Notes under the pieces: model-generated
Seen by the model: only the letters and a program-made list of their open reading frames with translations
What the model was told of the DNA's origin: nothing
Databases searched by the model: none
Shown here: in pieces, positions 1-44,444 of the stretch
How positions within the stretch are numbered: the first letter of the stretch is position 1
How the letters are laid out: every line of letters begins with the position of its first letter
Assembly: GCA_017889545.1 (NCBI GenBank)
Contig: JAGFZV010000022.1
Span: 1-44,444, forward strand
Length of the DNA: 44,444 nt
Reading direction: 5' to 3'
Origin: Bacillota bacterium
GTDB lineage: Bacteria > Bacillota > Negativicutes > CTSoil-072
Made by a program: the position numbers and the translations under genes

Positions 1-19
1 TCAGGGTCGCCATTTATTT

Positions 20-95
<76 letters not shown>

Positions 96-150
96 TGTTT
101 AATGATAACAAATTTTATTGTCGGAAATTTGTTCATATAGTTGTCAATAG

Positions 151-191
151 AGGCCTCTTGATTTCGCAAGCGAAACCAAGAGGCCTTTTTT
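151..191 (+). terminator. Intrinsic terminator after tRNA-Phe
   Basis: Ten-base arms AGGCCTCTTG and CAAGAGGCCT enclose a smaller nested hairpin (TTTCG/CGAAA). A run of seven T follows. Confidence 0.9.
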
Positions 192-224
192 TAACGTTAG
201 ATTAAAAAAAAGCAGTTCACCCTA

Positions 225-253
225 TTGCAAATCATGATTAGTGTCATTACAAT
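225..253 (+). promoter_or_regulatory. Sigma-A type promoter of the dnaJ-like/clpB operon
   Basis: TTGCAA (225-230), a 17-bp spacer and TACAAT (248-253), about 60 bp before the GTG start of the dnaJ-like gene. Confidence 0.6.
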
Positions 254-268
254 GAAAGTATAAAGAAA

Positions 269-283
269 AGTCAAAAGGTCAAA
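269..283 (+). promoter_or_regulatory. CtsR-like tandem heptads (tentative operator)
   Basis: AGTCAAA-A-GGTCAAA lies just past the predicted transcription start of a chaperone operon. CtsR sites are tandem RGTCAAA heptads, but the usual spacer is 3 bp and here it is 1 bp. Binding is therefore uncertain. Confidence 0.35.
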
Positions 284-311
284 CGCTGCGGAAACGAGGT
301 GAAATACTGCT

Positions 312-1295
312 GTGAAATACATTGATTATTATGAGACGTTAGGTGTTGAAAAAACGGCCACAGAAAAAGAGATCAAGCAAGCATACCGAAAATTGGCGCG
401 GAAGTATCATCCCGATGTGTATCAGGGTGATGCGAAAAAAGCGGCAGAGGAAAAGTTCAAATTGGTCAGTGAAGCGTATGAAGTACTCGGCGATCCGGAA
501 AAACGCAAAAAATATGACCAACTGGGCATGAACTGGCAATCCGGACAGGATTTCGAGCCGCAACATGGCCGGCAAAGCTATAGTTTTCATACCGCTGGCG
601 GTAGTGATCCTCGATTTAGTGATTTTTTCTCATCCATATTTGGCGAAGATTTATTTGGCGCAGGCGTACCAAGGGGTCGACAAGCGCATAGAATGGCAGG
701 CGAAAATGTCGACGCGGAAATCAGCCTGTCGATCACGGAACTGGTCCAAGGCGGGCAAAAGGAATTGCGGTTAAGTATGCCCCAGGTTTGTCCTGCCTGC
801 GGCGGAGAACGGTACACTCAACGCGGGGTCTGCCGTACGTGCGGCGGCATGGGGACCACGGAAGAAATTAAAACAATTGCCGTGAATATTCCGCCGCATT
901 TATATGAAGGGGCTGTTGTGCGCCTGAAAGGTTTGGGCGGCAAGGGGTACGGCGGCGGACCTTCCGGCGATTTGCTGCTTCATATTAAAGCCGCCAAAGA
1001 CAAGGCTTGGCAGGTTGTTGACCAGATTAATTTGGAGACGGAAGTAACGATTTATCCCGAGCAAGCTGTTTTGGGTGACAGCGTATCGGTTTCAGTACCC
1101 ACGGGAACGGTGAAAGTTACTGTGCAGCCGGGCATTCATTCCGGGCAAATCTTACGGCTGCGCGGGAAAGGCCTAAAAGGGCCGCAGGGCGTTCAGGGCG
1201 ATGTGTTGTTGAAAATCCGCATTGATGTTCCCAAGAGCCTTGCCGCGGAGGAACTGGACTTATACCGGCGATTGGCTGAACTGCGGAAACATTAA
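312..1295 (+). CDS. DnaJ/CbpA-type co-chaperone with a single zinc centre
   Basis: A 327-residue Hsp40 that would stimulate DnaK ATPase and deliver unfolded clients in the cytosol. The J domain spans about residues 4-72, with the HPD motif at 33-35. A Gly/Phe-rich linker follows to about 125, then the two beta-barrel substrate-binding domains. Classical DnaJ has four CxxCxG repeats. Here only two are present (CPACGG at about 160 and CRTCGG at about 174), so one zinc site at most. The protein is therefore intermediate between DnaJ and zinc-free CbpA. It starts at GTG behind GAGGTG. It is followed after 65 bp by clpB and probably co-transcribed. It is unlikely to be the housekeeping DnaJ, which normally sits with grpE and dnaK. 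Confidence 0.88.
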
Positions 1296-1360
1296 TGCAG
1301 TGCTGGACAATCAATTCTGAAGAATAATGTATAATATGTCGGCAATGAGGAGGCAGAAAA

Positions 1361-3958
1361 ATGAAAGAAGAGAAATATACGCAGAAGGCGCTGCAAGCTT
1401 TACAGGAAGCGCAGCAACTGGCAGCGCTTCATTATCACCAGGAAATCAGCACCCGTCATTTATTATTGGCGTTGCTCAAAGATACGGAAGGCTTAAATGC
1501 TTATATTTTTGCCCGTTCCAATGTGGATGTTAAATTGCTCACCATGAAAGTCGAACAGCTTTTGAAACAGACGCCGTCTGTTAGAGGTCAAGATGGCGGG
1601 TTGCGCATGGGAACGGCAATGATCCGCGTATTGGCGTTAGCGGAAAAAACAGCGGAAACGATGAAGGACGAATACATCAGTGTGGAGCATTTGCTGTTGG
1701 CTGTAGTGGAAGACGGTGACAGTGATGTTGTGAAACTATGCCGGGAGTTTGGATTGAACCGCTCTGGAATTCAACAACTAGTCGCGGAATTTCGGCAGGG
1801 GCGCACCATTACCAGCGATAATCCGGAAGAGAGCTTTAAAGCACTGGAGAAATACGGTCGCGACCTGACCAAATTGGCTGCAGACGGAAAACTGGATCCG
1901 GTGATTGGGCGTGATGACGAGATCCGGCGCGTGATTGAAATTTTATCAAGACGGACAAAAAATAATCCGGTCCTAATTGGCGAGCCGGGTGTTGGCAAGA
2001 CGGCGATTGTTGAGGGGCTGGCAAGGCGAATTGTTGCCGGCGATATTCCGGAAAGCCTGAAAAATAAGACTGTTTATTCCCTAGATATGGGGGCGCTGGT
2101 GGCCGGAGCGAAATACCGGGGCGAATTTGAAGAACGGCTGAAGAGCGTACTGAATGAAATTGCTAAGGCCAGCGGACGGATTATCCTCTTTATTGATGAA
2201 CTGCATACGGTCGTTGGCGCGGGCGCTGCCGAAGGCGCAATGGATGCCGGCAATATTTTGAAGCCGATGCTGGCGCGCGGCGAGCTGCGCTGTATTGGCG
2301 CCACAACCCTCAATGAATACCGCAAGCATATTGAAAAGGATGCGGCCTTGGAACGGCGGTTTCAGCCGGTCATGGTGGATCAGCCCACCGTAGAGGATAC
2401 CATATCCATTCTGAGGGGTTTGCGAGAGCGGTATGAGGTGCATCATGGCGTTAAAATCAAAGATTCTGCTTTGGTCGCTGCGGCGGTGTTATCAGACAGG
2501 TATATTGCCGACCGGTTTTTGCCGGATAAGGCGATCGATTTGATGGATGAAGCGGCGGCAAAATTGCGGACGGAGATCGACTCCATGCCAAGCGAGATGG
2601 ATGAAACTTTGCGGCGAATTATGCAGCTTGAAATTGAAGAGCAGGCGCTGAAAAAAGAAAATGACCCGCAGTCGGAAGAACGGCTTGCGCATCTTCGTGA
2701 GGAATTGCGCGAGCTCAAGGAAGAGGCGGATACGCTCAAAGCGCAATGGCAGCTCGAAAAACAGGCTATCGTTCGCTTGCGTGATCTGAAAAAAGCGATC
2801 GAAAGCGTACGCACGGAAATGGAAACGGCAGAACGCGCATACGACCTGAACCGGTTAGCGGAACTGAAATACGGTCGTAAGCCGGAACTGGAGCGCCAGC
2901 TTGTCGCCGAGGAAGAAAAGTTAGCGCAGCAGCGCACCCACAAGATGATGCTGAAAGAAGAGGTTGACGAAGATGACATCGCCAAGGTCGTCAGCCGCTG
3001 GACGGGAATTCCGGTTCGCAGGATGCTGGCCGGCGAACGGGAAAAACTGGCTAATTTAGAGACAATCCTGCATCAACGGGTGGTTGGTCAGGAAGAAGCG
3101 GTCACGGCAGTGAGCGAGGCCATTATCCGCGCCCGGGCTGGGATCAAAGATCCAAACCGTCCGATCGGGTCCTTTATTTTCCTTGGACCGACCGGGGTCG
3201 GCAAGACGGAGCTGGCCAAAACATTGGCCGAGGCGCTCTTTGACGATGAACGAAGTATGGTCCGGTTGGATATGAGCGAATATATGGAAAAACATACGGT
3301 ATCCCGTTTGGTTGGCGCGCCTCCGGGCTATATCGGCTATGATGAAGGCGGACAACTGACGGAGGCGGTTCGCCGCCGTCCATACAGTGTCCTGTTGCTG
3401 GACGAAATTGAGAAAGCACATCCGGATGTCTTTAATATTTTATTGCAGATATTGGATGATGGCCGCTTGACGGACAGCAAAGGGCGAACAGTTGATTTTA
3501 AAAATACGATTATTATTATGACTTCCAACTTGGGATCGGCTGAAATTTTAAAGAACGATTTTGCAACAGCCAAAGAACGGGTTCTTGCTTTGATGCGCAA
3601 TTATTTTCGGCCGGAATTTCTCAACCGGATTGACGATATCATCGTGTTCAACGCCCTTACGGCCGCACAAGTCAAGAATATTGGCGCGATCTTGCTGCAA
3701 AATTTAAGCCAGCGGCTGCAAAAACAGTTGAACATCACGCTGAGTTGGGATGACAAGGCACTGGAATTATTGGCAGTACAAGGCTACGACCCGGATTTTG
3801 GCGCTCGCCCGCTGCGGCGTTTAATCACCCGGTTGATCGAAACCGGATTGAGTCAGAAGATTGTTCGGGGCGAAGTGCCGGAGGGAAGTGCCGTTCTTCT
3901 CAGCGCTGCGGAAGGAACCATTAGTATCCAGGTAAAAACGAATGAAAAAATAGGGTAG
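1361..3958 (+). CDS. clpB: ATP-dependent disaggregase ClpB
   Basis: An 865-residue Hsp100 with the full ClpB layout. There is a Clp N-domain (about 1-145) and a first AAA+ module with Walker A GEPGVGKT at about 207. A long charged coiled-coil middle domain follows (about 400-530), and it separates ClpB from ClpA. The second AAA+ module has GPTGVGKT at about 608, and a C-terminal domain ends the protein. It threads aggregated proteins through its hexameric pore and works with DnaK/DnaJ. Its position behind the dnaJ-like gene fits that partnership. The ATG lies 8 bp after AGGAGG. A strong terminator follows. Confidence 0.96.
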
Positions 3959-3966
3959 GCACATCA

Positions 3967-4008
3967 AAAACCAGCTGTTGAGGGATTTTTCTCAGCAGCT
4001 GGTTTTGC
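3967..4008 (+). terminator. Intrinsic terminator after clpB
   Basis: Sixteen-base arms beginning AAAACCAGCTG pair with one G-U wobble around a short T-rich loop and end in TTTTGCTT. Confidence 0.88.
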
Positions 4009-4061
4009 TTTGCCGGGGAAGAAATTAGGTAGCGTGTGCACATTTTGTATTTGTCCCATAG

Positions 4062-4090
4062 TTGCTTTTTTGAATTATTCCCGGTATACT
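4062..4090 (+). promoter_or_regulatory. Sigma-A type promoter of the FadR-type regulator
   Basis: TTGCTT (4062-4067), 17-bp spacer, TATACT (4085-4090), about 100 bp before the GTG start. Confidence 0.6.
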
Positions 4091-4190
4091 GACAGCGTGG
4101 TGTCTTATATTCAGATCATTTGGAAAGATGAGAAAGAAGGTGGGCATCTGTAACAATGATTAAGGCAGCGGAGGGTTGGTGGGATAACTT

Positions 4191-4937
4191 GTGTATAGGT
4201 TAAATTTCAAACCGGTGAAAGAAAGCAAACGGCCCCTGTATGAAGATATTTCTTTGCAAATTAAAGCCTTGATTTTAAAGGGCGGCTTGCATCCCGGAGA
4301 GCAGCTTCCGCCGGAACGGGAGCTAGCAGGCGTTTTTGGCGTAAGCAGAACTTGCATCCGCGAATCAATTAAATCATTGGCAGCGCTCGGCTTTGTCAGC
4401 GTGGAACATGGGCGGGGCGTTTTTGTTGCCAAAGACGTAAACAAAGACGAAGATCTCTCGCAAATCATGAGTAAACTTTTTACTTCCGATAGAGGTGGAT
4501 TGAAGGATTTATTTGAAATCCGCAAATTAATTGAGCCCCAGGCGACTGCTTGGGCAGCTGCTCGCTGCAGTGATGACGAGGGCGCTGTGATCGTAAAAAC
4601 AGTTGCTGATTTCATGAAACAGCAAGAAATAGAAGGAAATACCAACTTTATTAAAGCATGGGAATATGATACCAAGTTTCATCTGATGATTGCAGAGGCA
4701 ACCAAAAACGAGGTTTTGGTGCGGATGATGCACAGCATCCTTGATTTTCTTGCGGAGGGACGCAAAAATACGCTGCGGTTGCGGGAACGTCCGATTAAGT
4801 CGCTTGACGAACATCTGCGGATTGCACAGGCGATTCAAAATCACAATGCGCAGGAAGCGGAACGGGTAATGCGCGCTCATCTTGACAGCGTGGAAGCGGA
4901 TATGTTTGAGGCAGAAGAAAAAAATAAGTTTTTTTAA
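4191..4937 (+). CDS. GntR/FadR-family transcriptional regulator
   Basis: A 248-residue repressor or activator. The N-terminal winged helix (about 12-80) carries the family motif PPERELAGVFGVSRTCIRESI. An all-helical FCD ligand domain follows (about 95-235), of the kind that binds small carboxylates. The GTG start is used because GGTGGGA lies 8 bp upstream and no in-frame ATG fits before the winged helix. It lies 200 bp before the split lyase genes on the same strand. The intervening region has a FadR-type operator, so it is the likely local regulator of suyAB. Its effector is unknown; sulfolactate would be the guess from context. Confidence 0.88.
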   Translation: MYRLNFKPVKESKRPLYEDISLQIKALILKGGLHPGEQLPPERELAGVFGVSRTCIRESIKSLAALGFVSVEHGRGVFVAKDVNKDEDLSQIMSKLFTSDRGGLKDLFEIRKLIEPQATAWAAARCSDDEGAVIVKTVADFMKQQEIEGNTNFIKAWEYDTKFHLMIAEATKNEVLVRMMHSILDFLAEGRKNTLRLRERPIKSLDEHLRIAQAIQNHNAQEAERVMRAHLDSVEADMFEAEEKNKFF

Positions 4938-4994
4938 AAAAATATAAAAAAGCAGCAGGAATTTAAAAAAAGATGTCTAATTAGTAAAGTAAAG

Positions 4995-5005
4995 TGGTAG
5001 TACCT
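4995..5005. promoter_or_regulatory. FadR-type operator upstream of suyA
   Basis: TGGTAGTACCT matches the FadR-subfamily pattern TGGT-N3-ACCA except for the last base. It is centred about 137 bp before suyA and follows the regulator gene, the expected place for local control. Confidence 0.5.
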
Positions 5006-5136
5006 CATACCTCATATAACATATCAATCCAGATTGTCATTTGGCATTTGAAGTTATTTACGGACATGATTATGAACCACTGCAGCTGGACTATCAATAG
5101 GGACAGCAAATTATTGACTAAAGGAGGATCACACTA

Positions 5137-5427
5137 ATGGCTAAGCACAAATTCCTTATGCATGACAAAGAGGACAGCGTCGGTGTAGCGGTTGCCGATA
5201 TCGTGAAAGGTGAAAAGGTCTACGGAGCTTTCCTTCATGGTGATGAACTGGTGGAAGTGGTAGCAAACGACAATATTCCGCTGGGACACAAAATTGCTTT
5301 GAAAAATGTTAAAAACGGCGAGTATGTCATGAAGTACGATGAAAAAATCGGGCTGGCAAAACAAGACATTAAAGTGGGCGACTGGGTACACACTCATAAC
5401 CTGAAAGGCTATCGCTGGGGTAAATAA
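5137..5427 (+). CDS. suyA: Putative (2R)-sulfolactate sulfo-lyase, small subunit
   Basis: A 96-residue stand-alone SAF domain, equal to the N-terminal part of altronate/galactarate dehydratases (UxaA family). It starts MAKHKFLMHDKEDSVGVAVAD. It carries the conserved IPLGHKIAL block and ends VHTHNLKGYRW, like the SuyA subunit of the bipartite sulfolactate lyase as I recall it. SuyAB converts sulfolactate to pyruvate and sulfite in the cytosol. The ATG follows AAGGAGGATCACACTA. The large subunit starts 37 bp downstream. The same small-plus-large split also occurs in some sugar-acid dehydratases, so the substrate rests mainly on the large subunit and on context. Confidence 0.75.
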   Translation: MAKHKFLMHDKEDSVGVAVADIVKGEKVYGAFLHGDELVEVVANDNIPLGHKIALKNVKNGEYVMKYDEKIGLAKQDIKVGDWVHTHNLKGYRWGK

Positions 5428-5464
5428 GAAAAAATATTGAAATCAAGTGAGGTGGGTTATTAAG

Positions 5465-6628
5465 ATGAATACCAAAATATTGGGATATAAACGTGAAAAC
5501 GGTAAAATTGGAATCCGTAATTACGTAGCTATTCTTCCTGTCGATGATTTATCCAATAATGCCTGCGAAGCAGTGGCTCATAACATTCAAGGAACAATCG
5601 CGCTTTCTCACCCGTACGGCCGTCTGCAATATGGTTCTGACTTGGACCTTCATTTCCGGACATTGATCGGTAACGGCGCCAACCCGAACGTGGCTGCTGT
5701 TGTTGTCATTTGCATCGAACAAAATTGGGCGAATAAAGTTGCTGAAGGCATTGCCAAAACTGGCAAACCGGTTGCAGCGTTTGGTATTGAAGGCAATGGT
5801 CTTCTGAAAACGATCGAAATGGCATCCCGCAAAGCGAAAGAATTCGTTCAATATGCGACTGCTATCGAAAAAGTAGAAGCAGATTTGTCAGATCTTACGA
5901 TCAGCTACAAATGCGGTGAGTCCGATACGACTTCCGGCTTAGCTGGCAATCCGACCATGGGTCGCGTTGCTGAGCGTATTATCGCCAAGGGCGGCACCAT
6001 CATTTTTGGTGAAACTTCCGAAACTACTGGCGCAGAACATATTTTAGCAAAACATTTCGCTACTCCGGAACTTGCTGAAAAATATCTGCAAATTCATAAA
6101 AACTATCTGCAAAAAATCGAAGACAGCGGCGAAGATTTGATGGGTTCGCAACCGACTGAGGGTAATATTACCGGTGGTTTGACGACAATTGAAGAAAAAG
6201 CATTTGGTAATATTCAAAAAGCTGGCCGCAAAGAATTCAACCCTGTTCAGAGCGTTCTTGATTTGGCAGAAGCTCCGGCTGGTCCTGGATTGCACTTCAT
6301 GGACAGCTCTTCCGCAGCTGCAGAATTCATTACGTTGATGGGCGCAGCTGGTGCAGTATTGCACTTATTCAACACTGGACAAGGCAACATTGTCGGCAAC
6401 CCGATTATTCCGGTTGTTAAAACGACTGCTAATCCGAACACGGTTATTCATATGGCTGAGCACATTGACGTAGATGTTGCCGGTCTTCTGACTCGTGAGC
6501 TGGATCTCGATACAGCCGCTGACAAAGTGATTGAATGCCTCGTAGCAACTGCCCGTGGTCGTTTCACTGCGGCGGAAGCTCTTGGACAGAAAGAATTCGT
6601 TCTTACTCGTCTGTATCCGAGCGCGTAA
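5465..6628 (+). CDS. suyB: Putative (2R)-sulfolactate sulfo-lyase, large subunit
   Basis: A 387-residue UxaA C-terminal-type protein. Features I associate with SuyB are ILPVDDLSNNACEAVAHN near the N-terminus, SHPYGRLQYGSDLDLHFRTL, GANPNVAAVVVI, CGESDTTSG at about 152, GETSETTGAEH and FMDSSSAAAE. The length also fits SuyB (about 388). With SuyA it would release sulfite from sulfolactate, leaving pyruvate. The start is the ATG at 5465 behind GAGGTG; an upstream in-frame GTG lies inside that ribosome site. It is followed by a strong terminator, so suyAB form a closed two-gene unit. The alternative is a split galactarate/altronate dehydratase, which I think less likely given the YeiH exporter and reductase neighbours. 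Confidence 0.76.
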   Translation: MNTKILGYKRENGKIGIRNYVAILPVDDLSNNACEAVAHNIQGTIALSHPYGRLQYGSDLDLHFRTLIGNGANPNVAAVVVICIEQNWANKVAEGIAKTGKPVAAFGIEGNGLLKTIEMASRKAKEFVQYATAIEKVEADLSDLTISYKCGESDTTSGLAGNPTMGRVAERIIAKGGTIIFGETSETTGAEHILAKHFATPELAEKYLQIHKNYLQKIEDSGEDLMGSQPTEGNITGGLTTIEEKAFGNIQKAGRKEFNPVQSVLDLAEAPAGPGLHFMDSSSAAAEFITLMGAAGAVLHLFNTGQGNIVGNPIIPVVKTTANPNTVIHMAEHIDVDVAGLLTRELDLDTAADKVIECLVATARGRFTAAEALGQKEFVLTRLYPSA

Positions 6629-6651
6629 GTTCTTTAGACAATTATTTATAG

Positions 6652-6691
6652 ACATGGGAGATACCAAACATTTGGTATCTCCCATGTTTTG
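6652..6691 (+). terminator. Intrinsic terminator after suyB
   Basis: Seventeen-base perfect arms starting ACATGGGAGATACC, two-base centre, then TTTTGGGTTT. Confidence 0.85.
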
Positions 6692-6733
6692 GGTTTAGTC
6701 CATCATAAAGTATAAATTTTGTCTGATGGACAT

Positions 6734-6794
6734 AAGTGCAACCAGCGGTTTCCGCCATCGCTTTTAAAGCTCGGCGCAAGCCGGGTTTTCTAAT
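6734..6794. repeat. Interspersed 61-bp repeat, copy 1
   Basis: It aligns without gaps to 15973-16033 (47 of 61 positions by eye). Both begin AAGTGCA and share AAGCTCGG, CAAGCCGGGTTTTC and a final AAT. The last third folds as CTCGG/CCGGG followed by TTTT. It lies between suyB and the sigma-54 activator. Function unknown. Confidence 0.7.
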
Positions 6795-6879
6795 TTTGTT
6801 TTGGCGCGGGGATGTACTATACGCAGCAACAGTAGACGCGATCATATTTAAGAGAGCGATATCGTTGCGGCAATCGCAC

Positions 6880-6918
6880 CAGACCGCCCCTTTGGTTATC
6901 CTCCAAAGGGGCGGTCTG
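6880..6918. repeat. Perfect 16-bp inverted repeat upstream of the activator gene
   Basis: Arms of 16 bases (CAGACCGCCCCTTTGG and its complement) surround a 7-base loop. No T-run follows. It ends 3 bp before an extended -10 element, so it may be an operator or may insulate the activator promoter. Confidence 0.6.
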
Positions 6919-6927
6919 TGATATAAT
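6919..6927 (+). promoter_or_regulatory. Extended -10 promoter element
   Basis: TGATATAAT (TG-N-TATAAT) about 80 bp before the activator start. No good -35 hexamer is visible at 16-18 bp; that position lies in the loop of the adjacent hairpin. Confidence 0.4.
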
Positions 6928-7005
6928 AATAACTGTAAAAACGCTGGAATTGTGCAGGCTGGAAAAACCGCTGCAATCCGGAAAGCCAATACGGGGGTGA
7001 AAAAC

Positions 7006-8406
7006 ATGTCTCATGCGTCACTTGACATTTATACGGTTTTGGAAGCCTTTCACGAGGGCGTTTATTTAACAGATAGCAACGGGACTACTTTGTTTATTAA
7101 TTCTGCGTATGAAAAAATTACCGGTATAAAACGTGAAGATGTAATCGGAAAAAATGTTATAGAATTAGAAAAAGAGGGGTATTTTTCACCAATCCTTAAC
7201 CCTAGCGTTATTCATACGGGGAAAAAAGCAACAGTGATGCAGACGAGTAAAACAGGGCAAAAAGTTGTTGTAACCGGATACCCCGTTCGTGATATTTCCA
7301 CGCGCTCGATGGTTGGCACAATTACCATAGTGCGTGATTTTAGCAATTTAGAGCAGCTCAAGCAAGAAGTCGAGGCGCAGCGCGATTTGCTGCAAAGATA
7401 CCGCGAGGCCGCCATGCCTAACGATCCTGGGCAGTCGAAAATGATTGCGGCCAGCGAAAAGATGCGTGACGTTTTAGAACTGACGTTGCGTCTTGCTTTG
7501 GTAGATACACCGGTATTAATTACAGGCGAAACCGGTTCCGGCAAAGAAATGATTGCCAAAATTTTGCACAGCCGGAGTCCGCGCAAAGATAAAACGATGC
7601 TTTCTATCAATTGCGCGGCGATTCCTGAGAACCTTTTGGAAACAGAACTTTTTGGTTATGCTCCGGGAGCATTTACCGGTGCGAATCCGAAAGGAAAAGC
7701 GGGTCTGTTTGAGTTAGCCGATCAAGGGACTTTGTTTTTTGATGAAATTGGTGAGTTGCCGCCGATGATGCAGCCGAAGCTGTTGCGGGTGCTGCAAAAC
7801 CAGGAAATCATGCGAATGGGCGGCAGCAAAGTGATCCAGGTCAATGTTCGTATTGTTGCCGCTACAAATAGAAATTTGGATGAGATGGTAAAGGAAGGCC
7901 GTTTTCGGCAGGATTTGCTGTATCGTTTGCGTGTTGCGTCGGTTGAGATTCCTCCGTTGCGTGAGCGGCCTGAAGATATAGAACAATTACTTCAATTATT
8001 CCTCGCGCGGTATAATGCCAAGTACAATCGCCACATGGAGATCACTTCTGCAGCGCTTGGCATATTAAAACGGTATCAATGGCCGGGAAATGTTCGTGAA
8101 TTGGAAAATGTGGTGGAAGTCCTTGCGGTAGCGTTGCAAAAAAATGTTATTGATGCAGAAGATTTGCCGGGTCTTCTTGCCAAGCGAGTATATGAAGATA
8201 TAGCCGATAATCAGCTGAAAGGGCTAATGTCGAAAGGGAAGCTGTCATTACAAAAAATGATGGACGATTTTGAACGGAAACTGCTTGTCCAGGCAATGGA
8301 ACAGAATGAGTATGATGTTTATAGGGTTGCCAGGGAAATGGATTGTGACCGGACAACGATACAGCGAAAAATTAAAAAATATAAATTACAATTTCCATCC
8401 CACTAA
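7006..8406 (+). CDS. PAS-domain sigma-54-dependent transcriptional activator
   Basis: A 466-residue enhancer-binding protein. The N-terminal PAS domain (about 8-115) would sense a small molecule or redox state. The AAA+ core has Walker A GETGSGKE at about 174, GAFTGA at 221-226 (the sigma-54 contact loop) and a Walker B region LFFDEIGELPP. The Fis-type helix-turn-helix is at the C-terminus (about 435-462, DVYRVAREMDCDRTTIQRKI). It makes RpoN-bound promoters open. Two good -24/-12 promoters lie downstream at 8719 and 11793, each with a long palindrome about 250 bp further upstream, so this protein is their likely activator. The start is the ATG behind GGGGGTGA rather than an in-frame GTG 54 bp earlier. 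Confidence 0.92.
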   Translation: MSHASLDIYTVLEAFHEGVYLTDSNGTTLFINSAYEKITGIKREDVIGKNVIELEKEGYFSPILNPSVIHTGKKATVMQTSKTGQKVVVTGYPVRDISTRSMVGTITIVRDFSNLEQLKQEVEAQRDLLQRYREAAMPNDPGQSKMIAASEKMRDVLELTLRLALVDTPVLITGETGSGKEMIAKILHSRSPRKDKTMLSINCAAIPENLLETELFGYAPGAFTGANPKGKAGLFELADQGTLFFDEIGELPPMMQPKLLRVLQNQEIMRMGGSKVIQVNVRIVAATNRNLDEMVKEGRFRQDLLYRLRVASVEIPPLRERPEDIEQLLQLFLARYNAKYNRHMEITSAALGILKRYQWPGNVRELENVVEVLAVALQKNVIDAEDLPGLLAKRVYEDIADNQLKGLMSKGKLSLQKMMDDFERKLLVQAMEQNEYDVYRVAREMDCDRTTIQRKIKKYKLQFPSH

Positions 8407-8452
8407 CAGCAATGCAGTTTACAATGAATAATATAATGAGTGACTGCCGAAA

Positions 8453-8492
8453 ACAAATGCGCGATTGCACACTGGTGCAATTGCGCATTTGT
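8453..8492. promoter_or_regulatory. Palindrome, candidate activator-binding site (UAS) 1
   Basis: Eighteen-base arms (one G-U type mismatch) around ACTG. The core is TTGCAC-N4-GTGCAA. It sits about 250 bp upstream of the -24/-12 promoter at 8719. A second palindrome with the same core sits the same distance before the TRAP-operon promoter. No proper T-run follows it, but it also lies 46 bp after the activator gene, so a weak terminator role is possible. Confidence 0.5.
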
Positions 8493-8718
8493 CGTTGAAA
8501 TACAAAGAAAAGTGAAGATAATTTAAAAATACGAACTTGAATATAACTAAAATTGTATATTTATGTGCAAACTGGCACGGAAAAATGGGTTTTTAACGGG
8601 CAGAGATCGTTCTGATAAATGAAGTCCGATTCAGTAAGTATTCGAAAAGTTCAAGTATTATCAATGGTTTGTCAATTCTGAAAAGACTTTTACACCAAAA
8701 TTTGGGTTTGTTCAATTC

Positions 8719-8735
8719 TGGCATGCATCATGCAT
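8719..8735 (+). promoter_or_regulatory. Sigma-54 (-24/-12) promoter of the first dehydrogenase unit
   Basis: TGGCATGCATCATGCAT fits TGGCAYR-N4-WTGCA. The GG (8720) and GC (8732) are exactly 12 bp apart, as the family requires. It lies about 210 bp before the start codon. Confidence 0.78.
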
Positions 8736-8945
8736 ATAAAATAAAATAAAGACAAAAACTACACGCCAGAATTGATCTTGAGAAAGAGAAAGGGATCGGA
8801 TTGGTAACAAAGGAGGGCCGGATTAAAAGATTTATTGGCACTTGCGTGCACTAGATATAGGGATAATAATGCAAAAGAGATTCCGGCGATATTTTGTTAA
8901 TCGATTAAGAGTTTCAAAAAATATATATACGAAGGAGTGTTTGAA

Positions 8946-9803
8946 ATGAAATTTGGTTATATTGGACTTGGCTTAATGGGCGGACCGCTGGCACGGAATT
9001 TAATCCGCGCAGGCAAAGATGTAATGGTTTTTGATTTGAACGAAGAAGCGATTGCAAGAACGCTGGCGGCAGGAACCACGGGCAAAGCGGTGAAAAGTGT
9101 TGATGAAATGGTGGATTGTGATGTTGTGTTCACTAGCCTGCCGCTTCCGAAACATATCGAAGGAACCATGTTGGGTGAAAATGGGCTGTTGAGCAAAATG
9201 AAAAAAGGTGCTGTGTACATTGATGTCAGCACGATTGACCCGGAAACCGGTAAAAAAGTTTTTGATTTTGCCGCCAGCAAAGGGATTGATTTTCTGGCTT
9301 GCCCATTAGGCAAAGGACCTGCACAGGCGGAAAAGGCCGAACAGCCTATTTTTGCCGGCGGGACTCCGGAAGCGTTTGATAAAATGTTTCCCGTCCTCCA
9401 AATCGTTGGGAACCCGGTACAATATACGGGCGGCGTAGAACAAGCCTATGCCTTTAAACTTCTAAGCAACATGATCGGGATGACTAATCTGGCTGTATTA
9501 GCCGAAGGGATCAGGATCGGAGAACAAGCGGGAATTGAGACCAAGAAATTATTGGAGCTTTTGGCGGAAACGGGTGCCAATTCGTTCCAGCTGCAAGTTC
9601 GCGGGCCCTGGATCGCCAATCATGATTTTGCTAATCGGTTTGGCGTGGCACTGGCTCTGAAAGATGTCCGTCTTGGGTGTGAAATGGCGGATGCAATGAA
9701 CTATGACGCCAAATTCACAAAAATGGCGAAGGATGCTTACCAAGAGGCGGACAAGGCAGGCTTTAGCATGGAAGATTGCAACGCAGTTTACAAAGTACTG
9801 TAA
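8946..9803 (+). CDS. Beta-hydroxyacid dehydrogenase family; putative 3-sulfolactaldehyde reductase (copy 1)
   Basis: A 285-residue NAD(P)-dependent oxidoreductase of the GarR/3-hydroxyisobutyrate dehydrogenase family. The Rossmann motif GLGLMGG is at 7-13. Catalytic Lys171 and Asn175 sit in FKLLSNM. Common family members have a DAPVSGG loop, but here residues 119-127 read CPLGKGPAQ. This resembles the VGRTSAN loop of the sulfolactaldehyde reductase YihU, with Lys123 where YihU has Arg123, which I recall as a sulfonate contact. It may interconvert sulfolactaldehyde and DHPS. The start is the ATG behind AGGAG; a GTG 9 bp earlier overlaps that site. The paralogue at 14943 differs at 11 residues. 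A structured leader and an aldehyde dehydrogenase gene follow. A tartronate- or hydroxyisobutyrate-type substrate cannot be excluded. Confidence 0.72.
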   Translation: MKFGYIGLGLMGGPLARNLIRAGKDVMVFDLNEEAIARTLAAGTTGKAVKSVDEMVDCDVVFTSLPLPKHIEGTMLGENGLLSKMKKGAVYIDVSTIDPETGKKVFDFAASKGIDFLACPLGKGPAQAEKAEQPIFAGGTPEAFDKMFPVLQIVGNPVQYTGGVEQAYAFKLLSNMIGMTNLAVLAEGIRIGEQAGIETKKLLELLAETGANSFQLQVRGPWIANHDFANRFGVALALKDVRLGCEMADAMNYDAKFTKMAKDAYQEADKAGFSMEDCNAVYKVL

Positions 9804-9866
9804 TTTTCTATTATTAGTGTAATTCTGGATTTTAATATACATTTTTCATTCTTCGATTTTAGTCAT

Positions 9867-9951
9867 CTGCGGAAGAGTCCATGATGCTGAAACTATGGGT
9901 ATGCGGGGAAACCGGCATGCCTCCCACTGTGGAAAGAAGAACAATCAGTAG
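9867..9951 (+). promoter_or_regulatory. Moco/Tuco-type riboswitch aptamer, copy 1
   Basis: Hairpin GGTATGC/GCATGCC, then TCCC, three bases, GTGG and AAAG. The GTGG can pair with CTAT (9893-9896) before the hairpin. The same order (CCAG, GGCGAAG hairpin, GCCTCCC, CTGG, AAAGG) occurs in the E. coli moaA Moco leader as I remember it. The outer helix is poorer than in copy 2: CTGC/GTAG pairs but the inner part is mismatched. A terminator follows, then the aldehyde dehydrogenase gene. The aptamer is compact, which in this class has been linked to tungsten cofactor. Confidence 0.62.
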
Positions 9952-9959
9952 GCGAAAAG

Positions 9960-10000
9960 CCCTGCATTGTTTGCTTTGCATACAGTGCAGGGTATTTGTC
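9960..10000 (+). terminator. Riboswitch-linked terminator, copy 1
   Basis: Eleven-bp stem (CCCTGCATTGT with ACAGTGCAGGG, one wobble) followed by TATTTGTC. It lies 9 nt after the aptamer and about 64 nt before the aldehyde dehydrogenase start. The T-tract is weak, which suits conditional termination. Confidence 0.6.
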
Positions 10001-10063
10001 ATATAGAGGCAGTTTTTTCAATGAATAATCAACTTGCAAAAATGAGAGGAGAGTATATTGCGT

Positions 10064-11503
10064 ATGGAAAAAAGTATCAAAAAATCATTGTTTATTGACG
10101 GTGAATGGGTCGAGTCAATATCCAAACAAACCAAAGGAGTGGAAAACCCTGCAACGGGACAAGTGTTTTGTGAAATCAGTTATGGTGGTCCTGATGATGC
10201 CATTGCAGCCGTAAATGCTGCTGATCGCGCATTTGCTTCATGGTCGTCAACATCGGTTCGCGAACGATCAAATATTTTGAATCGCGTCGCGGTTCTTTTG
10301 CGAGAAAGAACCGATGAAATTGCAAAAATTCTGGCGACAGAATCAGGTAAACCCGTAGCCCAAGCAATGGGTGAAATTAAGTTTTCGGCGGAATATTTTC
10401 AATGGTTTGCGGAAGAAATCAGAAGACCGTCCGGACAAACGATCCCCGGTGACGTGCCGAATAAACGGCATCATTTTTACAGTCAACCGGCGGGTGTTGC
10501 GCTTTGTTTAACGCCGTGGAACTTTCCGGTATCCATTCAAGCGCGCAAAGTCGCTCCGGCATTGGCTGCCGGTTGTACAGTGGTAGCCAGAGGATCTGAT
10601 GCCGCGCCGCTGAGTGTAATTGAACTCTTCAAATGTTTACAGGATGCGGGTATTCCGAAGGGGGTAGCCAATCTCGTTCAAGGCCCTGCTTCCAGCACGA
10701 CAGAAGCGATGATGAAACAGCCGGCAGTCAGGGTAGTAAGTTTTACCGGATCGACGCCTGTTGGAAAAGCGATTATGCGCCAAGCTGCTGACCAGATGCA
10801 GCATTTGGCCTTGGAACTGGGTGGGAATGCGCCCTTCATTGTATTTGAAGATGCAGACATTGAGAAAGCCGTTGAAGGAGCGATGATTGCAAAATTCCGA
10901 AATAACGGTCAATCCTGCATCGGTGCAAACCGCTTCTATGTGCATGAAAAAGTGTATGATCAATTTGCGAAGCTATTCGCTGAGAAAATTTCGGCAATGG
11001 TAATTGGCGATCCGGTCAAAGACGCAAATGTGGATCTTGGACCGATGATTAACCAAAAAGGAAAAAACAAAATCGAGCAGTTGATTGGCGAAGCAGTAAG
11101 TCTTGGCGCGACTTATTTAGCGCCAAAAAGAGAGGTTCCTGCTGCTGGATACTATGTTTCACCGGTCATACTGGAAAATGTCCCAGAAACATGCGCCTTT
11201 GCGGCGGAAGAGTTATTTGCGCCGGCATCGCCGCTGTTCAAGTTCAGTGAGGAGGCTGAAGTGATCCGCAAAGCGAATAATACGGATATGGGCTTGTCTT
11301 CTTATGTGTATACGAAAGATATGGCGCGTGCCACGCGTGTTACTGAGGCGTTGAAATACGGAATTGTTGGACTTAATACTGGATTGCCGGTAGTAGCATT
11401 TACGCCAATGGGTGGGGTGAAGCAAAGTGGTTTAGGCCGTGAAGGCGGCAGATATGGTATTGAGGAATTTATGGAAGTCAAACATGTTGCAATGGATTTC
11501 TAA
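10064..11503 (+). CDS. NAD(P)-dependent aldehyde dehydrogenase, succinate-semialdehyde/sulfolactaldehyde dehydrogenase type
   Basis: A 479-residue ALDH closest in pattern to GabD-like enzymes. The catalytic Cys285 is in GQSCIGANR and the general-base Glu251 in LALELGGN. The cofactor region SFTGSTPVGKAI and the C-terminal PMGGVKQSGLGREGG are also present. The known sulfolactaldehyde dehydrogenase SlaB belongs to this GabD-like group. With the upstream putative sulfolactaldehyde reductase, oxidation of sulfolactaldehyde to sulfolactate (the SuyAB substrate) is a fair guess. Succinate semialdehyde is the obvious alternative. The ATG is chosen with AGAGGAGAG upstream; a TTG six bases earlier is possible. 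It would be read from the sigma-54 promoter through the riboswitch terminator. Confidence 0.78.
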   Translation: MEKSIKKSLFIDGEWVESISKQTKGVENPATGQVFCEISYGGPDDAIAAVNAADRAFASWSSTSVRERSNILNRVAVLLRERTDEIAKILATESGKPVAQAMGEIKFSAEYFQWFAEEIRRPSGQTIPGDVPNKRHHFYSQPAGVALCLTPWNFPVSIQARKVAPALAAGCTVVARGSDAAPLSVIELFKCLQDAGIPKGVANLVQGPASSTTEAMMKQPAVRVVSFTGSTPVGKAIMRQAADQMQHLALELGGNAPFIVFEDADIEKAVEGAMIAKFRNNGQSCIGANRFYVHEKVYDQFAKLFAEKISAMVIGDPVKDANVDLGPMINQKGKNKIEQLIGEAVSLGATYLAPKREVPAAGYYVSPVILENVPETCAFAAEELFAPASPLFKFSEEAEVIRKANNTDMGLSSYVYTKDMARATRVTEALKYGIVGLNTGLPVVAFTPMGGVKQSGLGREGGRYGIEEFMEVKHVAMDF

Positions 11504-11515
11504 TTCAGACAAACT

Positions 11516-11556
11516 ATTTTGGGCAACATTGCACATTGTGCAATGTTGCCCAAAAT
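11516..11556. promoter_or_regulatory. 41-bp perfect palindrome, candidate activator-binding site (UAS) 2
   Basis: Twenty-base arms are perfectly complementary around one T. The core is TTGCAC-N3-GTGCAA, as in the palindrome at 8453. The outer flanks are TTTT on the left and AAAA on the right, the reverse of a terminator, and a proper terminator follows at 11698. It is centred about 258 bp before the -24/-12 promoter at 11793. Confidence 0.58.
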
Positions 11557-11697
11557 GGCGAAATAAGGAGATATACACAGATAATATTCAGAAATATTGG
11601 ATAGTTTATGTTTGTGATTAATTTCTTGTGCAGTGTATCCCTATCATATTTGTTTAAAAATCAAATATAGTAATAGGAAGGCAAAAAATATTTATTG

Positions 11698-11735
11698 AAA
11701 AAAGCCAGTAAATGCTTGAATTTACTGGCTTTTTT
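11698..11735 (+). terminator. Intrinsic terminator after the first aldehyde dehydrogenase
   Basis: Sixteen-base arms (A-run, GCCAGTAAAT and complement) with a 6-base loop, ending in six T. Confidence 0.88.
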
Positions 11736-11792
11736 CGTTAATTCAGAACATTCGTTAACCGTTTTCCTGGACAAAATAAATCGTCAGATATT

Positions 11793-11809
11793 TGGCATGA
11801 AACGTGCAT
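11793..11809 (+). promoter_or_regulatory. Sigma-54 (-24/-12) promoter of the TRAP/dehydrogenase operon
   Basis: TGGCATGAAACGTGCAT. The GG (11794) and GC (11806) are 12 bp apart. It lies about 125 bp before the dctP start. Confidence 0.78.
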
Positions 11810-11932
11810 TATAGTTAGGTGACGCAATGTTCCATCAATAGGCGGATGAAGAATGGACTGGTTAGCTCACTGAAAAGTACTGTCTATTACGGCATGGGCG
11901 TTAAAACAGAGAAAACGAGGGGGTACTATTCA

Positions 11933-12988
11933 ATGGTAAAAAAGTCCACAGTATTGATGCTGATGCTGGTTTTTGCCCTGACAGCGATTCTTACGGGGTG
12001 CGGCGGAGACAAAAAAGCTGACGCTCCAAAGGATGCGACGAAAAAAATTGTGATCAAGTATACGCATGGTGTTGGCACAGATCCTTCAGATCCTCATCAA
12101 TGGACTGCTCTTAAGTTTAAAGAACTTGCGGAAAAGTATACCAATGGAAAAGTAGACGTGCAAATATTTCCCGGCGGACAGCTTGGCAGCGAGCAGCGCG
12201 GCTTCCAGGATGTGCAGGGCGGCGTTGTCCAAATGACTTCGCTGGCTGTTAACAACGCCACTTCCTTTGCTCCTTCTCTCGGGTTTTTCGATTTGCCGTA
12301 TATCTTCAAAAGCCGTGATGAAGCCTACAAAGTTATTGACGGAATTTGGGATCCTTTGAATGAAAAAATGATCAAGGAGTCCGGTACCCGGTCCTTGATT
12401 TGGTTTGAACAAGGCTTTCGTGTGATCACGAACTCCAAAAAACCGGTTGAAAAACTGGAAGATTTGCAAGGCTTAAAGATTCGTGTTCCGAAAAATCCTT
12501 TGATGATTGGAACTTTTAAGGCGTGGGATTGCGAGCCTGTGCCGGTTTCCTGGGATGAGACCTTCAATGCCCTGCAGCAAAAAGTGGTAGACGGACAAGA
12601 GAATCCGCATACTGTTAATGCTTCGATGAAATTCCATGAAGTTCAAAAATACATTACGGATATTCATTACAAAATGTGGATCGGACCTGTCGTCGTTCAG
12701 GAAAAATGGCTGCAAAGCTTGCCGCCGGATGTTCGCGACGGACTAATTAAAGCTGGTAAAGACACTGCTAAAGCAGAGCGGGAATTCATTCAAAAGTTGG
12801 AGAAAGACGCTTTGGATAAATTGACAAAAGGCGGAATGATCTACTTAGGGACTCCGAAAGATGAAGATGAATGGATGAAACGTGCGATGTCGATTTGGCC
12901 GGATTATTACAAAACAATTGGCGGAACGGAAATGTTAAGCCAAGTCATGAAAATTCTGGGACGGGAAATGCCGCAGCCGAAAAACTAA
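11933..12988 (+). CDS. TRAP transporter solute-binding protein (DctP family)
   Basis: A 351-residue secreted lipoprotein. The signal peptide ends in the lipobox LTGC. The mature protein begins with a charged linker and then IVIKYTHGVGTDPSDPHQW, typical of DctP folds. The TRAP carboxylate-binding arginine region is present around IRVPKNPLMIGTF. It delivers an anionic substrate to the DctQM permease encoded next. The context suggests a C3 sulfonate or hydroxyacid; TRAP importers for DHPS (HpsKLM) are known. The start is the ATG with GAGGGGGTAC upstream. A longer in-frame version would place extra residues before the signal peptide and is rejected. Confidence 0.9.
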   Translation: MVKKSTVLMLMLVFALTAILTGCGGDKKADAPKDATKKIVIKYTHGVGTDPSDPHQWTALKFKELAEKYTNGKVDVQIFPGGQLGSEQRGFQDVQGGVVQMTSLAVNNATSFAPSLGFFDLPYIFKSRDEAYKVIDGIWDPLNEKMIKESGTRSLIWFEQGFRVITNSKKPVEKLEDLQGLKIRVPKNPLMIGTFKAWDCEPVPVSWDETFNALQQKVVDGQENPHTVNASMKFHEVQKYITDIHYKMWIGPVVVQEKWLQSLPPDVRDGLIKAGKDTAKAEREFIQKLEKDALDKLTKGGMIYLGTPKDEDEWMKRAMSIWPDYYKTIGGTEMLSQVMKILGREMPQPKN

Positions 12989-13006
12989 TTCGGTTACTGA
13001 GTCATG

Positions 13007-13046
13007 AGCAGCCCGGAGAGGGATTATCGCCGGGCTGCTTATCTTT
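13007..13046 (+). terminator. Attenuator hairpin between binding protein and permease genes
   Basis: Ten-base perfect arms (AGCAGCCCGG and complement) with a 13-base loop followed by TATCTTTT. Placed between dctP and dctQ it would make binding protein mRNA more abundant than permease mRNA. Confidence 0.7.
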
Positions 13047-13078
13047 TAGAGAGACACTATGGAAGAAGGAGTTTTAAG

Positions 13079-13588
13079 ATGAAGAAATTGATCCGTTATA
13101 TCGATCATTTTGAGGAAGTAGTGAGCTCCTCCTTGCTGATCACGGTCGTTCTGCTTATGTTTTCCCAGGTCATTCTCCGTTACGTATTCGGTAAATCTCT
13201 GGCGTGGTCGGAAGAATTAGCGCAAATGGCATTTTTGTGCATGGTTTATGTCGCGACAGCCCTTGCGGCGAAACAGGGCGCCCATATCCGCGTCACGGCC
13301 CATCTGAAATATCTGCCCAAATTGGCTCGCAACTTATTGATTTTGGCCGGCAATATACTATGGATCCTGTTTGACATGGTTGTTGTGTGGCAAGGAATTG
13401 TATTGGTTCAATCTATGATTGAGCACCCAATGAAATCGGCGGCGCTGGAATGGGATATGGCGCCCTTGTTTGCGGTCATTCCGCTGGCCTTTGCATTGCA
13501 GATTATTCGCATTATTCAACAGACAGTGATCGCTTGGCGTTCCGGTCAGGAGCTTGCCGTAGATGAGGGGGATAGTTATGGTGCATGA
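13079..13588 (+). CDS. TRAP transporter small permease (DctQ family)
   Basis: A 169-residue membrane protein with four predicted helices. The conserved segment ALAWSEELAQMAFLCMVYVATALAAK... is a DctQ hallmark (trp-ser-glu-glu motif after helix 2). It partners the large permease. The ATG lies behind AAGGAG. Its end overlaps the dctM start by 11 bp, indicating translational coupling. Confidence 0.9.
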   Translation: MKKLIRYIDHFEEVVSSSLLITVVLLMFSQVILRYVFGKSLAWSEELAQMAFLCMVYVATALAAKQGAHIRVTAHLKYLPKLARNLLILAGNILWILFDMVVVWQGIVLVQSMIEHPMKSAALEWDMAPLFAVIPLAFALQIIRIIQQTVIAWRSGQELAVDEGDSYGA

Positions 13589-14867
13589 TGGTCTCGTGTG
13601 GTTAATGCTCTTTGGCCTTTTGGCCTGTGGAGTGCCGATTTTCGTATCGTTAGGCGTTGCCACAACTGCTGTTCTTTTTCTTACCGATATTCCACTGGTC
13701 ATGATCCCCTTGGACTTATATAAGGTATCAGAGATGTTCCCGCTGGTTGCGGTGGCGGCGTTTGTGCTGGCTGGCTGCATCATGGAACGGGGCGGTCTAG
13801 CCCAGGAAATCGTCAATGTGGCTTCGATTTTCTTCGGGCATGTAAGAGGTGGACTAGGAATTGTCACCATTATTGGCTGTATGTTTTTTGCCGCGATGAT
13901 TGGTTCGGGGCCAGGTACAGTGGCCGCCATGGGAGCTCTGATGATCCCGGCGATGGTGCGAGCCGGCTACAAGAAAGAGTATGCCACCGGAGTATGTTGT
14001 ACCGGGGGGACGTTGGGAATTTTGATTCCGCCCAGCAACCCCATGATCGTATATGGCGTTATTGGCAACGTATCCGTTTCGGCTTTGTTTACCGCAGGTT
14101 TTGTTCCCGGATTTTTAGTTGGGTTAGCGTTAATGGCGACAGCGGTCTACTTTGCCCGCAAGGCGAATTTCCCGGTGTTGCAGCAGACGTACACCACAAA
14201 AGAAGCGCTGATGGTGGTGTGGCATGCCAAGTGGTCCTTGCTGGCGCCGGTGGTCATCCTTGGCGGAATCTATACCGGTGCGTTTACGCCGGTGGAGGCA
14301 TCAATCGTTGCTGTCGTATATTCGTTTCTGATTGGCTGGTTTGTTCACAAAAAACTGGATTGGAACGGATTGAAGGAAAGCTTGGCAATGACGAACGGGG
14401 TCACTGGGACAGTTCTGGCCGTTGTTGGGGTTTCGATCCTATTTGGGCGCTTCGTTACGATGTACCAAGTACCGCAGCGCTTGGCTGAAGCTGTTTTGAG
14501 CGTTAGTACAGATCCGATCATCGTCTTATCGGCGATTACTATTTTCTTATTTTTCTTAGGCATGTTTTTAGAAACTTTGTCAACCATCGTTATTTTGACA
14601 CCGGTAGTATTGCCGTTGTTGAAAAAAATTGGCGTTGACCCGGTGCATTTTGGAATTTTGCTGGTTATGACCAACGAGGTTGCGTTATTGTCGCCCCCGT
14701 TAGGCGTCAATCTGTTTGTGGCCTCAAAGATTTCAGGGTTGAGCTTGGAAAAAGTTTCAAAAGCTGCTTTTCCGTATATGTGCGTGATTATTGTTTTATG
14801 TTTCCTGGTTATTTTGTTTCCGGAAATTCCTCTCTTCTTGCCGAAGGCGCTTGGCATCTATAAATAG
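13578..14867 (+). CDS. TRAP transporter large permease (DctM family)
   Basis: A 429-residue hydrophobic protein with about 12 membrane segments. Family signatures include GSGPGTVAAMGALMIPAM and LGILIPPSNPMIVYG in the first half and the matching ETLSTIVILTPVVLPL and LLSPPLGVNLFVAS in the second. It is the sodium-driven translocation subunit. The ATG at 13578 has GAGGGGGA seven bases upstream. It is followed after 75 bp by the second dehydrogenase copy on the same strand. Confidence 0.92.
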   Translation: MVHDGLVWLMLFGLLACGVPIFVSLGVATTAVLFLTDIPLVMIPLDLYKVSEMFPLVAVAAFVLAGCIMERGGLAQEIVNVASIFFGHVRGGLGIVTIIGCMFFAAMIGSGPGTVAAMGALMIPAMVRAGYKKEYATGVCCTGGTLGILIPPSNPMIVYGVIGNVSVSALFTAGFVPGFLVGLALMATAVYFARKANFPVLQQTYTTKEALMVVWHAKWSLLAPVVILGGIYTGAFTPVEASIVAVVYSFLIGWFVHKKLDWNGLKESLAMTNGVTGTVLAVVGVSILFGRFVTMYQVPQRLAEAVLSVSTDPIIVLSAITIFLFFLGMFLETLSTIVILTPVVLPLLKKIGVDPVHFGILLVMTNEVALLSPPLGVNLFVASKISGLSLEKVSKAAFPYMCVIIVLCFLVILFPEIPLFLPKALGIYK

Positions 14868-14942
14868 TGAAATCATTATTGATGCCTTGCCGGATCGATT
14901 GAGAGATCTATAATAGGAAAATATGCATTAGGAGTGTTGAAA

Positions 14943-15800
14943 ATGAAATTTGGTTATATTGGTCTTGGCTTAATGGGCGGTCCATTGGCGAGAAATTTGA
15001 TCCGTGCCGGTAAAGACGTCATGGTTTTTGATTTGAGTGAAGAAGCGATTGCAAGGACGTTGGCCGTAGGAACTACTGGCAAAGCCGTGAAAAGCGTCGA
15101 TGAGATGGCGGATTGCGATGTGGTATTCACCAGCCTTCCGCTTCCCAAGCATATCGAAGGAACGATGTTGGGCGAAAATGGCCTGTTGAGCAAAATGAAA
15201 AAAGGGGCCGTCTACATTGATGTCAGCACCATCGACCCGGTAACCGGCAAGAAGATTTTTGATTTTGCCGCCAGTAAAGGGATTGATTTTCTGGCTTGCC
15301 CGCTGGGCAAAGGACCTGCACAGGCGGAAAAGGCCGAACAGCCTATTTTTGCCGGCGGAACAAAAGAAGCGTTTGATAAAATGCTTCCGGTGCTGCAAAT
15401 TGTCGGAAATCCGGTGCATTATACAGGCGGCGTCGAGCAAGCCTATGCTTTCAAGCTCCTGAGCAATATGATCGGGATGACCAATTTGGCTGTATTGGCC
15501 GAAGGGATTCGGATCGGTGAAAAAGCGGGAATTGAGACGAAGAAATTACTGGAATTGTTGGCAGAAACGGGCGCTAATTCGTTCCAGCTGCAAGTGCGCG
15601 GTCCATGGATCGCCAATCATGATTTTGCCAATCGGTTTGGCGTGGCGTTAGCGCTGAAAGATGTTCGGCTTGGTTGTGAAATGGCGGATGCAATGGGTTA
15701 TGATGCCAAATTCACAAAAATGGCGAAGGATGCCTATCAAGAGGCGGACAAAGCCGGTTTTGGCATGGAAGACTGCAATGCCGTTTATAAAGTGCTTTAA
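14943..15800 (+). CDS. Beta-hydroxyacid dehydrogenase family; putative 3-sulfolactaldehyde reductase (copy 2)
   Basis: A 285-residue paralogue of the protein encoded at 8946. Only 11 residues differ, while many third codon positions differ. All key features are kept: GLGLMGG, CPLGKGPAQ with Lys123, Lys171 and Asn175. A 50-bp stretch covering the CPLGKGPAQAEKAEQ region is identical at the DNA level, suggesting local gene conversion. This copy belongs to the TRAP operon, and the other copy is promoter-proximal in its own unit. The start is the ATG behind AGGAG. A structured leader and an unrelated-subfamily aldehyde dehydrogenase follow, repeating the arrangement of copy 1. Confidence 0.72.
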   Translation: MKFGYIGLGLMGGPLARNLIRAGKDVMVFDLSEEAIARTLAVGTTGKAVKSVDEMADCDVVFTSLPLPKHIEGTMLGENGLLSKMKKGAVYIDVSTIDPVTGKKIFDFAASKGIDFLACPLGKGPAQAEKAEQPIFAGGTKEAFDKMLPVLQIVGNPVHYTGGVEQAYAFKLLSNMIGMTNLAVLAEGIRIGEKAGIETKKLLELLAETGANSFQLQVRGPWIANHDFANRFGVALALKDVRLGCEMADAMGYDAKFTKMAKDAYQEADKAGFGMEDCNAVYKVL

Positions 15801-15834
15801 ATTTCACATATTTTAATTCTTCGATTTCAGTAAT

Positions 15835-15919
15835 CTACGGTGATTGCCATGATGCTGAAACTATAGGTATACCAGGAAACCAGTATGCCTCCCGTTGTGG
15901 AAAGAAGAGCAATCAGTAG
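15835..15919 (+). promoter_or_regulatory. Moco/Tuco-type riboswitch aptamer, copy 2
   Basis: The outer helix is well formed: CTAC/GTAG then TGATTGC/GCAATCA. Inside are CTGAAACTAT, the hairpin GGTATAC/GTATGCC, TCCC, three bases, GTGG and AAAGAAG. Compared with copy 1, a G-C pair in the hairpin is A-T here, a compensatory change that supports RNA structure. The order of elements matches the Moco leader of E. coli moaA from memory. The 16-bp terminator starts 4 nt later. Confidence 0.68.
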
Positions 15920-15922
15920 GCT

Positions 15923-15967
15923 AAAGGCCCTGCATTGTTTGCTGTACACAATGCAGGGCCTTTGTCT
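15923..15967 (+). terminator. Riboswitch-linked terminator, copy 2
   Basis: Sixteen-base perfect arms (AAAGGCCCTGCATTGT and complement), 9-base loop, then TTTGTCTT counting from the arm end. It separates the second dehydrogenase gene from the second aldehyde dehydrogenase gene. Confidence 0.75.
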
Positions 15968-15972
15968 TACAC

Positions 15973-16033
15973 AAGTGCAGGCGCCGGCTTTTGCCGTCGC
16001 GATTGAAGCTCGGATCAAGCCGGGTTTTCCAAT
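15973..16033. repeat. Interspersed 61-bp repeat, copy 2
   Basis: Gap-free partner of 6734-6794. It lies between the riboswitch terminator and the aldehyde dehydrogenase ribosome site, so it is part of that gene's leader. It ends in CTCGG-loop-CCGGG-TTTT, which could act as a second weak terminator. Confidence 0.7.
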
Positions 16034-16078
16034 AGTGAAAAATCTGTTCCAGTCGCATAAATCGTGAGGGGGACAAAT

Positions 16079-17500
16079 ATGACACAGGAGTACCGTCTGT
16101 TTATTAATGGGGAATGGATTGCAACGGAACGCAAACAAGGGGTGTTCAACAAAGCGACAGGCGATTTGATTGGCGAGTGCTATGTTGCCGGCCAAAAAGA
16201 AATTACGATGGCGGTGGATGCGGCGCAAAACACATTTCGAGTGCAAAAACTCGATCCTTATCGACGATTTGAGATCTTGAAACGCGCCAGTGAGCTTTTA
16301 TTGGAACGGCAGGAAGATTTTGCGCTGACAATCAGCCAGGAAGTAGGCAAAACGTTAAAGGAAGCCAGAGGAGAAGTGATCCATGCTGTGCAAACGTTGT
16401 TAGTTTCTGCTGAGGAAGCGAAAACGTTCCAGGGCGAATTGGTTCCTGTGAATGGTTCACGAGGCAATGCAAACCGATTTGCCTATACGCTGAGAATTCC
16501 GGTTGGTGTCGTTTGCGCCATCACGCCGTTTAATGTGCCGTTAAATCTTTCCTGCCATAAAATTGGCCCTGCGCTGGCGGCGGGAAATACTGTTGTCTAC
16601 AAACCGGCCAGCGTCACGCCAATCACCGGTGCAAAACTATGCCAAGTTTTCATTGATGCCGGACTGCCAAACGGGTTTCTAAACTTGTTGATGGGTGCTG
16701 GGTCTGTGGTTGGGAGCGCGCTGGTCAAGGACGAGCGGATTGCATTCTATAGCTTTACGGGCAGTGTAGACGTTGGCAAAGAACTAAAAAATGCGATTGG
16801 CTTTCGGCGGCTTTCCTTGGAGCTAGGGTCCAATGCGCCGAATATCATTCATCATGATGCGGATCTTGCTTTTGCTGTGGAGGCTTGTATCCGAGCGGCC
16901 TTTGCCAATGCAGGACAACTGTGCATGTCCTCGCAGCGAATCTATGTTCATGAATCAATTTATCAGCAATTTTGCAGCCAGGCAGTAGCGGCAACGCAAT
17001 CGTTGAAGGTTGGTGATCCATTGGATCCGAGTACGGACATTGGGCCGATGATCAGTGTGTCGGCCGCAATTCGGGCCGAAAATTGGATACGGGAAGCGGA
17101 GACGGAAGGAGCCACAGTGTTGATTGGCGGGTGGAGAAAAGGACCGTTTCTGCAGCCGACTATTTTGACTGATGTGACTGCGGATATGAAAGTAGTCAGT
17201 ATGGAAGCTTTTGCACCGATCTTTACCGTTGCCCCTTACAAAACGATTGAAGAAGCAATTGCACTGGCCAACAATTCGTTTTATGGTCTTCAAGCCGGCG
17301 TATTTACGAATTCCATGGATATTGCGAACCGCTGCATTGCCGGACTGGAAGTCGGGGGCGTCCTCATTAATGACGCATCGACTTTCCGGGCTGACTGCAT
17401 GCCTTATGGCGGCGTGAAGGACAGTGGTTTTGGCAAAGAAGGTCCGCGCTATACAATGAAAGAAATGACAGAAGAAAAAATTGTAGTGATGAAAATATGA
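16079..17500 (+). CDS. NAD(P)-dependent aldehyde dehydrogenase, lactaldehyde/phosphonoacetaldehyde/sulfoacetaldehyde type
   Basis: A 473-residue ALDH. The catalytic Cys282 is in NAGQLCMSSQR and Glu248 in LSLELGSNAP. The C-terminal motif MPYGGVKDSGFGKEGPRYTMKEMTE is typical of lactaldehyde, phosphonoacetaldehyde (PhnY) and sulfoacetaldehyde dehydrogenases. It therefore belongs to a different ALDH branch from the gene at 10064, although both follow near-identical dehydrogenases and riboswitch-like leaders. A sulfonated or hydroxylated C2-C3 aldehyde is the likely substrate. The ATG follows GAGGGGGA. It is the last gene of the TRAP operon, with a terminator 10 bp after the stop. Confidence 0.78.
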   Translation: MTQEYRLFINGEWIATERKQGVFNKATGDLIGECYVAGQKEITMAVDAAQNTFRVQKLDPYRRFEILKRASELLLERQEDFALTISQEVGKTLKEARGEVIHAVQTLLVSAEEAKTFQGELVPVNGSRGNANRFAYTLRIPVGVVCAITPFNVPLNLSCHKIGPALAAGNTVVYKPASVTPITGAKLCQVFIDAGLPNGFLNLLMGAGSVVGSALVKDERIAFYSFTGSVDVGKELKNAIGFRRLSLELGSNAPNIIHHDADLAFAVEACIRAAFANAGQLCMSSQRIYVHESIYQQFCSQAVAATQSLKVGDPLDPSTDIGPMISVSAAIRAENWIREAETEGATVLIGGWRKGPFLQPTILTDVTADMKVVSMEAFAPIFTVAPYKTIEEAIALANNSFYGLQAGVFTNSMDIANRCIAGLEVGGVLINDASTFRADCMPYGGVKDSGFGKEGPRYTMKEMTEEKIVVMKI

Positions 17501-17509
17501 AATTAGAAT

Positions 17510-17551
17510 AATTCCCATTTGCTTACTCAAGCAAATGGGAATTATTTCTTT
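17510..17551 (+). terminator. Intrinsic terminator after the second aldehyde dehydrogenase
   Basis: Fifteen-base perfect arms (AATTCCCATTTGCTT and complement), 4-base loop, then ATTTCTTT. Confidence 0.88.
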
Positions 17552-17643
17552 AATGCCATCGTTGGGGAAAATGTCTGATAATTTAACTAGCTATTTCACA
17601 AGTCAGGCCTCTTTAAGGTATGCTAGTACCCAAGAGGTGATGG

Positions 17644-18636
17644 ATGATGAAACGGATTGCTATTTTAAAAGGGGTCGCGTTGGCGGCTGTGATTGGTCTT
17701 GTTGCCCGCCAATTAGCGCAATTACCTGGACTTTCCATATTGGGGGCGATGGTGATTGCGATTATCGCCGGGATGGTATTCCGTGGCTTCCTGCAAGCTC
17801 GGGTGATAACAGTGCAGCCGGGAGTCAGTTTCACTGCAAAATATTTGCTGCAAATTGGCGTTGCGTTAATGGGGCTGCGCCTGAATTTGCAGGATATTGT
17901 AGCCGCCGGATGGCAAACTGTTTTTCTCGATTTGGCAGTGATTATTTTTACGATTGGCCTTATTCATTTACTGGGAGAACGGTATTTTGTGCGAAAAAGA
18001 TTAACCACGCTCATTGCCGTAGGAACCGGAGTTTGCGGTGCAGCTGCGATTGGCGCAGTGGCTCCGATGATCAGAGCCAAGGATGAAGACGTGGCGATCG
18101 CCGTGGCGATCATCGCTTTACTGGGGACCGCCTTTTCAATTTCGTACATTGTTCTTTTGCCTATTTTAGGTCTATCGCCGTATGCTTTTGGTACTTTTGT
18201 CGGTTCCACTTTGCATGAAGTTGCACATGTGGTGGCGGCATCAGATCCGGGCGGTGCGGTTAGCAGTGATACTGCGATTTTGGTTAAATTGGGACGTGTG
18301 GCCATGGTCATTCCGGTTGCGATCTTTTTCGGCTGGTCTTACAAGCGCCGCAGCGGCCAAAACGGAAAATTGGATCCGTTTACGGTTCCCTGGTTCTTGT
18401 TTGGGTTTCTAGCCTGTGCGGTATTCAATACGTATCATCTTTTGCCGCAATCGCTCATGATGTCGTTACAAGTAATCAGTGCCTTTTTGCTGACGATGGC
18501 AATGGCGGCTATGGGGCTGAATGTAAATTGGCAGTCGTTTAAAAAGGTCGGCCGCAATCCCGTACTCATCTGTTTCATCGGGTCGATCCTGCTCAGTTTT
18601 TTTGGCCGGGCGATTATCTGGATGTTTGAAATTTGA
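17644..18636 (+). CDS. YeiH/UPF0324-family putative sulfite/sulfate exporter
   Basis: A 330-residue inner-membrane protein with about nine to ten helices. Family blocks seen are GLRLNLQDIVAAGW, GTGVCGAAAIGAVAPMI, and FVGSTLHEVAHVVAA with the conserved His-Glu-His pattern. Members of this family are annotated as putative sulfate exporters, and related proteins occur with sulfonate-desulfonating enzymes as candidate sulfite exporters. Following an operon that would generate sulfite through SuyAB, export of sulfite is the simplest role. The start ATG follows AAGAGGTGATGG. It is convergent with a LysR gene, with only 7 bp between the two stop codons. Confidence 0.82.
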   Translation: MMKRIAILKGVALAAVIGLVARQLAQLPGLSILGAMVIAIIAGMVFRGFLQARVITVQPGVSFTAKYLLQIGVALMGLRLNLQDIVAAGWQTVFLDLAVIIFTIGLIHLLGERYFVRKRLTTLIAVGTGVCGAAAIGAVAPMIRAKDEDVAIAVAIIALLGTAFSISYIVLLPILGLSPYAFGTFVGSTLHEVAHVVAASDPGGAVSSDTAILVKLGRVAMVIPVAIFFGWSYKRRSGQNGKLDPFTVPWFLFGFLACAVFNTYHLLPQSLMMSLQVISAFLLTMAMAAMGLNVNWQSFKKVGRNPVLICFIGSILLSFFGRAIIWMFEI

Positions 18637-18643
18637 TCTATGG

Positions 18644-19543
18644 CTAGGTTGGGCACTGCATGTTGACAAAATTAAGAAAGGTTTCGGCAACATAAGTGAG
18701 CGTCTTCTTTTTGTGATAAAGGATGGTGAACCGGCGGCGGATCGAACCTTCAAGCAGCGGGATAACTTTTAGATCGCCGCGTTTGACTTCTTCTGCTACG
18801 GCAAAATGGGATATGGCCGCTATGCCGATGCCGGCGCGCACCGCTTCTTTTACCGCTTGCGTGCTTCCCAACTGCATCACGATATTTAAGGCAGTAATGT
18901 CGCAATGGTGCTGAGAAAAAAAAGTAGCCAGGCTGCGGTGCGTTCCCGAAGTTGTCTCGCGCAAAACCCAATGTTCCGAAACCAAGGTATGCAATGGAAC
19001 AGGTTTGTCTTTCGCCAAAGGACTGTTAGGCGGCGCAATGATGACCAACTCATCCCCGCCGCAGAAGAGGCTGGTTAAGATTCCCGGAGCCAGTTCGGGA
19101 CCCTCGGTAAAGCCAACGTCAATCGTTCCCTCCATAACCATAGAGGTAATTTGTTCTGTATTAAATATTTCCATTACAATATCGACATTGGGATATAGCT
19201 GGCTGAAATTAACCAGTATTTTGGGCAGCATATACTCGCCGGTCGTCAAACTGGCGCCGATATGCAGACGTCCTCCTACGGTTCCCTGCATTTCAAGCAT
19301 TGCGTTATCCGTTTCCACATATAAGCGTTCTATTTCAATAACATAAGTGAGCAGGCGGCTGCCGGCCTGCGTCAGAGCAATCCCGCGGTGCAGGCGGTCA
19401 AATAATTTTGTCCGGTAGCGCGTTTCCAGGGACTGAATGTGTTGGCTGACAGTTGACTGACTGATATGCAGATCGTGGGCAGCTTGCGAAAAACTTAGTT
19501 TTTCAGCAACGGCTTTGAAAACTTCCAATTGAATATCAAACAT
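18644..19543 (-). CDS. LysR-family transcriptional regulator, CysL/YeiE-like
   Basis: A 299-residue regulator. The N-terminal winged helix carries FSQAAHDLHISQSTVSQHIQSLE, followed by the linker helix. The periplasmic-binding-like effector domain begins RLHIGASLTTGEYMLP, as in CysL/YeiE/CbbR-type regulators. YeiE lies beside yeiH in enterobacteria and is linked to sulfite stress, so sulfite-related control of the convergent exporter or nearby sulfonate genes is plausible. The ATG (MFDIQLEVF) is chosen because GAGGAG lies 8 bases before it; an upstream in-frame ATG contains that site. Confidence 0.86.
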   Translation of the reverse strand: MFDIQLEVFKAVAEKLSFSQAAHDLHISQSTVSQHIQSLETRYRTKLFDRLHRGIALTQAGSRLLTYVIEIERLYVETDNAMLEMQGTVGGRLHIGASLTTGEYMLPKILVNFSQLYPNVDIVMEIFNTEQITSMVMEGTIDVGFTEGPELAPGILTSLFCGGDELVIIAPPNSPLAKDKPVPLHTLVSEHWVLRETTSGTHRSLATFFSQHHCDITALNIVMQLGSTQAVKEAVRAGIGIAAISHFAVAEEVKRGDLKVIPLLEGSIRRRFTILYHKKKTLTYVAETFLNFVNMQCPT

Positions 19544-19582
19544 AGTCAAACTCCTCATGCTGACAAATTTACTCTAATTTAT

Positions 19583-19591
19583 ATAGTAACA
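19583..19591 (-). promoter_or_regulatory. Extended -10 element of the LysR gene
   Basis: On the minus strand the sequence reads TG-T-TACTAT about 40 bp before the ATG. The -35 region is weak. The flanking TTTA-N10-TAAA symmetry could be an autoregulatory LysR site. Confidence 0.35.
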
Positions 19592-19624
19592 TAAACTACC
19601 TGTAAAGAACAGAAATAGAACTGC

Positions 19625-19680
19625 AAAAAGACAGATCGACGGCTTTTGGATACTTAAAAAGGCCGCCGATCTGTCTTTTT
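19625..19680 (-). terminator. Intrinsic terminator of the isomerase/PFK/aldolase operon
   Basis: Nineteen-base arms (A5-GACAGATCG... and complement, one wobble) with A-run and T-run flanks, so it is active on the minus strand where the operon ends at 19695. Confidence 0.88.
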
Positions 19681-19694
19681 GTTGTAAACGGTTC

Positions 19695-21035
19695 CTAGAA
19701 TTCGCTGACAGGAATATCCATCCATTTGCAGAGCGCCTTTATTTGCGGGCGAATATCGCCGTATGCAACGACAAAGTGGGCTTCCCAGCCTTGTTCAACG
19801 GAGGCGGTGATCAAGGCTTTGGCGCTGTTATCCGTTTTGATTTCAACTGATGTGCCTAGGAATTTTTGTGGTTCGTCGAGAGCTTCACCGCCTGCCAGGA
19901 ACATGCGGTAGCCATTCGGCCCTTTGCCTAGGCGAAGAATTGTAACCCGGCCTTCTTTTAAGCCGAATTCCATAGTTATGCCGAGTTTGCGGTTCGGATG
20001 CGTTCCGGCGGCGGCACCGGTATCTTTGCGTGCCAAGGAACAGGCTCCAGCACCGCAATGCCAATAAATAACAGAATTCTTTTCTTCATCCAAAGAGACA
20101 GGGTCGCCAAAATAAGGCGCTGAACCAGCAAAGTTTTTGGCTATGAACATGCTGATTGCTCCGCCGATATCGGCTTCACAGGAACTGACTACGCCGTTTT
20201 CTGTGAGAAAAGAAATGGCAGTGCAGACTGCGGCCTGGCATTCCATAAAGAAATCAGGCCAACAACGGGTAGCGAGGGCCCCAATGCCGTTTTCTTCCAC
20301 GATTTGCTTATAGGCAGTTCGGATGCGGCTATATTGTTCCAGTGTTTTATCATCGAAGCAGTCCGTTTTGGTCATGTTCTGCTGCAGTTCGAGCAAAGCC
20401 GGTTTGATTTCATCGGCAGTGAGCAGTCCTGCTTTTTTTATCACTTCGCGTGCTTCCAAGCGCAGCAGCTTAGGGCCAATGTGTCTCATCAGATCAACAT
20501 CTTCCAGGTTGGAGAAATAAAAACCCGGCGGGAAATGGCCGACAACGCCGATTTTTAAATCATGCAGCTGCTTTTTTACCCGTAGTGCATCTAGTTCGGC
20601 AGCAAGTGCGGGTCGCAAACTTTCTTCATCGGGGCTGCCGAAAACAAATGAAAACTTGCGGCCGAGCGACATGAGTACATTACCGGCAGCGTAGACCCCG
20701 GTTAAAGAATTTAAACGAAGCTTGCCGCCGTCAATGACCGGTTCGCGCACACCCCAAAGAATGATCGGGCAAGAAAGTTCCTGGACAATGCTTGCCAAAA
20801 AGGTTGAATCGACAAACGTGGTTGTTTGCACAATGGCTGCATCGGGCAAGGAAGTTTTGATGGAATTGAGATATGCGCCCAAGATTTCTGGCGATGTAAG
20901 CGGCTCGGTCGGGGCAGTTACTTGAACATTTAAACCATTAAGCACTTCCAATGATTTATTGTAATAGGCGTTGGCATACGTCATATCGAACGTAGTCCGG
21001 CAAAGTGGTAAAAATACAGTCTTAAAATTTTCCAT
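19695..21035 (-). CDS. L-fucose/L-arabinose isomerase-like protein; candidate (sulfo)sugar isomerase
   Basis: A 446-residue cytosolic protein with the AraA/FucI-superfamily layout. The N-terminal part has alternating strands and helices, with ILWGVREP near residue 93. The C-terminal half carries TRCWPDFFMECQAAVCTA and VSSCEADIGGAISM, the Mn-site region of the superfamily, followed by YWHCGAGACSLA. It would interconvert an aldose and a ketose. It is the last gene of the operon with transaldolase, aldolase and PFK. FucI-like sulfoquinovose isomerases partner a transaldolase in transaldolase-type sulfoglycolysis, which makes that substrate a candidate. An ordinary pentose or hexose is equally possible from sequence alone. 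The ATG lies behind GGAG. Confidence 0.72.
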   Translation of the reverse strand: MENFKTVFLPLCRTTFDMTYANAYYNKSLEVLNGLNVQVTAPTEPLTSPEILGAYLNSIKTSLPDAAIVQTTTFVDSTFLASIVQELSCPIILWGVREPVIDGGKLRLNSLTGVYAAGNVLMSLGRKFSFVFGSPDEESLRPALAAELDALRVKKQLHDLKIGVVGHFPPGFYFSNLEDVDLMRHIGPKLLRLEAREVIKKAGLLTADEIKPALLELQQNMTKTDCFDDKTLEQYSRIRTAYKQIVEENGIGALATRCWPDFFMECQAAVCTAISFLTENGVVSSCEADIGGAISMFIAKNFAGSAPYFGDPVSLDEEKNSVIYWHCGAGACSLARKDTGAAAGTHPNRKLGITMEFGLKEGRVTILRLGKGPNGYRMFLAGGEALDEPQKFLGTSVEIKTDNSAKALITASVEQGWEAHFVVAYGDIRPQIKALCKWMDIPVSEF

Positions 21036-21070
21036 GGTTCGCTCCTCACAATTTGTATTCAGTAAATACG

Positions 21071-22276
21071 TTATCGCAACATGATTTGCTTGTTTTGCAA
21101 ACGGGCATAACCCGGCAATGATCCGCCAAGCAGCGGCAGGCAGTAACGGTAATATTGTTCAGTAATGAAGTTTCCGGAGGCATTGATAAATTCATCAGGA
21201 ACAATCCGCTCCACATTTGCTACTTGATCCAGCGCAACGTGACCGCAGCTGCAAGCGTATTCTGGATCATCCGTGCGATCCAAAGTGACCATGATATCCG
21301 ACAAGCCTTCCTGCATGTAGCGGACTCCGGCTTGACCGGCCCGGAACGATTCTTCCAGGTCTGTCGGTGAAGCGCAGCAGGCCATAGCGCGTTGGATGGT
21401 GCCCGGTCGGTTGCAGCGGGTTTTTAGTCCCAGCTCTTGGTTAATTACTTTCGCCAAATAATTCCCCGGCCCTTCTGACATGGCAATCGCTTTATGGCCG
21501 AAGGCATCGGTTACTACGGACTCGGCGCCAATGAATTCGCCTTTCGCATCATGAATGCCTTCGCCGATAATTACGTAAACATAATTGAGGTTGCGGTGGA
21601 CCTCCTTGACGTCGGCCAGGAAACGGGGAATATCAAACGTTCTTTCCGGCAAATAGATCAAATGAGGCGCATCTTCAACCGTTTTCTTCGCCAATCCTGC
21701 TGCAGCGGCCAGCCAACCGGCATGCCGGCCCATCACCTCATAGATGGCGACATCGTCAAACGTACTCATGGCCTCCAAATCACGGCCGGAATCCAGTGTG
21801 CTAAGCGCGACAAAACGCGCAGCGCTGCCAAATCCAGGACAATGATCGGTAATTGGCAAATCGTTGTCGATTGTTTTGGGAATGCCGACTACGCGCATTT
21901 CGTAATTTTCCGCTTTGGCCAGCTTGGAAATGCGGTTGCAGGTATCCATACTGTCATTTCCGCCAATATAAACAAAATAGCGAATATCATTGGCTTTGAA
22001 AAAGTCTAAAATAATGTAATAGTCGGCTTCACTCAATTTGCGGCGGCAGCTGCCTAAAATCGACGCAGGCGTTCCGATCATCTTTCGGATTGTTTCGTCC
22101 GTTTCATTCGAAAGATTGTACACGGATTTTGTAAACACACCTTCAATGCCGTGGACAAGTCCGTAAATCGAGCCGATTTCGCTCATTGTTTTGGCCTGAC
22201 TGACTACTCCGGCAAGACTGGCATTAATTGCCGGCGTAGGTCCGCCGGACTGACCGACCAATAAATTGCCTTTCAT
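21071..22276 (-). CDS. 6-phosphofructokinase, PPi-dependent type
   Basis: A 401-residue PfkA-superfamily enzyme. It starts MKGNLLVGQSGGPTPAINAS. The donor-specificity residues read GGNDSMD, with Asp where ATP enzymes have Gly, and GIPKTIDND, with Lys in place of Gly. Both are marks of pyrophosphate-dependent enzymes, so the reaction with fructose-6-phosphate is probably reversible. It sits between aldolase and isomerase genes on one transcript. In a transaldolase pathway it would phosphorylate the fructose-6-phosphate formed. It might also accept sedoheptulose-7-phosphate. The ATG follows AAGGGGG. Confidence 0.88.
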   Translation of the reverse strand: MKGNLLVGQSGGPTPAINASLAGVVSQAKTMSEIGSIYGLVHGIEGVFTKSVYNLSNETDETIRKMIGTPASILGSCRRKLSEADYYIILDFFKANDIRYFVYIGGNDSMDTCNRISKLAKAENYEMRVVGIPKTIDNDLPITDHCPGFGSAARFVALSTLDSGRDLEAMSTFDDVAIYEVMGRHAGWLAAAAGLAKKTVEDAPHLIYLPERTFDIPRFLADVKEVHRNLNYVYVIIGEGIHDAKGEFIGAESVVTDAFGHKAIAMSEGPGNYLAKVINQELGLKTRCNRPGTIQRAMACCASPTDLEESFRAGQAGVRYMQEGLSDIMVTLDRTDDPEYACSCGHVALDQVANVERIVPDEFINASGNFITEQYYRYCLPLLGGSLPGYARLQNKQIMLR

Positions 22277-22326
22277 AGTAGAACCCCCTTATGAAATAAT
22301 TCTCTGCTGGAATAAAGGCTGTGTAA

Positions 22327-23172
22327 TTAGCACATTGTTTTCCAACCGGCTGCAAAAAACTCCAATTCACGTTTGACCATTGCGGCCACCGCATTTTTAC
22401 AAGCTTGCGGCACAGCAATCATATCCCAGGCCGAAACATTTTTCTCATGCGTGGTAATAAAGGTTTCCATATATACTTTTTTAACTTCCGTACCAATGTT
22501 AATTTTCTTAATTCCCAAGGAAATTCCTTTGGCAAATTGCTCTCGTGATAAGCCCGTGCCGCCGTGAAGGATGAGAGGAATTTCGCAATTTTTCGCAATT
22601 TCTTGCAAAAGATCGAAATTTAAATTCGGTTTGCCTTTGTATAGACCATGTGCATTGCCGATCGAGACCGCCAAGCCGTCAACCGAGGTAGCAGCCAGAA
22701 ACTGGGCAACATGCTGCGGATTGGTCATTTTGGCCGCCTTTACTTCTTCGCCATCTTCTAACCCAGCCAAAGCGCCTACTTCCGCTTCGACGGAAACGCC
22801 AAGAGAATGAGCCGCTTCGGTGACTTTATTGGTAATGGCAATGTTTTCTTCAATGCTTAAATGGGACCCGTCGATCATTACTGTGCTGAAGCCGAGGCGG
22901 ATCGCTTTCATACAAGTGGCATAATCTTTCGCATGATCCAGAAAAATACATACGGGTACAGAAGCGCGGCGCGCCAGATCAACCAAAATTTCACCGATAT
23001 AATCGTTGCCAGGTTGGTTGAGAACAGGTGCGCCGATCATTGCGATAACCGGCAAACCGGCCTCTTCGGCGCCCTGTATAACGCCCTGCACCGTGAATAG
23101 ATCGTACGTACTAAATGCTCCCACGGCGCCGTCGTGTTTTTTGAGGATCTCCTGCAGATTTACTAAAGCCAT
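22327..23172 (-). CDS. Class II fructose-bisphosphate/tagatose-bisphosphate aldolase family
   Basis: A 281-residue zinc aldolase. Metal-ligand histidines are visible in FLDHAKD, SIGNAHGLY and LILHGGTGL. The phosphate-binding end KKINIGTEVK is also present. It would split a ketose-1,6-bisphosphate to DHAP and an aldehyde phosphate. Linked to the PFK gene downstream, fructose-1,6-bisphosphate is likely. Sulfofructose-1-phosphate is conceivable, because a class II aldolase (SqiA) serves one sulfoglycolysis variant. The ATG follows AGGAGG. Confidence 0.88.
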   Translation of the reverse strand: MALVNLQEILKKHDGAVGAFSTYDLFTVQGVIQGAEEAGLPVIAMIGAPVLNQPGNDYIGEILVDLARRASVPVCIFLDHAKDYATCMKAIRLGFSTVMIDGSHLSIEENIAITNKVTEAAHSLGVSVEAEVGALAGLEDGEEVKAAKMTNPQHVAQFLAATSVDGLAVSIGNAHGLYKGKPNLNFDLLQEIAKNCEIPLILHGGTGLSREQFAKGISLGIKKINIGTEVKKVYMETFITTHEKNVSAWDMIAVPQACKNAVAAMVKRELEFFAAGWKTMC

Positions 23173-23233
23173 AGTATTCCCTCCTGTTAATTTTATAAGT
23201 TTGTATTATTACAACATTATGTTTTAAACCACT

Positions 23234-23256
23234 ACCCGGCCTTGCATGACCGGGTA
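23234..23256 (-). terminator. Weak hairpin between M24-like and aldolase genes
   Basis: A six- to seven-bp CCCGG/CCGGG stem just before the aldolase gene in the direction opposite to its transcription start region. No strong T-run follows, so it may be an mRNA processing or attenuation site. Confidence 0.35.
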
Positions 23257-23284
23257 TAACAAATCAATAATCGTATATTGCCGG

Positions 23285-24391
23285 TTAGCGTTCCAATATG
23301 AGCGGCCGGAGAACCGTTTTTCCGTTGATTGTTCGTTTGGTTGTCGGCCACCAGGAAGGCACGGAAGTTAAAAATTCTAAACTGCCATCCTTTTTATACA
23401 GCACGGTATCCTCACATTTTGTTCCCTGTACAGTAGGATTCCACGCCAAAAGCTGATTATCATGATATGGTTCAGGCCTTCCTTCTCCACACCGGTATTC
23501 CCGCGACTGATAACCAGTAGGACCGCCCTGGTGATGCAGCTTCCATTCTTCCGGCAAACCGGCTTGTGCATAAGCAGCCAGACCCGCCTCGAAGGAGGTT
23601 TGGCTATCGGCGCCGGCTGCACAGGCGGAGAGAAATGCGGCTTCAACATCAGTAGCAATTTGATGATACTTGGCAAGCGGTTTCGGGACAGGCCCGAAAT
23701 GGACACAACGGGTCAATGCCATATGCAAGCCCCATTTCTCGGCAACTAAAGCGATGAGGGCATAATTTTTCAGTATATTATCGGAAACGACCGGATGACG
23801 ATATTGCAGAGCCCGGTGGTCAACGCCTACCAATAAGACCGGACAGCGAACGCCAAGTTTTTCCAACCGAAAAGTAAGATCAGCCGATATTTCCCACTCG
23901 GTCATGCCGGGCTGAATTGCAAGGCTTGTGGCGACTGCTTCGCGGGAACAAACGTCTCCCAACCAGCGAACCTTTTCAATTTCTTCCGTAGTTAAGCTGT
24001 ATCGCAACGGATTGATCTCATTGCCGAATGCCTCCAGGTTAGCGAAAGGAATATCGCTGCCGACTTTTTTTTCACCGATCAGTGTACGCACGACTTGTTC
24101 GCGATTCTCATACCACTCATAGATGCATGGTTCAAAACCCAAGCCAACAACTTGTTCTTCCAGCATGCGCGGCATTTCGTTCCGCGGCGCCACGATGAAT
24201 TTTTTATCCTGTAAAATGACCAGCGCGGCGGCTCCGGTTTCTGACCCGGTAACGACCCGGTTTGTCCCACCGCCGGTAAACCATGAAAAATTAATTGCCC
24301 GTGAAAGGCAAAATCCGTCTAGGCCTAATTGCAAGGCAAGCTGGCGGAGCTGCACTTCTTTTTTTCCGACTTCTGACTGCCGGTCAAACAT
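23285..24391 (-). CDS. M24 (creatinase/prolidase-fold) family protein lacking most metal ligands
   Basis: A 368-residue protein with a creatinase N-terminal domain (about 1-130) and a pita-bread C-terminal domain. In active M24 peptidases two Asp, one His and two Glu hold two metals. Here the Asp-x-Gly strand reads LVAEKWGLHMALTR with no aspartates, and the first Glu position reads NPTVQG. Only the His in HHQGGPTG and the last Glu in KCEDTV are recognisable. Aminopeptidase activity is therefore doubtful, and a metal-free hydrolase, lyase or binding role is possible. It is fixed inside the sugar operon between transaldolase and aldolase. The ATG follows GGGAGTGA; an upstream in-frame start is not supported. 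Confidence 0.75.
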   Translation of the reverse strand: MFDRQSEVGKKEVQLRQLALQLGLDGFCLSRAINFSWFTGGGTNRVVTGSETGAAALVILQDKKFIVAPRNEMPRMLEEQVVGLGFEPCIYEWYENREQVVRTLIGEKKVGSDIPFANLEAFGNEINPLRYSLTTEEIEKVRWLGDVCSREAVATSLAIQPGMTEWEISADLTFRLEKLGVRCPVLLVGVDHRALQYRHPVVSDNILKNYALIALVAEKWGLHMALTRCVHFGPVPKPLAKYHQIATDVEAAFLSACAAGADSQTSFEAGLAAYAQAGLPEEWKLHHQGGPTGYQSREYRCGEGRPEPYHDNQLLAWNPTVQGTKCEDTVLYKKDGSLEFLTSVPSWWPTTKRTINGKTVLRPLILER

Positions 24392-24420
24392 AAAATCACT
24401 CCCAGTTAGATGATAGTAAC

Positions 24421-24463
24421 AGCCTGTTTGCGTTTGAAAAAGCACATCCAAACGCGACAGGCT
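24421..24463 (-). terminator. Attenuator-like hairpin between transaldolase and M24-like genes
   Basis: Fifteen-bp stem with one bulge (AGCCTGT...ACAGGCT) followed on the minus strand by TGTTACTATC. Weak as a terminator; it probably tunes downstream expression. Confidence 0.5.
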
Positions 24464-24481
24464 GCGGAAAAGCTGAGTTCT

Positions 24482-25132
24482 TTATTTCAAATCCGATTGA
24501 TTCCAAGCGTCCATAAAGATGCGGTTAACGATATCCGTCATGGGGTGCTCGACCATCGCCAAAAGCACTTTGTAAGGTACGGTGGCGATATGCGCACCGG
24601 CCAAAGCGGCTTGAGTCGCATGAGCTGTAGTACGAACGCTGGCCGCAATAATTTCAGTTTTTAAACCATGGATATTGATAATATCGCAAAGGGTAGTCAG
24701 CATTTGCAAGGCGTCAACATTCACATCCTCCAGTCGGCCGATGAAAGGGCTGATATAGGTAGCTCCAGCTTTGGCGGCGACTAAACCTTGGTTGGCGCCA
24801 AAAATCAAAGTGGCATTCGTTTTAATTCCTTCTTTGGAAAGGGCGTGGATGGTTTTTAAGCCTTCGATGCTGATCGGCACTTTTACAACAATATTTGGCG
24901 CAATTTTGGCAAGACGGCGCGCTTCCGGAACCATCTCCGCAAAAGTAGTGCTGACAAGTTCCGCACTGACCGGCCCAGGGACGATATCGGCAATTTCTTT
25001 AATCATTGTTGCAAAATCTTTGCCGCCTTCTTTGGAAGCAAGAAGCGGATTTGTTGTAACGCCCTCAACAAGACCTAACTGAACGGCTTCTTTAATTTCT
25101 TCAATATTCGCTGTGTCCAGAAAAAATTTCAC
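24482..25132 (-). CDS. Small transaldolase (TalC/FSA family)
   Basis: A 216-residue single-domain TIM barrel. Asp6, TTNP at 26-29 and the Schiff-base Lys84 in IVVKVP are present. Two residues separate transaldolases from fructose-6-phosphate aldolases. The position of FSA Tyr131 is Phe130 here (TYISPFIGR), and that of FSA Gln59 is Glu58 (SAELVST). Both favour true transaldolase chemistry: moving a dihydroxyacetone unit from a ketose to glyceraldehyde-3-phosphate. In the sulfo-TAL pathway the donor is sulfofructose and the products are sulfolactaldehyde and fructose-6-phosphate. It is the first gene of the minus-strand operon. The GTG start at 25132 has GGGAGGT upstream; a much longer open frame upstream is not real. 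Confidence 0.88.
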   Translation of the reverse strand: MKFFLDTANIEEIKEAVQLGLVEGVTTNPLLASKEGGKDFATMIKEIADIVPGPVSAELVSTTFAEMVPEARRLAKIAPNIVVKVPISIEGLKTIHALSKEGIKTNATLIFGANQGLVAAKAGATYISPFIGRLEDVNVDALQMLTTLCDIINIHGLKTEIIAASVRTTAHATQAALAGAHIATVPYKVLLAMVEHPMTDIVNRIFMDAWNQSDLK

Positions 25133-25268
25133 TATAGTTACCTCCCATAAATAATTTCTTACCTCATTTGGCTCAAAATCGTATTCTTTAAAGGGTGAAG
25201 ACAATTTTGAAAAAATAGAAGTACTGCTTGACAGATTCATACTATCAAAAATATAATTGAATTGCAAT

Positions 25269-25286
25269 ACAATATTGCAATATTGT
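25269..25286. promoter_or_regulatory. Perfect 18-bp palindrome, operator between divergent sugar operons
   Basis: ACAATATTGCAATATTGT sits 28 bp before the HutC-type regulator start and 137 bp before the transaldolase start. HutC/GntR regulators bind such symmetric sites. This one could repress both directions. Confidence 0.65.
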
Positions 25287-25313
25287 AATTTGGTTAGGTG
25301 GGTGAAAATATTC

Positions 25314-26108
25314 ATGCAGATAAGCAAAAATAGTCCAGTTCCATTGCATTATCAGTTGAAGAATATTTTGCAGGAAACCATCCGGAATGGCGACTGGGCC
25401 GTCGGTGATTTGTTTCCCACGGATAAAGAATTGATGCAGAAATATAATTTGAGCAGCACCACTGTGCGGCGGGCGATTTCGGATCTGGTACAGGAAGGTT
25501 GGCTGGAGAGGATCGCCGGCAAGGGAACTTTCCTAAAACGCAAGGCAGTGGAAGAAACACTAGGCCGTTTGACCGGTTTTTTTGAAGAAATGGCCCGGCA
25601 AGGGTATGTGCCCAGCGCCGAAATACTGCAGATTTCTTTTGTCACCATTACACCGGAAGAAATAGAAAAACATCCCCGGTTAAGCCTTTTTGCCGGACAA
25701 AAAATGGTTTCCATAGAGAAGGTGCAAAGTATAGACGGAAAGCCTATTGTCTACTTAGTTTGTTATTGGCCGCAGGAATACGGCGAAAAAATAGCTAAGT
25801 GCGATCTGACACGGGAAGGAATTTATCAGATTGTTGACAGAGACTTGAAAATTCTGCTCACGCGTGCGGAACAAACAATTTATGCAGGCGTTGCAAACCA
25901 GGAAAGTTCGAAATTGCTGCATGTCAAGAAGGGGTTTCCTGTATTGATGACGGAACGGGTCACATATGCCAATGAGACACCGGTCGAATATTCTTATAAC
26001 ATTTACCGGGCCGATCAATACAGATATAACGTAATATTACACCATGACAGTCGCGATGCAGAGGGCATTTGGGGACAAAATAATAAGGAAAGGGCAAAAC
26101 CGGAATAA
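25314..26108 (+). CDS. GntR/HutC-family transcriptional regulator (UTRA domain)
   Basis: A 264-residue regulator. The winged helix (about 5-75) contains SPVPLHYQLKNIL and TDKELMQKYNLSSTTVRRAI. A UTRA effector domain follows (about 90-240) and ends in a typical VEYSYNIYRADQYRY motif. UTRA domains bind sugars or sugar phosphates, which suits control of the divergent catabolic operon and the ABC importer that follows after 41 bp. The ATG is taken with AGGTGGGTG upstream; a GTG 12 bases earlier is possible. Confidence 0.88.
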   Translation: MQISKNSPVPLHYQLKNILQETIRNGDWAVGDLFPTDKELMQKYNLSSTTVRRAISDLVQEGWLERIAGKGTFLKRKAVEETLGRLTGFFEEMARQGYVPSAEILQISFVTITPEEIEKHPRLSLFAGQKMVSIEKVQSIDGKPIVYLVCYWPQEYGEKIAKCDLTREGIYQIVDRDLKILLTRAEQTIYAGVANQESSKLLHVKKGFPVLMTERVTYANETPVEYSYNIYRADQYRYNVILHHDSRDAEGIWGQNNKERAKPE

Positions 26109-26149
26109 GTTTTAGGGCATGTGTTATATGTGATTGAGGAGGAGATTTC

Positions 26150-27241
26150 TTGTCTGACGTTCGATTAGAAGGTATTACAAAGATATTTGGCAATAGTGTT
26201 GCTGTGGCCAAGATGGATCTGCACATTCAAGACGGAGAATTTTTGGTTTTAGTCGGTTCGTCCGGCTGTGGGAAAAGTACGACGCTGCGAATGATTGCCG
26301 GCTTAGAAAAGCCTAGTTCAGGCGAAATTTATATTGGCCCCAAAAAAGTCACCAACCTTGAACCCAAAGACCGTGATATTGCGATGGTATTTCAAAGTTA
26401 TGCACTTTATCCGCATAAAAAAGTGTTTGACAACTTGGCGTTTGGTCTTCAGTTGAAAAAGAAGCCGAAAAACGAAATTAAAGAGGTTGTAACGGAAGTT
26501 GCTGAAATGTTGGAAATAGGCAGCTACCTGGAAAGGTATCCGAAGGAACTGTCCGGCGGACAACGTCAGCGGGTTGCCTTAGGAAGAGCGATTGTCCGGC
26601 ATCCCAGCGTGTTTCTAATGGATGAGCCGCTTAGCAACCTTGATGCCAAATTACGGGCGCAGACGCGGGCGGAATTGATTAAATTGCATGAACGGCTGAA
26701 AACAACTGTTGTCTATGTAACGCATGATCAAACGGAAGCGATGACCATGGGCAAGAGAATTGCTGTTATGCAGGGCGGTGTGATCCAGCAGATCGGAACG
26801 CCGGCTGAGGTATACAAAACTCCCACTAATTTGTTTGTCGCAGGGTTTATCGGAATGCCGCCGATGAATTTTTTTGAAGGACAGGCGCAAATCGAGGATG
26901 GCTGCGTTGTTTTCCAGGGAAAAGGGATTCGGTATCAACTGCCGGGAAATGCGCAGGGCGTACAAAACGGGCAGAAAGTGATTTTAGGGATTCGCGCGGA
27001 GTGCTTGAACGTTGTTGCGGAATCCGGCATCAGCGGAATTGTTGAAGTCGTTGAACACATCGGGTCGGAAGCGATTATTCATGCTACGACTCCTGGCAAA
27101 GAGAAACTGGTCATTAAGATGAACGGTTACCAGGAAGCACCTGCTACAGGGAGTGCCATCAAGGTGAAGCCTTGCCAAGGAAATGCCCATTTGTTTGACG
27201 CAGGCACCGGGAATACCATCTATACGGCGGGAGTTGTATAA
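26150..27241 (+). CDS. ABC transporter ATP-binding protein, MalK/UgpC/MsmK type
   Basis: A 363-residue CUT1 sugar-importer ATPase. Walker A GSSGCGKST, Q-loop VFQSYALYPHKKV, signature LSGGQRQRVALGRAI, Walker B VFLMDEPLSNLD and H-loop YVTHDQTEA are all present. A C-terminal OB-fold regulatory domain follows (about 235-363). The start is TTG behind GAGGAGGAG. It lies in the same transcript as the binding protein and two permeases, giving a complete importer. Many Bacillota share one distant ATPase, so a dedicated copy here is notable. Confidence 0.92.
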   Translation: MSDVRLEGITKIFGNSVAVAKMDLHIQDGEFLVLVGSSGCGKSTTLRMIAGLEKPSSGEIYIGPKKVTNLEPKDRDIAMVFQSYALYPHKKVFDNLAFGLQLKKKPKNEIKEVVTEVAEMLEIGSYLERYPKELSGGQRQRVALGRAIVRHPSVFLMDEPLSNLDAKLRAQTRAELIKLHERLKTTVVYVTHDQTEAMTMGKRIAVMQGGVIQQIGTPAEVYKTPTNLFVAGFIGMPPMNFFEGQAQIEDGCVVFQGKGIRYQLPGNAQGVQNGQKVILGIRAECLNVVAESGISGIVEVVEHIGSEAIIHATTPGKEKLVIKMNGYQEAPATGSAIKVKPCQGNAHLFDAGTGNTIYTAGVV

Positions 27242-27327
27242 GTAATGAGTTTTCAGGCCTGTTGATCTCTCGTGCTTCGGATGGGTTACGCAGGCTGTTA
27301 ACGAAATAATTTTGAGGAGGGAAAACC

Positions 27328-28629
27328 TTGATCATGCAAAAAAAAGGGGTTTTTGTCTGGATCGCCATGGCCTTGTTTGCTTTCGTATTAACAGGTTGTG
27401 GGGGCCCATCCAAGCCCGCTGCAGACTCAAAAGTTGTTACGGTCACCTTTGTAAACTGGGTTTCAGCTGAGGAAGGCACTCGTGACAAAATGAAAGATGT
27501 CATCGCTCAGTTTGAAAAAGAAAACCCGAACATCAAAATCGATTCGAAAACGGTTCCTGTGTCCGATATGATGAAACAATTAACCATCATGTCGACAGGC
27601 GGCAATCCTCCGGATGTGGCGCAAGTACAGGGGGATGGCGCGATTACACTGGCCTCGGGCGGATTTTTAGAGCCAATTGATGAATTGCTTCCCAAAACAT
27701 ATGTTGTTCCCCAAAATATTTTAGATGCTTCTGGATTGTGGAAAGGCAAGCACTATGCCATTCCCTGGACTCCAAACGAAAATGCTCTTTGGTACAATAA
27801 GAAATTAATGGCTCAGGCAGGCCTTGATCCGAACAAACCACCGAAAACAATGGAAGAATTGGATCAAATGGTGAAACAGGCCAGAGAAAGACTGCCGCAA
27901 GATGTAGTGGCACTGCAGTTGGATACAACGATCCGGACAATCGGTTTGTTTGACCAATGGCCGTTTATGTTGAACTTTACTAAAGGCGTTCCGCCGATTG
28001 ACGGTAATAAAGTAGCTGTCAACAGTGAAGGCATGCTTGCATATGGCGAGTGGATCCGGGAACAGGTCAAGCAAGGCAATACTTTGCCGGGCAAAAAATA
28101 TGGTGAGTTCAGAACAATGGCAGCGCAAAACCGGCTTCTGTTCGGATTTGACGGTTCTTATCTGCATGGCGTATTGAAGTCTCTGAACCCAGCCCTGACC
28201 GATAAAGATATTTACGAAACATGGGGAGTTACTGCAATCCCTGCCGGCGCGAATGGCAAGCATTATACAGCGGATGGAAATCACTTGCTGGTGATCTTTA
28301 AGGCTTCGAAAAATAAAGAAGCCGCCGCTAAATTTGCCGAGTACCTGGCAAATAACACATATTCTTTAACCAAATATCATTTGACTGCAGGATTTGTCCC
28401 GTTTGGCGCTGATGCGAGCAAACGAGTTCCGCAGTTTAATGAGAGCCCATTGAACAAAGCGTTTATTAATGACGTGCTTCCCAGTGTTATTTCCTTGCCT
28501 TATGGTCCGAATTTTGCAAAAGCGTCGGAAATCTTGATGTCCGGTGTTCAGGAAATTATTACAACGGATAAACCGGTACCCGAAATTCTGAATAAAGCGC
28601 AAAGCAAACTGGAAGAAATCTATAAATAA
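27328..28629 (+). CDS. CUT1-family sugar ABC transporter substrate-binding lipoprotein
   Basis: A 433-residue exported lipoprotein. It has a hydrophobic signal ending in the lipobox LTGC, then a flexible linker and the MalE-type fold. Recognisable blocks are VTFVNWVSAEEG, PDVAQVQGDGAITLASGG and IPWTPNENALWYNKKLMAQAGLDP. It captures the sugar or sugar derivative and delivers it to the adjacent permeases. The TTG start is 7 bases after GAGGAGG; the ATG two codons later is the alternative. The ligand cannot be told from sequence. Confidence 0.88.
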   Translation: MIMQKKGVFVWIAMALFAFVLTGCGGPSKPAADSKVVTVTFVNWVSAEEGTRDKMKDVIAQFEKENPNIKIDSKTVPVSDMMKQLTIMSTGGNPPDVAQVQGDGAITLASGGFLEPIDELLPKTYVVPQNILDASGLWKGKHYAIPWTPNENALWYNKKLMAQAGLDPNKPPKTMEELDQMVKQARERLPQDVVALQLDTTIRTIGLFDQWPFMLNFTKGVPPIDGNKVAVNSEGMLAYGEWIREQVKQGNTLPGKKYGEFRTMAAQNRLLFGFDGSYLHGVLKSLNPALTDKDIYETWGVTAIPAGANGKHYTADGNHLLVIFKASKNKEAAAKFAEYLANNTYSLTKYHLTAGFVPFGADASKRVPQFNESPLNKAFINDVLPSVISLPYGPNFAKASEILMSGVQEIITTDKPVPEILNKAQSKLEEIYK

Positions 28630-28644
28630 CGACTTGCCTCAGGA

Positions 28645-28676
28645 GAGAGAGGGGGAGGATGTTCTCCTCTTCTCTC
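28645..28676 (+). terminator. Attenuator hairpin between binding protein and permease genes
   Basis: Thirteen-bp stem with two G-U pairs (GAGAGAGGGGGAG with CTCCTCTTCTCTC) followed by GCAATTTTGTC. Same position and probable role as the hairpin after dctP. Confidence 0.6.
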
Positions 28677-28725
28677 GCAATTTTGTCAGGGCTGTCCACC
28701 GAATATAACGAAGGGTGTGTGCAAC

Positions 28726-29640
28726 ATGTGGGGACGCTTCAAAAATACAGTGCTATCGACGGAAAACGGTGAAGACAACTCTACCAAGTTAGCAGCATTG
28801 TTAATTGCGCCGGCATTGGCGGTTATGGGTTTTATTATCGTTTACCCCCTGCTAGAAGCGCTGTGGCTGTCATTTTTTAACTACCAATTAACCAAACCGG
28901 ATGAATATGCTTTTGCAATGGCACAAAACTATGGGCATATGCTGAAAGATGATGTATTCTGGATTGCGTTAAAAAACACGGTTTTTTTCACTTTTGCTAC
29001 GGTTTTTATTGGCTTGTTATTAGGCTTGCTGATGGCATTGGCAATTGATCACATTGCCGAACGTTTTGCAAGTATAAGAGGTCTTATTCTAATCCCTTGG
29101 GTAGTCCCCGGGATCGTTGTCGGGTACCTTTTTATGTATATGTTTGACGTCGAAGTCGGTATTATCAACTATTTTTTGCTTAAAGCAAATATCATAAGCA
29201 AATATCTCCCTTGGCTGATGAAGGAAGACTTATCAATGATCGCAGTGATTGCAGCTCATGTTTGGAACCAGGCGCCTTTTTACATGCTCATGATCACTGC
29301 AGGTCTGAAAGCGATTCCTGATGATGTGAAAGAGGCCGCATATATGGAAGGTGCAAGCCGCTGGGAAGAATTTTGCCATGTTACTTTGCCTTATCTGAAG
29401 GGAATACTGGTGATCAGCAGTCTGTTGATGATCATTCGAAATTTCAATAATTTCCCGATAATTTGGACTATGACAGGCGGTGGCCCTGTTTATGCGACCA
29501 CCACCTCAGTAATATATATATACCGCGAAGCTTTTGAACAGTATAATTTGGGATACGCATCAGCGGTGGGCGTTGTTTGGGTTGCAATCTTGCTGATCGT
29601 ATCTGTGGTTTACGTCCGCTCGCTGCAGAAGGATTTTTAA
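28726..29640 (+). CDS. Sugar ABC transporter permease (MalF/UgpA type)
   Basis: A 304-residue inner-membrane protein with six predicted helices. The EAA loop that docks the ATPase reads EAAYMEGASRWEEFCHVTLPYL. The C-terminal TGGGPVYATTTSVIYIYREAF is typical of the MalF-like partner. The ATG follows AAGGGTGTG; a GTG three codons earlier is possible. The second permease gene starts 20 bp downstream. Confidence 0.9.
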   Translation: MWGRFKNTVLSTENGEDNSTKLAALLIAPALAVMGFIIVYPLLEALWLSFFNYQLTKPDEYAFAMAQNYGHMLKDDVFWIALKNTVFFTFATVFIGLLLGLLMALAIDHIAERFASIRGLILIPWVVPGIVVGYLFMYMFDVEVGIINYFLLKANIISKYLPWLMKEDLSMIAVIAAHVWNQAPFYMLMITAGLKAIPDDVKEAAYMEGASRWEEFCHVTLPYLKGILVISSLLMIIRNFNNFPIIWTMTGGGPVYATTTSVIYIYREAFEQYNLGYASAVGVVWVAILLIVSVVYVRSLQKDF

Positions 29641-29660
29641 GATACGAGGGAGGTTATGAA

Positions 29661-30506
29661 ATGATCAGACGCGGCTTTTCCCTGTTATGGAGCACGTTTA
29701 TATGGGTAATTATGATATTTACACTGTTATGGACGCTTTTTCCCATGTACTGGATGCTTAGTACCAGTCTAAAGGATAACTTGGAAGTCTTTAATGTAAA
29801 TCCATCGCTGTGGCCGAATGCGCCGACGTTGGCGAGCTATGTTAATCTTGGGGAAGGACTAACCCCTATTCCGACCTTTTTTATGAACAGTGTGATTACC
29901 TCTGTATTCACGGTTGTATTAGCAGTGAGTCTTGCGGTTTTAGCGGGCTATGCTCTCTCCCGTTTGCGCTTTCGTTTTCGTAAAACGATTCTCATGGGTG
30001 TGTTGGTAACCCAGATGTTTCCGCTGGTGGTTCTGCTCATCCCATTATATTTGGTTTATGTGAAAGCACATCTGTTAAATAGCTATATCGGATTGATACT
30101 TGCGTTTACTTCCTTTACCCTGCCATTCGGAATTTGGATGCTGAAGGGCTTTATCGATTCTGTTCCGGTTGAAATTGAAGAGGCCGCAATGGTGGATGGC
30201 TGCAGCCGTTTGCAGTCGATGCGTTTGATGGTTTTCCCGCTGATTGTCCCAGGAATTGTTGCGACAGGAGTATTCGCGTTCCTGGATGCATGGAATAACC
30301 TGCTTTTCCCCTTGGTATTGGTCAATGATGTTCTTATGAAAACTTTGCCGCCGGGAATGATTTTGGCCTTTGGTGGAGAATTCAAGCATGACTGGAGCGG
30401 CATGATGGCTGCTTCTTGCTTGGTATCGATCCCGGTTATTATTGTGTTTATTGTCCTGCAGCGTTATTTGGTCGATGGGTTAACCAAAGGCGCTGTGAAA
30501 GGATAA
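29661..30506 (+). CDS. Sugar ABC transporter permease (MalG/UgpE type)
   Basis: A 281-residue inner-membrane protein with six predicted helices. The EAA loop reads EEAAMVDGCSRLQSMRLMVFPLI. The first helix is followed by FPMYWMLSTSLKDN, common in MalG-like proteins. The ATG is 7 bases after GAGGGAGG; an upstream in-frame start lies inside the first permease gene. It is the last gene of the importer operon, before a terminator. Confidence 0.9.
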   Translation: MIRRGFSLLWSTFIWVIMIFTLLWTLFPMYWMLSTSLKDNLEVFNVNPSLWPNAPTLASYVNLGEGLTPIPTFFMNSVITSVFTVVLAVSLAVLAGYALSRLRFRFRKTILMGVLVTQMFPLVVLLIPLYLVYVKAHLLNSYIGLILAFTSFTLPFGIWMLKGFIDSVPVEIEEAAMVDGCSRLQSMRLMVFPLIVPGIVATGVFAFLDAWNNLLFPLVLVNDVLMKTLPPGMILAFGGEFKHDWSGMMAASCLVSIPVIIVFIVLQRYLVDGLTKGAVKG

Positions 30507-30514
30507 TTTTTTAG

Positions 30515-30567
30515 AAACAAACGAGAGGCGAGCTGTCAGACGGACAGTTTGCCTCTCGTTTGTTTTT
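30515..30567 (+). terminator. Intrinsic terminator after the ABC importer operon
   Basis: Fifteen-base perfect arms (AAACAAACGAGAGGC and complement) around a 21-base loop, ending TTTTTG. Confidence 0.85.
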
Positions 30568-30663
30568 GCGGAACCTACTTCAGCAGGAATCCGATGCCGT
30601 TAAAGCGTATGTTAAGTAGAATAGGTATAAATTTCTGAAGCGTTAGGGAAAGGGGCGGCTAAT

Positions 30664-31500
30664 GTGAAACTGACGGTAGTGATTGACAATAATGTACCGA
30701 TCTCCAGCAAGCCTGCTTTGCTGGGAGAGCATGGCTTATCGTTTTTTTTAGAAACCGAAAGAGAAAAATATTTATTTGATGCTGGCCAAACCGGTGCGGT
30801 CGTGCACAATCTCGGCCTGATGGGCATCAGTCCAAAGCTGCTGACGGCAGTGATCATCAGCCATGGGCATTATGATCACACAGGGGGACTGGAAGCCGTG
30901 CTGACACAGGCGGCAAAACGCCTGACTGTCTATGCGCATGAGGATATTTTCGTCAATCGCTATTCCACGTCCAAGGGAACACGGCGGTTTGTCGGTGTTC
31001 CGTTTCGTGAAGAGCATTTAACCAGTCTTGGCGCCGATTTTCACTATATTTCAGAACCCCTTCAATTGACGGATACTTTATGGGTCAGCGGAGCGATCCC
31101 CCGAATGGAAGAATATGAAACGGGCGATAGGCACCTTGTGCGTTTTTCAGAATGCGAAGATCATTGTCAGGATTCCGTACCGGATGATATGGGAATATAT
31201 TATGTGTCGCCAAAAGGATTGATAGTGATTAGCGGCTGTGCGCATTCCGGCATTATTAATATGATCAGGAAAGGCATGCAGTTGACGGGAACGAACCGTC
31301 TGCACGCGATAATTGGGGGCACCCACCTCGGACCGGTTGGCTCTGAGCAACAGGAAAAAACATTGCAGGAATTGCAAAAAATGAACCCGGATCTGATCGC
31401 TTCCGGTCATTGTACCGGTTTTGCCATGATGGCTCGTTTGCAGCAAACGTTTGGTGAAAAATTTGTACCGGCGTTAGTGGGGACCAAATTTGAATTTTAA
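30664..31500 (+). CDS. MBL-fold metallo-hydrolase, dihydropteridine phosphate synthase-like subgroup
   Basis: A 278-residue cytosolic protein of the metallo-beta-lactamase fold. The metal motif SHGHYDHTGG is at about 76-85, with further ligands in GCAHSGI and GGTHLG. The conserved end LIASGHCTGF is present. Archaeal relatives make a methanopterin precursor, but most bacterial members have no known substrate. It has a GTG start. It is 53 bp ahead of a Ca2+-type ATPase gene on the same strand and has no clear tie to the preceding importer, from which a terminator separates it. Confidence 0.85.
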   Translation: MKLTVVIDNNVPISSKPALLGEHGLSFFLETEREKYLFDAGQTGAVVHNLGLMGISPKLLTAVIISHGHYDHTGGLEAVLTQAAKRLTVYAHEDIFVNRYSTSKGTRRFVGVPFREEHLTSLGADFHYISEPLQLTDTLWVSGAIPRMEEYETGDRHLVRFSECEDHCQDSVPDDMGIYYVSPKGLIVISGCAHSGIINMIRKGMQLTGTNRLHAIIGGTHLGPVGSEQQEKTLQELQKMNPDLIASGHCTGFAMMARLQQTFGEKFVPALVGTKFEF

Positions 31501-31553
31501 CGGGTGATAGAGCAGTTGCAGTGGTCGAAATTGGATCATTGGAGGTGGACATA

Positions 31554-34268
31554 TTGAAATTGTATTATCGCATGTCCCCGGAAGATGCTATACGTGATGT
31601 TCAGTCCGACGCTGCTGCCGGTTTAACCCAAGAGGAAGCCACTCGTCGTTTGGCTGTTTTTGGTTATAACGAGTTATTGGAAAAAAAGAAAGAAGCTTTT
31701 TGGCAAAAGTTTCTCAAGCAATTTAAAGACGTTATGGTTCTGATCCTGCTTGCAGCAAGTTTGATTTCTGCTGTTGCGGGGGAACCCTTGGATTCGCTGG
31801 TTATTCTTGCTATCGTTGTATTAAACGCGACGCTCGGAGTTTTTCAGGAATCTAAGGCGGAAAAGGCGATGGAAGCTTTGAAAAAAATGAGTGCGCCGAC
31901 ATCCAAAGTAACCAGGGCGGGGGTTTTACAGGTCATTCCATCGCGGAACCTTGTTCCCGGAGATATCGTAGTATTGGAAGCAGGAGACAATATTCCTGCT
32001 GATCTGAGGATCATTGAGTCGTTTAATTTAAAGGCGGAAGAAGCTTCGCTTACCGGGGAATCGGTTCCAAGCGAAAAAAATAGCGCCGTCATAGACGTGG
32101 ATGCTGCGCTCGGTGATCGGCATAATATGGGTTTTATGAGTACGGTTGTTACGTACGGACGCGGCAAAGGGCTTGTGGTAGGGACCGGTATGAAGACGGA
32201 AATCGGCAAGATCGCTGCTATGCTGCAAAACGTGAAGCAAGAAATCACACCGATGCAAAAAAAACTGGCCGAATTTGGCCGTTTTATTGCATTGGTTTGT
32301 ATTGGAGTCTGTATTGTCGTTTTTATCATTGGCATGATTGCCGGATTCCGTGACGGCAGTTTGTCGCCATCGCAGATACGACTTTTGTTTATGACTGCTG
32401 TCAGTCTGGCCGTCGCCTCAATTCCGGAGGGTCTCCCGGCAATTGTGACGATTGTGTTGGCGTTGGGAATGCAGCGCATGGCGCGGAAAAATGCGATTAT
32501 CAAAAAACTGCATGCCGTGGAAACATTGGGAAGCGTATCGGTTATTTGTTCAGATAAAACAGGAACTCTAACCAGAAATGAAATGACGGTTACAGCCATT
32601 CAGACAGGTCATGCCGCATTTGCGGTAAGCGGTGAAGGGTATAGTCCGGAAGGAACGATTTTTTCTTCCGGCATACCGGTTGAAATTACTGCCGAAAACG
32701 ATCTTAAGCTATTGTTGAGAGCTGCCGTGTTATGCAATGACGCGCAATTAAAAAAAACGCCCGAATCCGGCGATTGGTCGATCATTGGAGATCCAACGGA
32801 GGGAGCGTTGATTGCAGCTGCTGCGAAAGGCGGTTTCTGGCAGGAGGAAACCGTGCAGCGATTTCCCCGAATCCAAGAAATACCGTTTGATTCCAGCCGT
32901 AAAATGATGACCACTTTTCACGAGGTAGACGGGAAAATTTTGTCTTTTTGCAAAGGCGCTCCGGATATCGTTCTTAACCGTTCGTCTCATATTGCCGTAA
33001 ATGGCGTAGTTCAGCCGCTTACCGAACAAATCGCGGCTTCAGTCAGTATGGCCAACAAAACAATGGCTTCCCGTGCGCTGCGGGTATTGGCGATTGCTTA
33101 CCGGGAGTTTGACGGAATGCCGGTAGATTTAACTGCTGAACACATTGAAACAGGCATGGTTTTTACTGGCCTGATGGGGATGATTGATCCGCCGCGCAGT
33201 GAAGTAAAAATAGCGGTGCAAACCTGCAAGGAAGCAGGAATTCGTCCGATGATGATTACCGGCGATCACCCGGACACCGCTTTGGCGATTGCCCGGGAAC
33301 TCGGTATCAATGATCCGGAGAACCACGTTGTTGATGGGCGAAGTATGGATGCGATGCCGCCAGAGGAGTTGCGGCAGGTGATCCAAACAACGAATATCTT
33401 TGCCCGTGTATCGCCGGAAAATAAAGTAGCGATTGTCGAAGCGCTGCGGTATCATAAATACATCACTGCCATGACCGGCGATGGCGTTAACGATGCGCCG
33501 GCAATGAAGAGAGCCAATATTGGCGTGGCGATGGGCATTACAGGAACCGATGTAACCAAAGAGACAGCCGACATGGTGATTGCCGATGATAATTTTGCCA
33601 GCATTGTGACCGCTGTTGAAGAGGGTCGGGTGATTTACGCCAATATTCAAAAGACGATTTATTTTCTTCTTTCCTGCAACGCAGCGGAAATCCTGGTCAT
33701 TTTCATTGCGATCCTGGCAGGCTGGCCGATCCCATTGCTGCCGATCCATCTCTTGTGGGTGAACCTTGTCACGGATGCGTTACCGGCTTTGGCGCTGGGG
33801 GTGGAAGCCAAAGAACCGAATGTTATGCGGATGAAACCGCGAAATCCCGATCACCCTTTGTTGAACGCGCCGATGCAGGGGATGCTTGTAATGCAAAGTC
33901 TTGTCATGGCAATTACAATCTTAGGCGCTTTTCAATATGCGCTGATTTCTTCCGGCGGAGATATTACATTCGCGCGAACCTTTGCGTTTGTTTCTCTGAT
34001 TAGTACACAATTATTGTGCACCTATTCTTCACGGTCAGAGCTTTATTCTGTTTTTCGACTTGGGTTTTTCAGCAATTTGTATTTGAATATTGGAGTAGGT
34101 GTATCTTGTCTGATTTTACTTCTTTCTGTTCAAGGGTCGGCCAACGAACTGTTTAAAACGGTGGAGTTAGGGGCCAGGGAGTGGTTTATTCTGGCATGCC
34201 TGGCGCCGATACCGTTCTTGTCAACCGAGCTTTATAAGGCAATACGGCGGTTCATGCGCCGAAAATAG
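31554..34268 (+). CDS. Cation-transporting P-type ATPase, Ca2+ (SERCA/PMR1-like) type
   Basis: A 904-residue P2A-type pump. Features in order are the N-terminal cation ATPase domain, the actuator loop SLTGESVPSEK, and PEGLPAIVT in membrane segment 4. The phosphorylated Asp334 is in DKTGTLT, followed by the nucleotide-binding KGAPD and the hinge TGDGVNDAPAM. Calcium-site residues are kept: Glu in PEGLP, Asn and Glu in SCNAAEIL (segment 5), and Asn, Thr and Asp in NLVTDALPAL (segment 6). It should export Ca2+, possibly Mn2+. A TTG start is preferred because GGAGGTGG lies 7 bases before it; a GTG 33 bp upstream has no such site. Confidence 0.92.
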   Translation: MKLYYRMSPEDAIRDVQSDAAAGLTQEEATRRLAVFGYNELLEKKKEAFWQKFLKQFKDVMVLILLAASLISAVAGEPLDSLVILAIVVLNATLGVFQESKAEKAMEALKKMSAPTSKVTRAGVLQVIPSRNLVPGDIVVLEAGDNIPADLRIIESFNLKAEEASLTGESVPSEKNSAVIDVDAALGDRHNMGFMSTVVTYGRGKGLVVGTGMKTEIGKIAAMLQNVKQEITPMQKKLAEFGRFIALVCIGVCIVVFIIGMIAGFRDGSLSPSQIRLLFMTAVSLAVASIPEGLPAIVTIVLALGMQRMARKNAIIKKLHAVETLGSVSVICSDKTGTLTRNEMTVTAIQTGHAAFAVSGEGYSPEGTIFSSGIPVEITAENDLKLLLRAAVLCNDAQLKKTPESGDWSIIGDPTEGALIAAAAKGGFWQEETVQRFPRIQEIPFDSSRKMMTTFHEVDGKILSFCKGAPDIVLNRSSHIAVNGVVQPLTEQIAASVSMANKTMASRALRVLAIAYREFDGMPVDLTAEHIETGMVFTGLMGMIDPPRSEVKIAVQTCKEAGIRPMMITGDHPDTALAIARELGINDPENHVVDGRSMDAMPPEELRQVIQTTNIFARVSPENKVAIVEALRYHKYITAMTGDGVNDAPAMKRANIGVAMGITGTDVTKETADMVIADDNFASIVTAVEEGRVIYANIQKTIYFLLSCNAAEILVIFIAILAGWPIPLLPIHLLWVNLVTDALPALALGVEAKEPNVMRMKPRNPDHPLLNAPMQGMLVMQSLVMAITILGAFQYALISSGGDITFARTFAFVSLISTQLLCTYSSRSELYSVFRLGFFSNLYLNIGVGVSCLILLLSVQGSANELFKTVELGAREWFILACLAPIPFLSTELYKAIRRFMRRK

Positions 34269-34272
34269 CTGA

Positions 34273-34971
34273 TCACGTTGCTTTTTTAGCGGCTTCTGAT
34301 TTTTGCCGCAGGTAGGCGATTTGCAGAACAGTCGGGATTGTTTTGCGGTAAGCCGGTCCGGCGATATCAAAAGCGGCTGTTAAGGCGACTCCCAAGACGA
34401 GGCCGATAGGGCCGATAAACAAGGCTCCAATGCCCTCGCTAAAAAAGCCGGTTAAAGCGCCGGCGCCGACTTCTCTTGCGCTGGCAAGAGCGACGATCCG
34501 GGCGATATTCCAGGTGACAAGATAACCGACTGTCGGCAGGAAGTCGAATAAAGTGCCTTCGATTAACAGTTTGCTGATGTTTTGCGCATCAGCGCCGTGA
34601 TCTTCAAAAAATTTTTTGATGGGCTCCCGTTCCTGATCGGACATTGCTTTCCAGGCGCGTTCAAAAATGTTGATAAAAATCCGTTTTTCGATCTCTTCCG
34701 CGGACTCTTCCCTGGACCACTCAACATCCATTTTTTTGGCGACATCGCGGACAATGGTCAGATAATCCACCACTGCGCCGCCGCGCACCATGCGGGCAAT
34801 GTCATTGCTGCCGTTATAACGGATCTGAGCGAGTAATTCTTCGGAAGTTTTTGGTCCGGCGCCCGGCCCAAAATTGTATTCGATTAATAGCGCAAGATCC
34901 TCAGTTGTGCTATGCTTGAGAAGATCTTCAAGCTTTTTCGTCGATTGGTGCAGTAGGATCGATGGTTCCAC
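34273..34971 (-). CDS. YaaW-family protein of unknown function
   Basis: A 232-residue protein similar to E. coli YaaW across its length, most clearly at the C-terminus (AYRKTIPTVLQIAYLRQ). The N-terminal half is helical and charged. The region from about 165 to 205 is Gly/Ala-rich and hydrophobic (GALTGFFSEGIGALFIGPIGL), so it may associate with membrane. Its role is not known. The GTG start has GGAGG 8 bases upstream. It is convergent with the ATPase gene, 4 bp apart. Confidence 0.8.
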   Translation of the reverse strand: MEPSILLHQSTKKLEDLLKHSTTEDLALLIEYNFGPGAGPKTSEELLAQIRYNGSNDIARMVRGGAVVDYLTIVRDVAKKMDVEWSREESAEEIEKRIFINIFERAWKAMSDQEREPIKKFFEDHGADAQNISKLLIEGTLFDFLPTVGYLVTWNIARIVALASAREVGAGALTGFFSEGIGALFIGPIGLVLGVALTAAFDIAGPAYRKTIPTVLQIAYLRQKSEAAKKAT

Positions 34972-35114
34972 AATCGTCGCCTCCTGTTTGCAAAAATTGA
35001 AGCTTTTATTTTAAGGACCGTTATTCTTTATTCCCCATGGGATCAGTGAACCCCTGCTTGTTAAATTGGCGAGCTGTATTGTCTTAAAATTAGTAAACGT
35101 TGCGAGGGCCATCA

Positions 35115-35786
35115 ATGATGATGAAAAAAATAATTCCCTGGTTGGTTATTGTTGCAATCGGTATGAGTATTCATTGGGTGAATCCGGCTTTTTTTCCTCA
35201 ACTCATGCAGTTGATCCAGGAAGGGGACATTGAAGGTCTTGCGGAATATTTGCGCTCGTTTGGCATTTGGGCAGTTGCCGCCAGCATTTTTATCAATATT
35301 ATTATTAACCTTTTGGGCGTTGTCCCCACGGCGCTGATTTCGGGCGCCAATGGGATTATTTTTGGTCTGGCGGCAGGAACCCTGCTTTCATGGGTAGGGG
35401 AAGTTGCGGGAACGATCATTTCGTTTGTTCTTTGGCGCAGTTTGCTGCAAGAAACGGCGCAAAAAATGATCGCGCGCAGTTCTTATTTGACAATGGCTGA
35501 TGAGTTTAGCACCAGCAAAGGATTTAAGGCGGTACTGATCGCCCGGCTTGTTCCATTGACGCCATCAGGGATTATTACGATGCTGGGGGCAATCAGCCAT
35601 ATGCCGTTTCGGGACATGTTCTGGGCTACTTGCATCGGCAAAGCGCCATCTATTTTTTTGGAAGTGATCCTGGGCCATGATATTGCATTTGCCAGCGATA
35701 ACAAGGTGCGGTTATCGGTGCTAATTTTACTGGTAATCGCGATCTACGCCTATCTTTGGTGGAAAAAAAGGCAAATGCAGAGTTAA
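35115..35786 (+). CDS. TVP38/TMEM64 (DedA-like) membrane protein
   Basis: A 223-residue membrane protein with about five to six helices. The VTT/SNARE-associated domain motif is visible as GANGIIFGLAAGTLLSWVGEVAGTIISF and, later, RLVPLTPSGIITMLGAISHM. Relatives act in lipid scrambling or undecaprenyl phosphate recycling; no specific role can be given here. The ATG is 6 bases after GAGGG; a TTG 15 bp upstream is less likely. Confidence 0.85.
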   Translation: MMMKKIIPWLVIVAIGMSIHWVNPAFFPQLMQLIQEGDIEGLAEYLRSFGIWAVAASIFINIIINLLGVVPTALISGANGIIFGLAAGTLLSWVGEVAGTIISFVLWRSLLQETAQKMIARSSYLTMADEFSTSKGFKAVLIARLVPLTPSGIITMLGAISHMPFRDMFWATCIGKAPSIFLEVILGHDIAFASDNKVRLSVLILLVIAIYAYLWWKKRQMQS

Positions 35787-35866
35787 TCAACAACTTCTTT
35801 ACTGGTATATATTTCATTATATCCAGTAAGGGGAAGAAGACACATTGTCTCGGAAGAAAGACAGAA

Positions 35867-35895
35867 TTGACATCAAACAAAGCAAATGATAGAAT
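35867..35895 (+). promoter_or_regulatory. Sigma-A promoter of the hsp20 gene
   Basis: TTGACA (35867-35872), 17-bp spacer, TAGAAT (35890-35895), about 45 bp before the start codon. No CIRCE or CtsR site is visible. Confidence 0.75.
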
Positions 35896-35940
35896 ATTCT
35901 TACAATAATGATGATAATAAGCATTGAAGGAGGATGTTCT

Positions 35941-36375
35941 ATGTTTGAGATTATGCCGTTCAAAAAAAATCCGATAACCAAAAAAGACTATTTTACCAAC
36001 TTGATCGATCGAGTATTTGACGAGGATTTTGCCCCGGTTGCCTGGTTTGGCGCTTCTTTCAAAGTAGATATCCGCGAAACGGATGCTGCCTATCTAGTGG
36101 ACGCTGATTTGCCAGGTTTCAATAAAGAAGCGATCAACATAACGTATGACAACAATTATCTGACAATCTGCGCGAAACGCGAAGAAGAAATAAAGGAAGA
36201 GAAGAAAAACTATATTCGTCAAGAACGAAGTGTAGGCGAAATTAAGCGCCAGTTCTATGTAGAAAATGTTGATGAAAATAAAATTGAGGCTAATTTTGCC
36301 GATGGCGTGCTCAAAGTAGTTCTGCCGAAAAAAGAAAAAGTTACTCCGGAGAAAAAAGAGATCCAAATCAAGTAA
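35941..36375 (+). CDS. Small heat-shock protein (Hsp20/alpha-crystallin family)
   Basis: A 144-residue ATP-independent holdase. The alpha-crystallin domain covers about 42-135, from FKVDIRETDAAYLVDADLPGF to ADGVLKVVLPKKE. A short lysine-rich C-terminus ends in EIQIK, which contains the IxI-type assembly motif. The start ATG follows AAGGAGGATG. It is a single-gene unit with its own promoter and terminator. Confidence 0.93.
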   Translation: MFEIMPFKKNPITKKDYFTNLIDRVFDEDFAPVAWFGASFKVDIRETDAAYLVDADLPGFNKEAINITYDNNYLTICAKREEEIKEEKKNYIRQERSVGEIKRQFYVENVDENKIEANFADGVLKVVLPKKEKVTPEKKEIQIK

Positions 36376-36394
36376 GACGGATAGCAAACAAGTG

Positions 36395-36425
36395 AAAGGA
36401 GCCCGCCGATCGGCGGGCTCCTTTT
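36395..36425 (+). terminator. Intrinsic terminator after hsp20
   Basis: Fourteen-base arms (AAAGGAGCCCGCCG and complement) with almost no loop, ending in TTTT. Confidence 0.85.
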
Positions 36426-36486
36426 AAACCTTCAAAAATGAGACTAAAGTTAAAAAATGAGAATGATTGGGAGAATACAGAGTTTT

Positions 36487-37743
36487 TTAGCCAACAAGTG
36501 CTTTATCCGGTTTAACAAGAATCCAGCAGACAACGCCGATAACGGCGGAGAAAGCAGTTGCCAGAAGGGCTGCCTGCCAACCATAATTTGTTGCGATCCA
36601 AGCAGTTAATGTCGGTGCGGCTACGCCGCCCAGGTTGCCCCAGAAGTTCATCCAGCCGGATACGGTACCGCAAAATTTCCCGCCGATATCGATGCAGCTG
36701 GCCCAGGAAGCATTGAATGTGAAGCCGAGTGAACCCAAAGATACCGTGAGCCATACTAGATTCATCGTTTGTGTTGTGGCATTGGCCGCTAAATATAGCG
36801 CCGTTCCCGATAAAATAAGACCAACACAGCCGAAGAATGTACGCGCCTTATATTTCGACATCCCAGCAGCAATCAGTTTATCGCTGATAAACCCTGTGAA
36901 GAAGACCAGGATCGCAAGCGCCAACCACGGGAAGGAGGCTGCAATTCCCATTTTTGCCAACGAAAAGCCGCGCGCTTCCATCAAATACAGCGGCAACCAA
37001 GCCAAGAAAACATACATGATGTAATCGGTAATGAAATATTGAAGGCCGATCGCCCAAAACTGTGAAGAAGTGATAAATTTGCTCCAAGGCGCTACTTGTT
37101 TCGCTGCACCAGCATCAGCCTGTACCATTCCTTCTTCAATGTGAGCGACCTCAGCGGCATTTACAAAAGGACTTTGGCGTGGGTTGTTCTTGCCAAAAAA
37201 CCACCAAGCCACAGCAAGTACGATACCAGCTGCCCCAAAAATAACGAAAACCATCCGCCAGCCAAAGGCTAGCATCAAAGCAACAGTGATTGCCGGACCG
37301 AAGACCGGGCCGATAAATGCGCCGCCCAACATGAAGGAAGAAGCAAACGCTTTTTCCGATTTATTGAACCAACGATAGATAAAATTGTTCTGTGACGGGA
37401 AAATAGGACCTTCGCCAAGGCCGAACAGAGCGCGGACGATTGCGAATTGCGTGAAAGAAGAAGCAGCTGCCGTGGCAGCGGTAAATACCGACCACCAAGT
37501 GACAGCGAGCGCCGTTGTAAAGCGCTGACCAAAAAATTCTGCCATCATGCCGCCGGGAATCTGCATCGCGGCGTACCCGCAGAAGAATGCGGTTTGTATA
37601 AAGCCCATATCCATTTTGGTGAAACCGAATTCGCCCATAATTGCCGGAGTAGCGACGGACAGGTTAACCCGGTCCATGTAAGAAATGAATGAAATTGAAA
37701 AAATAAGGGCTGCCATGACCCAACGGAAATTTGATCGCTGCAT
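36487..37743 (-). CDS. MFS transporter, anion:cation symporter (ACS) family
   Basis: A 418-residue membrane protein with 12 helices. The ACS hallmark in the first helix and loop reads SYMDRVNLSVATPAIMGEFGF, followed by GYAAMQIPGGMMAEFFGQR. Family members carry organic anions such as hexuronates, glucarate, galactonate or phthalate with protons. The upstream FadR-type regulator and the GlcD/GlcF-like genes suggest a 2-hydroxycarboxylate substrate. The ATG has GAGGGG upstream. Confidence 0.86.
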   Translation of the reverse strand: MQRSNFRWVMAALIFSISFISYMDRVNLSVATPAIMGEFGFTKMDMGFIQTAFFCGYAAMQIPGGMMAEFFGQRFTTALAVTWWSVFTAATAAASSFTQFAIVRALFGLGEGPIFPSQNNFIYRWFNKSEKAFASSFMLGGAFIGPVFGPAITVALMLAFGWRMVFVIFGAAGIVLAVAWWFFGKNNPRQSPFVNAAEVAHIEEGMVQADAGAAKQVAPWSKFITSSQFWAIGLQYFITDYIMYVFLAWLPLYLMEARGFSLAKMGIAASFPWLALAILVFFTGFISDKLIAAGMSKYKARTFFGCVGLILSGTALYLAANATTQTMNLVWLTVSLGSLGFTFNASWASCIDIGGKFCGTVSGWMNFWGNLGGVAAPTLTAWIATNYGWQAALLATAFSAVIGVVCWILVKPDKALVG

Positions 37744-37854
37744 ATAATTTACCCCTCGCTTTCATTTTTTTTGAAATAAGTCTCTGAACAGAGTGTCTTT
37801 TCACCTCCTTAGAAGAAATTGTGATTACCACCAGTTAGACATAATACAGTGGCG

Positions 37855-37897
37855 TTATTCACAACACACATCGACTGATGTGATGAGTTGTGAATAA
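37855..37897. repeat. Inverted repeat between the regulator and MFS genes
   Basis: Outer arms TTATTCACAAC/GTTGTGAATAA and inner arms ACATC/GATGT form a nested hairpin. No T-run lies on the minus side, so it may be an operator or processing signal rather than a terminator. Confidence 0.5.
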
Positions 37898-38000
37898 ATA
37901 AAGCAAGACTTGATGCAGTAGAGTTGCCTGTGCCCTTTTGGTGTGGCTCTCGCTGTACCTTCGTCACACTTATTTTAGAAGACCGGTTCAAGGTGCACGT

Positions 38001-38741
38001 CTATAGTGTTGGGAAAAATTTTTCGCCCGCGAAAGTGGGTCCGAACCATTCCACTACTTCCTGTAAATGGGATCGCATTGCTGCCGCTGCAGCCTCTGGG
38101 TCATGATCCCGTAAGGCTTTTAGTATCGTATCATGGGCGGTGAATACTTTCTGCGGAGTACCTGGAACTTGATATAACAATTCAATAAAGCCATTGAACA
38201 TGGTAATGATGGGACACATCATGATTACAAGCACAGGATTGCCGGTGCAGGAGACTAACAAACTGTGAAAGTTTTTGTCGGCTTCCAGATATTTTTCCGG
38301 GTAGTCAAGATATTTAATCATCTCGTGATATTCCTGCTCCAGTCGTAGCAATTGGGTTTCGTTGATCATCTTACTGGCAATTTTGACAATTTCCGGTTCT
38401 AAAATATATCTTGCCTGCATCAAATTTTGCAAAGTAATTGATCCATCTTTCAAAAGCCGCTGGACCGGTTGAAGAACCGTCTGTAATCCGGGCCTTTGGA
38501 CGTATACGCCTTTTCCCTGCTGTATGGCAACCAAGCCTTGTGCTTCAAGCACCCGTAATGCTTCCCGCACCACAGAACGGCTGATCGAGAATTGAGCCAC
38601 AAGTTCACGCTCGGAAGGAAGCTTTTCTCCGGGGCGCAGGTTTCCATCGTCAATCATTTTCTGCAATCGTTTTACGGTGTAGTCAAAAACATTTGTCCGA
38701 GTAAAGCCTGACTTGCTGTCCAGCGAGGTCTCTTCATTCAT
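38001..38741 (-). CDS. GntR/FadR-family transcriptional regulator (LldR/GlcC-like)
   Basis: A 246-residue regulator. The winged helix (about 12-82) contains KLPSERELVAQFSISRSVVREALRVLEAQGLV. The FCD domain follows (about 98-225), with metal-ligand-type His and Asp residues, e.g. NFHSLLVSCTGNPVL. Family members respond to lactate, glycolate or similar acids, which matches the MFS and GlcD/GlcF genes around it. The ATG lies behind GGAGACTTTCC. A long inverted repeat 31 bp before the start suggests autoregulation. Confidence 0.88.
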   Translation of the reverse strand: MNEETSLDSKSGFTRTNVFDYTVKRLQKMIDDGNLRPGEKLPSERELVAQFSISRSVVREALRVLEAQGLVAIQQGKGVYVQRPGLQTVLQPVQRLLKDGSITLQNLMQARYILEPEIVKIASKMINETQLLRLEQEYHEMIKYLDYPEKYLEADKNFHSLLVSCTGNPVLVIMMCPIITMFNGFIELLYQVPGTPQKVFTAHDTILKALRDHDPEAAAAAMRSHLQEVVEWFGPTFAGEKFFPTL

Positions 38742-38771
38742 GGAAAGTCTCCTTCAACGACATAGTAAGTC

Positions 38772-38796
38772 ATATTACTGGTCTGATAAGTAATAT
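38772..38796. promoter_or_regulatory. Candidate operator of the FadR-type regulator
   Basis: Arms ATATTACT and AGTAATAT are perfectly inverted around a 9-bp spacer containing GGT. It lies directly upstream of the regulator gene and downstream of glcF. Confidence 0.5.
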
Positions 38797-38989
38797 CAAA
38801 AAAAAACTCAAACATAGCGACAATCTTACAAGAACCTGGTCGAAAATGCAAACAAAATATGCGATTCGTTTTTTCGAAAGAGACACGTGTCTTTTAAACG
38901 CAAATCTTGGCTCTATTGTAATATGTAAAAATTTACTTGTCAAGATTTTTGCAATATTTAGACTTTTGTATTTTTTTTCACATAGTGAC

Positions 38990-39039
38990 AAAAAAGCGAG
39001 CTAAGAACAATTTACAGTCGCTCCTGGCTCGCTTTTTTT
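38990..39039 (-). terminator. Intrinsic terminator after glcF
   Basis: Twelve-base arms (AAAAAAGCGAGC/GCTCGCTTTTTT) with a 25-base loop, flanked by A- and T-runs, directly after the glcF stop on the minus strand. It may also act on the plus strand. Confidence 0.8.
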
Positions 39040-39040
39040 G

Positions 39041-40267
39041 TTAAATTACTTGGCTGATGTGCATGGCACGGAATTTTCCGCCGCTCTTTTCCGCAGCCTT
39101 ATTCATTTGGACTAAACAAACCGGGCATTCGGTCACCACAATTTGGGCACCGGTTTTTTCGATGTTTTTGCGTTTTTTATCGAGGATCCCAGCCGAAATA
39201 TCGGGGTAATCGATATGGAAGGAACCGGCTCCGCCGCAACAGGTATCGGCTCCTGACATTTCAACATAATTTCCGGCCGCCTTCAATAACTCACGGGGCT
39301 GATTTTTGATCCCTTGCCCCCGTCCCAAATGACAAGGTTCATGAAACGTAAGCGTTGCATTTGTGCGCAAGCGCGGTTGGTAGCCGGCCTTCACCAGGTA
39401 TTCGGTCAGATCCATAATTTTTGCGCTGAATTCGGCTGCCCGGTCTTTCCAAGCCGGATCGTCCTTAAAATAGCCGGCGATATGCTTCAGGGTACCGCTG
39501 CAGCTGGCACAATCGCTGACGATGACATCGGCATTTGCAAAAAGCCGCATATTTTCTTTGGCCATTTCCAGAAATTCTTCACGCAGTCCATGCGCGACGT
39601 GCGGGAGGCCACAACATAGATTATCCACTACGGCAGGTTTGGTCACCGTTTGTAAAATAGCAAGTGTATCGGACACAGCGTCCGGAAACATCATTCGCAT
39701 TCCGCAGCCTTGAAAATAAGCTACTTTTGTTTCTGGCGACAAAGAAACAGTGGAAGCTGGGGCGGGGCCGGCAAGGGCGGCTGGACCCGCAAAGGCTGCA
39801 AGGAATTGTTTGCGGGTATACTGATCAGGAATCATACCGCCCGGGATCAACCGGTTCAGACCAATTTTGCGCAGTACCTTAAGCGATCCGGAAGCCAATT
39901 TGACTAATGGTCGGCTTTTCAGCATTCCACCCATCGCCTTGTATTTGATGCTTGCTCCGCCTTGTTTGTCGGCAAAATGCTGTCGGACGGACATCATCGC
40001 TTCATCCGTCTTGATTTTGCTCGGACAAATATCTACACAGGCTCTACATAATAAGCAAAAATTAACAGCTGACAGAACATCGGGAGTAAGCTCCAAGCCC
40101 CCTTGGATAAGAGCACGGGCAATATTGTTTTTTCCGCGCGCGCTGGAAGCTTCAACGTCTTTTTCGCGGAATAAAGGACAAACAGGAAGGCAGCTGCCGC
40201 AACGGTCGCATTGGCTGACAATGGAACGGACTTCCTGCAATAATTTTTCTTTCTTATCGTCTTTCAT
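39041..40267 (-). CDS. glcF: (Fe-S)-binding subunit of glycolate/D-lactate-type dehydrogenase (GlcF-like)
   Basis: A 408-residue electron-transfer protein. Two ferredoxin-type 4Fe-4S motifs lie near the N-terminus (CDRCGSCLPVCP and CLLCRACVDICP). Two CCG domains follow, with CCGLPH and later CCGGAGSF plus HEPCHLGRG. It passes electrons from the FAD subunit encoded upstream to a membrane or ETF acceptor. The ATG after AAGGAG is used; a longer in-frame start overlaps glcD and is unlikely. The gap to glcD is 23 bp. Confidence 0.88.
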   Translation of the reverse strand: MKDDKKEKLLQEVRSIVSQCDRCGSCLPVCPLFREKDVEASSARGKNNIARALIQGGLELTPDVLSAVNFCLLCRACVDICPSKIKTDEAMMSVRQHFADKQGGASIKYKAMGGMLKSRPLVKLASGSLKVLRKIGLNRLIPGGMIPDQYTRKQFLAAFAGPAALAGPAPASTVSLSPETKVAYFQGCGMRMMFPDAVSDTLAILQTVTKPAVVDNLCCGLPHVAHGLREEFLEMAKENMRLFANADVIVSDCASCSGTLKHIAGYFKDDPAWKDRAAEFSAKIMDLTEYLVKAGYQPRLRTNATLTFHEPCHLGRGQGIKNQPRELLKAAGNYVEMSGADTCCGGAGSFHIDYPDISAGILDKKRKNIEKTGAQIVVTECPVCLVQMNKAAEKSGGKFRAMHISQVI

Positions 40268-40290
40268 GGCAAACTCCTTATCAATCGCTT

Positions 40291-41679
40291 TCACCAAATT
40301 TTCCCTGGGTTCAATAGACCTTTCGGATCAAAAGCCCGTTTTACCGCTTTTAAGGCATTGACGCCTGCTTCGCCCAATGCATCGGTGATATAGGCTCTCT
40401 TAGTGATCCCAATGCCGTGCTCACCGGATAATGTTCCTCCTACGGCAAGTGCCTCGGCAAAAATTTCGTCCACCGCTTTGTGAACCCGTTCTTCTTCGCC
40501 GGGAACGGTCAAGTCGCAAAGAACGGACGGATGCAGGTTTCCATCGCCAGCATGTCCGTAAACCGCAATAACCAAATTATGTTTTTCGGAAATTTTCCGG
40601 ATACGGCGAACCATTTCCGGGAACTCGCTGCGTGGGACCGAGATATCTTCGCCGAAACGAGTTGGAGCCATCGCGCCGACGGCTGAACTCAGGCCGCGCC
40701 GGATTGCCCAGATATCTTCCGACTCTTGGAATGATTTGGCAATGCGAACTTCCGTCACATTGAATTCATGCGCAATCACGTCAATCTGCTGTGCCTGCTT
40801 ATCCAAACCCGCTTCATCGTCCGCATCAATTTCAATAACCACACACGCCTCGGTGTTCGGATCAATATCAAGTTTGCGAGTGCGGGCAACCGCCTGCAGG
40901 CCGATTTTATCCATGAGTTCCGCCGCAGCAGGAACAACTCCAGACTGAAGCATTTTATGAATTGTGGAGCAAGCTTCATCTAATGAAGGAAACATCAGCT
41001 GCAGCGTATTTCGAACTTTGGGCATCGGGATCAAGCGCAATATGATTTTGGTAATGATTCCGAGCGTTCCTTCTGAACCGGTAAACAGGCTGGTGAGGTT
41101 ATAACCGGTGACATTTTTGAGAGCTTTGCCGCCGGTATTGAGAATGGTTCCATCTGCCAGTACCACTTCCAGGCCCATCACATAGTTTGTAGTGACTCCG
41201 TATTTGACAGCGCGCATTCCGCCGGCATTTTCAGCAACATTGCCGCCAATTGTGGAAAACTTCCAACTGGCCGGGTCAGGGGGGTAAAATAAGCCTTTTT
41301 CGGCGCAGAGGTTATACAGGTCAATGGTCCTGACGCCGGGTTCAACCGTGATCATCATGTTTGGTTCATCCAATTCAATGACGTTTGTCATGCGATCCAG
41401 GGATAAGGCGATACCACCGGCGAGCGGGACGCTGCCGCCGGTACGACCGCTTGCCGCGCCTCGCGGGGTTACCGGGATGTCATTCGCGTATGCAATTTTC
41501 ATCACTTCCGCTACTTCGGCAGTCGTGAGCGGCCGAACCACAAAATCCGGTTTGTTGGCGGGCAATAGCGGGATAAACGAAGAGTCATAAGAGTAGCCAA
41601 AGAGATCCAGATTCGAATCGAGTGCATTTTCCGGTCCTACAACGGCGCGGATTTTTTCTTTGATTTCATTTGTAATCAT
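40291..41679 (-). CDS. glcD: FAD-linked 2-hydroxyacid dehydrogenase (GlcD/D-lactate dehydrogenase-like)
   Basis: A 462-residue flavoprotein of the vanillyl-alcohol oxidase fold. The FAD domain (about 38-215) contains TPRGAASGRTGGSVPLAGG and GSEGTLGIITKI. The C-terminal domain has YGHAGDGNLH and GTLSGEHGIG, the substrate and metal-binding blocks of this family. It oxidises glycolate or D-lactate to the 2-oxoacid. A related membrane enzyme (SlcD) oxidises sulfolactate, which is worth keeping in mind given suyAB in this window. The ATG follows GGAGG. The nearby EtfA fragment suggests an ETF as electron acceptor. Confidence 0.88.
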   Translation of the reverse strand: MITNEIKEKIRAVVGPENALDSNLDLFGYSYDSSFIPLLPANKPDFVVRPLTTAEVAEVMKIAYANDIPVTPRGAASGRTGGSVPLAGGIALSLDRMTNVIELDEPNMMITVEPGVRTIDLYNLCAEKGLFYPPDPASWKFSTIGGNVAENAGGMRAVKYGVTTNYVMGLEVVLADGTILNTGGKALKNVTGYNLTSLFTGSEGTLGIITKIILRLIPMPKVRNTLQLMFPSLDEACSTIHKMLQSGVVPAAAELMDKIGLQAVARTRKLDIDPNTEACVVIEIDADDEAGLDKQAQQIDVIAHEFNVTEVRIAKSFQESEDIWAIRRGLSSAVGAMAPTRFGEDISVPRSEFPEMVRRIRKISEKHNLVIAVYGHAGDGNLHPSVLCDLTVPGEEERVHKAVDEIFAEALAVGGTLSGEHGIGITKRAYITDALGEAGVNALKAVKRAFDPKGLLNPGKIW

Positions 41680-41747
41680 TGGTTATTCCTCCAATATCAT
41701 CCAAAAACGTTCAATAAATAACATAAGCAAAAATCTCAATCGTTCTA

Positions 41748-41756
41748 ATAGTAACA
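41748..41756 (-). promoter_or_regulatory. Extended -10 element upstream of glcD
   Basis: On the minus strand TG-T-TACTAT, about 70 bp before the glcD start; the same element precedes the LysR gene. The -35 is weak. The direct repeat TAACATAAG occurs twice around it. Confidence 0.35.
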
Positions 41757-41894
41757 TAAGTTGGCATGGAATTGAAATAGTTTGTATTGATTATTAGAAA
41801 AGATCCCGCCGTTATCTGTTTTCAGCAAAAACATGCTGATTATCTTGACAATCTGCATCCTGAATGATTAACTACTATTAATAGATAGTATATT

Positions 41895-41975
41895 TGAATA
41901 TGAGGCAAACTTATCGAAAGATAGGGACGCAAAACCGTGGATCTAAGGACAAAAGTCTATGATTGCCAGGTCGCC
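41895..41975 (+). promoter_or_regulatory. Cyclic di-GMP-I (GEMM-I) riboswitch
   Basis: The conserved core is clear: GGCAAAC, a stem capped by the tetraloop GAAA, GGGACGCAAAACC, then the docking receptor CTAAGG...CTATG and a closing GCCAGG. The tetraloop/receptor pair (CTAAG with TATG) is the standard 11-nt type. It precedes a gene for a c-di-GMP synthase/hydrolase, so it should give feedback control. Confidence 0.9.
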
Positions 41976-41994
41976 GCTTTAGAGCGTTCTTCAG

Positions 41995-42025
41995 CACCGG
42001 CAGTTGGAACTGCTTGGTGTTTTTG
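41995..42025 (+). terminator. Riboswitch expression-platform terminator
   Basis: CACC/GGTG and CAGTT/AACTG stems with a small internal loop, followed by TTTTTG, 20 nt after the c-di-GMP aptamer and about 60 nt before the start codon. Confidence 0.75.
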
Positions 42026-42082
42026 CATTTTAAGAGCAACGATCGTTTTACAAACCATTTTTAAAATTGGAAGAGGTAGTTT

Positions 42083-44230
42083 ATGCGGCTAAGCCATAAA
42101 ATTGCATTGTTGCAGATTGTGCAAATTATATTATTTGTTATTTCAATCGGATTTCTGGTCTATTTCTTTGCTGGATCGACAGTGGCAAAATGGGAGCAGG
42201 AAAATGTTCGTGATGCTGTCGTTCGTGTAGAATCTGCCTGGGACGACTGGCTGGAAAGTTTGTCTTCCACTACAGCGGACTGGGGTTCGTGGAATGAGGC
42301 TTACGATTTTGCCGGCAATCCAGAAGAACCATTTTTCACGAAAAATAATCTTTCTGCGTCGGCAATAGTTAATGTACGAGCAAATGGAGTTGCCTTTATT
42401 GATTTAAATGCAAACATTTTTTTTGCGCGGGCTGCTAACTTGACGACCAAAGAAGAAAACCCTATCAACCAAGATTTATTGGAAGTTATTCGAACGACAG
42501 CCGTCGATAAAGGGAGACTCTTATCGGAAGGGCAGAATGTATCTGGATTTATGATGTATCAAAATACCCCTGTGCTTTTTTCGGTGCATCATATCTTAGC
42601 TAGTGAAAACAAGGGGCCTGCAAGAGGATATATTGTGATGTACCGGATTGCGGATGAAGAGTTTTGGCGGCAAATTAGTGAAAAAACACGAACGACTGTG
42701 CACGGACCCGCAGAGCTGCTAACAGGAAATGAACAGTTTGATAAGGTATTATTTCGACAAATCAGGCAAGAGGATAAAATCGAACTATACATTACGATGA
42801 ATGACGCGTATGGTATTCCAGCTTTTTCTCTAGCTTTGGAAACACCGCGCAATATGTATCACTATGGAAAAGAACGACTTTGGCAATTGTTGCTGTTAGC
42901 GGTTCTTTTTATGTTGTTTACTTCTATGATTTTTCTATTTGTGTTACATAAAATGCTGGACTGTCGCATCGTAGCGATCGATCAATTTATGAAATCTGTT
43001 TTAACTACGCAGAATTTATCCGCACGGCTGAAATTGCCTGGGAATGATGAACTTGCACGTGTAGCTGCAACCATGAATGCCATGCTGGACAAAATTGAAA
43101 AATCCAGTCAAGAAAATCAAGACCTATACAAATTAACGCAATATGAAATTAGGGAACGGATGCTTATTGAACAAAATTTGCGTTATCAGAGTACACATGA
43201 TGTGCTGACGGGCGCCTATAACCGTACCTATTTTGAAGAGTACCTTGCCAATTTGGAAGAGAAGGATAGGAGTATCGGCATTATCTTTTGTGATGTAGAT
43301 GGTTTGAAACTGATTAATGATTCTTTGGGACATGAATGCGGCGATCAGGTATTAAGAACAGTCGCAAGAATTATCGAAGAGACTTTGCCGCAAGACGCTG
43401 TTACAGCCCGTATTGGGGGCGATGAATTTGTCATATTATTACAGGATGTAACGGATGTGAAAATGAAGAAGATTGTGGATCGTTTGCGTGCTACCATTGA
43501 AGCTTCGCATACCAATAACCTCAAAGAAATATTCAGCGTTGCCATCGGATGGTCGGCCACTGAGAAACGAATTCTTTCCAAGGACCAAATCCGCATGACT
43601 GTAAAACGAGCGGATGATAATATGTACCGGCAAAAGCTGGCACGGGAAAATAGTACCCGTCATGTTCTCATACAAGGAATGATGGAAATGCTAAAAGTCC
43701 GGGACTTCCTTACGGAAGGTCATTCGCAGCGACTTCAGCAACGAATTACCCTGTTGGCGAAAAAAATAGGCTTGCATGACACGCAGATTACGGATTTAAC
43801 CTTGTTGGCGCAGTTTCATGATGTAGGAAAAGTTGGTGTTTCTGATGCGATTTTATTTAAAAAAGGCGGTTTGACGCCGGAAGAGAAAAGTGAAATGCAG
43901 CGGCATTCGGAAATTGGTTTTCGCATTGCACAATCGGTACCGGAATTGATTCCGATTAGCGATTTAATTTTGAAGCACCATGAATGGTGGGATGGAACTG
44001 GGTATCCGTTAGGCTTGCAGGGGGGTGACATTCCGGTGGAAGATCGAATTTTGGCCATCGCCGATGCGTATGATGCAATGACCAATGACCGCCCGTATCG
44101 CAAAGCGATGTCTGCCGATGAAGGATTTAAGGAGTTGTTGCTGTATTCAGCAAAACAATTTGATCCTTCACTGGTGGAGTTATTTATTGAAATTGTAAAA
44201 GAGGAGAACGCTTTGCAACAGCTTGGGTAG
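42083..44230 (+). CDS. CHASE4-HAMP-GGDEF-HD-GYP c-di-GMP turnover protein
   Basis: A 715-residue membrane sensor. A transmembrane helix (about 9-30) leads to an external CHASE4 domain with the marker DWGSWNEAYDF. A second helix (about 268-292) leads to HAMP and a short coiled coil. The GGDEF domain is intact (IGGDEF at about 444-449) and has the upstream DVDGLKLINDSLGH motif, so diguanylate cyclase activity is possible. The HD-GYP domain is also intact, with HDVGK at about 579 and HHEWWDGTGYP at about 632, so it can hydrolyse c-di-GMP. Which activity dominates cannot be read from sequence. The ATG follows AGAGGTAG. Expression lies behind a c-di-GMP riboswitch. Confidence 0.93.
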   Translation: MRLSHKIALLQIVQIILFVISIGFLVYFFAGSTVAKWEQENVRDAVVRVESAWDDWLESLSSTTADWGSWNEAYDFAGNPEEPFFTKNNLSASAIVNVRANGVAFIDLNANIFFARAANLTTKEENPINQDLLEVIRTTAVDKGRLLSEGQNVSGFMMYQNTPVLFSVHHILASENKGPARGYIVMYRIADEEFWRQISEKTRTTVHGPAELLTGNEQFDKVLFRQIRQEDKIELYITMNDAYGIPAFSLALETPRNMYHYGKERLWQLLLLAVLFMLFTSMIFLFVLHKMLDCRIVAIDQFMKSVLTTQNLSARLKLPGNDELARVAATMNAMLDKIEKSSQENQDLYKLTQYEIRERMLIEQNLRYQSTHDVLTGAYNRTYFEEYLANLEEKDRSIGIIFCDVDGLKLINDSLGHECGDQVLRTVARIIEETLPQDAVTARIGGDEFVILLQDVTDVKMKKIVDRLRATIEASHTNNLKEIFSVAIGWSATEKRILSKDQIRMTVKRADDNMYRQKLARENSTRHVLIQGMMEMLKVRDFLTEGHSQRLQQRITLLAKKIGLHDTQITDLTLLAQFHDVGKVGVSDAILFKKGGLTPEEKSEMQRHSEIGFRIAQSVPELIPISDLILKHHEWWDGTGYPLGLQGGDIPVEDRILAIADAYDAMTNDRPYRKAMSADEGFKELLLYSAKQFDPSLVELFIEIVKEENALQQLG

Positions 44231-44247
44231 ATCAGAAAAATATAAAA

Positions 44248-44296
44248 TTACAATGAAAGCCTTGCAGGAAATTTTCCTGCAAGGCTTTCATTGTAA
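44248..44296. terminator. Bidirectional terminator between convergent genes (49-bp perfect palindrome)
   Basis: Twenty-four-base perfectly complementary arms around a single T. On the minus strand a T-rich tract follows, fitting termination of etfA. On the plus strand it closes the GGDEF/HD-GYP gene. Confidence 0.75.
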
Positions 44297-44308
44297 GGAA
44301 CAAATGTA

Positions 44309-44444
44309 CTACTTGTTTTTGATGGCTTCGGTCAATAGAGGTACAACTTGATACAGGTCGCCGACGATGCCATAGTCGGCGGCGCCGAAGATCGGTGCAT
44401 TCTCGTTCATGTCGATGGCAACGATCAGTTTGGAGTCCCGGATC
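44309..44444 (-). CDS. etfA: Electron transfer flavoprotein alpha subunit, C-terminal fragment
   Basis: The reverse strand encodes about 44 residues with the unmistakable EtfA end: [25 protein letters not shown], then [15 protein letters not shown] and stop. This is the FAD-binding C-terminal region. The gene runs off the window at its 5' side. EtfA with EtfB shuttles electrons from flavin dehydrogenases. GlcD-type dehydrogenases work with ETF in electron-confurcating lactate oxidation, so a link with the glcDF genes 2.6 kb away is possible. Confidence 0.92.

Follow-up and report, generated by a model that had tools for sequence, protein, structure and literature searches.

Moco/Tuco riboswitches (RF01055) are known to control cofactor synthesis, molybdenum and tungsten uptake and cofactor-using enzymes (PMC2408646). 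Stem P3 is missing in 58 of 176 family members, which accompany tungsten-cofactor genes, and Regulski et al. (2008) speculated, for the sulfite oxidases of S. wolfei, that Tuco represses an alternative enzyme (PMC2408646). A related logic is found among the cobalamin riboswitches, some of which regulate isofunctional enzymes that can stand in for B12-dependent ones (PMC3766115). Two systems illustrate how a metal-free aldehyde dehydrogenase (ALDH) and a tungsten-type aldehyde oxidoreductase (AOR) can meet in one pathway. Desulfovibrio sp. DF1 converts DHPS via sulfolactaldehyde and sulfolactate to pyruvate and sulfite by means of DhpA, an ALDH annotated as SSADH (SlaB) and SuyAB; the genes of this pathway are accompanied by one for an AOR that is induced along with them, and the recombinant AOR, made in E. 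coli, was inactive on sulfolactaldehyde (PMC6278857). In Aromatoleum aromaticum a tungsten AOR and a phenylacetaldehyde dehydrogenase share one step, and AOR activity rises five-fold when the gene for this ALDH is deleted (PMC6365974).

Here we describe a locus that can be compared with all of these systems. It lies in a 44,444-nucleotide stretch of DNA from a Bacillota bacterium (the window), and in contrast to the published targets of the riboswitch family (PMC2408646) the genes behind its two Moco/Tuco elements encode metal-free ALDHs.

Two Moco/Tuco aptamers, each followed by an aldehyde dehydrogenase gene

A preliminary description of this DNA had proposed a Moco/Tuco-type riboswitch and a terminator ahead of a GabD-like ALDH gene, and each of these elements was recovered. 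Scanning with cmscan gave an RF01055 match at 9839-9955 (+; aptamer A) that scores 56.5 bits (gathering score 36; E = 5e-11), and a second match that had been overlooked, at 15807-15924 (+; aptamer B), with 55.9 bits against the same cut-off. Both cover the model at full length (positions 1-135), and a chance match was rejected because two full-length scores lie well above the cut-off. The landmarks noticed earlier (GGTATGC/GCATGCC, TCCC, GTGG and AAAG) correspond to P4, P5 and the joining strand of aptamer A, and the motifs GGAAACC, GCCTCCC and TGGAAAG, present in both copies, represent the conserved P4 GAAA loop and the CCUCCC and GGAAAG strands. In aptamer A, P1 is formed by 9849-9854/9936-9941 and P4, with its GAAA loop, by 9898-9904/9915-9921, followed by the P5 region at 9922-9935; P1 of aptamer B is formed by 15817-15822/15904-15909. 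The model columns for P3 are empty in both copies of the RF01055 alignment. A and B thus resemble described members in sequence, in P1, P2, P4, P5 and the GAAA loop, and in lacking P3 as the tungsten-associated group does; terminators also occur near some known members (PMC2408646). Since P3-less members go with tungsten-cofactor genes, a correlation in the literature rather than a test (PMC2408646), we call both elements tungsten-cofactor (Tuco) type, with the tungsten cofactor as their probable ligand. The host genome encodes tupABC and five AOR genes.

The same order of parts occurs twice: a beta-hydroxyacid dehydrogenase gene, an aptamer, a hairpin and an ALDH gene. The first dehydrogenase gene (DhpA/SLA-reductase-like; 8937-9803, +) stops 35 nt before the match of aptamer A, and the second (14934-15800, +) stops 6 nt before that of aptamer B. 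Because the aptamers begin so shortly past these stop codons, they are most simply read as intercistronic attenuators, which would act on only the ALDH portion of the message. A promoter-like match ends at 9814, upstream of copy A, although such matches arise at near-chance frequency in the scan. ALDH1 (10058-11503, +) is a GabD/SlaB-like NAD(P) aldehyde dehydrogenase (PF00171, 519 bits; E. coli GabD is its top match in the PDB), whose usable start is probably ATG 10064, downstream of GAGAGGAGAG. ALDH2 (16064-17500, +; PF00171), a lactaldehyde/SafD/SlaB-like enzyme, likely starts at ATG 16076. The catalytic Cys/Glu motifs are GQSC/ELGG in ALDH1 and GQLC/ELGS in ALDH2.

The repetition reflects a duplicated block of 1.07 kb (8933-10003, +) comprising the dehydrogenase gene, aptamer and terminator, which is 83.6% identical in DNA sequence to 14930-15969. 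It stops short of the ALDH genes, whose products share just 38% identity. This boundary would fit a reading in which the element belongs to the upstream dehydrogenase gene, its 3' end having been copied along with it and control of the ALDH being incidental. We consider this very improbable. Both copies retain the aptamer and platform and show compensatory changes: among 27 differences in 153 columns, the stems listed show two double compensatory pairs, four one-sided changes that still pair and one lost P2 pair, and at its short A-rich end the antiterminator is missing two pairs through a deletion. Moreover, RF01055 riboswitches control the downstream gene, and in the genus of Desulfotomaculum ruminis, discussed below, the element heads an operon with no such dehydrogenase upstream.

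Leader anatomy and the direction of control

Downstream of aptamer A lies a GC-rich terminator hairpin with a U-containing tail (9959-10000, +; hairpin 9959-9993), as had been claimed, and downstream of aptamer B lies its counterpart (15925-15969, +; hairpin 15925-15961) with the tail UUGUCUUA; both U-tails are imperfect (AUUUGUC in A, UUGUCUU in B). In the minimum free energy fold predicted for the ligand-free RNA before the terminator 3' arm is made, P2 and P4 are kept, while the 3' strands of P5 and P1 pair with the terminator 5' arm and loop. The resulting predicted antiterminator spans 9928-9982 (+; -19.9 kcal/mol) in A and 15897-15949 (+) in B. At this stage the antiterminator fold is at -46.6 versus -41.1 kcal/mol for the P1-forced fold in A, and at -34.4 versus -32.1 in B; once the 3' arm is included, the fold with P1 and terminator is the minimum in B and equals it in A. 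Mononucleotide shuffles reach the antiterminator duplex in 0.8% of cases for A and 1.6% for B, and an antiterminator built from the P4/P5-5' strands was no better than shuffles. Both copies thus combine a terminator with a predicted antiterminator that is mutually exclusive with aptamer P1, imperfect U-tails notwithstanding, and by these modelled folds the layout is standard for an OFF switch acting through transcription termination. Translational control of the ALDHs was judged unlikely, the Shine-Dalgarno sequence lying about 50 nt past the terminator. Between terminator B and ALDH2, and not after copy A, there is an extra GC-rich hairpin (15985-16040) ending in TTTTCC (AAGCCGGGTTTTCC) that could be a second terminator.

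We envision a scenario in which, when cofactor is absent, the nascent RNA pairs the 3' strands of P5 and P1 with the terminator 5' arm, so that an antiterminator would form, polymerase would read through and ALDH would be made. Bound cofactor would lock P1 and P5 and let the terminator form, so that the message would lose its ALDH portion and nothing else. The opposite arrangement, in which cofactor raises ALDH expression, for example of an ALDH that works with a tungsten enzyme, must also be weighed: members of the same RNA family with ON-type anatomy do precede cofactor-using enzymes, and teamwork between ALDH and AOR is conceivable. However, both ALDH copies have a terminator apart from P1 and an antiterminator that competes with the aptamer, as in moa/moe leaders, and for the moa/moe gene class repression has been measured in E. 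coli (PMC2408646). An ON switch on the ALDHs therefore appears improbable.

The other Moco/Tuco elements of this genome bear on the same question. There are six RF01055 matches, which precede a moeA/moaA operon, a formate dehydrogenase gene, a tup-type tungstate transporter operon (the tupABC genes thus carry an element of their own), an AOR gene (a weak match, 28.5 bits) and the two ALDH genes; the moeA/moaA element alone has P3. Cofactor synthesis, transport or use, a context typical of the family without defining it, is found behind the other four elements, whereas A and B precede ALDHs. The aor and moa genes that the preliminary description had suggested looking for are therefore both present, the former as five PF01314 matches, one with in-frame stops, and the latter in the moeA/moaA operon behind its own element.

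In the AOR leader of this genome the P1-3' strand overlaps the terminator 5' arm, so that formation of the aptamer should block termination, a wiring opposite to that of the ALDH leaders. Across leaders, the P1-3' strand is the terminator 5' arm in 11 of 13 AOR leaders versus 2 of 36 assignable moa/moe, tup and ALDH leaders (copy A counted among the leaders whose terminator is separate from P1, and many moe leaders of one family, in which no P1 motif was found, left out); the Fisher value of 2e-7 is indicative only, because the leader sequences are related. Of the two deviating leaders in the group of 36, one seems to have a weak hairpin and the other an antiterminator assigned in error. The formate dehydrogenase leader (C50:77720-77850, -) reads as a translational ON switch, since a 9-nt complementarity links CCTCCCATT in its aptamer with AATGGGAGG in the Shine-Dalgarno region. 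The gene behind it contains a weak SECIS match. Together these leaders form a coherent set by anatomy, with cofactor users ON and both cofactor supply and metal-free ALDH OFF.

These observations support the earlier proposal that the ALDH is switched off when cofactor is plentiful: the RF01055 matches, the competition between a ligand-free antiterminator and P1/P5 in both copies, the ON-type anatomy of tungsten enzymes in the same genome and an independent Tuco-ALDH pairing that is conserved in another genus all point this way. Our best explanation, to which we assign a probability of about 0.7, is that A and B are Tuco OFF switches on the ALDHs while the leaders of the tungsten enzymes are ON switches, and that the tungsten enzyme takes over the oxidation. 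Each P3-less riboswitch would then sit in mid-operon between a dehydrogenase that makes an aldehyde and a metal-free ALDH that oxidizes it, and AOR and formate dehydrogenase leaders in the same cell would be wired the other way, cofactor bound meaning ON. When tungsten cofactor is short the metal-free ALDH would be made, and when it is abundant oxidation would be left to the tungsten enzyme. The regulatory logic, an OFF switch on the ALDHs, is well supported by leader anatomy; the direction of control in vivo we infer from the predicted folds. If true, the long-standing problem of what makes a cell use tungsten-dependent or metal-free aldehyde oxidation becomes testable by tungstate titration, and the ON and OFF anatomies of one aptamer class within one genome provide a clean internal contrast for solving what Tuco riboswitches sense.

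A literature search found no publication on a Moco/Tuco riboswitch controlling a metal-free ALDH, and we know of no earlier case in which such a riboswitch controls a cofactor-independent enzyme. The claim of a new regulatory logic holds only in part: a metal-free ALDH does fall outside the published gene list, but the cobalamin riboswitches set a precedent (PMC3766115) and repression by Tuco had been speculated upon (PMC2408646). As in the cobalamin case, a cofactor sensor would shut off a cofactor-independent isoenzyme; unlike that case, cofactor and RNA class are different, and for cobalamin the replaced enzyme is known (PMC3766115).

The RF01055 relatives linked to AOR genes (L010 at C38:63958-64069, L186, L189, L194, L198, L204-L206, L209, L211, L212, L217 and L218) score 28-45 bits and have a signature of their own, with TTCCGA, CCTGCC, GCAAAGGAAG, a longer P4 and a P1 that doubles as a terminator arm. 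They are possibly a distinct ON subclass of the Tuco riboswitch. We give roughly even odds to a broader proposal, in which a single cell uses one sensor class in both directions, so that Tuco turns ON the tungsten enzymes AOR and formate dehydrogenase and turns OFF the metal-free ALDH that substitutes for them, tungsten supply picks the chemistry for the aldehyde step of sulfonate catabolism, and the AOR-linked RNAs, with P5 changed to CCUGCC/GCAAAGG and the P1 strand as terminator arm, make up that ON subclass. Upstream of the AOR leader there is also a near-perfect 68-nt palindrome (L006:1728-1795), which Rfam flags as miRNA-like, surely wrongly, and which may be a terminator or a mobile-element remnant.

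Gene context and the aldehyde step

DhpA- and SuyAB-like genes accompany both ALDH genes in what is predicted to be a locus for sulfonate degradation. The beta-hydroxyacid dehydrogenase falls in the family that includes DhpA as well as 3-sulfolactaldehyde reductase (PDB 6sm7, 112 bits; closest solved relative 9k2j, 378 bits), and a candidate sulfolactate sulfo-lyase (5137-6628, +) consists of a SuyA-like SAF-domain protein (5137-5427) and a SuyB-like GD_AH protein (5447-6628). The genes for a TRAP transporter, DctP, DctQ and DctM (11819-14867, +), lie between the two modules, and a YeiH-type (Cons_hypoth698) putative sulfate/sulfite exporter follows at 17644-18636 (+). On the opposite strand (19695-25327, -) a candidate sulfosugar pathway comprises a protein resembling the sulfoquinovose isomerase SftI, a PPi-phosphofructokinase, a class II aldolase, an M24 peptidase-like protein and a transaldolase/FSA. 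The SftI-like protein matches NF048012 of NCBIfam over its full length (E = 2.6e-144) with 481 bits against a cut-off of 700, and is thus a relative, not an equivalog. The SuyB, SftI and sulfolactaldehyde dehydrogenase assignments are predictions from family membership and context. Elsewhere in the window, a c-di-GMP-I riboswitch (41894-41978, +; 73.2 bits) lies directly 5' of a gene (42083-44230) whose product, with CHASE4-like, GGDEF and HD-GYP type domains recognized by eye, suggests feedback on c-di-GMP turnover.

This gene content, together with the DHPS pathway of DF1 (DhpA, SlaB and SuyAB), leads us to favor 3-sulfolactaldehyde as the probable ALDH substrate. Proposed sulfonate-binding residues of SlaB are either two Arg with WNF or His and Asn with FNV (PMC10599462); ALDH1 has WNF and both Arg, a set that SSADHs share, and in ALDH2 FNV and His are present, but Ala takes the place of the Asn. 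The locus resembles the DF1 system in its beta-hydroxyacid dehydrogenase, SSADH-annotated ALDH and SuyAB, and in an AOR as second candidate, but no riboswitch was described in DF1, and the DF1 AOR gene adjoins the cluster, whereas here the AOR genes lie elsewhere in the genome (PMC6278857). If true, our model would indicate an influence of trace metals on the breakdown of sulfoquinovose and DHPS.

A Tuco riboswitch could also be real and serve redox or metal economy (the yield of ferredoxin versus NADH, or general tungsten status) instead of replacing one isoenzyme by another on the same aldehyde. No AOR gene was found within the ALDH/riboswitch locus, and the ALDH in relatives of D. ruminis is a glutamate-semialdehyde dehydrogenase, a step for which we know of no AOR. 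The inactivity of recombinant DF1 AOR on sulfolactaldehyde points the same way; this negative result is weak because the enzyme was made in E. coli, which to our knowledge is not known as a host that loads AORs well with tungsten. Against this reading, AORs accept a broad range of substrates. In addition, the AOR and ALDH genes of DF1 lie with those of its DHPS pathway and are induced together with them (PMC6278857), and the Aromatoleum pair acts on the same step (PMC6365974). The Aromatoleum system is like the one proposed here, although the passages considered describe no riboswitch control there. We regard the redox or metal economy reading as a serious but rather unlikely alternative, and favor a tungsten enzyme and an ALDH that presumably share one substrate.

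Recurrence in other Bacillota

We inspected the genes downstream of at least 159 matches in the class of the source organism (one counted twice) and at least 70 in other Bacillota, a filtered set and no census; the genus, family and order of the source organism are represented by this genome alone. Among the matches listed (about 230, Bacillota), an ALDH gene lies downstream only in this genome and in the genus of D. ruminis. D. ruminis itself (G577) carries two P3-less aptamers in tandem, followed by a small uncharacterized gene and by one for L-glutamate gamma-semialdehyde dehydrogenase (NF002852, 827 bits against a cut-off of 648). Three further genomes of the genus share the tandem arrangement (four in all), one with the locus split over two contigs; a fifth has an aptamer and terminator before a transposase-like gene close to a contig end, and a sixth has the ALDH in a different setting without the element. 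The leaders of the four genomes combine a terminator with an antiterminator that uses the P1-3' strand, the same OFF anatomy as in A and B, and AOR genes occur in all six genomes of the genus tested. Since the ALDH of this genus is of an independent subfamily, the Tuco-ALDH pairing arose at least twice. The expectation that the element would be conserved ahead of ALDH genes in relatives was accordingly borne out only in part: among the 29 closest relatives of ALDH2 in the class, none has it upstream, but an independent pairing exists in the four D. ruminis-genus genomes.

The survey also yielded other associations. Recurring pairs of unknown proteins of about 119-180 and 535-558 aa, with no Pfam match, follow Moco/Tuco RNAs at five loci (L183, L167, L174, L185 and L169). 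One family of the class, with large genomes, has at least 14 genes for sigma-54 activators with GAF/PAS domains downstream of P3-less Moco/Tuco RNAs (L059, L082, L083, L084, L095, L162, L163, L168, L182 and others), and by way of such a regulator Tuco may reach further genes. At one locus (L161; G298:C5:353436-354044) three consecutive RF01055 matches lie before a TonB-receptor-like gene, and similar receptors, candidates for outer-membrane tungstate uptake, follow the element in other genomes.
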